A DNA stretch of 64,000 nucleotides, from NCBI RefSeq assembly GCF_000344805.1, contig NC_020453.1, positions 7,668,001-7,732,000 of the forward strand, in the 5' to 3' direction. Of the stretch, positions 1 to 64,000 are shown in pieces. This DNA is from Bradyrhizobium oligotrophicum S58. GTDB lineage: Bacteria; Pseudomonadota; Alphaproteobacteria; Rhizobiales; Xanthobacteraceae. Positions within the stretch are counted from its first letter, which is position 1, and each line of letters opens with the position of its first letter. Below the pieces are notes generated by a model, which saw nothing but the letters and a program-made list of their open reading frames with translations, ran no database searches and was not told where the DNA came from. A program made the translations under genes and the position numbers.

Positions 1-484
1 CGACCGGCATGATCCGTCGCGCCACCAGGCTGGAGGATTCCAGCTCGGCGATCCGCAAGGTCACGTCGAAGCCGTCCTGCACCGGATCGAGCAGGTCGTC
101 GCTGAGCACGATCTGCAGCTGCAACTCGGGGTAATCGGCCATGAAATCGGCAACGACCGGCCCGAGCCGCATGGTGCCGAACGACATCGGCGCATTGACG
201 CGGAGCAGCCCGCGCGGCGCGGCCTGGGACTGGCTGACGGCCTGGTCGGCCGCGTCGAGCTCGGCGAGGATAGCAACTGCGCGCTCGAAATAGCGCTGGC
301 CGGTCTCGGTCGGGCTGGCGTGACGCGTGGTGCGGACGATGAGTTGCACGCCGAGGCTCTGCTCGAGCTCGCCGATATATTTCGAGATCGCCGAGCGCGA
401 CAGCCGCAGCTGCCGCCCGGCTTCAGCAAAACTGCCGCTCTCGACCACCTTCACGAAGGCGCGCAGGCTGCTCAGTTTGTCCAT
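1..484 (-). CDS. LysR-family transcriptional regulator (3' end beyond window)
   Basis: The frame starts with MDKLSSLRAFVKVVESGSFA at 484 and runs off the window edge, so about 161 residues are seen. The N-terminus is a LysR winged helix-turn-helix (AEAGRQLRLSRSAISKYIGE, residues about 20-39), followed by the linker helix and the start of the effector-binding domain. It is divergent from the dioxygenase/hydrolase pair with a 138-bp gap, the usual arrangement for a LysR gene and its target, so it probably controls that pair in response to a quinone or aromatic. The ligand cannot be read from sequence. The family call is firm; the target is inference. Confidence 0.88.
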   Translation of the reverse strand, partial: MDKLSSLRAFVKVVESGSFAEAGRQLRLSRSAISKYIGELEQSLGVQLIVRTTRHASPTETGQRYFERAVAILAELDAADQAVSQSQAAPRGLLRVNAPMSFGTMRLGPVVADFMADYPELQLQIVLSDDLLDPVQDGFDVTLRIAELESSSLVARRIMPV

Positions 485-622
485 GGTCCCCGGACCATTA
501 TTGTCGCCATTTCGTAGACAGAGACGTCACAAGAGCACGGATTGTCTCCAAATCAAAGCCGACCAATATTGCGTCACAGGAATTCAACGGCCCACTCGGG
601 GCCCTACCGGCAGGAGACCCAC

Positions 623-1561
623 ATGCCCGGACTTCACCACGTGACAGCGATTGCCGGCGACGCGATCCGCAATTTCGGCTTCTACACCCGCGATCTCGGC
701 CTGCGCTTCGTCAAGAAGACGGTCAATTTCGACGATCCCGGCACCTATCATTTCTATTATGGCGACGAGACCGGCCGCCCCGGCACCATCCTGACCTTCT
801 TCCCCTGGGCCGGCGCGCGGCCCGGCCGTCGCGGCGTCGGCGAGACGCATCAGACCGCGTTCCGGGTGCCGCAGCGCTCCCTCGGCTACTGGACGCAGCG
901 GCTCACCGAAAAGGGCATCGCCTATGAGGCGCTGGAGAAACGCTTCGGCGAATCCGTGCTGCCGTTCACCGATCCCGACGGCATGGCGCTGGCGCTGGTC
1001 GGCGTCCCCGGCGCGGAGAATGAGCCGGGTTACAGCAATGGCGACATTCCGGCCGAGCACGCCATCCGCGGCTTCCACGGCATCACGCTGCTGCTCGACT
1101 CGGCCGAGAAGACCGCCGCCGTCCTGACCGACGTGTTCGGCTTCGAGGAAAAGGGGCGCGAAGGCTCGGTGATCCGCTTCAAGGCGCCGGGCGACGCGCA
1201 AGGCAGCGTGGTCGACATCTACGAGGCCAAGGGATTCCTTCGCGGCGCGCAGGGTGCCGGCTCGGTGCATCATATCGCGTTCCGTGCGGCCGACGACGCG
1301 GCGCAGGGTGTCATGGCGCAGCGGCTGGTCGATCGCCACGGCCTGCATCCGACCGAGCAGAAGGACCGCAACTACTTCCGCTCGATCTACTTCCGCGAGC
1401 CGGGCGGCGTGCTGTTCGAGATCGCGACCGACATCCCGGGCTTTGCGGTCGACGAGCCGGTCGCCGAGCTCGGACGCAATCTGAAGCTGCCCGCGTTCCT
1501 CGAATCGCACCGCAAGCAGATCGAGGGCGTGCTGCCCAACCTCGAGGAGGCCACATCGTGA
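623..1561 (+). CDS. VOC-family ring-cleaving dioxygenase (MhqO/MhqA-like)
   Basis: 312 residues with two vicinal-oxygen-chelate domains (about 1-140 and 150-300). The start MPGLHHVTAIAGD carries the usual early metal-ligand His. The second half has GFHGITLLLDS and HHIAFRA, and ends with GGVLFEIATD, whose Glu is the typical third metal ligand. The ATG at 623 has GGAG 7-8 bases upstream; the frame is open further 5' but lacks the domain. The stop overlaps the next gene by 4 bases. The family includes hydroquinone/catechol dioxygenases of quinone stress (MhqA/MhqO), and a hydrolase partner is typical there. The actual substrate is unknown. Confidence 0.88.
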   Translation: MPGLHHVTAIAGDAIRNFGFYTRDLGLRFVKKTVNFDDPGTYHFYYGDETGRPGTILTFFPWAGARPGRRGVGETHQTAFRVPQRSLGYWTQRLTEKGIAYEALEKRFGESVLPFTDPDGMALALVGVPGAENEPGYSNGDIPAEHAIRGFHGITLLLDSAEKTAAVLTDVFGFEEKGREGSVIRFKAPGDAQGSVVDIYEAKGFLRGAQGAGSVHHIAFRAADDAAQGVMAQRLVDRHGLHPTEQKDRNYFRSIYFREPGGVLFEIATDIPGFAVDEPVAELGRNLKLPAFLESHRKQIEGVLPNLEEATS

Positions 1562-2190
1562 CCGGGACATTGTCCTTCACCCACCGCTTCCAGCCTGGAA
1601 GCACACCGGGAGCAGCACCATTGCTGCTCCTGCACGGCACCGGCGGCGACGAGAACGATCTGCTGCCGCTTGGCGCCACGCTGTCGCCCGGCGCGGCGCT
1701 GCTGTCGCCGCGCGGGCAGGTGCTCGAACATGGCATGCCGCGCTTCTTCCGCCGCTTGGCGGAAGGCGTGTTCGACGAAGACGATGTGCGCCGGCGCGCG
1801 CTGGAGCTCGGCGCCTTCGTCGGCGAGGCACGTCAGCGCTATGGCATCGCGGCGCCGGTCGCGGTCGGCTATTCCAACGGCGCCAACATCGCCGCCGCGC
1901 TGTTGCTGCTACAGCCGGAGGTGCTGGCCGGCGCGGTGCTGTTCCGCGCCATGGTGCCGCTGACGCAACCGCCGGCAGTCAAGCTGAAGCGCCAGCCGGT
2001 GCTGATGCTGTCCGGGCTGGCCGATCCGATTGTGCCGGCGGCCAATTCGGCCAAGCTGTGCAGCCAGCTGTCGGATGCCGGCGCCGACGTGACCCACACG
2101 ACGCTGCCGGCCGGGCACCAGCTGTCGCAGGCGGACATCGCGCTCGCCCGCGACTGGATCGCCGGACTGCCGCAGGCCATCGCGGCCTGA
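1558..2190 (+). CDS. alpha/beta hydrolase (MhqD/carboxylesterase-like)
   Basis: 210 residues starting at GTG 1558, translationally coupled to the dioxygenase (4-base overlap). The strand-turn motif LLLLHGTGGDEND is near residue 22. The nucleophile elbow GYSNG puts the catalytic Ser at about 106. The acid lies in GLADPIVPA and the catalytic His in PAGHQLS, so the triad is complete. The length matches short phospholipase/carboxylesterase-type hydrolases such as MhqD. Cotranscription with a VOC dioxygenase next to a LysR gene suggests hydrolysis of a ring-cleavage or quinone-adduct product, which is inference from context. Confidence 0.88.
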   Translation: MTGTLSFTHRFQPGSTPGAAPLLLLHGTGGDENDLLPLGATLSPGAALLSPRGQVLEHGMPRFFRRLAEGVFDEDDVRRRALELGAFVGEARQRYGIAAPVAVGYSNGANIAAALLLLQPEVLAGAVLFRAMVPLTQPPAVKLKRQPVLMLSGLADPIVPAANSAKLCSQLSDAGADVTHTTLPAGHQLSQADIALARDWIAGLPQAIAA

Positions 2191-2301
2191 AGGCGCTTGC
2201 AGCTCTCACCGCTCTTGATCGAGAATGTCTTCTCGTCAGCGCCAGCATCGGACCGTCCACGGCGGCTCCAATGCTGGCGCGCGGATGGGAAGGATTTCCG
2301 G

Positions 2302-3507
2302 ATGGCCGTCGACAAGCTGTTCATCAATGCGCGGCTCGACCGCGGCGCTCGCCATGCGATCACGGTCGACAACGGCCGCATCAGCGGCCTGCTGGCCGAG
2401 ACGGAGCGGCCAGAAGCACGCGAGGTGATCGATCTCGGCGGCGCGCTGGTCGTGCCCGGCTTGGTCGAGGGCCACATCCATCTCGACACCAGCTTCTATG
2501 GTGATGCCTGGAAGCCGCACAAGCCGTGCACTGATGGTTTCGACGTGCACGAGCGGGTCGCGTTCCAGGCGCAGAACATGGCCGCTGCGGCGCCGATGGA
2601 CGTCCGCGCCCGTAACCAGCTCGATCTCTGCATCGGCCATGGCACCACACGGATGCGCAGCCACGTCATGGTCGACGGCTCGGTCGGTCTGAAATCCCTG
2701 GAGACCATCCTGCGCGTGCGCGAGGAGTATCGCGACCTCATCGAGATCCAGCTCGTCGCGTTTCCGCAAAGCGGCATCCTCAAGAGCCCAGGCACGCCGG
2801 AGTTGCTCGACGAGGCGATCAAGCTCGGTGCCAACCTCGTCGGCGGCCTTGATCCGGCGAGCTTCGACCGCGACGTCGAGAAGCATCTCGATGTCGTGTT
2901 CGGCACGGCGCACAAGCACGGCGTCGATGTCGACATCCACCTGCACGATGCGAGCATGCTCGGTCTGTTCGAGCTGGAGCAGATCGCGGCGCGCACGCGT
3001 GCGCTGGGGATGCAGGGCCATGTCGCGGTCAGCCACGCCTATGCGCTCGGCGATCTGCCTGCGGACCCGCTCAAGAAGATCGCCGACGTGCTGGCGGCAT
3101 CAGGCGTCGCCATCATGACGAACGCGCCGGGCGCACGGCCCTTCCCTCCGGTCGCGCTACTGCGTGCGGCCGGCGTCACCGTGTTCAGCGGAAACGACAA
3201 CATCCGGGATTCCTGGTGGCCCTATGGCGACGGCGATCTCTTGAACCGAGCCATGATGATCGGCTACCGCTCCGGTTTCTACGTCGACGATGAGTTGCGG
3301 GTCGCCTTCGACCTTGTGACCGAGGCCGGCGCCAAGGCGCTGCGGCTCCAAGATTATGGCCTTGGCGTCGGCGCCCGCGCTGATTTCGTGACCTTGAGCG
3401 CCGAGCACGTTCCTGAAGCTGTAGTCAGCGTGCCCAAAGGACGCTCCGTGTACAAGGACGGCCGCCTCGTCGCGCGCGACGGACGCGTGACGAAGCCAGC
3501 TTTCTGA
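2302..3507 (+). CDS. amidohydrolase, cytosine deaminase-like
   Basis: 401 residues. The first metal-binding strand is VPGLVEGHIHLD (His58, His60). Later come DVDIHLHDAS, VAVSHAYALG and the catalytic-Asp region FSGNDNIRDSWWPYGDGD. The set is typical of the cytosine deaminase/N-isopropylammelide amidohydrolase branch of the metal-dependent amidohydrolases, and the length fits. ATG 2302 is preferred because GGAAGGA lies just upstream and the 35 codons further 5' look unlike a protein start. It follows the hydrolase after about 110 bases and may be cotranscribed. The substrate (cytosine, guanidine or another cyclic amide) is not determinable. Confidence 0.85.
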   Translation: MAVDKLFINARLDRGARHAITVDNGRISGLLAETERPEAREVIDLGGALVVPGLVEGHIHLDTSFYGDAWKPHKPCTDGFDVHERVAFQAQNMAAAAPMDVRARNQLDLCIGHGTTRMRSHVMVDGSVGLKSLETILRVREEYRDLIEIQLVAFPQSGILKSPGTPELLDEAIKLGANLVGGLDPASFDRDVEKHLDVVFGTAHKHGVDVDIHLHDASMLGLFELEQIAARTRALGMQGHVAVSHAYALGDLPADPLKKIADVLAASGVAIMTNAPGARPFPPVALLRAAGVTVFSGNDNIRDSWWPYGDGDLLNRAMMIGYRSGFYVDDELRVAFDLVTEAGAKALRLQDYGLGVGARADFVTLSAEHVPEAVVSVPKGRSVYKDGRLVARDGRVTKPAF

Positions 3508-3514
3508 GCTGCGC

Positions 3515-4747
3515 TCACTGCGCCGGTTCGACCGGCGCCTGCGAGCGCGGCGGCTCGGCGCGAGAGATGGTCGCAGCAGCGATCCACTGCGTGACGGCCG
3601 AAAGCTGCCCCCCGGACTCACGAAACGCCTGCAGCTGATAATCCGACGAGCTGCCGAACTGCATGATGGTGCGGCAGCGCTCGACCTCGGCGAGACATCC
3701 GAGCTCTTCGGCATGCGGCGCCACGTCGGTGATCATCCGGTTCAGGATTTCCTGGCCGGTGACGGGACCATCCTCGGTGACGAAGATGCAGTCGGTGCCG
3801 TAGCGCTGGGCCCGCCACTTGTTCTCGACCGCGATCGCGCGCTCGACATTGCCGACGGTCTCAGCGAGTTCCGGGTTGAGATAGAGGTGGCGCGCGAGGG
3901 CGCGATAGAGCGAGGCGATGGCGACGGCATCGTCCACCGCGGTGCAGACGTCGGGAGCACGCAATTCGAGGGTTGGATGACGCAGCGACGGCCGCATTGC
4001 CCACCAGACATGGCTCTCGTTCGGCATCGCGCCGGACTTGGTCAGTGCCGCGACGTAGCGGTCGAATTGCTGCTTGGACGTGAACAGTTCGGGCAGGCCC
4101 GTGCGCGGCAGCTCGTCATAGGCGGCAAGCCGGTAGCCCTTCAACCCCGTCTCGCGCGAATTCCAGAACGGTGACGACGCCGACAGCGCGATGAACACCG
4201 GGATATAAGGGATCATCGCCCGCATCACGACGAAGCGCAGCTCGGGATCCGGCAACTGGACATGCACGTGCATGCCGCAAAGCATGTTGCGCTGCCCGAC
4301 GATGCGCAGATCCTCCATCATCTCCGCGTAGCGCGGCTTCGGGCTCGGCTGCGAGCTGCGCCACATCGCGGTCGGATGGGTCGAGCAGGCCAGGATCGTC
4401 AGGCCGTATTGGCTCGCGACGCTGGCCACCTCGCGGCGCAGGAATTTAATCTCCTCGCGCGCATCGCCGACGTCGACATGGACGTTGGTCGCGACCTCGA
4501 GCTGCGCCTGCAGCATCTCGCGCATCGCCTGTCCACCGGTCGACCAGTTGGCGGCCTCGAACAGGTCGTCCGGCGTGCGGATCGCGACATCCAGCGTCTG
4601 GGCATCGACCAGGAAGTATTCCTCCTCGATGCCGAAGGAATATTCGCTGACCTCTTCGCCACCGGTGGCGGAACGGATCACCAGGCGGCGTTCATCGTCA
4701 CTCAAACCCAGCCGCAGCTTTTCGAGTATCCTTGGATCCAAACCCAT
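3515..4747 (-). CDS. carboxylate-amine ligase, GCS2/YbdK family
   Basis: 410 residues with the GCS2 signature EYSFGIEEEYFLVD (about 35-48), ACSTHPTA, GMHVHVQLPD and a C-terminal region with HPTLELRAPDVCTA. YbdK-family enzymes are ATP-dependent ligases related to plant-type glutamate-cysteine ligase; several make gamma-glutamyl or other amide bonds of unknown physiological role. It is the last gene of an operon behind the asparagine-synthase-like gene (21-base gap), so its substrate is probably linked to the product of that enzyme. The C-terminal tail is Ala/Pro/Arg-rich. Confidence 0.9.
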   Translation of the reverse strand: MGLDPRILEKLRLGLSDDERRLVIRSATGGEEVSEYSFGIEEEYFLVDAQTLDVAIRTPDDLFEAANWSTGGQAMREMLQAQLEVATNVHVDVGDAREEIKFLRREVASVASQYGLTILACSTHPTAMWRSSQPSPKPRYAEMMEDLRIVGQRNMLCGMHVHVQLPDPELRFVVMRAMIPYIPVFIALSASSPFWNSRETGLKGYRLAAYDELPRTGLPELFTSKQQFDRYVAALTKSGAMPNESHVWWAMRPSLRHPTLELRAPDVCTAVDDAVAIASLYRALARHLYLNPELAETVGNVERAIAVENKWRAQRYGTDCIFVTEDGPVTGQEILNRMITDVAPHAEELGCLAEVERCRTIMQFGSSSDYQLQAFRESGGQLSAVTQWIAAATISRAEPPRSQAPVEPAQ

Positions 4748-4768
4748 TTTGGCAATCCCTGTCTGTTG

Positions 4769-6541
4769 TCAAATTCCGTGGGTCTGCAGCCAGGCTTCCA
4801 GCAAGGCCGCCTGCCACAGCCGCGAATGTCCCTTCGGACTCATCTCGGCTTCAGGGTGTTGCAGCATATGGTCGACGAAATCGCGCTGGTAGAGACCCCG
4901 CGTCCGCGCCTTGTCGGCAGTGAGGACGTCACGCACATAGTCCAGGAACGGCCCGCGCAGATAGCGCAGCGATGGCACCGGGAAGTAGCCCTTGGGGCGG
5001 TCGATCACCTCGGCCGGCACGCACCGGCGCGCAGTCTCCTTGAGGATGTACTTGCCGCCGTTCTTCACCTTCAGCCCGGCGGGCATCCGCGCGGCAAGCT
5101 CCACGACCTCGTGGTCGAGAAACGGCACGCGGGCTTCCAGGCCGAACGCCATGGTCATGTTGTCGACCCGCTTCACGGGGTCGTCGACCATCATGATCTC
5201 GGTGTCGATCTGCAGCACCTTGTCGACCGCGGATGCGCGGCCGCAATCGCCGAAGAAGCGCTCCACGAAGGTCAGGCTATGGTCATCGCCCAGCAACTCC
5301 GGCGTCAGCAGCCGCTGCAGATCCGAATGCTTCCAGTCGAAATAAGCCGCCTGATATTGCTGGACCGGATCGTTCGCCGACAGGAAGCCGGGATACCAGC
5401 TGTAGCCGCCGAACACCTCGTCGGCACCCTGCCCGCTCTGCACCACCTTGACGCGCTTGGCGACCTCCGACGACAACAGATAGAAGGCCACACTATCGTG
5501 GCTGACCATCGGCTCGGACATTGCATCGATGGCATTGGGCAATGCCTCGAGTGCGCGGTTGCCGCCGATCCTGATCTGCTCGTGGTTGGTGCCGAACGTC
5601 CGCGCAATGATGTCCGAGTAGCGGAACTCGTCGCCGCTATGCTCTTCGACCGCATCGAATCCGATCGAGAAGGTTCTGATGTCCTGATGCCCGAGCTTCG
5701 ACAGCAGCGCCACCAGCAGCGACGAATCCAGGCCGCCCGACAGCAATACGCCAACCGGAACGTCGGCAACGCGGCGGCGGTCGACGGCAGCGGTCATCGC
5801 TTCGAGCAGCGCGTCAGACCATTCTTCCTGGCTCATGGCGCGATCGGTCGGGCGCGGCTCGCCGACGCTGAACTGCCAATAGCGCTCGCGGTGCTGTGTT
5901 CCGTCCGGCTCGATCGTCAGCAAGGTTGCCGGTTCGAGCTTTTTCACACCGTTGAGGATGGTCCGCGGCGCGGGGACGGCAGCGTGAAAGCTGAAGAAGT
6001 GGTGCAACGCAGTTCGATCGAGCGAGGTGTCGACACCACCGCCTGCGAGCAACGCGGGAAGAGATGAAGCAAAACGGAAGAAGCCAGGGCTTTCGGTATA
6101 GTATAGCGGCTTGATGCCGAGCCTGTCGCGCACAAGCACGAGGCGCCCGCTGTCGCGCTCCCATAGCGCGAACGCGAACATGCCCTTGAAGCGCTCAACG
6201 CAGGCTTTGCCCCAGGCATGATAGGCCTTGAGGATGACCTCGGTGTCGCCGTCAGAGAAGAAGCGATAACCCTTCGCCTGCAGCTCCGAACGCAATGCAC
6301 GGAAATTGTAGATGCAGCCATTGAACGCGATGCCGAGACCCAGCGCCGCATCGATCATCGGCTGCTGCGCGGCGGCCGAGAGATCGAGGATGCTGAGCCG
6401 GCGATGGCCGAGCGCAATTCCGCCCTGCACGTACACGCCGGCCGCATCGGGCCCGCGCGCCTGCATCGCGTCATTGACGCGGCCGAGCGCCGTGAGCGAC
6501 GGCTGACCGGAATATCTGACTTCACCACAAATGCCGCACAT
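4769..6541 (-). CDS. asparagine synthase-like amidotransferase (N-acetylglutaminylglutamine amidotransferase type)
   Basis: 590 residues. Cys2 of MCGICGEVRYSG is the class II glutaminase nucleophile. The N-terminal Ntn domain (1-200) contains GHRRLSILDLS and FNGCIYNFRALR. The C-terminal synthetase domain has the PP-loop GVLLSGGLDSSLLVALLS near residue 265. Overall sequence and length resemble the amidotransferase of N-acetylglutaminylglutamine amide osmolyte synthesis (AsnO type) more than housekeeping AsnB. The usual GNAT/ATP-grasp partner of that pathway is absent here; the neighbours are a class II amidotransferase-like protein (26-base gap) and a GCS2 ligase. The family is secure and the exact product is not. 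Confidence 0.88.
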   Translation of the reverse strand: MCGICGEVRYSGQPSLTALGRVNDAMQARGPDAAGVYVQGGIALGHRRLSILDLSAAAQQPMIDAALGLGIAFNGCIYNFRALRSELQAKGYRFFSDGDTEVILKAYHAWGKACVERFKGMFAFALWERDSGRLVLVRDRLGIKPLYYTESPGFFRFASSLPALLAGGGVDTSLDRTALHHFFSFHAAVPAPRTILNGVKKLEPATLLTIEPDGTQHRERYWQFSVGEPRPTDRAMSQEEWSDALLEAMTAAVDRRRVADVPVGVLLSGGLDSSLLVALLSKLGHQDIRTFSIGFDAVEEHSGDEFRYSDIIARTFGTNHEQIRIGGNRALEALPNAIDAMSEPMVSHDSVAFYLLSSEVAKRVKVVQSGQGADEVFGGYSWYPGFLSANDPVQQYQAAYFDWKHSDLQRLLTPELLGDDHSLTFVERFFGDCGRASAVDKVLQIDTEIMMVDDPVKRVDNMTMAFGLEARVPFLDHEVVELAARMPAGLKVKNGGKYILKETARRCVPAEVIDRPKGYFPVPSLRYLRGPFLDYVRDVLTADKARTRGLYQRDFVDHMLQHPEAEMSPKGHSRLWQAALLEAWLQTHGI

Positions 6542-6567
6542 CGCGGACCATCGAACTCCCTGTTGTT

Positions 6568-7395
6568 CTATATGCGTCCGATAACCCTCTGTGATCGCTT
6601 GCGTTCCGCCTCGAAGCCGACGGAACCTGCGACAAGGAGCGGAACGATTTCGGCACGGCGTGACGCGCGCGCGACCAGCACGTGGTCCGGCGGCACCTCG
6701 ATCCAGTCCGACTCCTTGTCATAGGGCTCGGAGACAGCGATGACCTGATCGCCGTCCTCGCGGTAATAGAGCGAGTTGGCGTGATCGTTCGCGGCGAAAC
6801 GAAACGCATAGAGATCGTGGCCGTTCGACAACGCCGAGGTGAAGCGCAGATGCTCGCTGAGACCGTCCTCATTGACCAGTTGACAGAGCGCGCGCAGAAC
6901 CGTGCTGGTGGCTCCGATCGGATCCTTATCGATCCCGGCGCCGACGATGGCGAGGAACACGGCTTCCGAGTCCGTGGTACCGAGCCGCGACGGATACAGC
7001 GCATCTGGAATCATCGCCTCGACCTTGCGTCGCAGCCGGTTCCAACTGCCGACGAATCCGTTGTGCATGAACAGCCAGCGGCCGCAGGCGAACGGATGGC
7101 AGTTCTGCCGCGTCACCGCCGTGCCGGTGGCTGCGCGCACATGGGCGAAGAACAAATGCGAATGCAGATGCCGGCAGAGATAGCGCAGATTTTCGTCCGA
7201 CCACGCCGGCCGCGTCTCGCGATAGAGACCCGGTTCGGGATGATCACCGTACCAGCCGAGACCAAAGCCGTCGCCATTGGTGCCTGCGGTCGATTCCAGC
7301 GCACGCAGGCTTTGTGTGACCAGCGAGTGCTCAGGCTCGGTGACGTAATGCTCGAACGCGGTGCGCTCTCCGCGATAGGCGATCCAACGGCACAT
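6568..7395 (-). CDS. class II glutamine amidotransferase-like protein (EgtC/YafJ type)
   Basis: 275 residues. The start at 7395 gives MCRWIAYRGER, placing the nucleophile Cys at position 2 as these Ntn hydrolases require; GAGGGGG lies just upstream. Core motifs are GTNGDGFGLGWYG, FFAHVRAATGTAV, NCHPFACGRWLFMHNGFVG and LGTTDSEAVF. There is no synthetase domain, so like EgtC it may hydrolyse a gamma-glutamyl amide instead of donating ammonia. It leads the operon with the amidotransferase and the GCS2 ligase. No other ergothioneine genes are seen in the window, so EgtC itself is not claimed. Confidence 0.87.
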   Translation of the reverse strand: MCRWIAYRGERTAFEHYVTEPEHSLVTQSLRALESTAGTNGDGFGLGWYGDHPEPGLYRETRPAWSDENLRYLCRHLHSHLFFAHVRAATGTAVTRQNCHPFACGRWLFMHNGFVGSWNRLRRKVEAMIPDALYPSRLGTTDSEAVFLAIVGAGIDKDPIGATSTVLRALCQLVNEDGLSEHLRFTSALSNGHDLYAFRFAANDHANSLYYREDGDQVIAVSEPYDKESDWIEVPPDHVLVARASRRAEIVPLLVAGSVGFEAERKRSQRVIGRI

Positions 7396-7553
7396 CCCTG
7401 CCCCCTCTGGATGGATGAATGAAATCGAGGCGCGCTTCGGTTCGCGCATGGCGAGGGAGGCAGGAACGCGTCAGGACGAAGCAAGTTCCGCACGCCTCCA
7501 AGGCGTGTTCCTCAGCTTGAGCTACATCCCGGCTGGTTGCGTCGCGCCGCGCG

Positions 7554-8438
7554 TCACGCCTCGCCGCCGCGCTCGCGCACCAGCCTGAGCCACGCGGCCG
7601 CAGCGGGCGACAGATAGGCACCGCGCCGCCAGGCCATCGCCAGCGTCCATTCGGTGCCGGGCTCGTCGAGCAGGACGAGACTGATCGGCACCTGCGTGCG
7701 CTGGGTTGCGATCATGCGCGGCAGGAAGGCGATGCCGAGTCCCGCGCCGGCAAGTTCGGCAATGAAATCGATCTGGGTGCTGCGCGCCGCCACGATCGGC
7801 TCGAAGCCGTGACGACGGCAGGCCTCACGGATGATGCGGTTGAGCGCGAAGCCGGCCTCGAACAGCACGAACGGCATGCCGCGCAGCTCTGCCAGTGTGA
7901 CGCTCTCGCGCTGCGCCAGCGGATGGTCGACCGAGATCAGCGCCATCAGCGGCTCGCGGCGCACGACCTGGGATGCGAACTCATCGGCGATCGGCGGCAG
8001 CAAGCCGGCAAAATCGATGTCGCCGGCCGCGAGCAGTTCGCTCAAGCGGTCGCTGCCGTGCTCGACCAGCCGGATCTCGATCTCCGGATAGAGTTGGCGA
8101 TAGAGCGCGAACAACGGCGCGAACAGCGTGCTCGATCCGATCGGCGGCAGACCGAGACGAAGCACGCCGCGCTTGAGCCCGCGCAGCTCCTCGAGCTCCG
8201 CCTGGAGGTCGTCCCGTTCGGCCAATAACCGGATGGCGCGGCGATAGACGATCTCGCCGGCTGCGGTCATGCGGCTCTTGTGGCCGAGCCGGTCCAGCAG
8301 CGGCAGGCCGAGCTCGTCCTCGAGCTGCTTGACCGCCTTGCTCACGGTCGACTGGGTGGCGAACACCACCTTGGCGGCCTGGGAGAAACCGCCCTGCCGG
8401 ACGACCTCCACGAAGGTTTTCAGGGTCCTGAGTTCCAT
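7554..8438 (-). CDS. LysR-family transcriptional regulator (probable lrgAB/cidAB regulator)
   Basis: 294 residues from ATG 8438 (MELRTLKTFVEVVRQGGFSQ). A GTG at 8450 has AGGA close upstream and is an alternative start. The HTH is AAKVVFATQSTVSKAVKQLE (about 21-40), followed by a full periplasmic-binding-like effector domain with the usual GLGIAFLPR segment. It is divergent from the lrgA/lrgB pair across a 108-bp gap. CidR is a LysR protein controlling cidAB in Gram-positives, so control of the adjacent pair is a reasonable inference. Confidence 0.88.
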   Translation of the reverse strand: MELRTLKTFVEVVRQGGFSQAAKVVFATQSTVSKAVKQLEDELGLPLLDRLGHKSRMTAAGEIVYRRAIRLLAERDDLQAELEELRGLKRGVLRLGLPPIGSSTLFAPLFALYRQLYPEIEIRLVEHGSDRLSELLAAGDIDFAGLLPPIADEFASQVVRREPLMALISVDHPLAQRESVTLAELRGMPFVLFEAGFALNRIIREACRRHGFEPIVAARSTQIDFIAELAGAGLGIAFLPRMIATQRTQVPISLVLLDEPGTEWTLAMAWRRGAYLSPAAAAWLRLVRERGGEA

Positions 8439-8546
8439 AATGGGACACACTATTCCTAATACGACTTGAGATCATTCATTCAATTCACTTTCTACATGCT
8501 GCGATGCCGCATAATCTATGCTGCAGAAACCGATTTGGACCTCTCC

Positions 8547-8966
8547 ATGACGCATCGCAGCATTCCTATCCAGCTCCAACGCCTGCTCCGCCGCAATCGG
8601 CTGGTGCAGATCGGCCTGCTCGGCGCGTTCTGGGCCGCCGGCGAGGCACTGGCGCGGACGACTGGCCTGCCGCTGCCCGGCGGCATCATCGGCATGGTGC
8701 TGGCCCTCGTCCTATTCCTGGCCGGCGGGCTGAAGGTCGCCAGCATGAAGCGCGGTGCCAACTGGATGCTGGCCGAGATGCTGCTGTTCTTCGTACCGGC
8801 GGTGCTGGCGCTGCTCGACCATCGCGAGCTGTTCGGCCTGCTCGGCCTGAAGATCTTCGCCCTCATCATCGTGAGCACGACCGCCGTGATGTGCGTGACC
8901 GCGCTCACCGTCGACATCTGCTACCGCTGGACGGAGCGTGATGACAGCAGCAGCGCTGTGGCGTGA
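8547..8966 (+). CDS. CidA/LrgA-family holin-like membrane protein
   Basis: 139 residues, about four hydrophobic segments. The family motif LPLPGGIIGMVLALVLFLAGG (about 36-56) is followed by GANWMLAEMLLFFVPAVLALLDH. ATG 8547 (MTHRSIPIQ) is chosen over upstream codons because it starts just before the first conserved hydrophilic helix. The 3' end overlaps lrgB by 26 bases, so the two are translated together. The family forms oligomeric inner-membrane pores linked to murein hydrolase export, cell death or pyruvate/acetate handling. Confidence 0.9.
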   Translation: MTHRSIPIQLQRLLRRNRLVQIGLLGAFWAAGEALARTTGLPLPGGIIGMVLALVLFLAGGLKVASMKRGANWMLAEMLLFFVPAVLALLDHRELFGLLGLKIFALIIVSTTAVMCVTALTVDICYRWTERDDSSSAVA

Positions 8967-9651
8967 GCCGCTGGCCCAGGCTGCGGTCTGGTCGCTGGCG
9001 ACGATCCTGCTCTATCTGCTGGCCAAGCGCCTGCACCGCCGCTGGCCACGCTGGTGGCTGATGCCGCTTGCGGTGGCGCCCGCGCTACTGATGATCGCAG
9101 CGCTCGCGCTCAACGTTTCCTATCGCGACTACATCCGCGGCACCCATTGGCTGGTGGCGCTGCTCGGCCCTGCCACCGTCGCCTTCGCCGTGCCGATCTA
9201 CGAGCAGCGCGCGCTGATCCGCCGCCGCTGGCCGCTGCTGCTGGCCGGCATGGTCGCCGGCAGCCTCACCGCCGTCGCGACCAGCTGGGCGCTGGCCTAC
9301 GTGCTGGGCATCGATGGCGAACTGCGGCTGAGCCTGTTGCCGCGCTCGATCAGCACGCCGTTCGCGATGGAGATCTCCGGCGAGATCGGCGGCAGTCCCG
9401 ACCTCACGGCCGTATTCGTCGTGCTCACCGGCATCATTGGCGCAGCCGTCGGCGACATCGTGCTGGCGCGTCTGCCGCTGCGCTCGACGCTCGCCAAGGG
9501 CGCCCTGTTCGGCGTCGGCGCGCATGGGGCCGGCACCGCACGCGCCCATCAGATCGGCCGCGAGGAAGGCGCGATCGCCGGCTTGGTGATGGTGCTGGTC
9601 GGGCTGATGAACGTGGCACTGGCGCCGCTCATCGTTCAGTTCATGAGGTAG
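8941..9651 (+). CDS. LrgB/CidB-family membrane protein
   Basis: 236 residues, strongly hydrophobic with about six or seven membrane segments. The diagnostic stretch is LPRSISTPFAMEISGEIGG (about 136-154) followed by GALFGVGAHGAGTARAHQIG. ATG 8941 is preferred to the GTG one codon upstream. It overlaps lrgA and is the partner protein in the LrgAB/CidAB system. The gene ends 5 bases from the convergent amidotransferase gene. Assignment to LrgB versus CidB is not possible from sequence. Confidence 0.92.
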   Translation: MTAAALWREPLAQAAVWSLATILLYLLAKRLHRRWPRWWLMPLAVAPALLMIAALALNVSYRDYIRGTHWLVALLGPATVAFAVPIYEQRALIRRRWPLLLAGMVAGSLTAVATSWALAYVLGIDGELRLSLLPRSISTPFAMEISGEIGGSPDLTAVFVVLTGIIGAAVGDIVLARLPLRSTLAKGALFGVGAHGAGTARAHQIGREEGAIAGLVMVLVGLMNVALAPLIVQFMR

Positions 9652-9656
9652 CCGTC

Positions 9657-10487
9657 TCAGCGGGCGTCGAGCGAGGCGATCCAGTTGCTGATCTCGGCCT
9701 GGCGCAGCCCGTCATTCGCGACGTCCTGATCGAGCCCGAGGCGCCAGAGAATGTCGCGCCTCGCACGATCATGATGGAGGGCGGCGAGATCGACGGCATA
9801 GCGCTCGAGCTCGGCCAGATCAGCGAAGAATCCTTCATCGACCAACGGCTGCCCGATGCGACGGATCACCCAGGAGACGTCCTGCAGGCTGAACTCGGGA
9901 TGATACTGCACGCCCCAGAACCGGCCCCGTCCATTGCGGATTTCCGCGGCTTGCACCTCGCTCATCGCGTTGCGCGCTGTAACCGTCGTGTCCGGCGGCA
10001 GCCGGGTGACAATGTCGCTATGGATCGCGGGGGCGTCGAACACATCGCCGCGCGCCACGTGCATCGGATGGGCGCGGCCAAGTTCGGTCAGTGCGATCTT
10101 GCGCGCGAAGCCGACCTCGCGGCCGGCCGGATTGAGCGACACTTCGCCGCCGGCAGCGACGGTGGCGAGCTGCAGCCCCCAGCACGAACCGAACATCGGC
10201 ACGCCCTGCACGAAGATCGCACGCACCAGTTCGATCTGGCGCAGCGATTCCGGCTCGCGCTGATAGATGTTGAGCGCCGAGCCGGTGATGACGATGCCCT
10301 GATAGGCGTCGAGCGGCTGCGGCAGCCGCGCATCGGCATCGGCGGGCGTGCAGATGTCGACGACGGCGCCGGGCGCCAGCGCGCGCAGCACGTCAGCATA
10401 GCTTTCCGACGGCGTGAGACCCGCGACCTCCGCCCAACGACGGCGGCCGGCCAGCGAATTGCCTTCGAGGACGAGCAGTCTCAGCAC
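9657..10487 (-). CDS. class I glutamine amidotransferase (GMP synthase glutaminase-like)
   Basis: 276 residues of a GATase-1 fold. The nucleophile is in PMFGSCWGLQ (Cys about 102), the catalytic His/Glu pair in WGVQYHPEFS (about 192-201), and ITGSALNIY is the usual oxyanion-strand region. No synthetase domain is fused or adjacent, so this is a free-standing GATase-like protein; relatives act on gamma-glutamyl compounds or have unknown roles. It is convergent with lrgB. Confidence 0.85.
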   Translation of the reverse strand: MLRLLVLEGNSLAGRRRWAEVAGLTPSESYADVLRALAPGAVVDICTPADADARLPQPLDAYQGIVITGSALNIYQREPESLRQIELVRAIFVQGVPMFGSCWGLQLATVAAGGEVSLNPAGREVGFARKIALTELGRAHPMHVARGDVFDAPAIHSDIVTRLPPDTTVTARNAMSEVQAAEIRNGRGRFWGVQYHPEFSLQDVSWVIRRIGQPLVDEGFFADLAELERYAVDLAALHHDRARRDILWRLGLDQDVANDGLRQAEISNWIASLDAR

Positions 10488-10523
10488 CTTTGCAATCTCC
10501 GACCATTCGCCGAGATGACGGCC

Positions 10524-11354
10524 TTACGGATTCAGGACCCCGCGCAGGAACGAAGCGGTCCGCTCCCGTACCTCCGGCCGATTCAGGATGGTGTGCACGT
10601 CGGCATCGATCACCAGGACCTCCGCCTTCGGATCGTCCTTGAGGGCCGCGGCACAGGAGCCGGTAACGGCGCGGTCCTTGTTCCAGGGGTTCGCCGCCGA
10701 AAAATACGGATCGCGCGCCGAGATCGCGTTCAGCACCGGTTCCTTCGGCCCGATGCCGAGCCGCGGCGCGGTGACGAAGTAGTTGTCCTCGCACGACCAT
10801 GAATAGATCAGGCGCGCAGCGGCGTCCTTGCCGGCGTACCGGGCGACCGCGACCGCGCCCTCGCTGGTGCCAGCCAAGACGACGCGAAAGCGGTCGACCC
10901 AGCTCCAGTCGCGCACGGCCTTCAATGCGTTTTCCAGCTCGGCCAGCCGCAAGGCATGGACGCGTTCGTACGTCGCCACGTCGACCGGGGACGTGTAGGT
11001 CAGCCGGTCGGGGATCGCGAGGCTGTCGGGCGCCACCGACGCGGCGCCGAGCTCATCGGCGAGCCAGACCTGATAGTCCTTGATGGCAGGCGCCACGCCG
11101 CTCGATCCGTGCATCACGACGACCAGCGGCGCAATGCCGACCACGTCTGGTGCGTCCTCTGCATGCCCCTCCCAGCGCCGTCCGCCCATGAGCGTCGCCG
11201 GCAACACCAGGTTCGCTCTCGCCCAGGTCAGCGCCAGATTGTCGGGCGACGGCTCCAGCGCCGTGCCCTTGGTCTCACCGGGCGCGTCGGCGGCGAGAAC
11301 GGCGGTGGCGAGCAGCAGCGCGGCGGACGCGAGCAGGAAGCGCGACAAGAACAT
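10524..11354 (-). CDS. exported alpha/beta hydrolase (dienelactone hydrolase-like)
   Basis: 276 residues from ATG 11354, which gives the clean signal peptide MFLSRFLLASAALLLATAVLA; the longer frame upstream is Arg-rich and has no signal. The mature part has LVVVMHGSSGVAPAIKDY, VVLAGTSEGAVAVARYAG (nucleophile elbow GTSEG) and a C-terminal VIDADVHTILN carrying the likely His. It is a periplasmic or secreted hydrolase of unknown substrate. A second exported hydrolase of the same broad class follows on the same strand upstream. Confidence 0.8.
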   Translation of the reverse strand: MFLSRFLLASAALLLATAVLAADAPGETKGTALEPSPDNLALTWARANLVLPATLMGGRRWEGHAEDAPDVVGIAPLVVVMHGSSGVAPAIKDYQVWLADELGAASVAPDSLAIPDRLTYTSPVDVATYERVHALRLAELENALKAVRDWSWVDRFRVVLAGTSEGAVAVARYAGKDAAARLIYSWSCEDNYFVTAPRLGIGPKEPVLNAISARDPYFSAANPWNKDRAVTGSCAAALKDDPKAEVLVIDADVHTILNRPEVRERTASFLRGVLNP

Positions 11355-11545
11355 GAACGGGCTGCACCTGGTTGCCAGTGACGAGCACGCGAGCCGGGCG
11401 CGCCATATCCACCTCAATCTCACGACACGGATATCCGGACAAGCGGCGTGCGCCGAGCGGCGCCTGCAGGGCACCCATGCGCGCTCATGTGACCGAACCG
11501 TGTCGCGCATCCGCGGCACCGGATGCCTTCGGGTGAAATCGCTCG

Positions 11546-12400
11546 CTACTTGCCCAAATAGGCCGCCAGGAAGTCTTGCATCTCAGAGGTCGAGCGCGCG
11601 GCTGCGTCGGCATCGTATTGCAGCCAATGGCCGAAGCTCGACAGGCCATATTTGAGCGCGGGAAAATCGAACGCGTGATAGGCGCCGGGATAGACCTGCA
11701 GCCGGACGGCGGCTCCCTTGGCTGGCCGCAGCGACAGCCATTGCAAGCAGTTCTCTGCCGGCGTCCAATCGTCCTTTTCGCCGATCAGGATCAGCGTCGG
11801 CACCGCGAGCCAACGCGTCGCGACGCTGCAGATCGGATAATAGGCGACGGCGACCTTGAAGGTGAGATCGTCGGGCACATCATAGATCTTGACGTCATGC
11901 GTCGAGGCGAGCCGCATCGTGACTATGCCGCCCTGCGAGGAGCCGACGATGCCGATCCGCGCCCGGTCCACAAACGGCAGCGACGAGAGGTACGCCATGG
12001 CGCCCCAGGCGTCGGCCTGACGATCGGGCATCGGTCGGTCGCAGGCCTGCGCGAGGCCGCGCGCACTGAAGCTGTCGACGGCAAGCACGACATAGCCCCA
12101 GCCCGTCAACATGCTGGCGAAATGACGGCGGGTGCGCTCGCTGAGCCCGCCACATCCGTGCAGATATACGACGGCCGCGAACGGACCCGCGCCTTCGGGC
12201 TTCGACAGATAGCCATCGATGCTCTGGCGGGTTGCCCTCACCATCTCGCCACGCTCGAGTGCGAGACGCTGCTGCAGGCGGCCGAGCACGTAGGGCGCGG
12301 GGCCAAAGGTGACGTGTTCATCTGCGGTCTGGGCTGCCGCGTCCTCCATGAGGGCGGACAGGCCGATCAGCAGTGCCGCAACGAATCCGGAGCGATGCAT
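11546..12400 (-). CDS. exported dienelactone hydrolase-family protein
   Basis: 284 residues. A signal peptide occupies about residues 1-23 (MHRSGFVAALLIGLSALMED, then AAAQ). Core motifs are FAAVVYLHGCGGLSERTR, GIVGSSQGGIVTMRLAS (elbow GSSQG), LILIGEKDDWTPAENC (acid) and YPGAYHAFDFP (His), so the triad is complete. The strand order matches dienelactone hydrolases, although those usually use Cys where this protein has Ser. The substrate is unknown. Confidence 0.85.
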   Translation of the reverse strand: MHRSGFVAALLIGLSALMEDAAAQTADEHVTFGPAPYVLGRLQQRLALERGEMVRATRQSIDGYLSKPEGAGPFAAVVYLHGCGGLSERTRRHFASMLTGWGYVVLAVDSFSARGLAQACDRPMPDRQADAWGAMAYLSSLPFVDRARIGIVGSSQGGIVTMRLASTHDVKIYDVPDDLTFKVAVAYYPICSVATRWLAVPTLILIGEKDDWTPAENCLQWLSLRPAKGAAVRLQVYPGAYHAFDFPALKYGLSSFGHWLQYDADAAARSTSEMQDFLAAYLGK

Positions 12401-13105
12401 GGCACCTCAGCTCTCGCGATATCCGTAGCAGCTTGCGCCCAATGCACCTGAAATTCCACTGCATTGATCAACGGTGCGGCCCCCCGGACACACTCCGGCT
12501 CGATCAACGCCAGCGCAGGCGGCGGCGCTTGGCGGCCGGCGTGCGCAACGAGCGGACGCGATGGCGTGGCGTCATCGCGTCGTGAGACATCGCGCTCGGC
12601 GCGATCGCTGACGCGGCCTGGGCTTCGAGCGCCCCGCCGCAATCGCTGACAACGCGAAGCCGCGGCCGGGGCGAGCACACATCGCGAGAGACGTCGGCGC
12701 CTTCGCGCGGGCGGCGTTGGCTGTCCGCCGGAACCAGGGCGGACAGCGTCGCCTTCAACCCTGCCAAGATCGCGGCCATGGCGCGCGACGGCCGTGTCCA
12801 CCGGGGCGAGCGATGCTTGCGACGACCGACGCGCTTCGCTCGCATCCCCGCGCCCGTCCGTCGGCCGCGCGGCTCGCAAGTCGATACGTCCTCATCGGAC
12901 TGCAGCATCAACCGGAACGGCTCTTCCCACGGACCGGCCGCGATCAGCAATTTGCGCATGCGTCTCACCTTTATCTCAACGCGGCCAATCGTTCGGCCGC
13001 GCTGATCGCACCGTTGCGCAGCAGCGGTGACGGCAAGCTGTTGGCTGATGTCAGCGACATGTCAGCTCCGCCGTCCCCGCCGTCAGCCTCAGTTCTCCTC
13101 CCTCA
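12401..13105. other. 705-bp stretch with at most one doubtful small gene
   Basis: Between the exported hydrolase and the SPFH gene no frame shows a recognised family. The only candidate is a minus-strand frame starting at ATG 12959 (MRKLLIAAGPWEEPFRLMLQ) with AAAGGTGAG upstream. Its first 30 or so residues look protein-like, but the rest is Arg-rich and low in information, as expected of an accidental frame in high-GC DNA. No tRNA or clear terminator is seen. Confidence 0.4.
12504..12959 (-). CDS. hypothetical protein (doubtful)
   Basis: 151-residue frame beginning MRKLLIAAGPWEEPFRLMLQ with a good ribosome-binding site (AAAGGTGAG about 7 bases upstream). The start resembles a small regulator or REC-like beginning, but the protein turns into an Arg/Ser/Pro-rich stretch after residue 35. 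It could be the remnant of a longer gene broken by a frameshift. No domain is recognised. Confidence 0.3.
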   Translation of the reverse strand: MRKLLIAAGPWEEPFRLMLQSDEDVSTCEPRGRRTGAGMRAKRVGRRKHRSPRWTRPSRAMAAILAGLKATLSALVPADSQRRPREGADVSRDVCSPRPRLRVVSDCGGALEAQAASAIAPSAMSHDAMTPRHRVRSLRTPAAKRRRLRWR

Positions 13106-15082
13106 TCATCGCCCTGTCCGCGGCGCCTCGCGCTTCAGCTGTTCGAGCGCCTCCGGCATCATGCGGCCGAACATCGAGCTCAGCATCGCGGTCGGAATCA
13201 GACCGGAATTTCCGCTCTCCTGGCCCTGCCCGCCCGACATCAGGAATTGCGGGACCAGCGGCTGGTTGATCTTGGTGAGCGCGTCGGCGAACTTGGCGAA
13301 GTTCTGCTCGGCAAGCCTGAACTCCGGCCCGCCATAGGCATCGACCGCAAGCTTGGTCGCCTGGGCGCTGGCGGTACCGACCGCGAGCGCACGATCGGCC
13401 TCGCCCTGGCCTTCCAGCCGCGACTGTTCGCCGACGGCGGCCGCCGTCACCTTGCGGGTCTCGGCATCCTTCTGCGCGCGGGCGAGCGCGGCGGCGCCCT
13501 CGTTCTCATTGACCCGGATCTGGATCAGCGACTGCGTCAGCGCGGCCTGTGCCGCGGCCGTCGCCTTGGCCTCGTTCAGCGTGCGCTCCTGCACCGCGGC
13601 CTTCTCCTGCTCCTGGAAGGTCTCGACCTGCTCGCGCGCGACCTGGCGCATGCGTAGCTGGATCAGGATGTTCTCGATGGTCTGGTCGCCTTGAGCCGCG
13701 CGCGGCGTGCCGATCAGGACCTCCTGCAGTTCGAGCGAATAGCCTTCGAACTTCACCTTCATCTCGGCCGCCGATTCCTCCTGGATCGCAGCACGGTTCT
13801 GCAGCAGCTCGATCAGGGTCATCTTCTGGGCGACGTTCTTGAAGAAGGCCGAGACCATCGGATCGAGCGTCTGCTCGACCAGCTTCTTCACGTCGCCGAA
13901 GCGCTGGATGATCATCGGCGCCTTCTTGTAGTCGATGTGCATGACCACCGAGAGCGGCAGGGTCGGCTCGAACGCGTCCTTGGTGATCAGCGAGATCTCC
14001 GACAGGTTCTCGTCGAGCTTCATCGCACCGACCTCGCCGCGCACCCATTTCAGGATGAAGTTGACGGTCGGGATGATCTCGATCTTGCCGGCGTAGGTGT
14101 TGAAGGCGTACTTGCCGGGCAGCAGCGGATCCTTCCAGACACCGCGGCTGCCATTGCCGACCAGCTCGCCATGGCGATACTGCTCGCCCGAGACGTCGGC
14201 GGTGCGCGGTCCTGTATAGAAGATCACGACGCCGACATTGCCGACCGGGATGATCGTCTTCGCCACGCTCTCGACGGTCGCGAACAGCCGGTTGATGTAC
14301 CAGGTGCCTTCGACGATGACCTGCAGCTGACGGCCGCGGTGGCCGCCGGCGGCGAGGAATTTCTCGGGCTCCTGGAAGTTGTTGTGGAACGTCGCGGCGT
14401 CATGCAGATCGGTGCCGACCTCGGGCGCGATTATCTCGCCGGGAGGCAGCGACGGGCCGTCATGCACGGTGACGATGCCGACCAAGTCATGATCGGCCGC
14501 CAGGATGACCGGCGTGAAGCCCCAGCGCTCGGCGATCGTCAGTTGCATCGCGTCGAGCACGATGCGCTCCTGGTCGCTCAGCGCATGGCCGTAGACGCGC
14601 TCGTCGGTGATGATGGCGAACTGCGTCGTGTTGATCGCATAGGTGCCCTCGCGCAGGATCTTGCGCTGCGGACCCTTCTGACCGCCGGCACGGAGAAAGC
14701 GCCGCGCATTCTGGAAGTCGCTCTTGTCGTCGCTCTCGTTGGCGCCCAGCACCTGCGAAGCGCCGAGCGGCGCGCCGTCCCGGGCAAACACATAGGCGAT
14801 CTTGCCCTGGCCGACCGTCACCAGGTCGGAGCGGTGGATGCGGTACATGAAGGGAAAAAACAGATGCAGGCCGCCGCGCAGCACCTCCGGCTCGAAGCCG
14901 GCCTCGCCGTTGAGCGCGATGAAGCCGTCGGCGACGGAGCCGCTGGTGCTCCACAGCTTCTCGACGATTCCGACCTGGTTGTTGGGGATGTAGCGAATGA
15001 TGTTGGAAAGCTTCAGCAAGGCAAGCAGCGCAATGACCGCCCCGGCCCAGAGGGCCGGTTGGATCAGACTGGTGATGTCCAT
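13106..15082 (-). CDS. SPFH/band 7 (flotillin-like) membrane protein
   Basis: 658 residues from ATG 15082 (MDITSLIQPALW), with GGAGAT upstream. One N-terminal membrane helix (about 9-27) precedes IIRYIPNNQVGIVEKLW, the start of the band 7 domain. The middle carries IIPVGNVGVVIFYTGP and FEPTLPLSVVMHIDYKK. A long Ala/Gln/Glu-rich helical region with REQVETFQEQEKAAVQERT (about 505-600) predicts coiled coil, as in flotillins. At about 660 residues it is longer than typical flotillins (430-500), with an extra middle domain. It probably organises membrane microdomains. Confidence 0.85.
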   Translation of the reverse strand: MDITSLIQPALWAGAVIALLALLKLSNIIRYIPNNQVGIVEKLWSTSGSVADGFIALNGEAGFEPEVLRGGLHLFFPFMYRIHRSDLVTVGQGKIAYVFARDGAPLGASQVLGANESDDKSDFQNARRFLRAGGQKGPQRKILREGTYAINTTQFAIITDERVYGHALSDQERIVLDAMQLTIAERWGFTPVILAADHDLVGIVTVHDGPSLPPGEIIAPEVGTDLHDAATFHNNFQEPEKFLAAGGHRGRQLQVIVEGTWYINRLFATVESVAKTIIPVGNVGVVIFYTGPRTADVSGEQYRHGELVGNGSRGVWKDPLLPGKYAFNTYAGKIEIIPTVNFILKWVRGEVGAMKLDENLSEISLITKDAFEPTLPLSVVMHIDYKKAPMIIQRFGDVKKLVEQTLDPMVSAFFKNVAQKMTLIELLQNRAAIQEESAAEMKVKFEGYSLELQEVLIGTPRAAQGDQTIENILIQLRMRQVAREQVETFQEQEKAAVQERTLNEAKATAAAQAALTQSLIQIRVNENEGAAALARAQKDAETRKVTAAAVGEQSRLEGQGEADRALAVGTASAQATKLAVDAYGGPEFRLAEQNFAKFADALTKINQPLVPQFLMSGGQGQESGNSGLIPTAMLSSMFGRMMPEALEQLKREAPRTGR

Positions 15083-15260
15083 GAGGGATCTCCAAGTCGC
15101 GCGCGGCCGGCGCGGCTGCTGCCGCAACGCTGTCGCCGTGCGCGATCATGCCGTTCGATGTCGGCGGGCGAGCAATTAGGCATGAGCGCTGCGTTTCAAA
15201 GACCACCATCGCCGAAATATTTCGTCTCCTCCGTTTGAACCGACGCCCCGCTCCGGCGAC

Positions 15261-15947
15261 TCAGGCGGCTCCGCCCAGCCGTGACGCCACCAGCGCCAGC
15301 ACGTCGGGCTCGTCGAACGCAGCCGCAGTGAGCACGGCGCCCGCCGCGATCAGGTCGTCATGGCCGAGATTGGTGCGCATGCCGATGGTGGCAATGCCAG
15401 CGGCAGTTGCAGCCGTGATGCCGGCGCGCGAATCCTCGAACGCGACCGCGTCCTCCGGCGCGGCGCCCGCCGCGCGCAGACCTTCGAGATAGGGCAGCGG
15501 GTGCGGCTTGCCGTGCGGCAGCTCGTCGCCGATGATGACGGCGCGAAACCGGTCCGTGATGCCGAGCCCGTGCAGGATCATCTCGGCATTCGCACGCGGC
15601 GCGTTGGTCACCGCGACGACCGGGATCGCCGCCGCCTCGGCATGAGCGAGCAACGCCATCAACCCCGGCAGCGGCTGCACCTTGCCTGCGGCGAGGCTGC
15701 GAAACACCTCCTCCTTCCGCGCCATGATGGCGGCGCGCTGCTCGGGCGGCTCATCCGGCAGAAATTCGGCACCGATCGACAGATTTGAGCGTCCCAACAG
15801 TTCGCGTGCCGCACGCGGGCGATCGAAATCATGGCCGAAGGGCCCGAACACCGCGTTGAAGGCCTCGATATGCAGCGCATCGGTGTCGGCGAGCGTGCCG
15901 TCGATGTCGAACAGCAGGGCCCGCGGCCCCTTGAGAACGCCTCGCAT
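15261..15947 (-). CDS. HAD-superfamily hydrolase (beta-phosphoglucomutase/phosphatase-like)
   Basis: 228 residues from ATG 15947, with GAGGTC upstream; a TTG at 15995 would extend it by 16 residues without adding motif. HAD motif I is LLFDIDGTLADT (Asp14, Asp16), motif II is VVAVTNAPRA, motif III includes the Lys of HGKPHPLPY, and motif IV is AVAFEDSRAGITAA. All four are intact. The cap after motif I is the small helical type of phosphoglucomutase/phosphoglycolate phosphatase relatives. The substrate is not determinable. Confidence 0.87.
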   Translation of the reverse strand: MRGVLKGPRALLFDIDGTLADTDALHIEAFNAVFGPFGHDFDRPRAARELLGRSNLSIGAEFLPDEPPEQRAAIMARKEEVFRSLAAGKVQPLPGLMALLAHAEAAAIPVVAVTNAPRANAEMILHGLGITDRFRAVIIGDELPHGKPHPLPYLEGLRAAGAAPEDAVAFEDSRAGITAATAAGIATIGMRTNLGHDDLIAAGAVLTAAAFDEPDVLALVASRLGGAA

Positions 15948-16059
15948 CAGCAAATTGACCTCATCTAATCCGGAAGTTGACGCGATCTGATCCAACTATC
16001 GACCTGAGCCGCTGTCGTTATCTCGCAAACGGAGTGAAACCGCGACGGGGGAAATTGCA

Positions 16060-16743
16060 ATGATTGGCCAGTCGAACACGTTGCCTGATCTCAGATCGAC
16101 GAAGCTCGGAGCCGCCGCAGCGCTCATGACCGTCATCTGCCTTGCTGCACCCGCGGCTGCGCAGGCGGGCTCGACGAACAGCGAGACCGTCAACGGGCAA
16201 TACTGCAACGATCTCTGCAAGGCCTATATGGCCTGGTCCAATCGCGTTCTCGCCATCACCCAGCCGTCTTATGCCCGGCCGCAAATGCGGGTCGCGCTGC
16301 CGCAGAGCAGTTCGCCGAAGAAGATGGACCACCTCGACAAGCCGGAGCGGATGACGCAGCAGACGCCGAAATCGCACCGGCCGGCCAATCTGGACTCGTT
16401 CGCGCAGTTGCCGGCCGGCAGCCGGGCGGCGATGGACCGGACATCGGGCGACGACGGCTCGGCCGCCTATGCCGGCGCGCAAATGGGACGAATGCTGGCA
16501 GCCGATGCCCCGGCGCCGGAGCTGACCGGCCTGCGTGGCAGCACGGCCGACGCCGCCGACATGCGGCTGGTGTCGATGACCGACCCCCGCATGGCGGGTC
16601 CGACGACCGTCGGCGACGCCTCGGGCAGCACGCGCTCGAAGATGCCCTCGATCTGGATCATGCTCGCAGCTGCCGCGCTGCTGGCGTTCTTCGGCCACGG
16701 CTGGCTGAAGCGCCGGGCCGAGGCGTCCGAAGGGATCCGCTGA
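16060..16743 (+). CDS. exported protein with C-terminal membrane anchor, unknown function
   Basis: 227 residues. A signal-like hydrophobic segment (about 16-35, ending AAPAAAQA) is followed by NGQYCNDLCKAYMAWSN, with two close cysteines. A long Pro/Ser/Met-rich linker leads to a single C-terminal membrane helix (about 196-214, IWIMLAAAALLAFFGHG) with a basic tail. The topology suggests a periplasmic linker protein tethered to the inner membrane. I do not recognise the family. It is upstream of the radical SAM gene on the same strand with a 126-bp gap. Confidence 0.7.
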   Translation: MIGQSNTLPDLRSTKLGAAAALMTVICLAAPAAAQAGSTNSETVNGQYCNDLCKAYMAWSNRVLAITQPSYARPQMRVALPQSSSPKKMDHLDKPERMTQQTPKSHRPANLDSFAQLPAGSRAAMDRTSGDDGSAAYAGAQMGRMLAADAPAPELTGLRGSTADAADMRLVSMTDPRMAGPTTVGDASGSTRSKMPSIWIMLAAAALLAFFGHGWLKRRAEASEGIR

Positions 16744-16869
16744 GAGCCGGCCGGCTGACGGCCCCCCGCGATACCCCGCGGGAACCATGCCGGACAATGT
16801 GATGCTCCGCCACCCCGGGCCGGCCGGCGCTCGGTTGAACTCGAACGCCCACGGCCTTATGCGTGGGCG

Positions 16870-18897
<2,028 letters not shown>

Positions 18898-19085
18898 AGC
18901 ACCGGCGCGGCGTGAGCAAACATTGCACCGAGTCCGCGCGTGAGTTGGTATCTCACGCTCCACATTCAGTCGTCATCACCCGCCAACGGGTCTCGCCTTC
19001 GGCGAGCCCGATGACAGGCTCCGGCGGGTGATCCAGTACGCCGCGGCCCCTCGGCTCCATCTCCACCGCCTCTGGAATACTGGAT

Positions 19086-19104
19086 CGCCCGGTCAAGCCG
19101 GGCG
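19086..19104. repeat. GC-rich hairpin (REP-like)
   Basis: Perfect 7-bp stem CGCCCGG/CCGGGCG around the 5-nt loop TCAAG. It belongs to the same sequence style as the hairpin at 19267-19285, which has the same loop TCAAG. There is no T-run after it, so it is a repeat-type palindrome more than a terminator. Confidence 0.6.
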
Positions 19105-19184
19105 ATGACAGCGAAATTGTAGCTCGACCGTTTCGCCTCACCCTCCGCTGTCGTCCCGGACGAGCGCGCATCGCGCGCGAAGAT

Positions 19185-19272
19185 CCGGGACCCATAACCA
19201 CAGGGAGAGGTGTTGGGCACACTCTGAGCCACCAGCCTGCCTCACACGACCGCCTGTGGTTATGGGTCCCGG
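19185..19272. repeat. long inverted repeat with 20-bp perfect arms
   Basis: The left arm at 19185-19204 (CCGGGACCCATAACCACAGG) is the exact reverse complement of 19253-19272, with a 48-nt spacer. The right arm runs into a second hairpin at 19267-19285. Both arms sit in gene-free DNA. The structure could be a dispersed palindromic repeat or the footprint of a small mobile element. Confidence 0.7.
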
Positions 19273-19285
19273 CTCAAGGCCGGGA
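19267..19285. repeat. GC-rich hairpin (REP-like)
   Basis: Perfect 7-bp stem TCCCGGC/GCCGGGA with loop TCAAG, the same loop as the hairpin at 19086-19104. It overlaps the right arm of the inverted repeat. Confidence 0.6.
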
Positions 19286-20028
19286 CGACACCAAGTTTGT
19301 AGAGCCGCCACCTCGCCTCATACGCATCGCAGGCACCGGCGCGCATGACGCCTTTGCGTCTTCGCTCCTCACCCACATCCACTCCACGATTTTTCCAAAC
19401 AGCCCACCGCAGCCCCGCGGCACGGATCGCGCCCAGGTCATGCTGCCGGCATTGCCCTCGATAACGAGAGGGCGCGGGGAAGACCGGACCTCGACTGAGG
19501 CCCGTGGCCCGCCTGCAGAAAAAAATGCAGGCGGCAGGTACCACGAGTCCAGCCGGACGACCCGGCCTTCCCCGCGCGATGGCTTTAACGGCTGCTTCGC
19601 GATCTCCCTGGGGACCGGGCTTTCTTGCCCCCATCACCGGCGCGACGCGTCTCCGCATCATCAGCCAGCTTGACCTCAGCGTCGGGAGGCCAGGACCACG
19701 CGACTTGACCGTACGTCCCAGGCTCACTCGCCGGCCCGCTTGCGCGAAAGCCCCAAGCCCGACACGTCCACCGCTCCCCGCTTGCTACGCTCCGTGACGA
19801 TCGGCCGAAACGCCCCTCTTCATCGCGAACGGGATGGCCGAGAGCATCGTTCTGATTTGCCCGACGGTGCAAGCCGAACAGCATGCGACAAACTGGCTCG
19901 ACGGGCAGTTTGCGCATGATGGGAATGCGGGAATTGCCCGTCGTGCAGGCGATCGCGTGTGCTGGGATCGCAAAAAAGAGCAAGCGGTGTACTATCGTCG
20001 TGAGTCTGTTCGAAGATTGGAGAGTTCG

Positions 20029-20784
20029 ATGGCTGAGACAACGATCGAATGGACCGACGTGACCTGGAACCCAGTCGCCGGCTGCACCGCTCTGACCGCT
20101 GGTTGCACGAACTGTTACGCTATGCGGATGGCCGCCAGACTAGAAGCCATGGGTACTGAGAAGTACCGGGGGCTCACCCGCAAGAGCGGAAAGCGGGCAG
20201 TCTGGACAGGCAAGATTGCGATGGACGAAAGGGCGCTCCAGGCCCCCGAGAGGTGGGCGAAGCCTCGTAAGGTCTTCGTGAACTCAATGTCAGACTTGTT
20301 CCACCCCGATGTCTCCGTGAGTTTTATACTTCGTGTATGGAAAGTGATGCAAACCACGCCACGCCACACCTATCAAATTCTTACAAAGCGTCCAGAACGC
20401 ATGTCATCCGTTCTATCAATGCGAGACTTTGCGGTCCTGCCAAATGTTTGGCTTGGCACAAGTGTGGAAGATGATCGTGTTTTCGAGCGATTGGACGCGC
20501 TTCGATCCGCTCCGGCCGCGGTGCGGTTCGTTTCGTTTGAACCGCTCATCGGATCGGTGAAGGCAGCGAATCTTGCGGACATTGACTGGGCGATTGTTGG
20601 CGGTGAAAGCGGTCCCGCCGCTCGCGAGATGAAATCGGAATGGGTCGACGAAATTCAGGTTATGTGCGAGCGTTATGAGACAGTATTCTTCTTTAAGCAG
20701 TGGGGAGGAAACAATAAGAAGGCAACCGGTCGCCTTCTCCATGGGAAGATTTACGACGGCATGCCCGACGATTTCAGAATATGA
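20029..20784 (+). CDS. phage Gp37/Gp68-family (DUF5131) protein
   Basis: 251 residues from ATG 20029 (MAETTIEWTDVTWNPVAGCT). The family signature is WNPVAGCTALTAGCTNCYA, a CX6CX2C cluster near residues 19-29, followed by VFVNSMSDLFHP, ILTKRP and VWLGTSVED, and a C-terminal FFFKQWGG. Members resemble radical SAM-type proteins and are frequent on phages and islands, sometimes beside TcmP genes. No tcmP is seen here. GC content and codon use are visibly lower than in neighbours (runs such as ATT, TTT, TCA codons), suggesting transfer. The molecular function is unknown. Confidence 0.9.
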   Translation: MAETTIEWTDVTWNPVAGCTALTAGCTNCYAMRMAARLEAMGTEKYRGLTRKSGKRAVWTGKIAMDERALQAPERWAKPRKVFVNSMSDLFHPDVSVSFILRVWKVMQTTPRHTYQILTKRPERMSSVLSMRDFAVLPNVWLGTSVEDDRVFERLDALRSAPAAVRFVSFEPLIGSVKAANLADIDWAIVGGESGPAAREMKSEWVDEIQVMCERYETVFFFKQWGGNNKKATGRLLHGKIYDGMPDDFRI

Positions 20785-21117
20785 TCTCCGATTCGAGCGG
20801 CTACAGTTATTGCTCTCTCGTTCCGGCTTGAGATGCACAAGAACAGCAAATATCTCGTTGGCCCTCTTTCCCGCGGGAGGCAAAGGGGATCGAGGTCGGT
20901 GTGATAGCCCTCGAAGCTATGGTCAATCGAGCGCGGCTTAATTGGCATACCAATCTCCCCGCAGCCAACCTTCCGCAACCTAGAGGCGAGATCAAGAAGA
21001 AAATCGAACTCTGAACCTCGTAATCCGCTCGCAAGCTCGGCGAGGGTCGAGCGACTTGGCGAGCCGGAGCGCGGTGTCGGCGTTACGCTGGTCTGCTGGC
21101 TGGCAATCCGCTCGGCC
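20785..21117. other. 333-bp low-GC spacer after the Gp37/Gp68-like gene
   Basis: I see no convincing gene, hairpin or repeat here. The AT content is higher than average and it probably belongs to the same transferred segment as the preceding gene. Confidence 0.4.
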
Positions 21118-22638
21118 CTACCGACTCCGCTCCATCTCGAGCTCAGCCTTCAGGCTATCGATGTCGCGGTAGATCGAGGCGACCGCGAGCACGCGGCCGG
21201 CGCGTTTGTAGCGCAGCACGCAGTCCTTCTGCCTGATGTCGCCGTCGAGCGCGATCTCGTCCCATTTCTCCGCGTGGCCGACATAGTTGATCGGCACATC
21301 GTAATGCTGGCTCCAGAAGAAAGGCACGGCATCGAAGGGCTCGTTGAAGCCCATCATGTTGCGGGCGGCGGTCTGTCCCTGCCGCTCCGCGACCACCCAA
21401 TGTTCGACGCGGATGCTCTCGCCGGAATGGCGGTCGGGCCAGCGCGCGATATCGCCGGCGGCAAAGATGCCGGGCACGCTGGTTTCGAGAGTCCCGTCAA
21501 CGACCACGCCGCGGTCGACCTTGAGGCCGGCCTGCTCGGCCAAAGCGAGACGCGGTTTGACGCCGATGCCGGCCACGACGAGGTCGGCCTCCAACGTGCT
21601 GCCACCCTTGAGGCTGATCGTCCGGCCATCGATCGCCGTCACGCTGTCCTGCAGGTGGAAGACGACGCCATGCTCCTCGTGCAGCGCGCGGACGAAATCG
21701 CCCATGTCGGGTCCGAGGATGCGCTCCATCGGTCGCTGCTCGGGCGCAATCACGTGCACCTCGATGTCGCGGTCGCGCAGCGCGGCGGCAACTTCGAGGC
21801 CGATGAAGCTGGCGCCGATCACGACGGCCCGTTTTGCATGCGCAGCACTGGCTATGATCGCGCGGCAGTCCGCCAGCGTTCGCAGCATGTGAACATGCGG
21901 CTGGTCGACACCGGGGATTTGCAGTTTGACAGGCTCGGCACCGGTCGCGAGCAGCAGCCGGTCGAAGGGCAGGCGCTTGCCATCGCCGAGCACGACCTGC
22001 TGCGCCTTGCCATCGATGGCCGTGACGTCGGTCCGCAGCCGGAGATCGATCTTGGACTCCGAATAGAACTCATTCGGCCGGAGCGGCACCCATTCCTCGG
22101 GTGCCTTGCCGGCCAGATAATCCTTCGACAGGTTCGGACGGTCGACCGGGGCCGCCTCGTCGCGGCTGAGCATGATGACCTCACCGCCATAGCCCTCGCG
22201 GCGCAGCATTTCCGCCGCCGCAAAGCCTGCGGCGCCGCCGCCGACGATCACGATGCGACGAGGTGCATCGGCCGCCGCCGCCCGGGCCGGGCCCACTCGG
22301 TCGCGCTTGCGCCTGACCATGATGCGGCCGGCTTCCTGCTCGACCTGCCACACCGACAATGGCGAGAGCGCGGGCGCTCGCCTGGCCTCGCCGGTCCGCA
22401 GATCGAAGCAGGCGTGATGCCAAGGGCAACGAACGCTGTCGCCGACGACCAAACCGTCGGCAAGCGGGCCGTGATAGTGGCTGCAGAACGCGTCGATCGC
22501 AAAGATGTCGGAGCCGGTGTGCACCAGCAGCACGGCCTCCTTGTCGACGCAGCCGAGCAGCATGCCGTTCTTGAAATCGCTTGGGGACACTCCGAGCGTT
22601 AGATCCGGGCCTTCCAGCTTGCTTTCATCGTCGGGCAT
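21118..22638 (-). CDS. Rieske-domain FAD/NAD(P) oxidoreductase (AIFM3-like)
   Basis: 506 residues. The N-terminal Rieske domain (about 10-115) has FCSHYHG (Cys52, His54) and CPWHHACF (Cys71, His74), the complete [2Fe-2S] ligand set. The pyridine nucleotide-disulfide reductase part begins RRIVIVGGGAAGFAAAEML (about 127), with a second nucleotide motif AVVIGASFIGLEVAAAL and the FAD motif SVPGIFAAGDIARW. This fusion is the AIFM3/ferredoxin-reductase-like type and probably passes electrons from NAD(P)H to an unknown acceptor. It is a single gene, with no dioxygenase partner nearby. Confidence 0.9.
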   Translation of the reverse strand: MPDDESKLEGPDLTLGVSPSDFKNGMLLGCVDKEAVLLVHTGSDIFAIDAFCSHYHGPLADGLVVGDSVRCPWHHACFDLRTGEARRAPALSPLSVWQVEQEAGRIMVRRKRDRVGPARAAAADAPRRIVIVGGGAAGFAAAEMLRREGYGGEVIMLSRDEAAPVDRPNLSKDYLAGKAPEEWVPLRPNEFYSESKIDLRLRTDVTAIDGKAQQVVLGDGKRLPFDRLLLATGAEPVKLQIPGVDQPHVHMLRTLADCRAIIASAAHAKRAVVIGASFIGLEVAAALRDRDIEVHVIAPEQRPMERILGPDMGDFVRALHEEHGVVFHLQDSVTAIDGRTISLKGGSTLEADLVVAGIGVKPRLALAEQAGLKVDRGVVVDGTLETSVPGIFAAGDIARWPDRHSGESIRVEHWVVAERQGQTAARNMMGFNEPFDAVPFFWSQHYDVPINYVGHAEKWDEIALDGDIRQKDCVLRYKRAGRVLAVASIYRDIDSLKAELEMERSR

Positions 22639-22677
22639 GGCAGATGCCTCCTTCGTTCGGCCTGCGGCAGATCAGAA

Positions 22678-22893
22678 CTACCTCGCCACCAAGCCACAAT
22701 CCGGCGATCGGTTCCCCGATGTATCGAGACCGAAATCTTGCCGACGTCCTGCCCATCCGCGTTGGCTGGCGATCGTCGAATGAGACACCGTCCAAGCGCC
22801 ATCACGACCGAAGACGGGCGCAGCGGCCAGCTTCCGGTAAGCCGAGACCGCCTTGGCCAGCGGCTTTGCACCGACGCGAGATATGACAATCAT
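22678..22893 (-). CDS. small hypothetical protein (possible)
   Basis: 71-residue frame beginning MIVISRVGAKPLAKAVSAYR with AAGG about 6 bases before the ATG and mostly GC-ending codons in its first half. It lies in the 318-bp gap between the Rieske reductase and the pentapeptide gene. No family is recognised. The protein-like N-terminal helix and the ribosome-binding site are its only support. Confidence 0.33.
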   Translation of the reverse strand: MIVISRVGAKPLAKAVSAYRKLAAAPVFGRDGAWTVSHSTIASQRGWAGRRQDFGLDTSGNRSPDCGLVAR

Positions 22894-22956
22894 ACTACCT
22901 TAAGATATGCTCCGAGAAAACGATCAGCGAGGGTGGACATCGGGAGGGGGCACGGC

Positions 22957-24060
22957 ATGATGGTCTTAACACTGGACGCCTATCACAAACTCATCAGCTT
23001 CCTGCGCGAACATGTTGCTCCGATCAGCGCGGTGGTGGCGATCCTCGCCGGCGCCGTCGCCATCTACACCAACGCCCGCTCTCTCGACATGATGCTGAAG
23101 CAACTCGACCAGATCGATGCCGGCCAATACCAGCAGTATCAAGGGTCGATCGCACTCGCGTGGCGGACCATCGGCGAAGCCAACGGCAAGCGCTTCGAGG
23201 TCGGACAGTCGACGTCCCTGTACTATCTTGCCGTGAACAGCGAGCTGTCCGGAAATGTCACGCTCAACAATTCCTCGCTGAATCTGACACCGCCGCGAGC
23301 GCGCGTCGTTTCGGCCGGGCATGACCCACGCTACGTCACGTTCGACCTGAGCAAGAGCTCCCTGTGCGGTACCGAGATTTCAAAGTTCTCTTCAACGACC
23401 AACGGCAGCCGCCGAACGGCATTCACTCAAGCATTCATGCGTACCGGTGCGATGTATGGCTCATATGTCAGCGACGACTTTTTGGCAGCTGACATGCAAG
23501 AACTGCGCTTCGTCAACGTGAAGGCGGAGAACGCCCGGTTCGCGGCTGCCGACCTTCGGAGATCCGTCTTCGTTGGAGGTCTCTTCAGCGATGCGGATTT
23601 CCAAGGCGTGGACTTGCGCGAAGCACGGACGGAGCGCGGCATCCTCGGATTCGGCGTCACCGGATATGATAGTTACAGCTACGATGTCTTCATCGACGAC
23701 CCGTCGCAGCGCACGGTCTGGCCGGCGCTGTTCGATCCTGGACTCGGCATCAACGACGTCATGGCTGCGACCGGTCAACGATCCTCGAGCGAAGGCGCAT
23801 CGTACCCCGTCGACTTCTCGAAGGCGAATTTCACGGGTGCGGACCTGCGCGGCGCACAGCTGCAGAATTCGAACATCTCGCAGGCCCAGATCAACCAGGC
23901 CTGCGTCGATGCAACCACGGTCCTGCCCGAAGGTCGCAGCGCGGCAAAACCGTGTGAGTTTCCGATGCTGTTCGCCGAAAAGCTCGCCGTGCTTCGTGGG
24001 CCGGTGAAGCGGAATCCGCTGGAGCGCGCCTGCGCCACGGCCCTCCAAACGCCGGAATAG
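22957..24060 (+). CDS. membrane-anchored pentapeptide-repeat protein
   Basis: 367 residues from ATG 22957, preceded by GGGAGGGGG. One N-terminal membrane helix (about 18-38, APISAVVAILAGAVAIYTNA) is followed by an unassigned domain and then two pentapeptide blocks: about 175-230 (ARFAAADLRR, ADFQGVDLRE) and about 285-315 (VDFSKANFTGADLRGAQLQN). The A(D/N)LXX pattern forms a right-handed quadrilateral helix. Known relatives mimic DNA or act as scaffolds, but here the anchor points to a membrane role. Function unknown. Confidence 0.8.
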   Translation: MMVLTLDAYHKLISFLREHVAPISAVVAILAGAVAIYTNARSLDMMLKQLDQIDAGQYQQYQGSIALAWRTIGEANGKRFEVGQSTSLYYLAVNSELSGNVTLNNSSLNLTPPRARVVSAGHDPRYVTFDLSKSSLCGTEISKFSSTTNGSRRTAFTQAFMRTGAMYGSYVSDDFLAADMQELRFVNVKAENARFAAADLRRSVFVGGLFSDADFQGVDLREARTERGILGFGVTGYDSYSYDVFIDDPSQRTVWPALFDPGLGINDVMAATGQRSSSEGASYPVDFSKANFTGADLRGAQLQNSNISQAQINQACVDATTVLPEGRSAAKPCEFPMLFAEKLAVLRGPVKRNPLERACATALQTPE

Positions 24061-24065
24061 AGTCC

Positions 24066-24084
24066 CGGCGGCCGCTTGCCGCCG
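24066..24084 (+). terminator. hairpin after the pentapeptide gene
   Basis: Perfect 7-bp stem CGGCGGC/GCCGCCG with a 5-nt loop, starting 6 bases after the stop. There is no T-run, so intrinsic termination is only possible. The remaining sequence up to 24372 shows no gene. Confidence 0.4.
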
Positions 24085-24372
24085 TGCGCTTCCGCGCCGG
24101 CGTGACGTCGGACCGATCGCGGACGCCGCTCTATCCGCTGCAGCGCATTGGTCGCAGCTCGAAAAACCGGCTTGCCCTGTCCGGCCTCCGCGTGTAGATG
24201 GCGCGTGTCGCGAAAAGCGGCCGCGGCCTGCGGCCGAGTACAAGCCGTCCATCCGCCGTCCCGGCGTGGACCGGCCCAGCGTCTCCCAAACTCAATCGCC
24301 TGACGACCGTCAGGCTCCAGCGAGCAGCCGGCGCTTTTCAGCGTCGCTGGCTCGCGTGGATTGGAGCGCGCC

Positions 24373-25560
24373 ATGAGCAAGCCTCTTGCCGTCATCTACC
24401 TCACCATCGTGCTCGATGCCGTCGGCATCGGGCTGATCTTTCCCATCCTGCCTTCGCTGCTGCAGGAGGTGACGCACGCCGACAACGTGGCGTCCACGCT
24501 CGGCATCCTGACTGCGCTCTACGCAGCCATGCAGTTCGTCTGCGCGCCGGTGCTCGGCTCGCTCAGCGACCGGCTCGGCCGGCGCCCGCTGCTGCTGGTC
24601 TCGCTGGCCGGCGCCACCGTCAACTATGTGTTCCTCGCCTTTGCATCCGATCTCTGGATGCTTCTGCTCGGCCGCGCCGTCGCCGGCGTCACCAGCGCCA
24701 ACGTCTCGGTCGCCACCGCCTACATCACCGACATTTCCGCCGAGGAGGAGCGGGCCCGCCGCTTCGGACTTCTCAACGCGATGTTCGGCCTCGGATTCAT
24801 CATCGGTCCCGTGCTTGGCGGCACGCTCGGCGATCATTGGCTGCGGCTGCCGTTCGTCGTGGCGGCGGTCCTGAACGGATGCAATCTCCTGCTGGCGCTT
24901 GCGACGTTGCCGGAGTCGCACGCGCCGAGCCGCGCGCCGATCGAGATCGCCGTCCTGAACCCGCTGCGGCCGCTGCGCTGGGCATTCTCGGCGAAAGGCC
25001 TGCTGCCCATCGTGGCCGTTTTCTTCCTGTTCAGCGCGACCGGCGAGGCCTACGGCGTCTGCTGGGCGCTGTGGGGCGGCGATACGTTCCGGTGGAACGG
25101 CCTGTGGATCGGCCTCTCGCTGGGCACCTTCGGCGTGTTCCAGACGCTCGCACAGGCATTCCTGCCCGGCCCCGCCGTGAGGCTGTTGAGCGAACGTGGC
25201 GCCATCCTCACCGGGATCGCCGGCGTCTGCATCGCCCTCACGTCGCTGGCATTCGCCAGCCGGAGCTGGATGGTGTTTGCCATCATGCCGATGTTCGCGC
25301 TCGGCGGCATCGGCGCGCCGGCCCTGCAGTCCATCGCCACGCGGCACGTGGACAGCGAACTGCAAGGACAGCTCCAGGGCGTCCTCGCCTCGACGGTGAG
25401 CCTCGCATCGATCGTTGCGCCACTCGGATTCTCCAGCATGTACTTCGTCGTCCGAGAGCAATGGCCCGGCGCCATCTGGCTGTCCGTCGTTGCCATCTAC
25501 GTCCTCATCGTTCCCTTCGTCCTGTGGCTGCGGCCGGCCAAGGCGACATCCGGGCTCTGA
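24373..25560 (+). CDS. MFS transporter, TetA-like drug exporter
   Basis: 395 residues with 12 predicted membrane segments. The motif A region is GSLSDRLGRRPLLLVSLAGA (about 60-79), with GLGFIIGPVLGGTLGD (about 140-155) as motif C of antiporters, which marks proton-coupled exporters of the TetA/DHA1 type. ATG 24373 (MSKPLAVIYLTIVLDAVGIG) is preferred over an upstream TTG. No TetR regulator is adjacent. The substrate is unknown and tetracycline export should not be assumed. Confidence 0.88.
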   Translation: MSKPLAVIYLTIVLDAVGIGLIFPILPSLLQEVTHADNVASTLGILTALYAAMQFVCAPVLGSLSDRLGRRPLLLVSLAGATVNYVFLAFASDLWMLLLGRAVAGVTSANVSVATAYITDISAEEERARRFGLLNAMFGLGFIIGPVLGGTLGDHWLRLPFVVAAVLNGCNLLLALATLPESHAPSRAPIEIAVLNPLRPLRWAFSAKGLLPIVAVFFLFSATGEAYGVCWALWGGDTFRWNGLWIGLSLGTFGVFQTLAQAFLPGPAVRLLSERGAILTGIAGVCIALTSLAFASRSWMVFAIMPMFALGGIGAPALQSIATRHVDSELQGQLQGVLASTVSLASIVAPLGFSSMYFVVREQWPGAIWLSVVAIYVLIVPFVLWLRPAKATSGL

Positions 25561-25585
25561 CGGTCTCGCGAGAGGCTCATGAGCG

Positions 25586-25858
25586 ATGAGTTCCAGCGCC
25601 GCAGGATTTCGGAACGATCGCCGGCGCCGCCGGTTATCTCCGATGCTTCAGGTCGAAATCGCAAAGCCGCTCGTTCGAGCGATGAAGATCTATCGCCGCA
25701 TGGCCAGACGTGATCTGGACGAGGGAACGCGGCGTGACGTCGCGCGCCACATTCGCAGGCTCGCCGAACAAGGCCTGCACGATCCCGGCCGGCTGACGGT
25801 CTGCGGCCTCAGCTACCTGCGCCAACTCGAACGGCAGCGAGCGTCCGAACGATCCTGA
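25586..25858 (+). CDS. small hypothetical basic protein
   Basis: 90 residues, Arg-rich. The internal ATG at 25643 (MLQVEIAKPLVRAMKIYRRM) gives a shorter, more protein-like product of 71 residues with predicted helices. It lies 25 bases behind the MFS gene on the same strand and could be cotranscribed. No family is recognised. Confidence 0.45.
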   Translation: MSSSAAGFRNDRRRRRLSPMLQVEIAKPLVRAMKIYRRMARRDLDEGTRRDVARHIRRLAEQGLHDPGRLTVCGLSYLRQLERQRASERS

Positions 25859-25902
25859 TGGCCGGGATCAATTCCGTCCGCCAGCAGGCGGGGAACCCGC
25901 CT

Positions 25903-27732
25903 TCAAATGGCGCCGCGGCTGATCATTGCATCCAATTCGGTGCGGACCTGCGCGATCACCGGCGCATAGTCGCGGCGCTGGTCCTGGCGGAACAGGCGCA
26001 TGCTCGGATACCACGGGCTGTCGTCGCGATCGAGCAGCCAGCGATAGTCCGGCACTGACGGCAGCAGAACCCAGGTCGGGCGGCCCAGCGCGGCGGCGAG
26101 ATGCGCAACGCTGGTGTCGACGGTGATCACGAGATCGAGGCAGGAGACGAGTGCCGCGGTTTCGACGAAGTCGGTCAGATCCGCGGTGGGATCGATGATG
26201 TCGGTGCGCGCCAGCAGCGCCGGCCTGTCGTCTGCGCGCGGATCCTTCTGCAGACTGATGAAGGTCGCGGCGGCATCGAGGAGCGGCGCCAGGGCGCTGA
26301 ACGGCATGGAGCGGGCGCGGTCGCGCGGATGTCGCGGATTGCCCGACCAGACGAGGCCGACCCGCAAGCGGTCATGTGCGCCGAGGCGTTGCGCCCAGGC
26401 CTCGACGCGCTCGGGCGGTGGCGCGGGAAGATAGCAGGTTTGCGCCGGGATGGTGTCGAGGCGGGTCCCGAACATCAGCGGCAGGCTGGTCAGCGGACAG
26501 TGAAAATCGTAAGGCGGCGCCGTCGTGGTCGATTTTGGCAGGCACAGCGCGACGCCGGGCAGCCTGGCGAGCAGCGGCTGCAGCTCGTCCTGGACCAGCA
26601 GGATCACGCGCGCGCCGCGTGCCGCCAGCAGCGGCACGTAGCGGGAGAACTGGATGACGTCGCCGAGACCTTCATCCGGGCAGACCAGGATGGTCTTGCC
26701 CGCGATCGGCTCGGCGCCCTGCCAGAGCGGTCCGGACAGCTTCGGATAACCCGCGACGAGGATCGGGATCTTCCAGCGCGCCGCCTCGCGGCCCGCCCAG
26801 CCGGCCTCGAAATTCCCGGTCAGCAGCTGCAGCAGCGCGAGATTCCATGCCGCGCCGGCATCATCGGGATCGGCGGCGGCAGCCCGCCGATAGCCGGCGA
26901 TGGCGAGGTCGAACCGGCCAAGCTGCTCCAGCGCGATCGCCTTGTTCTTCAGCGCATGCGTGTCGCCGAGCGCGAAGGCCTTGTCGTAGGCGGACAGCGC
27001 CTGTTCGGATCGGCCGAGCGCCGACAGACAGTTTCCCAGCTGGTTGCAGAGATCGGCATTCGCCGGATCGAGCAGACGGAGACGTTCGAGATCGCCGAGG
27101 GCGTCGGCGTATCGTCCCAGGCTCAACCGCGCATTGGCGCGCAGGCTGAGCATCTGGACATCGCCCGGCTTCAGCACCTCACACCGGTCGAGAGCGACGA
27201 GCGCCTCCTCCGAACGCCCCGCCTGCTGCAGCAGGATCGCGAGCTTGCGCGCGGCATCCCACGCGCCGGGCGCGAGTTCGAGCGCATGCTGAAAGCTGAG
27301 GATCGCGTCATCAGATCGCTGCAGCTCGGCCAGCACCATGCCGAGATTTTGCCAGCGCTCTGCGTTGCCGGGCTCGAGCTCGGCCGCCTTCTGAAACGCC
27401 TTGAGGCCGTCGGCGCCGCGGCCCTGCTGCAGCAGCACGGTCCCGAGCGTGGTGAGATAGAGCGGCTTCGGCTCGCGCCGGATCGCGCCGGCGACCCATT
27501 CGACGGCGTGATCGAACTGTCCGGCCTGGATCGACAACAGCCCCATCAGATGCAGCGTGTCGGCATGGCCGGGATCGGTTGTCAGGATCTGCTGGCAACA
27601 CAGCTGGGCATCGAGCTGCCGGCCGGCCCGCATGTGATCGAGAGCGGCCTGGTGCAGCTGAGCCGGGCTCTCGGGCGTCGCTCGACCGGTGTTGTCGCGC
27701 CCGGAAGCCGTCTCGATCTCGCGACCCTTCAT
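25903..27732 (-). CDS. TPR-repeat protein with C-terminal GT9-like glycosyltransferase domain
   Basis: 609 residues from ATG 27732, with GGGGTGG upstream. Residues about 20-330 are tandem TPR units (for example AERWQNLGMVLAELQRSDDAI and ADLCNQLGNCLSALGRSEQAL). The C-terminal domain (about 350-600) has CPDEGLGDVIQFSRYVPLLA, VGLVWSGNPRHPRDRARSMP and DLVITVDTSVAHLAAALGRP, typical of heptosyltransferase-like GT-B folds. The fusion resembles protein or flagellin glycosyltransferases in Rhizobiales. The metalloprotease gene lies 136 bp upstream on the same strand. The acceptor is unknown. Confidence 0.88.
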   Translation of the reverse strand: MKGREIETASGRDNTGRATPESPAQLHQAALDHMRAGRQLDAQLCCQQILTTDPGHADTLHLMGLLSIQAGQFDHAVEWVAGAIRREPKPLYLTTLGTVLLQQGRGADGLKAFQKAAELEPGNAERWQNLGMVLAELQRSDDAILSFQHALELAPGAWDAARKLAILLQQAGRSEEALVALDRCEVLKPGDVQMLSLRANARLSLGRYADALGDLERLRLLDPANADLCNQLGNCLSALGRSEQALSAYDKAFALGDTHALKNKAIALEQLGRFDLAIAGYRRAAAADPDDAGAAWNLALLQLLTGNFEAGWAGREAARWKIPILVAGYPKLSGPLWQGAEPIAGKTILVCPDEGLGDVIQFSRYVPLLAARGARVILLVQDELQPLLARLPGVALCLPKSTTTAPPYDFHCPLTSLPLMFGTRLDTIPAQTCYLPAPPPERVEAWAQRLGAHDRLRVGLVWSGNPRHPRDRARSMPFSALAPLLDAAATFISLQKDPRADDRPALLARTDIIDPTADLTDFVETAALVSCLDLVITVDTSVAHLAAALGRPTWVLLPSVPDYRWLLDRDDSPWYPSMRLFRQDQRRDYAPVIAQVRTELDAMISRGAI

Positions 27733-27868
27733 TGCGCCACCCCAGATTGCCTTCGGTCCATGGGTATTTGATTCTCCCAGGGGCTGAAAGGATCTGCTCG
27801 CCCGGCCGCTCGCCGGCACCGCTTCGACCGCGGCAAGGCGTGATCTGCGCCGGTTTGCGCGGCGCGCG

Positions 27869-29098
27869 TCAGTTGGCGGTGATGGCGTGCAGATGCATGG
27901 CGAGCATGGCGTCGTGGTGCGCGTCGGTTGAATAGGAGGCGTAGGTCGCCGTCTCGTGATGGCTCGCGCCGGCATCGGTCGCGTTGGCGGCGGCCGCATC
28001 GGCATGCGCATTCGCGAGCACCTGCGCGGCGCCTGCCGCATCACCCAGCTTCGTCAGGCTGGCGGCCGTCTCCGCCGCGACGGCAGACGCGATCGCGACA
28101 GCCTGCTGCGGCGTCTGCGCCGGCGCGGCGACGCCCGCCGCATGCGGGATCTGCGCGAGCAGCGCCTGGGTATCCGGCGTCGAGATGTTGTAGCCGAGCG
28201 TCTCCAGCACCACGAGGTCGATCGGCGACAGCGTCTGCGACGTGGTGGGATTGTAGAACTCGTTCAGCGGATCGTGGGCGCCCTGGATGCCGGTGTTGAG
28301 GAAGTCGGCCGGATCCGACATCTGGCCGTAATCGGCAATCTTGGTGACGCCGCCGTCGAGCGAGAAGTACGCAGGCGGCGCCGAGCTGATGCTGTTGTTG
28401 ATCAGATGCTGTCCCGGCTTGGTGAAATCGAACAGGTCGAAGACGTCGAGATTGCCCGGCGAGGGCACGCGTCCGAGCGCGTGCGACAATTCGTGCAGCG
28501 CGACGCCGACCAGCGACTGGGTCGGGATGTCGGTGTTGAAGACGGCGAAGCCATCCTCCGTCGTCGTGTTGTTCGGGTCGATCAGGCCGAGCACCTTGGC
28601 CTGCGCGTTGGCGACGAACACCTGCTGATGGCCCTGCACCGCCTTGGTGGTCGGCAGATTGTCGAACACGGTGTCGCCCGCCGCGGCGTGATCCTGCAGA
28701 TCGGTCCTGAGCTGCGTGTAGTTGGCGAGCACGCCGTTGCTGACATTGGCGCCGGCGCCGCCGCCGGTGCCGGCAAAATCGATCGCGAGATTGACGGTGG
28801 CCTGGTCGGTGATCGCCGATGACAGGATCGCCGCGGCCTGCTCGACGCCGGCGCGGAAGCTCTCGGGCGCCGCGGCGGCCGCGGCATCGAAGGTGAGATT
28901 GAAGGTGAGTCCGCCGGTATGGACTGCGACCGTCTCCGAGCCGTCGGCATGCACGATCGGATCCGAGACGGCGCCCGCCGGCAGTACGAACGGCGACGCG
29001 GCCGCGGCCGCCGTGGCCGGCGTCTTTGGCGACGCCGGATCCGGCGCCATCAAGGCATCGGAGCTCAGTCCGAGCTGGTCATAGGTCAGCGTGTTCAT
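27869..29098 (-). CDS. zinc metalloprotease, NF038122-like, possibly secreted
   Basis: 409 residues from ATG 29098 (MNTLTYDQLGLSSDALM), with GAGGAG upstream. The zinc site is VALHELSHALGRVP (His202, Glu203, His206), with a further His/Asp-rich region downstream. The N-terminus lacks a Sec signal, and the C-terminus is Ala/His-rich without a PEP-CTERM motif, so export, if any, would be by a non-Sec route such as type I. The preceding region TFNLTFDAAAAAAPESF resembles the propeptide/substrate-cleft part of this metzincin-like group. Its partner may be the adjacent TPR-glycosyltransferase. Confidence 0.78.
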   Translation of the reverse strand: MNTLTYDQLGLSSDALMAPDPASPKTPATAAAAASPFVLPAGAVSDPIVHADGSETVAVHTGGLTFNLTFDAAAAAAPESFRAGVEQAAAILSSAITDQATVNLAIDFAGTGGGAGANVSNGVLANYTQLRTDLQDHAAAGDTVFDNLPTTKAVQGHQQVFVANAQAKVLGLIDPNNTTTEDGFAVFNTDIPTQSLVGVALHELSHALGRVPSPGNLDVFDLFDFTKPGQHLINNSISSAPPAYFSLDGGVTKIADYGQMSDPADFLNTGIQGAHDPLNEFYNPTTSQTLSPIDLVVLETLGYNISTPDTQALLAQIPHAAGVAAPAQTPQQAVAIASAVAAETAASLTKLGDAAGAAQVLANAHADAAAANATDAGASHHETATYASYSTDAHHDAMLAMHLHAITAN

Positions 29099-29358
29099 TG
29101 GACGGACTCCTCTCACCCGTGCCCCGCGCCCAGCTGCGAGACATTCGCAATTGCCGGACCATCATCTGCAACTAAGTGAAAAGTCTGGCGGCGCCGGAAC
29201 CATCTCGGGGCAGCCGCGCCATGGTTTGGATGCGGCATGGCGGCCCCGCCATGCTCCTGCCGCGCTGGTCACGCGCGATGAATGGAGGCAATCTGCCGCG
29301 GGCCTTCGCCCGCCATCCCGCCACACATTCAGCAGCTCCACCGAATCGAGAGACAGTC

Positions 29359-30312
29359 ATGAAGATGCGTCCGCTCGGCCGTTCCGGCCTCCTCGTTCCG
29401 CCCATCTGCTTCGGCTGCAACGTGTTCGGCTGGACCGTGGACGAGGCGGCCTCGTTCAGACTGCTCGACAAGGTGCTGGACGCGGGGCTCAGCTTCCTCG
29501 ACACCGCCGACGTCTATTCGCGCTGGGTACCGAGCCACACGGGCGGCGAGTCCGAGACCATCATCGGCAAATGGATGAAGCTGCGCGGCAACCGCGACAA
29601 GATCATTCTGGCCACCAAGGTCGGCATGGACATGGGCGACGGCAAGGTCGGGCTGAAGGCCGATTACATCGCCCGCGCGGTGGAGGACTCGCTGCGGCGG
29701 CTGCAGACCGAAATGATCGATCTCTATCAGTCGCACAAGGACGACGAGACCACGCCGCAGGAGGAGACGCTGGCGGCGTATGACAGACTGATCAAGGCCG
29801 GCAAGGTGCGCGTCATCGGCGCCTCGAACTTCTCGGCCGAACGGCTGCAGGCCGCGCTCGACATCGCCAAGGCCAATGGCCTGCCGCGCTATGAGAGCCT
29901 GCAACCGGAATACAGCCTTGCCGAGCGCGCGTCCTATGAGGGCGCGCTGCAGCGGGTGTGCGAGCAGAACGAGGTCGGCGTCATCACCTTCTTCTCGCTC
30001 GCCGCGGGCTTCCTCACCGGCAAGTACCGCTCGGAGGCCGACTACGGCAAGAGCCCGCGCGGCGCGCGCAGCGTGCCGAAATACATGAACGCGCGCGGCC
30101 TGCGCATCCTCGCCGCGCTGGACGCGGTCGCGAACGAAACCGGCGCACAGCCGGCGTCGATCGCGCTGGCCTGGCTGCTGGCCAAGCCGTCGGTGACCGC
30201 GCCGATCGCGAGCGCCACCAGGCCGGAGCAGGTCGACACGCTGGTCGCGGCAACGCAGCTCACGCTGACGAAGGACCAGGTCGCGCGGCTCGATGCCGCC
30301 AGCGCGAACTAA
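29359..30312 (+). CDS. aldo/keto reductase
   Basis: 317 residues from ATG 29359. The frame is the AKR (beta/alpha)8 barrel: MRPLGRSGLLVPPICFGCN, SFLDTADVYS (catalytic Asp and Tyr), ILATKVGMD (Lys), DLYQSHKDD (His), then VRVIGASNFSAERL and a C-terminal APIASATRPEQV that binds NADPH. The tetrad Asp-Tyr-Lys-His is complete. It resembles the YghZ/AKR11-14 group. The substrate is unknown. A 15-bp tandem repeat covers its stop codon. Confidence 0.92.
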   Translation: MKMRPLGRSGLLVPPICFGCNVFGWTVDEAASFRLLDKVLDAGLSFLDTADVYSRWVPSHTGGESETIIGKWMKLRGNRDKIILATKVGMDMGDGKVGLKADYIARAVEDSLRRLQTEMIDLYQSHKDDETTPQEETLAAYDRLIKAGKVRVIGASNFSAERLQAALDIAKANGLPRYESLQPEYSLAERASYEGALQRVCEQNEVGVITFFSLAAGFLTGKYRSEADYGKSPRGARSVPKYMNARGLRILAALDAVANETGAQPASIALAWLLAKPSVTAPIASATRPEQVDTLVAATQLTLTKDQVARLDAASAN

Positions 30313-30338
30313 CAACATCCTTGCTAACAACATCCTTG
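30309..30338. repeat. tandem 15-bp duplication at a stop codon
   Basis: CTAACAACATCCTTG occurs twice back to back (30309-30323 and 30324-30338). The first copy includes the TAA of the aldo/keto reductase, so the duplication left the protein unchanged. Confidence 0.8.
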
Positions 30339-30341
30339 GCG

Positions 30342-30375
30342 GTCATTCCGGGCGCAGGTGCGCGCCCGGAATGAC
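30342..30375. terminator. long perfect hairpin downstream of the aldo/keto reductase
   Basis: A 14-bp perfect stem GTCATTCCGGGCGC/GCGCCCGGAATGAC closes a 6-nt loop. It sits 30 bases behind the stop codon. No T-run follows, so it could be a REP-type palindrome that also stops or stabilises the transcript. Confidence 0.6.
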
Positions 30376-30571
30376 GCGCAGCCAATCCCGCGAAAGCTGC
30401 GTCCTCGCGGTGATACAACATCGACGCGCGCGCACCGCATTTCCAGCACAGGCGTGGAGCCGGTCAGGCCATTTTGAAGCTTCTTGGGCATCGCCACGGC
30501 GTGGCCAAAATTCAGCCCGGATCGAATTGCTAAGTGCACTGCCAAATTAGAATGAATCGAGGAAGCGTTCG

Positions 30572-31732
30572 GTGAATCGTGTCGCGCGCGTAACTGTTGG
30601 CGCATTCGTCGTTGCCATCGTATCATCATCTCTCCTGGCGCTGACCGGCAGCGTCCGAGCCCAGCAGCAGCGTGCGCCCGTGGCCGGAGCCCCCGTCGGC
30701 ACCCTGCCCGATCGCGAGTCGCTCAATTCCGGCACCGTGACCGTCATCACCGCACCGATCGGCGGCCCGATGTCGGTGATGGGCTCGGACATGGCGGCGG
30801 TGCTCGACGAAGGCGAAAGCCTGCGCGTGCTGCCGATCCTCGGCAAGGGCTCGGCGCAGAACCTCGTCGACATCATCATGTTGAAGAACATCGACATGGG
30901 CTTCGTCGCCACCGATGCGCTGGAATTCGTCAAGACGGAATACAACATTCCGGACATCGCCCAGCGCGTGCGCTACATCGCCCAGCTGTTCCACAACGAC
31001 GTCCACATCGTCGCGCGGCGCGAGATCCGCTCGCTGCAGGATCTCAACGGCAAGCGCGTGTTCGCCGAGCGCTCGATCGGCCTGCCCGCGGCGCGGACGA
31101 TCTTCCGGCGGCTCGGCATCCAGGCCGACATCGATTCGCAGACCGATCCGACCGGCGGCCTGCAGAAGCTGATCGACGGCCAGGGCGATGCCTGGATCGC
31201 CTCGGTGTCCAAGGATGCACCGATCATCAAGGGCATCAAGAACGATGGCGGCCGGCTGCATCTGCTGGCCGTCCCCTACGACCACGCGCTGCAGGACATC
31301 TATCTGCCGTCGTCGTTCTCGTCCGAGGAATATCCGAACCTGGTGCCGCCAGGCACCAGGGTCGACGCGGTCGCGGCCTCCACCGTGCTGATGGTCTACA
31401 ATTGGCCGGAGAACAGCGAGCGCTATCGCCGCACGGCGCGGTTCGTCGATGCGTTGTTCGGCAAGATCCAGGTGCTGCAGTCGCCGCCGCGGCATCCGAA
31501 ATGGCGCGACACCGTGCTGTCGGCGCCGGTGCAGGGCCTGGTCCGCTTCAAGGCCGCGCAAGAATGGCTCGACGGCGCCCGCGCCATGCAGTCGCCGGCG
31601 CAGGACGGCAACCCGGCGGAATTCCGCAAGTTTCTCGACGAGCGCAAGGCGCAGGCGCGGATGTCGCCGGACGAGGCGGCGAGGCTCTACAGCGACTTCC
31701 TCAAATGGCAGCGGAGCAAGGAGCCGCGCTGA
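30572..31732 (+). CDS. TAXI-family TRAP transporter solute-binding protein (orphan)
   Basis: 386 residues from GTG 30572, with GAGGAAG upstream. A signal peptide ends near residue 30 (LLALTGSVRAQ). The TAXI-type binding fold is suggested by GTVTVITAPIGGPMSVMGSD, DIIMLKNIDMGFVATDA, LQDLNGKRVFAERSIGLPAA and GLQKLIDGQGDAWIA. TAXI proteins bring substrates such as glutamate or other acids to a TRAP membrane pair, but no TRAP membrane gene lies in this window. The N-terminus before the fold is Gln/Ala/Pro-rich. Confidence 0.82.
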   Translation: MNRVARVTVGAFVVAIVSSSLLALTGSVRAQQQRAPVAGAPVGTLPDRESLNSGTVTVITAPIGGPMSVMGSDMAAVLDEGESLRVLPILGKGSAQNLVDIIMLKNIDMGFVATDALEFVKTEYNIPDIAQRVRYIAQLFHNDVHIVARREIRSLQDLNGKRVFAERSIGLPAARTIFRRLGIQADIDSQTDPTGGLQKLIDGQGDAWIASVSKDAPIIKGIKNDGGRLHLLAVPYDHALQDIYLPSSFSSEEYPNLVPPGTRVDAVAASTVLMVYNWPENSERYRRTARFVDALFGKIQVLQSPPRHPKWRDTVLSAPVQGLVRFKAAQEWLDGARAMQSPAQDGNPAEFRKFLDERKAQARMSPDEAARLYSDFLKWQRSKEPR

Positions 31733-31839
31733 GACGGCGGCGACCTTCGGCGTCAGAGCGTCCACGCTCACAGGCTATTAGTCGCAGTGGTGGCGTTGAA
31801 CACGTCGCCGCGCCTTACCAAAACGTGCAGAATAACCGA

Positions 31840-31938
31840 GCACAACCGCTGTAGCCGCGCGGCAACATCTCGAACATGTCTTGTTGTTGCGTAGTATTTC
31901 CGAAAGCGCACGCTGCATTTCAGATGTTACGGTTCCCG
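31840..31938 (+). other. 99-nt repeated element, copy A (candidate structured leader)
   Basis: This segment aligns without gaps to 41299-41397 with about 70 of 99 positions identical by hand count, and the identity is blockwise: GCACAACC, GGCAACAT, AACATGT, GAAAGCGC and CAGATGTTACGGTT. AACATC (31864-31869) is complementary to GATGTT (31923-31928) with the same 59-nt spacing in both copies. The end of the element forms the hairpin GTTCCC-GCCA-GGGAAC (31932-31947). It ends 35 bases before the autotransporter start. No known riboswitch family is recognised. Confidence 0.6.
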
Positions 31939-31973
31939 CCAGGGAACAGTGACTGCGTAGTTGGGGCGTGGAA

Positions 31974-32372
31974 ATGCAAGTGCAAGTTGGGCAGGTGGTT
32001 CGTGCGTCATCCGAACGCGGCACACATCGTCGCCGGCGCTGCTGGGAGAGCAGCGTGTCCGCGCTGGCTCTCGGGATCGCGGTATTGGCGCTCGGCACCG
32101 GCGCGGCCCATGCCGACTGTACGCCGGCCGCCGCCGACGGCGTGACCGCGACCTGTTCCGGCCCCACGACGGGTCAGGGCGCTGGCGCGCCCGGAACGAA
32201 CACCAGCACCTTCGGCTACGGCACCGGCATCGAGACGGCGATCGCCGTCAACGTTGCAGCCGGAGCCACGGTGACCGGCTCGGATGCGGGCATCAACATC
32301 CATGACGGAAGCATCATCAATGCCGGAGCCATCACCGGCATCGGGTGGAATGGCTCCAGGGCTACACCCTGA
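31974..32372 (+). pseudogene. autotransporter 5' part (signal and first repeats), frameshifted
   Basis: From ATG 31974 (MQVQVGQVVRASSERGTHRR) this frame gives a long signal peptide of the autotransporter type: a charged extension followed by SVSALALGIAVLALGTGAAHA, then a passenger start with NVAAGATVTGSDAGINIHDG. It ends at a TGA at 32370 after SIINAGAITGIGWNGSRATP. The same repeat style resumes in another frame at 32345, so this is most likely the first part of the next entry, separated by a one-base deletion in the GGG at 32343-32345 (four G would restore the frame). Confidence 0.72.
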
Positions 32373-34615
32373 CCATCTCGAATGCAGCCGGTGCCACCAT
32401 CACGGGACACAACAACGCCATCGAGGGCTATTCATCCTTCATCATCGTCAATTCCGGCACCATTTCCGGCGCAGCAGGCTTTGTCAGTCCTTTTGGTTTG
32501 GGGACGATCACGAACCTCGCTGGAGGTGTCATCAGCGGCACGAATCTCGGCATCGGCGGCGGCAACGGCGTCCTCGCGGTTTTCAATTCGGGCACGATCA
32601 GCAGCCCAGGAGGGGGCGGTGTCTTCCTCGGCAGCAACTCGCTGATCTACAATGACGGCACGATCAGCGGCGGCGGCTATGGCATTTCGGCCTCCGGTTC
32701 CTCGATCATCAATGCCGGCACGATCAATGGCGGGATCAGCTTCTTTGGCCCCGGCAACACGCTGACGCTCGCACCGGGCTCGGTCATCAACGGCCTCGTC
32801 GGCGGAAGTGCCAACAACACGCTGCAGCTCGGCGGCAGCGGCAGCTCGACCTTCGACATCTCGCAGCTCGGCGCGGCCGCGCAGTATCGCGACTTCTCCA
32901 CCTTCGACAAGGTCGGCTCCTCGGCCTGGACCCTGACCGGCACCAGCACCTACGCCGGCGCCGTCAACGTCAATGCCGGCACCTTGCGCATCGACGGCAA
33001 TTTTGCTTCCGCCAGCGGCCTCACCGTGAACACAGGCGGCACGCTGAGCGGCATCGGCACCGTCGGCGGCACGACCGTCGCGAGCGGCGGCATCCTGGCG
33101 CCCGGCAACGGCGTCGCCGGCACTTCGCTCGGCGTCTCCGGCAATCTCGCCTTCCAGTCCGGCGCGATCTACCTGGTGCAGGTCTCGCCCACGACCGCGT
33201 CGACGACGAATGTCAGCGGCACCGCCACGCTCGGCGGCGCGACCGTTAACATCGCCTTCGCGCCGGGCAGCTATGTCGCCAAGACCTACACCATCCTCAC
33301 CGCGAGCGGCGGCGTCTCCGGCAGTTTCGCGCCGACCGTCACCACCACGGGCACGGCCACGCTCACGAGGTCGCTCAGCTATGACGCCAACAACGTCTAT
33401 CTGAACGTCGCGCTGGGCTATGGCGGCATCCCCGGCCTGAACGGCAATCAGCGCGCCGCCGGCGACGCCCTGACCAACGCCTTCAATGCCGGCGGCGGCA
33501 TTTCCGCGGCCTACGCATCGCTGACGCCGGCCGGCCTGTCGCAGGCCGCCGGCCAGCTCGGCACGTCGTCGCAGCAGACGACGTTCGGCGCGATGGCGCA
33601 GTTCATGGGTCTGTTGACCGATCCGGCGCAGCGCGGCGGCACGATGGGCGCTCAAGGCGGCGCTACGGGCTATGCCGAGGACGACGACCGCGCCAGCGCC
33701 TCTGCGGCACGTCGGGGCGGCGACGCCTTCGCGATGGCCACCAAGGCGCCGGCCGCGCCGTTCGCGTCGCGCTGGAGCATGTGGGCCGCCGGCTTCGGCG
33801 GGTCGCAGACCACGGACGGCAATGCGGCCGCGGGCTCGACCAACACGGCGAGCAACCTCTACGGCACGGCCGTCGGCGCCGACTACCAGTTCTCTCCGAA
33901 TACGCTGGCCGGCTTCGCGCTCGCGGGCGGCGGCACCAGCTTCAACGTCACCGGCCAGGGCTGGGGCCGCTCCGACCTGTTCCAGGCCGGCGCCTATCTG
34001 CGTCACGTGCAAGGCCCGGCCTATGTCTCCGCGACGCTCGCCTATGGCTGGCAGTCGGTCACGACCGACCGCATCGTCACCGTTGCCGGCAGCGATCATC
34101 TGAGCGCCGCGTTCAACGCCAACGCCTATTCCGGCCGCATCGAGGCCGGCACGCGCTTCGTCTCGCCCTGGATCGGCGGCATCGGCTTCACGCCTTATGC
34201 CGCGGCCCAGGTGACGGCCCTGGATCTGCCGGGCTATGCCGAGCGCACAGTCTCTGGCAGCGGCGCCTTCGCGCTCGCCTATGCGGCCCGGACATCGACC
34301 GACACGCGCACCGAGCTCGGCCTGCGCAGCGACAAATCCTATGCCATGCAGGACGCCGTGCTGACCCTGCGCGGCCGCGCAGCGTGGGCGCACGACTTCA
34401 ACCCGAACCGCGCGGTCACGGCGACGTTCCAGGCGCTGCCGGCCGCGAGCTTCGTCGTCAACGGCGCGGCGCAGGCCAGCGAATCCGCACTGACCACCGC
34501 CTCGGCCGAGCTGAAATGGACGAACGGCTGGGCGGCGGCCGCGACCTTCGAGGGCGAGTTCTCGAACGTCACGCGCTCCTACGCCGGCAAGGGCGTCGTC
34601 CGCTACGCCTGGTAA
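32345..34615 (+). CDS. autotransporter passenger and beta-barrel (3' part of frameshifted gene)
   Basis: 756 residues. The passenger (about 1-400) is built of repeats such as NSGTISGAAG and NAGTINGG, typical of a beta-helix, plus VNVNAGTLRIDGNF and LSGIGTVGGTTVASGG. The C-terminal barrel (about 475-756, FASRWSMWAAGFGGSQTTDG onward) ends in YAW, with the C-terminal aromatic expected for outer-membrane insertion. The frame has no signal peptide of its own; that is in the preceding frame. If the frameshift is real, the protein would not be exported. It is convergent with the histidine kinase gene. Confidence 0.82.
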   Translation: MEWLQGYTLTISNAAGATITGHNNAIEGYSSFIIVNSGTISGAAGFVSPFGLGTITNLAGGVISGTNLGIGGGNGVLAVFNSGTISSPGGGGVFLGSNSLIYNDGTISGGGYGISASGSSIINAGTINGGISFFGPGNTLTLAPGSVINGLVGGSANNTLQLGGSGSSTFDISQLGAAAQYRDFSTFDKVGSSAWTLTGTSTYAGAVNVNAGTLRIDGNFASASGLTVNTGGTLSGIGTVGGTTVASGGILAPGNGVAGTSLGVSGNLAFQSGAIYLVQVSPTTASTTNVSGTATLGGATVNIAFAPGSYVAKTYTILTASGGVSGSFAPTVTTTGTATLTRSLSYDANNVYLNVALGYGGIPGLNGNQRAAGDALTNAFNAGGGISAAYASLTPAGLSQAAGQLGTSSQQTTFGAMAQFMGLLTDPAQRGGTMGAQGGATGYAEDDDRASASAARRGGDAFAMATKAPAAPFASRWSMWAAGFGGSQTTDGNAAAGSTNTASNLYGTAVGADYQFSPNTLAGFALAGGGTSFNVTGQGWGRSDLFQAGAYLRHVQGPAYVSATLAYGWQSVTTDRIVTVAGSDHLSAAFNANAYSGRIEAGTRFVSPWIGGIGFTPYAAAQVTALDLPGYAERTVSGSGAFALAYAARTSTDTRTELGLRSDKSYAMQDAVLTLRGRAAWAHDFNPNRAVTATFQALPAASFVVNGAAQASESALTTASAELKWTNGWAAAATFEGEFSNVTRSYAGKGVVRYAW

Positions 34616-34846
34616 GGCCGCTCGCCGTCGATCGTCGTCGCAATTCCGGTCTCGATCCCGGCGGGCGCCATAAGCGGATGCGCGAGATGACACAGCTGAA
34701 CTCTCTCATCATCGACCGCTTCGGTGCGGCTACCGAGATGCCGAATCCGATCAACCAGTCCGGAGCAAGCGCTGCTGGCTTGGCTCTGCGCCGAGCTACG
34801 AGCGTCAGGCTACGATGCGATCGAGCCTGATGCTGACGCTTGGTCG

Positions 34847-36292
34847 TCAGGAGCGCGCCAGCGGCCCGGCCTTTTCGACCGTGCGCACGGCCGGCCAAGC
34901 CGCCCCTCTTGCAACCGGCGCGCCTTGCTGAGGCGCCGCAGGCGCGAAGCTCAGCCGGACCGTCGTGCCGCCGCCGGGCGTCTCACGGAGCTCGACGCGG
35001 CCATGATGCGTGGCCATGACCTGCGAAACGATGGAAAGCCCGAGCCCCATGCCTTCGCCGCGGGCCTGCCCGCGCTCGAACGGCTGCAGCAGGCGCTCGG
35101 GCTGATCCGACTGCAGGCCCGGCCCGGAATCGATCACGCTCAGGCTTGCTGCCGCGTCGACGTCGACGAGAATGGGACCACCGGCGCCAGCATGCGTGAC
35201 GGCGTTCCTGATCAGGTTCGAGAGCGCGACCGCGAGGGCAGGCTCCGAGCCCTGGATCCACACCGGAGCGTCGGATCCGGCAAAGCCGAGCTCCAGCCCG
35301 GCCTGCAGCGCCATCGGCACGTGCTCGGCCGTAACGCGCCGCGCCAGCGCGACCAGATCGATCTCGGTCAGCTCGACCGGCTCCATCGAAATCCGCGCCA
35401 GTTGCAGGAGCATGGTGACGATCGATGACAGCTTCTGATTCTCGGCAACGAGCCTCGCGCGCAGTCCCGCATCCTGGACCGCTTCGAGCGCGGTCCGCGC
35501 ATTGGTCAGCGGGGTCCGCAGCTCATGGGCGGCGTTGGACAGGAAGTTGCGCTGCGCCTCGGCGGCATGGTCGATGCGCGACAATGCGCGGTTGAACGCC
35601 GCGATCAGCGGCAGCAATTCGGCCGGCGCATCGCCCTCGGGCAGCCGGCGGCCATCCGGCACGCCGTCGATCATCTCGGCCGCGCTCGCCACCGTGCGAA
35701 CCGGGCGCGCGATCAGCGTCGGCACGAACACCAGGGCCGCGAACACCGTCGCCAGCAGCACCAGGATGATGGGAAGCGCAACGATCGTCGCATCGGTCAG
35801 CGTGCCGAGCATCAGTTGCGTCGACGTATAGGCCACGCCGCCGGTCTCGATCAGGACCTCGCCGACCGACGTATTCCGGACGGCGGTCATGCGCTTCAGA
35901 CGAAGGGTCTCGCCGTCGATCGCATAAGCCAGGAAGCTGGTGCCGTCCTGTGCTGCCGCAGGCTTCTGCGGGCGCCATTTCGGGAGTGGCCCGAAACTGA
36001 CCTCGCCGCTCTTGTCCGACACGACATACCAGAACGTCGGAAAATCCTGGATGATCCTGTCGAGACGGGGAGTCGGCTTGACGAGCAGTCGACCGCTGGC
36101 ATCGCGGGAAACCGCCTCCTTCAACGCATCGGCGACATCGGCGGCGCCCCACGTGCCGTCATCGTCGCCACCGAAGCGGATCAGCAGGGCGGCAGCGCAG
36201 ATCAGCATGATGGTGCTGACGACCCCGATCAACGTCGCGGAGAGCAAGGTGATGGAGCGACGGATACGGGTGAGCTTCTGCCACTTGCGCAT
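34847..36292 (-). CDS. sensor histidine kinase
   Basis: 481 residues. Two membrane helices (about 17-39 and 170-192) flank a periplasmic sensor domain of about 130 residues. HAMP (about 193-245) leads to the phosphoacceptor box FLSNAAHELRTPLTNARTAL, with His256. The ATPase has the N box NLIRNAVTHA, the G1 box SVIDSGPGLQ and the G2 box GMGLGLSIVSQVMA. The response regulator gene lies 3 bases upstream, so they form one operon. The stimulus is unknown. The C-terminal 25 residues are non-conserved. Confidence 0.93.
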   Translation of the reverse strand: MRKWQKLTRIRRSITLLSATLIGVVSTIMLICAAALLIRFGGDDDGTWGAADVADALKEAVSRDASGRLLVKPTPRLDRIIQDFPTFWYVVSDKSGEVSFGPLPKWRPQKPAAAQDGTSFLAYAIDGETLRLKRMTAVRNTSVGEVLIETGGVAYTSTQLMLGTLTDATIVALPIILVLLATVFAALVFVPTLIARPVRTVASAAEMIDGVPDGRRLPEGDAPAELLPLIAAFNRALSRIDHAAEAQRNFLSNAAHELRTPLTNARTALEAVQDAGLRARLVAENQKLSSIVTMLLQLARISMEPVELTEIDLVALARRVTAEHVPMALQAGLELGFAGSDAPVWIQGSEPALAVALSNLIRNAVTHAGAGGPILVDVDAAASLSVIDSGPGLQSDQPERLLQPFERGQARGEGMGLGLSIVSQVMATHHGRVELRETPGGGTTVRLSFAPAAPQQGAPVARGAAWPAVRTVEKAGPLARS

Positions 36293-36295
36293 CCG

Positions 36296-36985
36296 TCACT
36301 CGCCACTCAGGAGATAGCCGAGGCCGCGCACCGGCCTGATCGCGGCCTTGCAATTGGCTTCGCGCAGGCGGCGGCGCAGCCGGGAGACATGCGCCTCGAT
36401 CGCATTCGACTGGATCTCGTCCTCGAAGCCATAGGCTGCGGATTCGAGCGTCTCGCGCAGGACCACCCGCCCGCTGCGGCGGACCAGCGCCTCGAGGATC
36501 GCCAACTCGCGCCGCGGCACGACGATGGGAGCCTGATCGACGCAGACCGCGCGATTGACGACGTCGTAGCTCAGATTGGCAATGGAAACCATCGCGCCGC
36601 GGTCGAGAAACAGGCGGCGCAGCACCGCCCTCGCCCGCGCGACCAGTTCGATCGGCTCGAATGGCTTGGCGACGTAATCGTCCGCGCCCTCATCCAGCGC
36701 ACGTGCGATGTCGACGGGATCGTCGAGCGCGGTCAGCACGACGGTCGCCGGACTCGGCTGTTGCTGCCGCAGGTGCGGCAACAGCGCCAGCCCGTCACCG
36801 TCCGGAAGGCCGCGGTCGATCACCACGAGCTCGAAACTGCGCACGGCGATCGCAGCCCGCGCCTCGTCGAGGGTGGTGACGATATCCGACGAGCCGAAGG
36901 CCGTCGCGAGCGCGTCCCGCAGCCAGATCCCCAGCTGGGGGTCATCCTCAACGACCAGAACGCGCACGCCATTCTCCCGCAACAT
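36296..36985 (-). CDS. OmpR/PhoB-family response regulator
   Basis: 229 residues from ATG 36985; a GTG two codons upstream is possible. The receiver domain has the acidic pair in LVVEDDPQLG (Asp14, Asp15), the phosphoacceptor Asp57 in VVIDRGLPDGDG and the Lys of DYVAKPFEP. The C-terminal winged helix (about 130-229) carries NAIEAHVSRLRRRLREANCK. It is cotranscribed with the kinase and divergent from the GT39-like gene across about 550 bp. Confidence 0.93.
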   Translation of the reverse strand: MLRENGVRVLVVEDDPQLGIWLRDALATAFGSSDIVTTLDEARAAIAVRSFELVVIDRGLPDGDGLALLPHLRQQQPSPATVVLTALDDPVDIARALDEGADDYVAKPFEPIELVARARAVLRRLFLDRGAMVSIANLSYDVVNRAVCVDQAPIVVPRRELAILEALVRRSGRVVLRETLESAAYGFEDEIQSNAIEAHVSRLRRRLREANCKAAIRPVRGLGYLLSGE

Positions 36986-37538
36986 CGACACCTGCGTGTT
37001 CCTATCATTACGGACGGATTACAATAGGATTACGTCGACCGCGCTCTGGTACCGCTATTTCAAGCGACCGACCGAAAATTGAATTGTTCTGCCCCGTGCC
37101 GCCCGGGCGCAACTTTTCTTCCCGTGTGCTCCATGCGGCGCCGCCGACGGGTGCAACGCCTCCTTTCGTGTCCCATCCCGACAGTCTCCGGTTGTAGAAC
37201 GAACAGCTTCTCAGCCGGCGCGATTGCAGTCGTATGACGGACGATGCCGCTGTGAACCGATTTGCAATCGGCCAGCGCGTACGTGATGAAATGTCAGCTT
37301 TTCGTAATCGTCTCGACCGAGACTCACGCGTTCAACAATGGCCGAGGATTCGCCCGTATGGAGCCTGACGCATGATCGACCGGACACGTCGGGCGGTCCC
37401 GATCCCATCATCAGTTGCGGCGCGATCTTCGTCGTCCCGCCAATTCCTTGACTGCCACACGCCTCGGCCTACGTCGCACGCGTGCTGCCGACGCCTCGCG
37501 GCCGCTGACCGAACGTCGCGTCCGGCGCACCATCTTTG
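36986..37538. other. 553-bp divergent intergenic region
   Basis: It separates the response regulator from the GT39-like gene and should hold both promoters. I see no clear gene, hairpin or recognised operator. The part next to the regulator (about 37000-37300) is lower in GC than the surroundings, as expected for promoter DNA. Confidence 0.4.
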
Positions 37539-39107
37539 ATGCACACCGACATGCTCCATGACTTTGCGTTCTCGGCGCTCGCCGAACGGTCGGACAGCCA
37601 GCCGGCGGCGTGGCGCCGTCCATTCCTGCGCTGGTTGGACGGCATCGAGGCCGGCTGGGCCATACCATTGCTGCTGGCGTGCTTCGTGATCGTCTGGACG
37701 ATCTATCTGTCGATCGCCTATGCCGGCGCCGGCCTGCATCCCGACGTTCTGGAGACGTGGACATTCGGACGACAGTTCGGCTGGGGCTACAACAAGCATC
37801 CGCCACTGATGGGCTGGGTCGCCGGTGGCTGGACCGCCGTATTCCCCTTGTCCGACTGGTCATTTCACCTGATGGCGATGACCAACGCGGCGCTGGCGCT
37901 GTGGTTCGTCGACCTCGTTTCGCGCCGCTTCGTGACCGGGGACAAGCGGGTGATCGTGCTGCTGCTGCTGATGTTGACGCCCGCCTATCAGTTTCACGCG
38001 CAGCGCTTCAACGCGAACTCGGTGCAGCTGGCGACATGGCCGCTGGCCACCTACTGCTTCCTGCGCGCGTTCGAAACGCGAGCGATGCTCTGGTCGATCG
38101 CAGCAGGCCTCACGACCGCGCTCGCTGTGCTGGGCAAGTACTATTCGATCTTTCTGGTGATGAGCTTCGCATTCGCGGCAATGGCGCATCCGCAGCGCCG
38201 TGCCTACTTCACGTCGGCTTCGCCATGGATCTCGACGGCGGCCGGGCTAGCCGCGCTGTCGATGCATCTCGACTGGCTCGTCGCCACCGATGCAGCGCCC
38301 ATCCAGCACGCGCTGATGCACGCCAAATCCAACCTGTGCACGTCCCTGCGGGATTCCGTGTTCTTCCTGCTGGGGCTCGTCGCCGCGATGGCGGTGGCGG
38401 CCGTGACCTGGATCATCGTTGCCGGGGCCAGGATCAGGCAATTCCCCGCAGAGATGGCTGCGCTGAACGATGGCCTCCGGCTGCTGGCGTACGTCGCCGT
38501 CGGTTCGGTCGGACTGCCCGTCGTCAACGCGCTGATCATGGGAACCGACCTGCCATCCTTGTGGGCGCTTCAAGGACTGTTCTTGTTCGTGGTCGTCGTC
38601 GTATGCGGCGCGAGCTATCGGATCGAACGATTCTACACCGTCAACCTGGCGATGCTGACGGCCGGAGTCGCCATCGCAGCCGCGATCATCGCCGCTCCAC
38701 TGCACGCTCTCTATCGCAACAATCACGGCTATGAAGAAGGCCGCACCTTCTATCAGCAGACGGCGCAGGAAGCGACGCGGCAATGGCGGGAGTTGACCGG
38801 CAGGCCCCTCGCGCATGTCGGCGGCACCGAAAGCCTTGCGCTTGCGACCACCTTCTATAGCGACGATCACCCTTCCTACGGCCTCCCCACCACAGCTCGT
38901 CAACCGATTTCGGACAGCCCGGCCGAGGCGAATGACGACCGCGGCTGGGTCTCGCTGTGCTTCCGGGACCAGACGGATTGCATCGCAGCCGCGGAATCGG
39001 CCGCTCGCCCAGGGGACTACGTCAAACGCGAGTTCGTGGTGCAGGCCCGACTGTTCGGATGGACCGGATGCACGCGGACGGTGGTCGCATTCCTGGTGAC
39101 ACGCTAA
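37539..39107 (+). CDS. GT39/ArnT-like membrane glycosyltransferase
   Basis: 522 residues with about 10-12 membrane helices. The N-terminal catalytic loop has the acidic motif HPDVLETW and GWGYNKHPPLMGW; the KHPPL motif is typical of the dolichyl-phosphate-mannose/ArnT (PMT_2) group. Only the last 130 residues are soluble (about 390-522). ATG 37539 is used, and ATG 37551 is an alternative. It probably moves a sugar from a polyprenyl-phosphate carrier on the periplasmic side. The divergent two-component system could control it. Acceptor unknown. Confidence 0.85.
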   Translation: MHTDMLHDFAFSALAERSDSQPAAWRRPFLRWLDGIEAGWAIPLLLACFVIVWTIYLSIAYAGAGLHPDVLETWTFGRQFGWGYNKHPPLMGWVAGGWTAVFPLSDWSFHLMAMTNAALALWFVDLVSRRFVTGDKRVIVLLLLMLTPAYQFHAQRFNANSVQLATWPLATYCFLRAFETRAMLWSIAAGLTTALAVLGKYYSIFLVMSFAFAAMAHPQRRAYFTSASPWISTAAGLAALSMHLDWLVATDAAPIQHALMHAKSNLCTSLRDSVFFLLGLVAAMAVAAVTWIIVAGARIRQFPAEMAALNDGLRLLAYVAVGSVGLPVVNALIMGTDLPSLWALQGLFLFVVVVVCGASYRIERFYTVNLAMLTAGVAIAAAIIAAPLHALYRNNHGYEEGRTFYQQTAQEATRQWRELTGRPLAHVGGTESLALATTFYSDDHPSYGLPTTARQPISDSPAEANDDRGWVSLCFRDQTDCIAAAESAARPGDYVKREFVVQARLFGWTGCTRTVVAFLVTR

Positions 39108-39187
39108 GGCGGCGCGCAGCCCGACCGCACCAACCATCGTTCGACGGCTTCGAGTCAGCCGGCAGTCGAACCGCCGACGGCGCTCCG

Positions 39188-39808
39188 CTACTGACCCTGC
39201 CGCTGCGCGTCCGTGTTTCCGCGCCAGCGGGACCAGATGCGTGCCTGCGCAATCTTCGAGGCATCGATGGTTTTGCCGTTGCCGACGTCTTGCGATCGGA
39301 TAACGCCGGCGATGGCCACCTCGACGACGGCGCCGCCGATCTGCGCCGCGCGCCGTCCCTCGATCGCAAGACGACCGTCCGGCAACACCTGCGTGATCAC
39401 GGCGGCCACGCTCATGCGCCTCGGGTCTCGGCGCGACGCCGTCAATTGGCCTGCGGCGCTGCCCGGCCCCGCGCTTCTCGGCTCTCCGGCTCCAACCGTC
39501 TGCTGTTTGGGCGCGCTGGAGACAATCATGCGCTCGTCGACATTGACGTCAACCGTCAGGATGTCGCCAATCTGCGCTGAGCGCCGCGTCCTGGAAACGA
39601 CGCGGGATTCGCTTCGCTGCTGCGATGGAGGATGCGCCGGAACCGGCGCGATCAGTGAGGCCGCCGGAGCCGGCTCCGTGTCCGGACGAGGCGCAGCCTC
39701 ACTGGACGGCGGCACTTCCGAAGACGATGGACCGTCGAGTTGAGCGCAGCCGCCTGCCAATCCGAAGGCACCGACGGCCATGAGCGTGCGTGCGACGCTG
39801 CGAACCAT
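39188..39808 (-). CDS. FlgH-like lipoprotein (orphan flagellar L-ring-type)
   Basis: 206 residues from ATG 39808. The lipobox LAGGC (Cys about 21) is at the end of a short signal. A Pro/Ser-rich linker is followed by the FlgH-type domain: AQIGDILTVDVNVDERM and LPDGRLAIEGRRAAQIGGAV, then VIRSQDVGNGKTIDASKIAQARI. These match the FlgH pattern, but the conserved C-terminal end is truncated or altered. No other flagellar gene is near, so it may be a paralogue of another outer-membrane ring. Confidence 0.72.
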   Translation of the reverse strand: MVRSVARTLMAVGAFGLAGGCAQLDGPSSSEVPPSSEAAPRPDTEPAPAASLIAPVPAHPPSQQRSESRVVSRTRRSAQIGDILTVDVNVDERMIVSSAPKQQTVGAGEPRSAGPGSAAGQLTASRRDPRRMSVAAVITQVLPDGRLAIEGRRAAQIGGAVVEVAIAGVIRSQDVGNGKTIDASKIAQARIWSRWRGNTDAQRQGQ

Positions 39809-40168
39809 CACGCGCGGCCTCGCGCAGAGATGGACCGATCGATCAGGAGAGAGCGAGCACCACCCGCTTCACCGCTCATGACTGCCCGCAACTGGTAGCA
39901 CAGGACTGCTCGCGCAGGACGGAAGGCGTTCGATCGCGAGCGAGCGATGCGTACAGCTTTGCGCTCATTTGGCTAATCAGCACGTCATGGGACTTTCAAG
40001 AAGCGCTTCAAATTGCTCGATCATGGGCATCCGGCATAGTGGATGCGGACATGTCGAGGCGACGCAGGACGCATCGGTCACGTCGCCGCATCCGGGCGCC
40101 GCACGCTCTGGATCGAAGGCAAGGCCCCGCATTGGCGGGACCTTGCGCATTGCGGATACGTGAAGGCT

Positions 40169-40507
40169 TCAGTCGCCGTCCCAAGCTCCGTCCGAATAGC
40201 CGTCTCTGTAGCCGGACAGATAGCCACTGCCATAGCCATCACCATGGCTGCCGCCATATCCGGCGTCATACTCGTAGACACGGTAACGACGATAGACGAC
40301 CGGAGGCGGCGAATAGTCCTCGTAGCTGTAGACATAGCTGGGAGCGGAACGGGCGGTCGCCGCAGACCCGAGAAGGGCTCCGATCGCCAGACCTCCCACC
40401 ACGCCGGCTGCCACCGCCGCTCCGCGGTTGCCGCCGGCGCTGGCCGGCGTCGTGATCGTGGCTGCCATGGTCGATGCCACGATCAGAAGCGCGCAAATCC
40501 GTTTCAT
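40169..40507 (-). CDS. small exported Gly/Tyr-rich protein
   Basis: 112 residues with a signal peptide MKRICALLIVASTMAATITT cleaved after ASA, a glycine-zipper-like segment (AAVAAGVVGGLAIGALLGSA, about 30-49) and a Tyr/Gly-rich tail. AAGGAGAACAG precedes the start. Short exported glycine-zipper proteins of this shape are common in Bradyrhizobiaceae and are thought to sit in the outer membrane or periplasm. Function unknown. Confidence 0.75.
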   Translation of the reverse strand: MKRICALLIVASTMAATITTPASAGGNRGAAVAAGVVGGLAIGALLGSAATARSAPSYVYSYEDYSPPPVVYRRYRVYEYDAGYGGSHGDGYGSGYLSGYRDGYSDGAWDGD

Positions 40508-41298
40508 TCTGTTCTCCTTGCATTCGGCTCAGCCGTCGCGGCAGGAGAGTCGCGGTTGCGGCTTACGGCATCATTACAGATCGCGGCACCACGACCTCGT
40601 CATCAGAACGCCTCTGAACCCAGTTCGGTCCGCCGGCTGCCGTGCGTATGTCCGAACAACGCGATGAACGTGCGACCGCAGACGTCGTTACGGAGAAGAG
40701 ACACCAGGTACAAAGAGGAATTTGAGATAGAGCGAGGCGAAGCATTGCAGGCCGTTCGGGGGCGTGGGGCTGGGTCACAACCCGAACGGCCTGCTCACTG
40801 GACTCCGACGACGTTCGAAGCCATGCGGTGCCAGCTTTTCTTGGAGAGGTGCCGCAGGTGGGACGGAGCCAACCTGATCAGGTCGAGCTTTCAGTTCTGC
40901 GACACCTCTCCAATGTCATTCCGGTCAAGCGCCACATCGTGGGGTGGAGAGTCATCGCTGCCGACACGCGCGGTCGATTGCGAAACTGATGTGACGTCGA
41001 CCGCAAGGACAGTTCGAAAACTAGGTTCTCGCCCTTACCGCAGGATTACATCGCGCGTTCGATCGGGCACTCTCCGGGCCCGGACTACACCAGTGCAACC
41101 GACAGGAGCGAGGATCCGTCTACATCTGGCCCGGATCTCGCTCGCGCCGCATGTACCCGGGCATCTCTCCCATGGCTGATCGGGAAAAATCCAATGCGGG
41201 TGGTGTGTATGAACCCGGCTCTCGTGACGGATCACCCTGCCATCTCGAGGCTGCATCGGGACATCGCGCAGCGGGCGACCGATACATGCACGGACGAA

Positions 41299-41397
41299 GC
41301 ACAACCAGTGTTGTTACGTGGCAACATCCGCAACATGTTTCGATGCCGCGCGACTTTTCTGAAAGCGCGTACTCCGGTCCAGATGTTACGGTTTCCG
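41299..41397 (+). other. 99-nt repeated element, copy B
   Basis: Gapless counterpart of 31840-31938. AACATC (41323-41328) and GATGTT (41382-41387) are again complementary, with the same spacing. An internal segment can form CGCG(A)CTTT/AAAGCGCG. The element is followed by the hairpin at 41395-41421 at the same relative position as in copy A. The nearest downstream gene is the M48-like protease, 208 bases away. Confidence 0.6.
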
Positions 41398-41421
41398 ATG
41401 AGAACACCGACGTCTCATCGG
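41395..41421 (+). other. hairpin following element copy B
   Basis: Perfect 9-bp stem CCGATGAGA/TCTCATCGG with a 9-nt loop. Copy A has a hairpin of different sequence at the equivalent place (31932-31947), so the pairing but not the bases is kept. Confidence 0.65.
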
Positions 41422-41604
41422 AACGTGGTCCTCCGGAACAACAAATGTCGTACCCTTCGTGACCGGTTGCGCGGCCTGCCGACGACGATCGGTCAGCCGC
41501 GATTGACCCAGCTGATCAATGCTGAACAGAACTTCCAAATGTCTTGGATCGACAGGGATTGATCAGTTGATCGTCCTCGACGAGCCGTTGTTCGCGGAAC
41601 CAAA

Positions 41605-42684
41605 ATGAAACGGTTCGCCCTGGCCTGTATCCTGCAGCTCGGCCGCTACGCGGTTCTGCCGATCGTCGCGCTTGCCTGGGGGTTGTTCGTCCTCTGGCTC
41701 ATGCTACTGGACGACTACACGAGGGCAGCACTCGTCACGGCTCCCCTCATGTTCTGCCTGGTGACGGCGGCAGTTGCGCTGGCACTTGGGATCCTGTTGC
41801 TGCCGACGCGAGCAGATCGGAGCAATGCCCTCGACGAGACCATGGCCCCCCATCTCTGGCGGATCTGGCGGGAGCTCGACCCCGCCTTTGCCAAGCGCAA
41901 TCGCACGCCGCGGACCGATGCCGCGCTCAATGCCTCGATCGGCGAAACGCGCGCTTATGCCGGTATATTCGGGCAGCACGTCACCATGACCGTCGGACTG
42001 CCGTTGCTGATGATTTTCGACGAGCGCGCCGTCCGCGCGGTCATCGCGCATGAGGTCGCGCATGCCGAACTGCAGCACATCTCGGGCGGCGCCAACCTGC
42101 TGGACTTCCTGCGCGCGTGCGAGAATGTTCTCCACTACGCAAACCCCGACCGCACCGTCACCGGACGCCTCGCCGAACCGTTGCTGCGTTCGCTGCTGAT
42201 CTGGCTGAACAGCGAATACAGCACGCTGTCGCGGCGGGACGAGCTGGCCGCCGACAGTCGTGCCGCACAGTGGATCGGACAGGCTGAGATGGCGCGCGCC
42301 CTGACTCTGTTGGCCGGCTGCACGGTGCGTCTGCGCGAGCTGGTGTTTGCTCCCTTGGAAAGCGACATGCTCGGAGCGATCCGCGTACCGGCCACGCCGC
42401 TGCAGCGGATGTCGGCACAGCGCGCCGAGATCCGCGCCGATGACGCGCTTGCCGCCGCGGCGGCCACGGCAATGACGGAGGAAAAAGACGACCCGGATTC
42501 GACGCACCCGCCGTTCAGCAAGCGGCTTGCCAATCTCGGCTACACCGCAATTCCCGCGATCGATCCGGTCGAGACGCCGGCCATCGAGCGGCTGCTGGTG
42601 CCGGAGGCCGCGCGCGAGCTATCAGCGCGGCTCGACGCCGAATGGCGCAAAATGGCACAGACCTGGGTGCAGGTGGGGATGTGA
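41605..42684 (+). CDS. M48-family-like membrane metalloprotease
   Basis: 359 residues. Two N-terminal membrane helices (about 13-35 and 42-67) precede the zinc site VIAHEVAHAELQH (His149, Glu150, His153), with a likely third ligand in RRDELAADSRAAQW (Glu of DELAAD, about 214). This layout is that of HtpX/Ste24-type M48 proteases. The C-terminal part (about 290-359) has STHPPFSKRLANLG, the familiar HPP...R motif of M48. The start ATG 41605 follows 208 bases after the repeated element. Substrate unknown. Confidence 0.85.
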   Translation: MKRFALACILQLGRYAVLPIVALAWGLFVLWLMLLDDYTRAALVTAPLMFCLVTAAVALALGILLLPTRADRSNALDETMAPHLWRIWRELDPAFAKRNRTPRTDAALNASIGETRAYAGIFGQHVTMTVGLPLLMIFDERAVRAVIAHEVAHAELQHISGGANLLDFLRACENVLHYANPDRTVTGRLAEPLLRSLLIWLNSEYSTLSRRDELAADSRAAQWIGQAEMARALTLLAGCTVRLRELVFAPLESDMLGAIRVPATPLQRMSAQRAEIRADDALAAAAATAMTEEKDDPDSTHPPFSKRLANLGYTAIPAIDPVETPAIERLLVPEAARELSARLDAEWRKMAQTWVQVGM

Positions 42685-42747
42685 TCGCAGCCTGCCGCGC
42701 TCCCGCGCACCACTGGAACGCATCTCGTTCTGTGCTATAATTGCCTC

Positions 42748-43326
42748 GTGCACGATCCCCGGGAGTCTTCGGTGCAGCGCGCGCAGGTCAAGGTCGACGT
42801 CCAGGCCCACGAGCCGGACTGGACGCCTGCGCGGCAGGAGCTGTGGCAGCGCATCGTCGCGCATGACTTCGAGCCCGATACGCCGCTCAACTTCACGCAA
42901 CGCCTCGCCCGCGACCATGGCTGGAGCCTCGACGAGGCCCGCGTTGCCATCGAGGCCTATCGCCGCTTCTGCTTCCTCGCGATGGTCTCGCCAACGCCGG
43001 TCACCCCGAGCGAGGCCGTCGACGAGGTCTGGCACCAGCATCTGATCTATTCGCGCGACTATTGGACCGTCTGGTGCGGCGAGCGGCTGCAGGCGCCGCT
43101 GCATCATGATCCCACTCCGGGCGGCGCTGAGGCGCAGATGACCTATCGCCGGCAATATGCCGAGACCCTGGCGCTGCACGAACGCTTCTTCGGACCACCC
43201 AGCCCCGATCTGTGGCCTGCAACACATCTGCGCTTCGCCGGCCCGCGTTATCACGTCACGGACCGCAATATCTGGCTCATCCTGCCGCGGCCTCGCGCTT
43301 GGCTGCGGCGACTGTTTGGGAGATGA
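42748..43326 (+). CDS. glycine-rich domain-containing (GRDP/DUF1399-like) protein
   Basis: 192 residues from GTG 42748 (a later in-frame GTG at 42772 is possible). The recognisable segment is AVDEVWHQHLIYSRDYWTVW (about 89-108), followed by MTYRRQYAETLALHERFFG and a basic C-terminus. It lies immediately upstream of a TIGR04222-type membrane protein (4-base gap), a pairing I associate with uncharacterised bacterial modules. A zinc or other ligand site in WHQHL is possible. Function unknown. Confidence 0.72.
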   Translation: MHDPRESSVQRAQVKVDVQAHEPDWTPARQELWQRIVAHDFEPDTPLNFTQRLARDHGWSLDEARVAIEAYRRFCFLAMVSPTPVTPSEAVDEVWHQHLIYSRDYWTVWCGERLQAPLHHDPTPGGAEAQMTYRRQYAETLALHERFFGPPSPDLWPATHLRFAGPRYHVTDRNIWLILPRPRAWLRRLFGR

Positions 43327-43330
43327 ACAC

Positions 43331-44149
43331 TTGCCGCTCAATCCATTCGACTGGACGGCCGGCCCCTTTTTGCTGCTCTATGTCGCCTGTGCCGGCATTC
43401 TCTTCTGGCTTGCCTTTCAGGCGCGGCGGATGATCGGTCCCGCCGCAGCCACCATCCATCCGCTGACCGAGCTTGAGCTGGCCTATCTGTCCGGCGGCGA
43501 GCGCCGGCTCGGTGACGCGGTGCTGCTCGGCTTCGCCGCCAGCAAGGCCGCAACTTTCACGCCGCGCGATCACAGGATCACGGTCTCGGACCAGACGCCG
43601 CTGGCCGCCCTGATCGATCGGCCGCCGCCGCTCAAGCTGCATCCCGAGATGACGCGGACGGAATTCCAGACGGCACTGGCGCCGCTTGCCCTCCAGCTCC
43701 AGGATCGCCTGAGGGCCATCGGCTATTATCCGACTGATCCGCAGATGAAAGCCTTCCGCAGCGCGGTACTGCCATTCGTCGGCGCCCTGCTGCTGTTCGG
43801 CGCCATCAAGGCCGTCGTCGGCACCGAGCGGCATCACCCGGTCGGCTTCCTGCTCATCCTGCTCGCCGCGACCTGCCTGGCGGCCTATGTGCTGGCGAAG
43901 CCACCGACGCGGACGCGCGCCGGCGTCGACGCGCTCCGCAGCTACCAGGCATCCCACGCCCGCGTTGCCCGAGCGCCACGCGAGCATGAATTGCTGCTGG
44001 CGGTGGCGCTGTCGGGCGCCGTGGTGTTGTCCGGCACCGCTTATGCCTCGGTGCTGGCAACCTCCAAGGCACTGAGCAGTAGTGGGGGAGGATGCGGCGG
44101 CGGAGGCTGCGGGGGCGGTGGTGGCGGCGGATGCGGTGGCTGCAGCTGA
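43331..44149 (+). CDS. TIGR04222-like membrane protein with Gly/Cys-rich tail
   Basis: 272 residues from TTG 43331, with GGGAG upstream. Hydrophobic helices are at about 10-30, 145-165 and 170-190, with another near the end. A soluble region of about 110 residues lies between the first two. The C-terminus is striking: SSSGGGCGGGGCGGGGGGGC, then GGCS. Such Gly/Cys tails mark this family. The function is unknown; metal or redox chemistry at the Cys tail is speculation. It is coupled to the preceding GRDP-like gene. Confidence 0.75.
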   Translation: MPLNPFDWTAGPFLLLYVACAGILFWLAFQARRMIGPAAATIHPLTELELAYLSGGERRLGDAVLLGFAASKAATFTPRDHRITVSDQTPLAALIDRPPPLKLHPEMTRTEFQTALAPLALQLQDRLRAIGYYPTDPQMKAFRSAVLPFVGALLLFGAIKAVVGTERHHPVGFLLILLAATCLAAYVLAKPPTRTRAGVDALRSYQASHARVARAPREHELLLAVALSGAVVLSGTAYASVLATSKALSSSGGGCGGGGCGGGGGGGCGGCS

Positions 44150-44301
44150 CAATCACCGGTGCGCGCCGTTGCCGTCGGCATCGAAGTCTTCCCTATGAGG
44201 GCGCAAGGCCGCATCATGGCCATTGCTAAATCTCGATCTCGCCACCGACTCGTTCAGAGAATGTCTCATGCAGGCGGTCAACCAGATCACTGGAGCTCGG
44301 C

Positions 44302-44637
44302 GTGTTCTGGCGTGACGTTTTCCTCACCCTCCTGGTTGCGCTGATCGTCTTGAGCTTTCTCCGTCCACTGCGGAGCTCACGGCCCCGTGACGACTCGACG
44401 CTGATGGAGAACGGCGAGGGATATCTGCACCACCATTTGCCTGAACTGATCAGCGAGATCGAGGGCGCCGGCGACATCCGGCTTGCTGCGATCGGCATCA
44501 ACCACCGCGTCGAGCGCTACTACAAGCGAAGCATCACGATCGACTCCCCGGAGCAATTGGAAGAGGCTGTCGTTCAGATCATCGGGCAGCTATTGGCTGC
44601 ACCACACTGTTTTGATTATCAGAATAATCCAATTTAG
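44302..44637 (+). CDS. hypothetical protein with N-terminal membrane helix
   Basis: 111 residues from GTG 44302, with GGAG upstream. One membrane helix (about 5-22, VFLTLLVALIVLSFLRPL) is followed by a soluble helical part of about 85 residues (LISEIEGAGDIRLAAIGINH). No family is recognised. It follows the TIGR04222-like gene after about 150 bases on the same strand. Confidence 0.55.
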   Translation: MFWRDVFLTLLVALIVLSFLRPLRSSRPRDDSTLMENGEGYLHHHLPELISEIEGAGDIRLAAIGINHRVERYYKRSITIDSPEQLEEAVVQIIGQLLAAPHCFDYQNNPI

Positions 44638-44665
44638 GCGCGCCCGCAATCGGCCCCCGCAAATC

Positions 44666-45733
44666 TCAGCTGTTCTGCACCAGCACCTCGCGCAGCGCGT
44701 CCGTCAGGCGCGCGAGCTCGGCTTCCGAGCCGATGGTGATGCGAAGGTAGTCGGCGATGCGCTCCGCCGTGAAGTGGCGGACGAGCACCGCGCGCTCGCG
44801 CAGCGCGGCGGCCAGCGCCTGGCCAGAGCGGTCCGGATGGCGCGCAAAGACGAAATTGGCGCTGGACGGCAGCACCTCGAAGCCGAGCCCGGCCAGCGCG
44901 GCGGTGAGGTCGGCGCGGTTCTTGATGATGACCGCGCGCGCCTGCTGGAAATACGCGTCGTCCTCGAGCGAGGCGATTGCGCCGGCCTGGGCCGGGCGGC
45001 CGAGCGGATAGGAATTGAAGCTGTCCTTGACCCGGGTCAGGCCCGCGATGAGTCCGGCATCGCCGATCGCATAGCCGACGCGCAGGCCGGCGAGCGCGCG
45101 CGACTTCGACATCGTCTGCACGACCAGGAGATTGGGGTAGTCGCGGATCAGCGGGATCGCCGTCTCGGCGCCGAAATCGACATAGGCCTCGTCGACCACG
45201 ACAGCCGCGTCGCTGCGCGCCGACACCAGCCGCGCGATCTCCGCGCGCGACAGCGCGATTCCCGTCGGCGCATTCGGATTGGCCACGATCACCGGCCCGG
45301 CACGGCCGAGATAGTCGTCGACGCGCACGCGCATCCCGGCGTCGAGCGGAACCGTCGTGTAGTCGATTCCCAGGAGCCGGCAGTAGACCGGATAGAAGCT
45401 GTAGGTCACGTCGGGGAACAGCAGCGGCGACGACTGCTTCAGCAGCGCCGCGAAGGTGTGCGCGAGCACCTCGTCGGAGCCGTTGCCGACGAAAACCTGG
45501 TCGGGCGCGACCTCGTGATAGTCGGCCAGCGCCTCGCGCAGGCGCGTCGCCTGCGGGTCGGGATAAAGGCGCAGCGTGTCGGCGGCCGTCGCCCGGATGG
45601 CCTCGATGGCCTTCGGCGATGGTCCGAACGGGCTCTCATTGGTGTTGAGCTTGACGAGGCCCGGTATCTGCGGCTGTTCGCCGGGCACGTAGGGCGACAG
45701 CCCCCGGGCGAGCTCCGACCAGAAACGGCTCAA
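44666..45733 (-). CDS. hisC: histidinol-phosphate aminotransferase
   Basis: 355 residues. A TTG start at 45733 is chosen because AGGAGG lies 6 bases upstream and the product then begins [20 protein letters not shown], the normal HisC N-terminus. Fold-type I aminotransferase motifs are present: [67 protein letters not shown] (Schiff-base Lys) and [11 protein letters not shown]. It catalyses histidinol-phosphate formation, or an aromatic amino-acid transamination, since HisC paralogues also do that. No other his gene is in the window. Confidence 0.9.
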
Positions 45734-45826
45734 GATCGTCCTCCTGCGGACCCGTGACGCGCCCAACGGCCGATCGACCGGAGGCGACCGAAGCGCAAAT
45801 TGAACGTGTGACGTTGCATCCGTAAA

Positions 45827-45851
45827 TGGCGCGCCCGACACGATTCGAACG
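45827..45851 (-). other. tRNA-Arg-like 3' end fragment
   Basis: The reverse strand reads CGTTCGAATCGTGTCGGGCG then CGCCA, which is very close to the T-loop and acceptor 3' end of bacterial tRNA-Arg, including an encoded CCA. The rest of a tRNA (5' acceptor strand, D arm) is not found upstream, and the T stem is broken. It could be a leftover attachment-site fragment of an integrative element. No integrase is present in the window. Confidence 0.4.
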
Positions 45852-45937
45852 ACCGCCCCTCAAATCCGCAGTTCAATACCATCTCCTCGCTCCGCTGTGC
45901 GACCGTACGTCACGGCGAAACGAAAGCCAAGCGACCC

Positions 45938-46735
45938 TCAATCGCCAGGCGTCCATCGAACATCTTCGTACCGCAGCGGCGGGCTGTCCCACGACGAGAT
46001 GGCGCGGGTCACCGCAGCCGCGATCAGCTCCTCGATTCCGGGAGCACAGCCGACCACGCCGGCAGAAACAATGTCGTCACGCGCCAGCTCCACCATCAAT
46101 CTTGGCATGTCGCGCGCGCCATGCAGCCCTTCACCGGAAAACAGGCCGACCACGACTGCGGGACCGGAAACCTGCCGCGCAACTTCACCAAGGTGTGGCC
46201 GCTCCTCCAGGAATGCAGTCCGGACATCTGCAAACACGGCGCTGTGGCCAATCTCCTTTGCTATCTGTTCGGCCGCTTCGCGGGATTCGGACCTGCGCCG
46301 AGAGCCATGCGCCAACAAGACGACGGCACAGTCCGCCGGTGAAACATCGGTCGCTTTGGCAGCCCGCCGTGCGCATTGCGTGATGAACGCCGGCAGGGCG
46401 GGATCCATGCCGAGCGGAGGCAGGCTCATGACCTCCCGCTTACGATGCCTGTCGGCGTCGTCGAGCAGTTGCACCAGGCGGTCACGGCTGAAATAGCCCG
46501 ACGACACGAACAGCGGATAGACGATGACCCGGTGCGCCGTCAGCCGGCGCAGCGCCGCTTCGATGCCGGGCTCACCGGAGATGAAGCCGACCCCGACCTC
46601 GGATACGAGACCGCGAGCGGACAGCGCTTGCGCGATCCGCCATACGCCGTCATTGCCCGCTCCCTCCCGCCGTTCGCCATGGGCGGCGAGCAGCAGCGCC
46701 GTGTCGAACGGATGCGGCTCAGTGGCTGGTCCCAT
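45938..46735 (-). CDS. CbiX/SirB-like sirohydrochlorin chelatase in the nir operon
   Basis: 265 residues with two CbiX-type halves: LLLAAHGERR near residue 14 and VVLLAHGSRRR near residue 136. The conserved His of each may coordinate the metal. Class II chelatases insert Fe or Co into sirohydrochlorin. As the last gene of the heme d1 operon (its start overlaps the nirN end by 17 bases), the iron-inserting role that forms siroheme, the d1 precursor, is the natural reading. No precorrin-2 dehydrogenase is in the cluster, so that step must be supplied elsewhere. Confidence 0.85.
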   Translation of the reverse strand: MGPATEPHPFDTALLLAAHGERREGAGNDGVWRIAQALSARGLVSEVGVGFISGEPGIEAALRRLTAHRVIVYPLFVSSGYFSRDRLVQLLDDADRHRKREVMSLPPLGMDPALPAFITQCARRAAKATDVSPADCAVVLLAHGSRRRSESREAAEQIAKEIGHSAVFADVRTAFLEERPHLGEVARQVSGPAVVVGLFSGEGLHGARDMPRLMVELARDDIVSAGVVGCAPGIEELIAAAVTRAISSWDSPPLRYEDVRWTPGD

Positions 46736-48275
46736 CGGAGAAGGTGATCTTGTTCCAGACGTTGTACTTGCCCGAGGGGCGCGACATCGGCAGCCGCTTC
46801 AGCTCGGTGAACGTTTGCGCATCGTACACCACGAGCGCACCCTGATCCTCCCAGATCGACACCAGCGCATGCCGGCCGCTCTTGTCGAACTCGACATGGG
46901 CGGCCGTCTTGCCTGGCTCCGGCGTGATGCTGCGCACCACTTCGAGGCTACGCTTGTCTATGATCGACAGGGTGTCCTTTTTCGCGCCCATCATGCTGTC
47001 GGTCCAGGCATAGGGCGTGTTCTCGTGGCTGCGCATGAAGAAGCCGGGACCGGGCGTCTCGATCACTTTCACCTCCGACCAATCCTGCATGTCGAGCACG
47101 CTGATCTTGCCTTCCTTCAACAGCGGCGTCGCCATCACGCGGCGGCCGTCCCAGGTCCATGAGATGCCGGAGCCGAGATGCGGCAGGCCGGGCAGATCGA
47201 GCTGCTTGACGTCGCGGCCGACGGTGAGGTTGACGACGATCGCCCTGCCCTCGCGCGCCGAGCCGATCAGGTTGCGATAGGGCGGATCGAAAAAGAAGTC
47301 GTCGAGCGGCTCCGGCACCTCGATCCGGCGCAGCGCGAACAGGCCCTGCGACGACGGCAGCGCCTCGATCATGCCCTTCTCGTGGCTATGGACGAAGCCC
47401 GGATAGACCGGCGGCGCATTCGGATCGGTCGCGATCTCCCAGATCTCGCCGACGTCCTTGAGCGCGGCAATGAAGCTGTCGCGCGGCGGCGCCTGGTAGA
47501 CGGCCGAGACGCGCGAGGACTTGCCGTGCTTGTCCTTGACGTCGAAGATCTTCTCCACGGAGAGATCGTCGGTCGACAGCATCACCAGCGTGTGCGGCAG
47601 ATAATTGGCGACCGCGATGTGCTTGCCGTCGCGCGAGATGGCGATGTTGCGCGCATTGATCCCGGCGCGTACCTCCGCCAGCATGGTCAAGGTCCACAGA
47701 TCATATTTGCTGACCCAGCCGTCGCGCGACATGAAGAACACGTAACGGCCGTCGGGGGTGAATTTCGGCCCGCCATGCAACGCGAAGCGGGTCTGGAACC
47801 GCGTCAACGGCTCGAAGCGGTCGCCATCGAGGATGGTGGCGTGATGATCGCCGGCCTCGACCACGACGAACAGGTTCATCGGATCGGCATCGAAGCGCGG
47901 CCTGTCCAGTTTCTCCGCCTGCGCGTGCACGACGCGGCTCGCCTCGATCTCATGCTGGCCCCAGACGGGAATGTCCGGCAGCGGCGTCGAGATATAGGCG
48001 ACGAGTGCGGCGATCTCGTCCTTGGCGAGCTTGCCGGCAAAACCTGGCATCTGCGTCGCCGTGCGGCCATCGGCGATGACGGCGCCCGCCCGCGCCCCCA
48101 TCATGCGGCCGAGATTTTCCGGCAGCAATGCCGGCCCGAGCCGGCCGAGACGGTCGGCGCCGTGACACTCCGCGCAATTGTCCGCGAACAATTTTGTGGC
48201 ATCGGGTTCGGCGCGGGCCGCCCCCGTCAGCGCAGCAGCGACCAACAAGGCTTCAAGCAGACAGCGGAGCTTCAT
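46719..48275 (-). CDS. nirN: NirN, dihydro-heme d1 dehydrogenase-like cytochrome
   Basis: 518 residues. A signal peptide (about 1-22) is followed by a cytochrome c domain with CAECH (Cys34, Cys37, His38), then a d1-type eight-bladed propeller (about 130-518) without the N-terminal arm of NirS. NirN binds dihydro-heme d1 and catalyses the last step of heme d1 formation in the periplasm. It overlaps nirJ by 23 bases. Confidence 0.9.
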   Translation of the reverse strand: MKLRCLLEALLVAAALTGAARAEPDATKLFADNCAECHGADRLGRLGPALLPENLGRMMGARAGAVIADGRTATQMPGFAGKLAKDEIAALVAYISTPLPDIPVWGQHEIEASRVVHAQAEKLDRPRFDADPMNLFVVVEAGDHHATILDGDRFEPLTRFQTRFALHGGPKFTPDGRYVFFMSRDGWVSKYDLWTLTMLAEVRAGINARNIAISRDGKHIAVANYLPHTLVMLSTDDLSVEKIFDVKDKHGKSSRVSAVYQAPPRDSFIAALKDVGEIWEIATDPNAPPVYPGFVHSHEKGMIEALPSSQGLFALRRIEVPEPLDDFFFDPPYRNLIGSAREGRAIVVNLTVGRDVKQLDLPGLPHLGSGISWTWDGRRVMATPLLKEGKISVLDMQDWSEVKVIETPGPGFFMRSHENTPYAWTDSMMGAKKDTLSIIDKRSLEVVRSITPEPGKTAAHVEFDKSGRHALVSIWEDQGALVVYDAQTFTELKRLPMSRPSGKYNVWNKITFSDGTSH

Positions 48276-49461
48276 GACTCATTCCGCGGTAGAGTGAGGT
48301 CTTGACGCGGTCGACCGGCCCGGCCAGCCCGATCTCTGCATCGGTGAGGTAGCAGCCGGGGTCCTCGGCCCAGGCATCGCCGGTGATCCGCAGCGCGCGC
48401 ACGCGCGTATTGCCATTGCAGATGTCGATATACGCGCAGGCGCCGCAACGGCCGCCGACCAAGCGCGGCTTGCGCTTCAGGCCGGCCATGATCGGGTCCG
48501 ACAGGTCGGTCCAGATCGCCGAGAACGGCCGCTCCTTGACGTTGCCGAGATCGTGGTGCCACCACATCGTATCCGGATGCACGTTGCCGAGATTGTCGAT
48601 GTTGGCGACGTTGACGCCCGAGGAATTGCCACCCCAGCGCTTGAGCTTGGCGCGTAGCGCGTCTACGGCGGACGGCACGTTGCGCGCCGCCCATTGCAGC
48701 AGATAGATCGCGTCGGCATCGTTGTTGCCGGTGACGATCTCCATCTCGCTGCCGGCTTGCGCCCAGCGCCAGGCGCGTGCGATCACCATGTCCATGGCCT
48801 CGCGCGTCGTCTGCCATAGCGCATCGTCGCCACGGTTCTTGTTGCCGCGCCCGGCATAGACCAGATGCGACAGATAGAATTTTGGAAAACCTTCGCGCTC
48901 GACCAGGTCGAGCAGCAGCGGCAGCTCCGCCGCGTTGTCCTCCGTCATCGTGAAGCGGACGCCGACCTTGATGCCGCGATCGCGCAGGCGCCGCAGCCCG
49001 CCCAGCGCCTGCTCATAGGCGCCCTCCTTGCGGCGGAAGCGGTCGTGGGTCGCGCCGATGCCGTCGAGCGAGATGCCGACATAATCGTAGCCGATGTCAC
49101 GGATGCGATCGGCCATCGCGTCGTCCACCAAGGTGCCGTTGCTGGACAGGCCGACATAGAAGCGCATCGCCTTGGCACGCTGCGAAATCTCGAAGATGTC
49201 ACGACGCATCAAGGGCTCGCCGCCGGACAGGATCAGCACGGGCACGCGGAATGCCTTGAGATCGTCCATGACGTCGAAGACTTCGGCGGTCGACAATTCG
49301 CCGGGAAAGTCGACATCGCCCGAGATCGAGTAGCAATGCTTGCAGGTGAGGTTGCAGCGGCGGATCAGGTTCCAGATCACCACGGGTCCCGGCGGCTGCC
49401 GCACCGGCCCGGTGGGCGGCGGCTCGTGCAGGTCACGCAGATATTGGCTCAGGCGGAACAT
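48253..49461 (-). CDS. nirJ: NirJ, heme d1 biosynthesis radical SAM enzyme
   Basis: 402 residues. The radical SAM cluster is CNLTCKHCYS (Cys36, Cys40, Cys43), with ILSGGEPLMR and SSNGTLVDD following. A C-terminal SPASM-type region has GGRCGACAYIDICNGNTRVR for auxiliary Fe-S. NirJ removes the propionate side chains of didecarboxysiroheme to form the d1 keto groups. It lies 11 bases behind nirH. Confidence 0.94.
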   Translation of the reverse strand: MFRLSQYLRDLHEPPPTGPVRQPPGPVVIWNLIRRCNLTCKHCYSISGDVDFPGELSTAEVFDVMDDLKAFRVPVLILSGGEPLMRRDIFEISQRAKAMRFYVGLSSNGTLVDDAMADRIRDIGYDYVGISLDGIGATHDRFRRKEGAYEQALGGLRRLRDRGIKVGVRFTMTEDNAAELPLLLDLVEREGFPKFYLSHLVYAGRGNKNRGDDALWQTTREAMDMVIARAWRWAQAGSEMEIVTGNNDADAIYLLQWAARNVPSAVDALRAKLKRWGGNSSGVNVANIDNLGNVHPDTMWWHHDLGNVKERPFSAIWTDLSDPIMAGLKRKPRLVGGRCGACAYIDICNGNTRVRALRITGDAWAEDPGCYLTDAEIGLAGPVDRVKTSLYRGMSHEAPLSA

Positions 49462-49472
49462 GACCCGTCTCC

Positions 49473-49949
49473 TCAGGCAGCGATGCGAAGTCCAGTCTTC
49501 TTCAGGATCCGGGTCGAGAACAGCACCTCGTGCGCACGCGCCGCGGGACCGATCAGGCGGGCGATGTCGGCAACCTCAGACCTGACCTCGTCGCGCGTGC
49601 GGCCATGCACCATGGCGAACAGATTGTACGGCCACAGCGGCAGATGGCGCGGACGCTCATAGCAATGGGTGACGGCATCGAGCGCGCCGACCATGGCGCC
49701 GACCTCAGCGATTTCCTCGTCGGCGACATCCCACACCGACATGCCGTTAGCGGTGAAGCCGAGCGCATAATGGTTCGGGATCGCACCGATGCGCCGGATC
49801 GCCCCGCGCGCCAGGAGGTCCTGCAGTCGCGCGATCACCTGGGCCTCGGGCAGGCCGAGCTGGTCCGCCAGCGCGGCATAGGGCTCGCGCACCAGCGGCA
49901 AGCCGCCTTGCGTGGCGGCAATCAGCTTGCGATCGATGGCATCAAGCAT
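49473..49949 (-). CDS. nirH: NirH, siroheme decarboxylase subunit (AsnC/Lrp-like)
   Basis: 158 residues with an AsnC-type helix-turn-helix (about 1-55, LVREPYAALADQLGLPEAQV) and a C-terminal regulatory-like fold used as the catalytic part of NirDLGH. YERPRHLPLWPYNLFAMVHG carries the conserved His/Tyr region, and it ends EVLFSTRILKKTG. It is 3 bases from nirG. Assignment as NirH instead of NirG or NirL is from order and the C-terminal VLFSTR motif. Confidence 0.83.
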   Translation of the reverse strand: MLDAIDRKLIAATQGGLPLVREPYAALADQLGLPEAQVIARLQDLLARGAIRRIGAIPNHYALGFTANGMSVWDVADEEIAEVGAMVGALDAVTHCYERPRHLPLWPYNLFAMVHGRTRDEVRSEVADIARLIGPAARAHEVLFSTRILKKTGLRIAA

Positions 49950-49952
49950 GGA

Positions 49953-50405
49953 TTACACCTCCACCCGGAAGCCGACGAAAAACTCCTGCCGCTTAGGCAT
50001 CGCATGGACGACAAGCCCGGTCTCGCGCTCGATCTCGGCCAAGACGGCGTCGATCCGCGCCGGGTCCTCGGAGGAGACGACGAACCACATGTTGAGCGCG
50101 TGGCCGCGCTCGTAGTTATGCGCGACCTCGGGATGGGCATTGACCTGGTTGGCCACCGCATCGAACCGCGCCGGCGGCACGGCGATCGCGGCGAGGCACA
50201 CGGCGCCGCCGAGCTCCACGGCGTTCCACAGCGGCCCGAACCGGCTCAACTGACCCGCCGCGATCAGTTCGCCGACGCCTTCAATCAATTCATCCTCGGT
50301 GAGCCCGAGCGCAGCGCCGGCTTCGCGGAAGGGCCGCGACGTCAGCGGAAAACCGCCTTGCAGGCCGTTGATGATCGCGCGTCCCGTCGGATCCACGATG
50401 CCCAT
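49953..50405 (-). CDS. nirG: NirG, siroheme decarboxylase subunit (AsnC/Lrp-like)
   Basis: 150 residues of the same Lrp-like fold: GGFPLTSRPFREAGAALGLT, SRFGPLWNAVELGGAVCLAA and EVAHNYERGHALNMWFVVSS. It overlaps the nirDL stop by one base (TGATG), so translation is coupled. With NirDL and NirH it forms the complex that decarboxylates siroheme at C12 and C18. Confidence 0.85.
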   Translation of the reverse strand: MGIVDPTGRAIINGLQGGFPLTSRPFREAGAALGLTEDELIEGVGELIAAGQLSRFGPLWNAVELGGAVCLAAIAVPPARFDAVANQVNAHPEVAHNYERGHALNMWFVVSSEDPARIDAVLAEIERETGLVVHAMPKRQEFFVGFRVEV

Positions 50406-51388
50406 CAGCTCGCCTCCTTCAGCTCGGCGAAAACAGCGCCGCGCTGCTTGAAGCAGCGGGTCGAGAACAGCACGTCGTGCGGCAGCAGCCCGGTGTCGGC
50501 CTGCAGCGCGAGATCGTCGAGCACGGCATAGGCCTCATCGCGCGATTTCGCGTGCACCATGCAGAACAGATTGTAGCGCCAGAACGGCAGGCGCCGCGGC
50601 CGCTGGTAGCACAGGGTCACGCGCGGATGGCGCGCGAACATGGCGGCAACGGCATCGACCATGTCGTCCGGCACGTCCCACACCGCCATCGCATTGGCGC
50701 GGTAGCCGAGCTTGTCGTGACGCAGGACGCAGCCGAACCGTGTGACGACGCCGGCGGCGACCAGATGCTCCAGCCGGCCGATCACATCGGCTTCGTCGAG
50801 ACCAAGCGCGTCGGCGACCGCGCGATAGGGCGTCTCGACCAGCGGCAGGCCATCCTGGATCGCGGCGAGAATATTGCGGTCGGCGGGCGCGGGTGTATAG
50901 CCGATCGCGCCGGCCTTGGTGCGCGGCTGCGACGTCTCGGGACTGAGCGAAAAGCCAAGTCCGAGATGATAGGCGCGCAGCATCGGCAGATCGAGCACCG
51001 CAATCCCGGTCTGCGCAGCGATGCTGCGCATCGCAGAACGGATCGCATCCACATTGGCGCCGGCCAGCACGAACCACAGGTTCAAATCATGCGTGCGCTC
51101 GTAGTTGTGCGTGACCAGCGGCTGCCGGCTCACCAGCGTGGCAACCTGCTCCAGCCGTTCCGCCGGCACCTGCATCACCGCCAGCGTCGAGGCGCCGACC
51201 GTGTTCGGCCGCACCACGGCGCCGATCCGCGAGATCACCTCGCGCGCATGCATGGCGCGGAAGATGCCGATCGTCTCGGTCTGGTTCAGCGCCGCGGAGC
51301 GTCCGACGACCTCGAACGGCCGCTCGACCAGCGGAAAATTGTGCTGCCAGCGATCGATCAAGGCGAGTTCGGTCGGGTTCGGCGTCAT
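50405..51388 (-). CDS. NirDL, fused siroheme decarboxylase subunits
   Basis: 327 residues, about twice a single subunit. The first half (about 1-155) has ERPFEVVGRSAALNQTETIG and THNYERTHDLNLWFVLAGAN; the second half (about 168-327) has ETPYRAVADALGLDEADVIG and LCYQRPRRLPFWRYNLFCMV. The halves correspond to the NirD and NirL types, joined by SQPRTKAGAIGYTPA. NirDL fusions are known in Paracoccus-type clusters. It overlaps nirF by 4 bases and nirG by 1. Confidence 0.88.
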   Translation of the reverse strand: MTPNPTELALIDRWQHNFPLVERPFEVVGRSAALNQTETIGIFRAMHAREVISRIGAVVRPNTVGASTLAVMQVPAERLEQVATLVSRQPLVTHNYERTHDLNLWFVLAGANVDAIRSAMRSIAAQTGIAVLDLPMLRAYHLGLGFSLSPETSQPRTKAGAIGYTPAPADRNILAAIQDGLPLVETPYRAVADALGLDEADVIGRLEHLVAAGVVTRFGCVLRHDKLGYRANAMAVWDVPDDMVDAVAAMFARHPRVTLCYQRPRRLPFWRYNLFCMVHAKSRDEAYAVLDDLALQADTGLLPHDVLFSTRCFKQRGAVFAELKEAS

Positions 51389-52560
51389 TGTCCAATCCTC
51401 GTCGCACGCACGGTGAAGAAAATTCCGGAGGGCTTCTGCGCCGGGATCTCGGCCTTCTTGGCAAACGTCGTGGCGTCATAGACGTCGACCCGGTCGGCAT
51501 CGCGCACGGAGACCCAGACCTCATTGCCACGCGGCGTGAACTCCATGTGCAGCACCGCCGGTCCCGGCGCGAAGCGGTGCACGATCTTCAGCGACAGCGT
51601 GTCGACGATTTCGATGGTGTCGTTGCGCGGATGCGCAAAGTTGACCCAGACGTAGCGACCGTCGGGCCGCGCCACCGCGAACACCGGCTGGCCATGGGTG
51701 GCGATGCGGCCGACCTCCTTGAAGTCGCGCAGATCCACCGCGATCAGATCGTGGTGGCCGACAGCCGGCAGCAGCAGCCGGTCGCCGACGGCGGCCCAGC
51801 CTTCGAGATGCGGCATCTTGTAGACCGGCAGCGGCTCCTCGCCCTTGCCATATCCGTTGAGGATGCGCTCGGCCCTGAGCGGCGTCTGCCAAGTGTCGAC
51901 ATGGACGACACCGTCCTCACCGAACAGGCCGGCGAGATAATGCCTGCCATCCGGTGTGACGTTGCCGTCATAGGGCAGCTTGCCGATGCCGGTCAGCTTG
52001 GTGAGCTGCGGCGCCTTGGCGTCGGTGAGATCGGCGACCCAGATCTCGCCGGCGTCGTATAGCGACCACGCGAAGCGCCGCCCCGGCAGGTCGACGAGGC
52101 CGAGCGTCTTCGACGATTTTCCATCGGCGCCGGTGGCGGGAATGTCGATGACGGGATCGAGCGTCTTCGCATCGAATACGCGCACCCCGCCCGGTTCGTA
52201 GTTCGAGACGGCGATCAGCGTGCCATCGTCGGAGATGGCGCCGCCGATCGCATTGCCGGCCTGCACGATACGCCTCACGATCGAGGCCGTCAGCAGGTCG
52301 ACCTTGGTCAGCCCGCCGTCGCGACCAAACACGAAGGCGAAACGCTGGTCCGGCGAGAACACGACGGAAGCATGCGAGAGATCGCCGAGCCCCTCGACGC
52401 GGCCGATCGTCCCGCGCTGGCTGGTATCGACGACCAGCACAGAGCCGGTGGCGCGCTCGATGACGATGCCGAGATCGCCGGTGCCGCGCAATTCGGTCGC
52501 CTGCGCCAGCAACGGCAGCATGCAGACGAGCGCAAACCACAGCTTCGTTCCGAGCCTCAT
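51385..52560 (-). CDS. nirF: NirF, heme d1 biosynthesis protein
   Basis: 391 residues. A short signal (about 1-22, MRLGTKLWFALVCMLPLLAQ) precedes an eight-bladed d1-type propeller without cytochrome c: GTGDLGIVIERATGSVLVVD, FSPDQRFAFVFGRDGGLTKV, and a later AVGHHDLIAVDLR. NirF binds heme d1 or its precursor and is needed for d1 synthesis; its exact reaction is debated. It overlaps nirC by 4 bases (ATGA). Confidence 0.92.
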   Translation of the reverse strand: MRLGTKLWFALVCMLPLLAQATELRGTGDLGIVIERATGSVLVVDTSQRGTIGRVEGLGDLSHASVVFSPDQRFAFVFGRDGGLTKVDLLTASIVRRIVQAGNAIGGAISDDGTLIAVSNYEPGGVRVFDAKTLDPVIDIPATGADGKSSKTLGLVDLPGRRFAWSLYDAGEIWVADLTDAKAPQLTKLTGIGKLPYDGNVTPDGRHYLAGLFGEDGVVHVDTWQTPLRAERILNGYGKGEEPLPVYKMPHLEGWAAVGDRLLLPAVGHHDLIAVDLRDFKEVGRIATHGQPVFAVARPDGRYVWVNFAHPRNDTIEIVDTLSLKIVHRFAPGPAVLHMEFTPRGNEVWVSVRDADRVDVYDATTFAKKAEIPAQKPSGIFFTVRATRIGQ

Positions 52561-52895
52561 GGCAGATTGCCCTCCTGCAGCCGCGCGACGATCCAGCGAG
52601 CATCCTCTTCGCTGATCAATGGACGCCAGGGCGGCATCGGCGTGCCCGGCACACCGTCGAGCACGATGCTGACGAGTTGATCGCTGTTCCAGGCACGCAG
52701 ATGATCCGGCGTCAGCGGCTTGCCGAGCCCGCCCTTCAAGGTCAGCCCGTGACAGGAGCCGCAGTCCTGCCGCACCAGATTGGCGAGCTTGGCAGGGTCC
52801 GGCGAGGCTTCACCCGCGCAGGCGACCGTCGTCGCCACGATCCACAGGCCGATGGCGCTAGGCCACGACGGAGATGGCACCGACATCGGTCCCAT
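52557..52895 (-). CDS. nirC: NirC, small c-type cytochrome
   Basis: 112 residues from ATG 52895, with GGAGTGAG upstream; ATG 52886 is an alternative. A signal peptide covers about 1-27. The heme-binding CGSCHGLTLKGGLGKPLTPD (Cys45, Cys48, His49) and the distal Met in GTPMPPWRPLIS are present. NirC passes electrons during d1 maturation or to NirS. Its 5' end overlaps the 3' end of the SUMT gene by 38 bases. Confidence 0.88.
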   Translation of the reverse strand: MGPMSVPSPSWPSAIGLWIVATTVACAGEASPDPAKLANLVRQDCGSCHGLTLKGGLGKPLTPDHLRAWNSDQLVSIVLDGVPGTPMPPWRPLISEEDARWIVARLQEGNLP

Positions 52896-53637
52896 GGTTC
52901 TGCTCACTCCGCTGCAAGGCCATGCCGGCGACACGGCCGATGATGAACAGCACGGGTCCGGTGAATGCCGCCTCGCGCGTCACTGCTGTGAGCGCGTCCA
53001 GGCGTGTGCATATTCGCCGCTCCTGTGCCGTCGTTCCTTGACACACCGCAAGCACCGGCAACGATCCCGGCAGCCCGCGCGCGATCAGGTTGCGCGTGAT
53101 CTCCTCGACATTGGCGAGGCCCATGTAGACGACCAGCGTCGTGTCCGGATCGGCCAGGCTGTCCCAGTCGAGCTCGAGCGGCTCATCGGCTTTGCGATGG
53201 CCGGTCACATAGCGAACGCCGGTGGCGAGCCCGCGATGAGTCAACGGAATCCGCGCCGCGGCCGCACAACCCTGCGCCGCCGTGATGCCCGGAATCACCT
53301 CATAAGGAATGCCTGCGGCCTCGAGCTCGGCAGCCTCTTCCGAACCGCGGCCGAAGATGAAGGGATCGCCACCCTTCAGGCGGACCACGGTGCGCCCGGC
53401 CCGGCCGAGCTTCACAAGAATATCGTTGATCTCGACCTGCGGCACCGGATGCAAGCCGGCCTGCTTGCCGACATTGATACGGGCGACGCCGTCACTGATG
53501 GTGGCGAGAATGCCGTCGGGCACCAGGCGGTCGTAGACCACGACGTCGGCCGCGGCGATCGCACGCACCGCCTTGACCGTCAGAAGCTCGGGATCGCCCG
53601 GACCAGCCCCGACCAGATAGACCTTTCCCATCGACAT
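52858..53637 (-). CDS. nirE: uroporphyrinogen-III C-methyltransferase (NirE/CobA type)
   Basis: 259 residues from ATG 53637 (MSMGKVYLVGAGPGDPELLT), with GGAG 8 bases upstream; a GTG at 53721 gives an extension of 28 residues that lacks conservation. SUMT motifs are VGAGPGDPELLTVKA, VYDRLVPDGILA, VVRLKGGDPFIFGRG, VIPGITAAQGCAAAARIPLT and VVYMGLANVEEITR. The enzyme makes precorrin-2 from uroporphyrinogen III, the first committed step to heme d1. It follows nirS directly. Confidence 0.92.
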   Translation of the reverse strand: MSMGKVYLVGAGPGDPELLTVKAVRAIAAADVVVYDRLVPDGILATISDGVARINVGKQAGLHPVPQVEINDILVKLGRAGRTVVRLKGGDPFIFGRGSEEAAELEAAGIPYEVIPGITAAQGCAAAARIPLTHRGLATGVRYVTGHRKADEPLELDWDSLADPDTTLVVYMGLANVEEITRNLIARGLPGSLPVLAVCQGTTAQERRICTRLDALTAVTREAAFTGPVLFIIGRVAGMALQRSEQNHGTDVGAISVVA

Positions 53638-53723
53638 TGCGCGCGCTCCAGCCATCTTCGCTTTCTGCTGACGCCGATGGCGTGGCGATGCTCTCGCCAC
53701 ACCATCGGGCTTCGCGTTCACGT

Positions 53724-55581
<1,858 letters not shown>

Positions 55582-55589
55582 GCCGCCCA

Positions 55590-55603
55590 TTGACCTGCCT
55601 CAA
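55590..55603. promoter_or_regulatory. FNR/NnrR-like box 2 in nirS-nirI gap
   Basis: TTGACCTGCCTCAA has the TTGAC half-site and a CTCAA second half-site. This type of palindrome is used by NnrR/DNR/FnrP regulators to control nirS. It could serve both divergent operons. Confidence 0.65.
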
Positions 55604-55660
55604 TGCGGAGCAGTGAGACAGCGGCCTGATGCCCGACATGCGAAACGCCTCGGGTGGGAT

Positions 55661-57751
55661 ATGTCTGCTGCGATGAGCAAGGTCCTGAGCGGTTTTGTGC
55701 TCGCGATAGGCCTTATGGCCGGCGCGGCTGATGCCGCCGATCTTCAGGTCGCAGCGCAGTTCTTCGCATCATCGACACCGGTGACGGTCGAGGCGGCACA
55801 GGGCAAGCCGCCGGCCGCGCCGGTCAAGGCCGCGGACGGGCGTCTCCTCGGCTACGCCTTTTCGACCCTCGATGTCTCCGGCTCGGTCGGCTATGCCGGC
55901 CGGCCGCTCGACATCGTTGCCGCGATCACGACCGACGGAATCGTCACCGGCGCGACCATTGTCGCGCATGAGGAGCCGATCCTGGTGATCGGCATTCCCA
56001 AGGATGCCCTTGCGGCCTATGTCGCCAATTTCAAGGGCTTCGACATCAGGCCGGGCGCCTCGCTGAAGCCGTCCGACGATCTCTCGCGCGGACCGCACGC
56101 GGTGGCGGGCGCCACCATCACCTCGACGGTGATCCGCGACGCGATCCTGCGCTCGGCCCGCGCGGTGTTGCGCAGCCGCGTGGCGGTGACCGACACCGCA
56201 CCGCGACTGGACCGCGAGACGCTGCGCCGCCTGTCCTGGCAGGGCCTGCTCGCCGAAGGCGCCGTGCAGCGCCGGCTGATCTCGCGCGGCGAAGCGGCAA
56301 AGCGCCTGGGCACGCAGGACGGCGAGCCGGACAAGCCTTTCATCGACCTGTGGCTCGCGCTCGCCACGCCGCCGCCGATCGGCGAGAGCCTGCTCGGCCA
56401 GCGCGGCTATGAGGCCGAAATGGGCAAGGTCGGCACCGAGGACGATCTGGTGCTGATCGGCGCCTCCGGCCTCTATTCGTTCAAGGGCACGGCGTGGCGG
56501 CAGAGCGGCACGTTCGAGAGGATCGAGCTGGTGCAGGGCAGCCGCACCATCGCCCTGAAAGCCGCCGACCACACGGCGATCGAGGCGCTGCATGCGGCGG
56601 GCGCGCCGGAGCTGCGCGAGATCGCGGTGTTTCGTATTCGGCATGCGAGCGGCTTCGATCCGACCAAGCCATTCCGGCTCGACCTCGATCTCGGCGCACC
56701 GTCATCGGCCGCAGGTCCCGCTGTCGTCGGCATCGACTACCGCATTCCCGACCGCTATCTGATCGCGCCGCCGCCGCCCTCAACGCCATCGACCCCTGCA
56801 GCGTCCGCGGCAGCCGCGCAGGCGCAGAGCCCGGTCTGGCAGGACATCTGGTGGAGCCGCCGCTACGAGATCGGCGTGCTCGGCGCCATGCTCGCCGTGT
56901 TGGCCGCGATCCTGGTGTTACAGGATACGGTGACCGCCCACGGCCAATTCTACTATCGCCTGCGCACCGGCTACATGCTGCTGACCCTGGTGTTTCTCGG
57001 CCTGATCGCCAATGCGCAGCTGTCGGTGGTGAATGTCCTCACCTTCATTCACGCGCTGCTCTCGGGCTTTCGCTGGGAGCTGTTTCTGCTTGATCCGCTG
57101 GTGTTCCTGCTGTGGAGCTTCGTCGCCGTCTCGATGCTGTTCTGGGGGCGTGGCGTGTTCTGCGGCTGGCTGTGTCCGTTCGGCACGCTGCAGGAGCTGT
57201 CCAATCATCTGGCGCGGCGGATCGGCATCAAGCAGATCGAGGTGCCGTTCGGGCTGCACGAGCGGCTCTGGATGATCAAATATGTCGGCTTCGTCGCCAT
57301 CCTCGCCATCTCCTTGCGCTCGATCCTCGCCGCCTTCACGGTGGCCGAGATCGAGCCGTTCAAGACCACGATCACGATGAAGCTGATGCGCGAATGGCCG
57401 TTCGTGCTGTATGCGTTGACCCTGCTCGGCGCCGGACTGTTCATCGAGCGCTTCTACTGCCGCTACCTCTGCCCGCTCGGCGCGGCGCTGGCGATCCCTG
57501 CCCGCATGCGCATGTTCGAATGGCTGAAGCGCTACCGGGAATGTGGCGCCGAATGCCATGTCTGCGCCCGCCGCTGCACCGTGCAGGCGATCCATCCGCT
57601 CGGCCAGATCAACCCGAACGAATGCATCTACTGCCTGAAATGCCAGGCCAACTACTTCGATAGCGAGACCTGCCTTCATCTGAAGAAGCGCGCGCAACGG
57701 CGCACGCCCTTGCCGCCGCCGACTTCGGCTCCTCCGGCCCGGTCATCGTGA
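55661..57751 (+). CDS. nirI: NirI/NosR-family membrane Fe-S flavoprotein
   Basis: 696 residues. A signal segment (about 5-26) is followed by a periplasmic FMN-binding domain (about 30-180, with VAGATITSTVIRDAI for covalent FMN at a Thr). Five or so membrane helices lie at about 400-620. Cytoplasmic Cys motifs follow: CGWLCPFGTLQE and CRYLCPLGAALAIP, then two ferredoxin-type clusters (CGAECHVCARRC and NECIYCLKCQANYF). NirI is needed for nirS expression and electron supply. Start ATG 55661 is preferred; ATG 55673 is possible. It is divergent from nirS. Confidence 0.9.
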   Translation: MSAAMSKVLSGFVLAIGLMAGAADAADLQVAAQFFASSTPVTVEAAQGKPPAAPVKAADGRLLGYAFSTLDVSGSVGYAGRPLDIVAAITTDGIVTGATIVAHEEPILVIGIPKDALAAYVANFKGFDIRPGASLKPSDDLSRGPHAVAGATITSTVIRDAILRSARAVLRSRVAVTDTAPRLDRETLRRLSWQGLLAEGAVQRRLISRGEAAKRLGTQDGEPDKPFIDLWLALATPPPIGESLLGQRGYEAEMGKVGTEDDLVLIGASGLYSFKGTAWRQSGTFERIELVQGSRTIALKAADHTAIEALHAAGAPELREIAVFRIRHASGFDPTKPFRLDLDLGAPSSAAGPAVVGIDYRIPDRYLIAPPPPSTPSTPAASAAAAQAQSPVWQDIWWSRRYEIGVLGAMLAVLAAILVLQDTVTAHGQFYYRLRTGYMLLTLVFLGLIANAQLSVVNVLTFIHALLSGFRWELFLLDPLVFLLWSFVAVSMLFWGRGVFCGWLCPFGTLQELSNHLARRIGIKQIEVPFGLHERLWMIKYVGFVAILAISLRSILAAFTVAEIEPFKTTITMKLMREWPFVLYALTLLGAGLFIERFYCRYLCPLGAALAIPARMRMFEWLKRYRECGAECHVCARRCTVQAIHPLGQINPNECIYCLKCQANYFDSETCLHLKKRAQRRTPLPPPTSAPPARSS

Positions 57752-58749
57752 GAACGCACATGCCGCACGCGCATCCGACACGCCGCCGCTTCATCACCAT
57801 CTTCGCAGCTGCAGCCGCAAGCACGTTCGGCGGCGCGGCCCATCCTGCTGATGTCGACTACGAATGGACCGGCACCGCGATGGGGGCCGCCGCCCGCATT
57901 CTCCTCAACATGCCTCGCGCGCAAGACGCGCGTGGGATCATCGACCTCGTCGAGGCGGAAATCGAGCGTCTGGAAACGATCCTGAGCTTGTTCCGGTCCG
58001 ACTCACAATTGTGTCGGCTCAATCGAGAGGGGTATCTCGCACAACCGAGCAGCGATCTACGCCGGGCCCTTGGATTGGGTCTCGGCATCTCCAGGCTCAC
58101 CGACGGCCTGTTCGATCCGACCGTGCAGGCGCTTTGGGAGGCTCATGTCGACTGGTTCAGGGATCAGGATCACACCACGCTGCCGCCCGACGGGGTGATC
58201 GCTTCTGCGCGACGCCTGGTGAATTGGCGGAAGGTGCAAGTCGCACCCGATGTGATCCGCCTCGGCGAAGGTCAGCGCATCACGCTCAACGGACTTGGCC
58301 AGGGCTATGTCACCGATCGTGTGGCGGAGCTGCTTGTTGGCCGCGGCCTGACCAACGTCCTGGTCGATCTCGGCGAGCAGCGCGCGCTTGGACCGCGCCC
58401 CGACCACTCACCCTGGCTGATCGCCCGCCGCGACGCCGCGTCGATCGCGCTCAGTCGTGGCGCTCTCGCCACGTCCGAAGGCTCAGGCTGTGTGCTGGGC
58501 GCCCGCGGCGCCGCGCACCATTTGTTCGATCCGCGCAGTGGCCGCAGCGCCCAGCAGTGGCAAACGATCACCGTCCATCACGACTCGGCCGCGGTTGCCG
58601 ATGCGCTTTCGACCGCGTTCTCCGTGGCAAGCGCCGACGAGCTGCAGCGGTTGCAGCCGAGGGTGGGACGCCCCGCGATCTGGGCGACCGACCTGACCGG
58701 CCGGCATCATCACTGGCCGGCGAGCAACCCGGAAAACATCGCCGGGTGA
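57748..58749 (+). CDS. nirX: NirX/ApbE-like FAD:protein FMN transferase
   Basis: 333 residues from GTG 57748, overlapping nirI by 4 bases. A Tat-like signal, RRRFITIFAAAAAS, is present (about 12-25). ApbE motifs are EWTGTAMGAAARILL, SLFRSDSQLCRLN, ITLNGLGQGYVTDRVAELL, NVLVDLGEQRALG and a C-terminal HHLFDPRSGRSAQQWQTIT. It attaches FMN covalently to proteins such as the NirI/NosR periplasmic domain, so the pair fits functionally. Confidence 0.9.
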   Translation: MRTHMPHAHPTRRRFITIFAAAAASTFGGAAHPADVDYEWTGTAMGAAARILLNMPRAQDARGIIDLVEAEIERLETILSLFRSDSQLCRLNREGYLAQPSSDLRRALGLGLGISRLTDGLFDPTVQALWEAHVDWFRDQDHTTLPPDGVIASARRLVNWRKVQVAPDVIRLGEGQRITLNGLGQGYVTDRVAELLVGRGLTNVLVDLGEQRALGPRPDHSPWLIARRDAASIALSRGALATSEGSGCVLGARGAAHHLFDPRSGRSAQQWQTITVHHDSAAVADALSTAFSVASADELQRLQPRVGRPAIWATDLTGRHHHWPASNPENIAG

Positions 58750-58774
58750 ACACGAGGCACAGACGGCTTTAAGC

Positions 58775-59539
58775 CTAAGCGGACTTGGCGGCCGGCTGGA
58801 TCGCAACCGGACGGTCGCGACACATGAGCCGCGGCTTGATGGGACAAGGCGCCGTGTCGCAGTCGACGAGTTGGCAGAGCTGGGCCATATCGCGCACCAC
58901 GACGTTGGACGCGCGGACATCGACGCCGACCGAGCGCAGCTTGGCAAACACCCGCGACAGGGATTCGGGCTTGAGACCGAGCCGGCCGGCAATCAGGGAC
59001 TTGTCGTAGGGCAGCTTGATCGTGCATGGCCCCGTGGTGCCTGGCGCCAGCGAGGCCAGGAATTCCGCGACCCTCTGCATGGCGCTCCGCGCCATCAACC
59101 GCTCGATCTGCAGCGCCAATCGATGCAGGTGCTGCGACGTCGACGCGATCATCGCGATCGCGACTTCGGGCATCCCGCGAATGCAGCTCAGCACGTGGCC
59201 GGCGGGAATGACCATGACCCGCGTCGCGGTCGCTGCGCGGGCCGTGGCGGGATAGTGGCCGGATGTAAAGGTGACGGCCTCGGCAAGGCTCTCGCCCTTG
59301 CCCAGCACGTTGAGCACCGCCTCGTCGCCCGCCGCCGTGACTCGATACAGCTTGATCCACCCCTCCATGATGATGAAGAACGCCTCCGCTGCGTCACCCT
59401 GCCGGAACAGCGCGCGCCCTGGACGAAGGTTCAGGATGCTGGCTCCATCGAGCAGGACGGCCATCTCGTGCGGCTTGAGGCCGCTCAAGACAGGGATCTG
59501 CGCAGCGAGCTCGATATCAACCGGAGTGGGCGCTGCCAT
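58775..59539 (-). CDS. Crp/Fnr-family regulator (NnrR/DNR-like) with Cys-rich tail
   Basis: 254 residues from ATG 59539, with AGGGATGA upstream. The cyclic-nucleotide-like domain (about 15-130) lacks the N-terminal Fe-S Cys set of Fnr, so it is not an oxygen-sensing Fe-S protein of that type. The HTH has KSLIAGRLGLKPESLSRVFA, with the recognition helix ESLSR that reads TTGA(T/C) sites. The C-terminal tail holds four Cys (222, 227, 232, 240), unusual for the family. A perfect box lies 60 bases upstream of its start. It probably controls the nir and ubi operons. Confidence 0.88.
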   Translation of the reverse strand: MAAPTPVDIELAAQIPVLSGLKPHEMAVLLDGASILNLRPGRALFRQGDAAEAFFIIMEGWIKLYRVTAAGDEAVLNVLGKGESLAEAVTFTSGHYPATARAATATRVMVIPAGHVLSCIRGMPEVAIAMIASTSQHLHRLALQIERLMARSAMQRVAEFLASLAPGTTGPCTIKLPYDKSLIAGRLGLKPESLSRVFAKLRSVGVDVRASNVVVRDMAQLCQLVDCDTAPCPIKPRLMCRDRPVAIQPAAKSA

Positions 59540-59599
59540 CGTTTCATCCCTGGGTGAGTTTTGATTCCGCTCAACTTCGTCCATTCGTGGTCAGTCAAA

Positions 59600-59613
59600 T
59601 TGACATGCGTCAA
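59600..59613. promoter_or_regulatory. perfect FNR/NnrR box upstream of crp/fnr
   Basis: TTGACATGCGTCAA is a perfect palindrome of the FNR/NnrR type, centred about 67 bases upstream of the regulator start and between it and ubiV. Autoregulation or activation by another Fnr is likely. Confidence 0.78.
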
Positions 59614-59665
59614 TATGCAGCCCGAGCACGTCGGAGCTCACCGCGACAGAACAGCACGGCAGTAC

Positions 59666-60556
59666 CTACGCCGAGACGTAGGACGCACCGGGGGCCCCGT
59701 GCAGGAAGCCGTTGGCAAACGGAACGTCCGGATAGAGCTCGCGCAAGCAGAGTTCTGCTGCTTCGGCCTCCACGCGGCCCGCCAGGACCGCCTGGAATTG
59801 CCTGGACACCGCGACCATGTCGCAGGCCTGAGGCGACAGCCGCAGCGATCTCACGCCGCCTTGCTTCAGACGATCGAGATCACCGAGCAGGTTCGAGCAG
59901 GCATGCGACAGCGTCTGCACGCCATTCATGTTGAGGAACGCCTGATCCTCCAGCGTCGTCACGACGAGGCCGTCCGGATCCTGCTCGCACACGAAGCGGC
60001 AATTGTCCTTGGCGAGCTTGTGGAGGCGGGCGTGATAGCAGCGCGCGGAGATCGCGAGCGGCACACGGCCGAAGGCGAACACTTCGATCGCGACCTGCGG
60101 CACGGCGCCGGCGATCGCGGCAACCGAAGACAGCGGCAGCTCCGGCGGCAGGCAGATCCGGGTGGCGCCCTTGGCGGCATGAAACGCGGCGCTGGCCTCG
60201 TTGTAGATGTTGACGAACGGACCGATGGCGTGCGGCCGGCCGGCGATCGACTTGAGGCAGGTGAGGTCGTTGACCTCGACGAGACCGTCGCCGAATTCGG
60301 CGAGGCTGGCCGTCTGCCGGCGCTCGCGCCGCAACGACACCAGGACCAGCGATCCCAGCAGCACCTGCTTGCCGGCCGCTGCAAGCCGTTCGATGACTTC
60401 AGGCAGATACGGCTCGAAGAACGGCGCGCGCTTCGAGCACACGACCTCGCCGACCACGACGCGGTCGACCGGCGCCTCGTCGGCGATGCGAAAGTAGAAA
60501 TCACGCCAGCGCTCCGGCTGCCAATTGTAGAGCACGGGCCCCAAAGTGAGTTGCAT
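59666..60556 (-). CDS. ubiV: UbiV, U32-family O2-independent ubiquinone hydroxylation protein
   Basis: 296 residues from ATG 60556, with GGAG 5 bases upstream. The four 4Fe-4S cysteines are Cys40 (GEVVCSKRAPFF), Cys173 (ARCYHARLHK), Cys186 and Cys190 (DNCRFVCEQ), the expected UbiV layout. With UbiU it forms a complex that hydroxylates ubiquinone precursors without oxygen. It follows ubiU after 35 bases. The frame upstream of 60556 has no support. Confidence 0.94.
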   Translation of the reverse strand: MQLTLGPVLYNWQPERWRDFYFRIADEAPVDRVVVGEVVCSKRAPFFEPYLPEVIERLAAAGKQVLLGSLVLVSLRRERRQTASLAEFGDGLVEVNDLTCLKSIAGRPHAIGPFVNIYNEASAAFHAAKGATRICLPPELPLSSVAAIAGAVPQVAIEVFAFGRVPLAISARCYHARLHKLAKDNCRFVCEQDPDGLVVTTLEDQAFLNMNGVQTLSHACSNLLGDLDRLKQGGVRSLRLSPQACDMVAVSRQFQAVLAGRVEAEAAELCLRELYPDVPFANGFLHGAPGASYVSA

Positions 60557-60591
60557 TCGCTCTCCGCCTTGATCCGCCATTGTCATGTCGT

Positions 60592-61569
60592 CTAACGCCA
60601 GGTCTTGCGGTAGGCGCCCTGCGTGGTGGCCTGCCCTTCGGTGAACGCGGTGAGGCCGGGCGCCTCGGTGGACAGGCCGGCGTCGAGCGCTGCCAGCACG
60701 CTGCGAAAATGCCGCACGACCCCGTCAACATAGGCGCGGCCGCGCTGGCGGCCCTCGATCTTGAGCGCGGTGACACCGGCTTCGCGCAGGCCGGCGAGCA
60801 GGGTCGTGGCATCGAGGCTGACCGGATCCTCGAAGAGGTAGCCGGCGCCCTGCGCGGTCGAGAAGCGACCCTTGCACAGCGTCGGATAGCCGGCGGGCTC
60901 GTTGCGCCCGAAGCGGTTGATGGTGAAGCCGCCGAGCCGCGAGGTCGTTCCCTGTGGCGTCTCCTGATAGACGACGTGGCTCGGCGGCGAGCACACGCCC
61001 TGCATGTTCGGTGACTTGCCGGTGGCGTAGGAGGACAGCGAGCAGCGTCCCTCGGCCATCACGCAGAGTCCGCCGAACACGAACACCTCGGTCTCGCAGG
61101 CCGTCTCACGGGTGATCTCGGCGATCTCGGGCACGCTCAGCACGCGCGGCAGCACCACGCGGCGGGCGCCGAAATTCTCGACATAGAACGCGATCGCGTC
61201 GACATTCGCCGCCGCCGCTTGCACCGAGACATGCAGCCGCTGTTCGGGATGGCGCCGCGCCGTGTAGTCCATCAGCCCGACATCGGCGAGGATCAGGGCG
61301 TCGGCGCCGGCCTTCACGGCATCATCGACCGCGCGATGCCACAAATCGACCGCGCCGGCCCGCGGGAAGGTATTGATCGCGACCAGCACCTTGGCGCCGC
61401 GCCGATGCGCGAGCGCTACGCCTTCACGCAACTGTTCGCGGCTGAAATTCAGCCCGGGAAAGTTGCGGGCATTGGTCTCGTCGGCGAAGCCGCAATAGAC
61501 GGCATCGGCGCCGGCTTCGACCGCGCTCTTCAGCGCCGCCGGCGTCCCTGCCGGACAGATCAGCTCCAT
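60592..61569 (-). CDS. ubiU: UbiU, U32-family O2-independent ubiquinone hydroxylation protein
   Basis: 325 residues. The peptidase U32 fold begins MELICPAGTPAALKSAVEAG. The cluster cysteines are Cys169, Cys176 (VMAEGRCSLSS), Cys193 and Cys232, matching the positions known for UbiU. With UbiV it replaces the O2-using hydroxylases. Its start overlaps the ubiT stop by 10 bases. Confidence 0.95.
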   Translation of the reverse strand: MELICPAGTPAALKSAVEAGADAVYCGFADETNARNFPGLNFSREQLREGVALAHRRGAKVLVAINTFPRAGAVDLWHRAVDDAVKAGADALILADVGLMDYTARRHPEQRLHVSVQAAAANVDAIAFYVENFGARRVVLPRVLSVPEIAEITRETACETEVFVFGGLCVMAEGRCSLSSYATGKSPNMQGVCSPPSHVVYQETPQGTTSRLGGFTINRFGRNEPAGYPTLCKGRFSTAQGAGYLFEDPVSLDATTLLAGLREAGVTALKIEGRQRGRAYVDGVVRHFRSVLAALDAGLSTEAPGLTAFTEGQATTQGAYRKTWR

Positions 61570-62120
61570 CGTCGCATCCCGCTTTCGTTCGTCGTCGATT
61601 TCAGCAGCGCGTCGCGCGCGGCCGCGAGCAGGCGCTGCGCGGGCACACTGAGCGGACCCGAGAGCGCCGCGATCTCACCGACCAGATCCAGACCGGCATC
61701 GTCGATCGCGTTGCGCAGCGCCAGCACCGCCTCGATATCGCCTTCGATGACGAGCTGACGCGAAAACATCAGCGCATCGCCGTCGAGGCGGCCCTCGACC
61801 AGCGCCAACAGGCTGACGATCGACGCGGAGATGGAGGCATCGAGATCGGTCGGCAGCTCGCGCACCGCCGCGAGTTGCGGTCGCTGCGGGTCCGCCTGAA
61901 TCACGAATGCGAACGGCAGATCGGTCGGCTTGATGCCAAAGCGCTTTCCGCGATGCGACCCGAGCCGGTCGAGCAGATGCGGATGCCGGCGCAAGAGGCC
62001 GCGCAGGAAGGCGCCGAGCGCGATCTGCAGCGGCAGCAAAGGCAACGGACGCAGTATCTGCCCAAGCAGTGGCGGCAACAGCGGCAACGACGTCGAGGAC
62101 GCATCCTGGAGAGAGTTCAT
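61560..62120 (-). CDS. ubiT: UbiT, SCP2-domain lipid-binding protein
   Basis: 186 residues. An SCP2 sterol-carrier domain (about 55-170) contains FAFVIQADPQRPQLAAVREL and DALMFSRQLVIEGDIEAVLA. UbiT binds hydrophobic ubiquinone precursors and hands them to UbiUV. It is the first gene of the minus-strand ubi operon. The N-terminus (about 1-40) is Leu/Pro-rich. Confidence 0.92.
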   Translation of the reverse strand: MNSLQDASSTSLPLLPPLLGQILRPLPLLPLQIALGAFLRGLLRRHPHLLDRLGSHRGKRFGIKPTDLPFAFVIQADPQRPQLAAVRELPTDLDASISASIVSLLALVEGRLDGDALMFSRQLVIEGDIEAVLALRNAIDDAGLDLVGEIAALSGPLSVPAQRLLAAARDALLKSTTNESGMRRWS

Positions 62121-62162
62121 GGCACAAGCTCTGACCGGATCGGCGGAGGAAGTATTTGACCC

Positions 62163-62188
62163 GGAACAAAGATCACATTGATTGTTCC
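62163..62188. promoter_or_regulatory. inverted repeat GGAACAA-N12-TTGTTCC in ubiT-ubiD gap
   Basis: The 7-bp half-sites are perfect complements with a 12-nt spacer. An FNR-like TTGAC-CCGG-AACAA (62156-62169) overlaps the left half. The repeat sits in the 102-bp divergent gap, where an operator for one or both operons would lie. The regulator is unknown. Confidence 0.5.
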
Positions 62189-62222
62189 AGCTACGAGGCG
62201 CTTTTTGAACGGAGCCCCGTAG

Positions 62223-63749
62223 GTGCGACGTGATGTCCCTCGCTTCCGCGAGTTATCGGATTTCCTGCGCTTTCTCCACGAGCGGGGGCAGCTGCGACGC
62301 ATTCGCGACAGCGTCTCTGTCGTCCACGAGATCACCGAGATTCATCGCCGCGTCATCGCCGCCGAAGGGCCCGTGCTGCTGTTCGAACGGCCGATCAAGG
62401 CGTGCGGATCGGTCTCGCCGATACCGCTCGTCACCAATCTGTTCGGCACCGTGGAGCGGGTGGCCTGGGGCATGGGCGTGCGACCGGAGCGATTGGCGGA
62501 GCTCGGCGAACTGATGGCAGAGCTGCGTGCCCCGCGGCCGCCGCGCGACTTCAGGGAGGCGCTGCAGAAGCTGCCGCTGGCACGCGCAGCGCTGTCGACC
62601 CGGCCGAGGCTACGATCAGCCGCGCCGGTGCATGACTATGTCACAATGGGCGATGACATCGACCTGACCACGTTGCCGGCACAGATCTGCTGGCCGGGTG
62701 AGCCGGCGCCACTGTTGACGTGGCCGCTCGTCATCACCGTTCCGCCGGATGCGTCCGCCGGCGAGCAGGAAAATGTCGGCGTCTACCGCATGCAGGTAAT
62801 GGGGCGCGATCGCGCCATCATGCGCTGGCTCGCGCATCGCGGCGGCGCCCGTCACCACCAGCAATGGCAGGCGCAGGGGCGCGACATGCCGATCGCGATC
62901 GTGATCGGCGCCGATCCCGCCACCATCCTCAGCGCCGTGCTGCCGTTGCCCGAGACCATCTCCGAGCTGCGTTTCGCCGGCATCCTGCGCGGCGATCGTC
63001 CCGAGCTGGTCGAATGCCTCACCGTGCCCCTGTCGGTACCGGCGACCGCCGAGATCGTGATCGAGGGCGTCGTGTCGGCCACCGACACCGCGCCGGAAGG
63101 TCCCTACGGCGATCACACCGGCTACTACAACGCCATCGAGAACTTTCCGGTGCTTCAGGTCACCGCGATCACGACGCGCCGCAATCCGCTCTATCTTTCG
63201 ACGTTCACAGGACGCGCGCCGGACGAGCCGTCCCGGATCGGCGAGGCGCTGAATACATTGTTCGTGCCGTTGATCCGGCAGCAATTCCCGGAGGTCGTCG
63301 ACTGCTATCTGCCGCCGGAGGCCTGTTCCTACAGGATCGCCGTGGTCGCGATCAAGAAGCGCTATCCGGGTCAGGCGCGGCGCATCATGCTCGGCCTGTG
63401 GTCGATGCTGCCGCAGTTCAGCTACACCAAGCTCCTCATCGTGGTCGACGATGACATCGACGTTCGCGACTGGCGCGCGGTGATGTGGGCCGTGGCGACG
63501 CGCAGCGACTCCTCGCGCGACCTGGTGCCGCTTGCCAACACGCCGATCGACTACCTCGATTTCGCCTCGCCGAAATCCGGCCTCGGCGGCAAACTCGGCA
63601 TCGACGCCACCACCAAGATCGGCGCCGAGACCGAGCGCGCCTGGGGCGAGGTGCTGACGATGGACCCCGCTGTCGCGGCGCGCATCGACGCGATGTGGCC
63701 GAGCCTCGGCCTCGGCGAAGCCATAGCCGACCGAGCGGCCTCGGCATGA
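62223..63749 (+). CDS. ubiD: UbiD-family decarboxylase
   Basis: 508 residues from GTG 62223, with GGAG about 12 bases upstream. UbiD motifs are RFRELSDFLRFLHERGQLRR, DIDLTTLPAQICWPGEPAPL, YRMQVMGRDRAIMRWLAHRG, and the prFMN/active-site part EGPYGDHTGYYNAIENFPVL with the catalytic acid residues. Length and order fit UbiD. It would decarboxylate 3-polyprenyl-4-hydroxybenzoate using prenylated FMN. It is coupled to ubiX (ATGA overlap) and divergent from ubiTUV. Confidence 0.93.
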   Translation: MRRDVPRFRELSDFLRFLHERGQLRRIRDSVSVVHEITEIHRRVIAAEGPVLLFERPIKACGSVSPIPLVTNLFGTVERVAWGMGVRPERLAELGELMAELRAPRPPRDFREALQKLPLARAALSTRPRLRSAAPVHDYVTMGDDIDLTTLPAQICWPGEPAPLLTWPLVITVPPDASAGEQENVGVYRMQVMGRDRAIMRWLAHRGGARHHQQWQAQGRDMPIAIVIGADPATILSAVLPLPETISELRFAGILRGDRPELVECLTVPLSVPATAEIVIEGVVSATDTAPEGPYGDHTGYYNAIENFPVLQVTAITTRRNPLYLSTFTGRAPDEPSRIGEALNTLFVPLIRQQFPEVVDCYLPPEACSYRIAVVAIKKRYPGQARRIMLGLWSMLPQFSYTKLLIVVDDDIDVRDWRAVMWAVATRSDSSRDLVPLANTPIDYLDFASPKSGLGGKLGIDATTKIGAETERAWGEVLTMDPAVAARIDAMWPSLGLGEAIADRAASA

Positions 63750-64000
63750 GCGGGCGGCATCACATCATCGTCGGCATCAGCGGCGCCTCGGGCGCCGCGA
63801 TCGGTGTGCGCATCGTCGAACGGCTCGCGGAGCAGCCGCAATGCGCAGTCCATCTCGTGGTCTCGGGCGCCGCCGCCCGCACCCTGCGCGAGGAGGTCGG
63901 TCCGGACAGCCTGGCGCGGCTGCGCGATCTGGCGACGCATGCACATGATGTCGCCGACATCGGCGCCTGCATCGCCAGCGGCTCGTTTTCGACAGCCGGC
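63746..64000 (+). CDS. ubiX: UbiX, flavin prenyltransferase (3' end beyond window)
   Basis: 85 residues are visible. The start MSGRHHIIVGISGASGAAIG carries the UbiX phosphate-binding GISGASGA motif, with a following Ser/Thr-rich part at the window edge. UbiX makes the prenylated FMN cofactor of UbiD. The ATG overlaps the ubiD stop, so they are cotranslated. Confidence 0.92.
   Translation, partial: MSGRHHIIVGISGASGAAIGVRIVERLAEQPQCAVHLVVSGAAARTLREEVGPDSLARLRDLATHAHDVADIGACIASGSFSTAG

Follow-up and report, generated by a model that had tools for sequence, protein, structure and literature searches.

The stretch of about 160 nt that directly precedes an autotransporter gene in Bradyrhizobium oligotrophicum S58 is probably the cis-regulatory 5' region (promoter and leader) of that gene and carries a candidate operator, and a second copy in the same window is probably an orphan of it. 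The window is the whole stretch of DNA analysed, 64,000 nucleotides; features are collected in Table 1. The control region, shared by a handful of Bradyrhizobium-type species, would consist of an upstream operator, a promoter and an untranslated leader. A dimeric DNA-binding regulator is predicted to bind an 18-bp dyad in the upstream part and, when bound, would control transcription of the autotransporter genes. The dyad thereby becomes a concrete, testable candidate site for autotransporter gene control in Bradyrhizobium; among the titles found on autotransporter control in this genus, none concerned this control region.

Table 1. Coordinates of the element copies, dyads and neighbouring genes in the window.
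Feature	Position	Strand	Evidence
Element copy A, predicted 5' control region (promoter + leader) of the autotransporter gene	31800..31961	+	Six-copy profile match, 138 bits
Dyad A, TGTAGC-N6-GCAACA, candidate operator	31850..31867		Matrix score 18.6, best in the window
Autotransporter, N-terminal part (signal sequence, passenger start)	31974..32303	+	69% (88/127) to N-terminus of G146 ortholog
Autotransporter, remainder (PATR repeat and beta-domain PF03797, different frame)	32345..34615	+	PF03797, E 2.7e-46
Sensor histidine kinase of conserved locus	34847..36292	-	
OmpR/PmrA-like response regulator of conserved locus	36296..36991	-	
Element copy B, orphan, no autotransporter after it	41261..41424	+	Match to model made without B
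Dyad B, TGTTGT-N6-GCAACA	41309..41326		Matrix score 16.2, second best on + strand of the window; one of the six sites that built the matrix
M48-type peptidase gene downstream of B	41605..42684	+	PF01435, E 1.5e-12

The element and its copies

Positions 31840-31938 (copy A) and 41299-41397 (copy B) are identical at 70 of 99 positions without gaps, the value that the first-pass annotation had estimated by hand. The next best places for copy A in the window reach 46 (+ strand) and 45 (- strand), at a mean of 25.3 (sd 4.4), and zero-mismatch occurrences of CAGATGTTACGGTT and GGCAACATCNNNAACATGT within the window are confined to the two copies. The similarity is longer than first noted, about 160 nt, and a model built from six copies (A-F, of which E and F are a sister pair) covers both over the extents given in Table 1. 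A model that excludes copy A still gives it 96 bits. The 99-nt stretch of A ends 35 bases upstream of the autotransporter start, an ATG (31974) backed by the ortholog. The N-terminal frame stays open to 32372, and the remainder, 80% identical (602/756) to the G146 ortholog, lies in another frame; the gene is either broken by a frameshift or a sequencing error is present. It is a member of the Bradyrhizobium autotransporter genes (PF03797).

Further copies and a consistent downstream gene, both anticipated in the annotation, were found. Among 265 genomes of the genus, the element is present directly upstream of the close autotransporter ortholog in all five that have this ortholog, copy B being the only exception to this position. 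One conserved locus holds the gene in all five genomes, each time in a different slot, and upstream of the element sequence identity falls to 24-40%. Hence, the element belongs to the gene as its 5' region. At E<=0.01, 259 of the 265 genomes gave no match (with stricter filters, by which some weak matches were lost); one of the six hits, in G067, looks like chance, with no autotransporter found nearby. Other BLAST matches in genus genomes (79-96% over ~22-47 bases) reach at most 49 of the 99 positions and were rejected as copies. A scan of 149 genomes at family level added only two weak matches (G288, G393), with no autotransporter found near either. Searches of the organism's own genome gave no further convincing copy, either with copy A as query (E<=10) or with the model (one more match, E 0.16), nor was there a significant match in 11 stretches examined around its other autotransporters. 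A matrix from A, B and C scores its own copies at 116-120 and the best other locus collected at that stage at 9.4. Scans with CGNGGCAACATCNNNNACATGT in named genomes (records close to the window's genome possibly being left out) and with GGCAACATCNNNNACATGT in viral sequences returned 72 and 89 stretches, respectively.

Copy B was recovered over 41262-41405 by a model made without it (57.6 bits; E 1.4e-16 for the stretches searched). No autotransporter was detected near it by tblastn at 1e-5. In G161, element copy F is followed by the autotransporter and then by the same M48 gene that follows B, so that B exemplifies a control region at a site where the complete gene is kept in a relative. B is best read as a second copy that either lost its autotransporter or came without one; it may still act, for example on the M48 gene. 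Whether it is instead a dead relic, left by an autotransporter copy formerly located upstream of the M48 gene and similar to A by mere descent, is evenly balanced; the question touches no copy but B and does not conflict with the control-region explanation. The occupied slot in G161 speaks for such a relic, as does a frame of only five codons from the ATG at the homologous position. B also retains 30 of the 37 columns common to the other five copies, the lowest value of the six (A 30/33, C 30/31, D 30/35, E and F 30/32), although retention of this order despite such divergence could still mean constraint. Also against a relic, the similarity of B to A (67/96) and to C (65) exceeds that to F (47), and B is therefore not simply the ortholog of F.

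A candidate operator dyad

The outer TGT...ACA of the 18-bp dyad is invariant in all six copies, which mostly read TGTnGC-N6-GCMACA; in autotransporter paralogs the form is often CTGTnGC-N6-GCnACAG. The idea of a shared dyad came from the first 25 paralog upstreams, and only the 37 collected later were held out. These are 37 of 39 matches, the two omitted having 434 bases (G222:C194) and 2 bases (G133:C41) before the match. Using a matrix from A-F alone and 500 dinucleotide shuffles per upstream, a site at p<=0.01 was found before 18 of the 37 held-out autotransporters, compared with none of 37 for the reversed matrix. A score of at least 11.5 (unrounded) was reached by 17 of the 37, where the rate in 1386 natural windows of 375 nt predicts 0.72; 27 of these windows reach 11.5, 12 of them being the element's own sites. 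Because members of one 5'-similarity cluster are related, upstreams were also counted by cluster. Outside the element's family, 8 of 24 clusters have a median of at least 11.6 (10 of 24 by maximum), as do 4 of the 11 wholly held-out clusters; the other 16 of the 24 have a median below 11.6, and in the largest cluster 7 of 14 members fall below this value. The dyad is thus present in every copy of the element and enriched before paralogs, while the paralog 5' regions that share it otherwise do not align.

These features resemble promoters with palindromic operators for dimeric helix-turn-helix regulators, which share with the element the invariant outer half-sites, the location before a gene, the conservation in blocks and the recurrence before paralogs. 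Known spacings are CTGT-N8-ACAG for the Escherichia coli LexA box, TGTGA-N6-TCACA for CRP and TGT-N10-ACA for the NifA site. The TGT-N12-ACA of the element differs from these and from that of lux boxes.

As regards a fixed distance to the start codon, the dyad lay at -142 to -155 in 15 of the 25 paralogs seen first, but in the range -157 to -140 in only 1 of 28 held-out paralogs, 9 of the 37 having no start by the rule used; starts are uncertain. No enrichment was found in the own genome (27 versus 42 in the control), nor for the near-perfect dyad in the 265 genus genomes (37 rows versus 50). Of 22 examined loci with the near-perfect form, four lie near autotransporters, and these belong to a single subfamily. 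The two-component pair next to the autotransporter was considered as a general regulator of the dyad. This is unsupported in general, since a search of 12 stretches (15-19 kb each) surrounding other autotransporters, of which 11 matched the window's autotransporter itself, found no relatives of the pair at E<=1e-10. We regard it as unlikely that CTGTnGC-N6-GCnACAG is the operator of one dedicated, undescribed regulator of surface autotransporters across Bradyrhizobium, with orphans such as B serving as decoys or supplying promoter sequence to autotransporter genes that change place within the locus.

Structured-RNA, mobile-element and coding alternatives

The first-pass annotation had taken the element to point to an RNA or structured DNA function. 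Its observations on A and B themselves are accurate: AACATC/GATGTT forms 6 of 6 pairs at equal spacing in both, and both end in a 3' hairpin with differing bases (GTTCCC/GGGAAC in A, CCGATGAGA/TCTCATCGG in B). The kept pairing is largely gone once the orthologs join. AACATC/GATGTT is intact in A and B alone (C 5, D 3, E 3 and F 2 of 6 pairs), and the hairpin, in A's register, forms 6 pairs in A, 5 in B, none in C and D, and 4 each in E and F. The annotation thus holds as regards nucleotide-level constraint, further copies and a consistent downstream gene, but not as regards structured RNA.

A role as a structured 5' leader RNA, similar to a thermometer or riboswitch and covering the ribosome-binding site of the autotransporter mRNA when folded, is improbable. 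The covariation expected for such an RNA stayed at shuffle level among six sequences, two of them sisters: the score was equalled in 141 of 500 shuffles, the RNAalifold covariation term was +0.09 kcal/mol with a double change in one of ten predicted pairs (in one sequence), and helices kept by compensatory changes beyond chance were not found. One of the RNAalifold helices is the invariant DNA dyad, which points to an operator instead. The other, a 4-bp ACGC/GCGT helix between the leader and the block that precedes CAGATG, favours an RNA in that 91.7% of its cells are paired across the six copies and one double change occurs, but it shows no excess covariation. Copies E and F fold better than their shuffles (z -3.45 and -2.58), whereas the values of A-D are ordinary (-1.25, -1.61, +0.24 and -0.85), and a fold more stable than shuffles is thus limited to the sister pair. 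Read by eye, E and F differ by a paired change in a stem that joins the TTTCC block to the Shine-Dalgarno region. Own-species arms were not clearly better than swapped ones, swaps at least as good numbering 22/120 (ACDEF), 5/24 (ACDE) and 14/24 (ACDF); the rows with E call for a cautious reading, E's 5' arm starting one TTTCCC too far upstream, and a row with B (ABCDEF, 39/720) was discarded because B's 5' arm overlapped its own 3' arm. Pairing of the ribosome site at least equal to that observed occurred in 138 (A), 155 (C), 166 (D) and 69 (F) of 200 shuffled upstreams, compared with 14 of 200 for E; evidence for sequestration of this site is suggestive in E and F only. ROSE-type RNA thermometers of Bradyrhizobium resemble the element as leaders of about 100 nt that precede a start codon. 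The element differs from these in having no Rfam match (none at gathering scores for the window and four loci, none at E<=1 for 31780-32000) and no conserved helix demonstrated across the ribosome site.

That A and B are copies of a small mobile element (transposon or MITE fragments) is very unlikely. Two copies 9.4 kb apart, and the shifted place of autotransporter and element within the locus between species, would agree with mobility, but the own genome holds two copies instead of many dispersed ones, nearly all genus genomes are without a match as given above, every copy except B precedes the same gene, and no plasmid record contains most of copy A.

A small conserved protein or leader peptide, for which one frame open across A, B and C might speak, is hardly tenable and was rejected: E and F are two bases shorter beyond the TTTCC block, a difference that puts any frame out of register and, if the alignment is right there, excludes a peptide spanning the whole block, and A/B identities at the three codon positions (24, 25 and 21 of 33) are without third-position bias, bearing out the annotation's view that constraint acts on the nucleotides rather than on a protein.

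Copies of the element and the gene behind them

Aligned without gaps, copies A and B share 70 of 99 positions, while the runner-up match of A within the window reaches 46. The two-copy similarity reported in the first-pass annotation is real and its extent was slightly under-measured. No third convincing copy was found in the genome of strain S58 itself (8.26 Mb, one contig). A sequence-only model built from A, B and C was searched against 265 genus genomes (cut-off E<=0.01) and matched in six. These are S58, the relatives G146 (copy C), G202 (D), G250 (E) and G161 (F), and G067, whose weak match precedes a frame resembling an XRE-type regulator by eye and probably reflects chance.

Coordinates of the features and position of the autotransporter gene in each genome
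Feature	Position	Autotransporter slot	Remark
Copy A, window	31840-31938 (wider match 31800-31961)	TAXI to kinase interval	
Dyad A	31850-31867		
Autotransporter gene, window	31974-34615		Reading frame interrupted within 32303-32372, where two frames overlap
Copy B, window	41299-41397 (wider match 41261-41424)		
Dyad B	41309-41326		
M48 peptidase gene	41605-42684 (+)		
Region of slot changes	29176-45841		
Copy C, G146		3' of PMT gene	
Copy D, G202		5' of 44666-type gene	
Copy E, G250		3' of TIGR04222	
Leader of E	L287:9838-9979, - strand		
Copy F, G161		5' of M48 gene	
Leader of F	L288:9612-9752, - strand		
tRNA-like gene	8635-8730		Four-base anticodon (ARAGORN)

The downstream gene is consistent: A, C, D, E and F each lie directly upstream of an orthologous autotransporter gene with an N-terminus common to all, and B is without one. 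A search with the N-terminus gave matches (E<=1e-8) in 57 of the 265 genomes. Close orthologs occur in only five (66–100% identity across nearly the entire query, E<=1e-43; next match 8e-26), and all five carry the element. In windows of 150 columns, identity is 0.55–0.97 (mostly 0.7–0.95) in the coding sequence, 0.43–0.62 in the element (E vs F 0.70–0.88) and 0.24–0.40 on its 5' side. The neighbourhood is conserved (aldo-keto reductase, TAXI-type binding protein, histidine kinase, response regulator, PMT-type transferase, 39188 ORF, M48 peptidase, 42748 ORF, TIGR04222 protein and 44666 gene), some genes being absent or outside the covered stretch in individual genomes, and the autotransporter slot within it differs in every one of the five. 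Because the slot varies within one conserved neighbourhood and identity falls upstream, the element is the gene's own 5' region, travelling with it.

The slot changes suggest repeated local movement or transfer that included the 5' region. The autotransporter body is 89% identical between the window and G250/G161 (L287/L288), as against only 65–72% for the M48 gene, and element A is closer to C than to E or F; we read this as a mosaic history. Where the window's frame is broken, all four relatives have open frames; the break could reflect a sequencing error or a genuine frameshift.

An inverted site shared with many autotransporter paralogs

Each copy contains an 18-bp inverted site (dyad), mostly TGTnGC-N6-GCMACA, whose outer bases TGT...ACA are invariant in 6/6 copies. 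The variants among the copies (TGTTGT in B, TGTGAC in D, GCCACA in E and F) lack compensating changes, which fits the expectation for a DNA site.

A matrix made from the six sites, ignoring the spacer, was applied to upstream regions of autotransporter paralogs. Among the 25 distant ones where the fit was first noticed, eight had at most 2 of 200 shuffles scoring as well. In 37 held-out upstreams, the matrix reached p<=0.01 in 18 (reversed matrix, 0) and p<=0.05 in 27 (reversed matrix, 1). A score of 11.5 was attained by 17 of these 37 against 0.72 expected, and by 27 of 1386 natural 375-nt windows, 12 of them being the element's own sites. Typical paralog sites are CTGTAGCCAGTTTGCAACAG, CTGTCGCCAATTCGCAACAG and CTGTGGCCGGTACGCCACAG. 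Outside the element's family, clusters with alignable 5' regions had a median of at least 11.6 in 8/24 cases (10/24 by maximum; 4/11 among wholly held-out clusters), the other 16 being without a good median site. As counter-evidence beside these 16 clusters, neither a fixed dyad-to-start distance in the held-out set (1/28) nor genome-wide enrichment of the pattern was found, and near-perfect palindromes lie near autotransporters in only 4/22 loci, all of one subfamily.

Taken together, the element is probably the control region of the autotransporter gene, with a putative upstream operator, promoter and leader. Most likely, the gene would be switched by a dimeric regulator bound at the dyad, 5' of the promoter; the downstream blocks ACATGT, TTTCC and CAGATGATA would provide a second contact, promoter and leader. 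Of this picture, conservation, position and recurrence alone are observed; we infer the regulator, the promoter and the direction in which control acts. Such a control region is an ordinary kind of thing; the orphan copy and a dyad recurring before many autotransporter genes are modest additions. Full-text searches returned no paper with a title on control of Bradyrhizobium autotransporters.

The neighbouring kinase/regulator pair was considered as a general partner of the dyad and rejected, since no relatives turned up near other autotransporters (12 stretches covered). In a separate family of autotransporter 5' regions (L315, L322, L323, L327, L330, L335), the dyad is very regular (CTGTnGCCAnTTnGCAACAG) and GATTCC-like blocks come after it.

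Folding of the element as RNA

The first-pass annotation had been partly right: a gene-linked conserved element with further copies stands, and conserved RNA structure, that is, pairing kept while sequence changes, is not supported. Of six possible pairs, the AACATC/GATGTT helix forms 6 in A, 6 in B, 5 in C, 3 in D, 3 in E and 2 in F, and the 3' hairpin 6, 5, 0, 0, 4 and 4. Pairing is thus largely lost in the four added orthologs. In the consensus fold, 10 pairs are grouped into two helices (−3.58 kcal/mol, covariation term +0.09): the dyad itself (6 pairs, three without any variation) and a 4-bp ACGC/GCGT helix pairing the block upstream of CAGATG with the leader. With 91.7% of cells paired, both exceed slid partners but not shuffles of their own columns, and the 4-bp helix slightly raises the standing of a structured leader RNA and slightly lowers that of the control-region reading. 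Against such an RNA, covariation above chance was not found among the six copies (one double change; 141 of 500 same-column shuffles reach the observed score), and the ribosome-site arms pair with their own partners not clearly better than with swapped ones (22/120 permutations at least equal). We consider a structured leader improbable, although a short leader helix could escape tests on six sequences. Single-sequence folding gave z of −1.25 (A), −1.61 (B), +0.24 (C), −0.85 (D), −3.45 (E) and −2.58 (F).

The leaders of E and F fold far more stably than shuffles, with a long stem extending as far as the ribosome-binding region, and a paired change distinguishes them; this is possibly a lineage-specific RNA control.

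Copy B and a tRNA-like gene

Copy B ends about 180 bases upstream of the M48 gene, where no autotransporter is present; in G161, copy F and its autotransporter lie directly upstream of that gene. B matches A at 67/96 columns, C at 65 and F at only 47; orthology by slot is therefore too simple an account of its history. It retains 30 of the 37 columns invariant among the other five copies, the lowest share of the six, and is a candidate orphan control region.

Elsewhere in the window, an odd tRNA-like gene was predicted, which is probably spurious.
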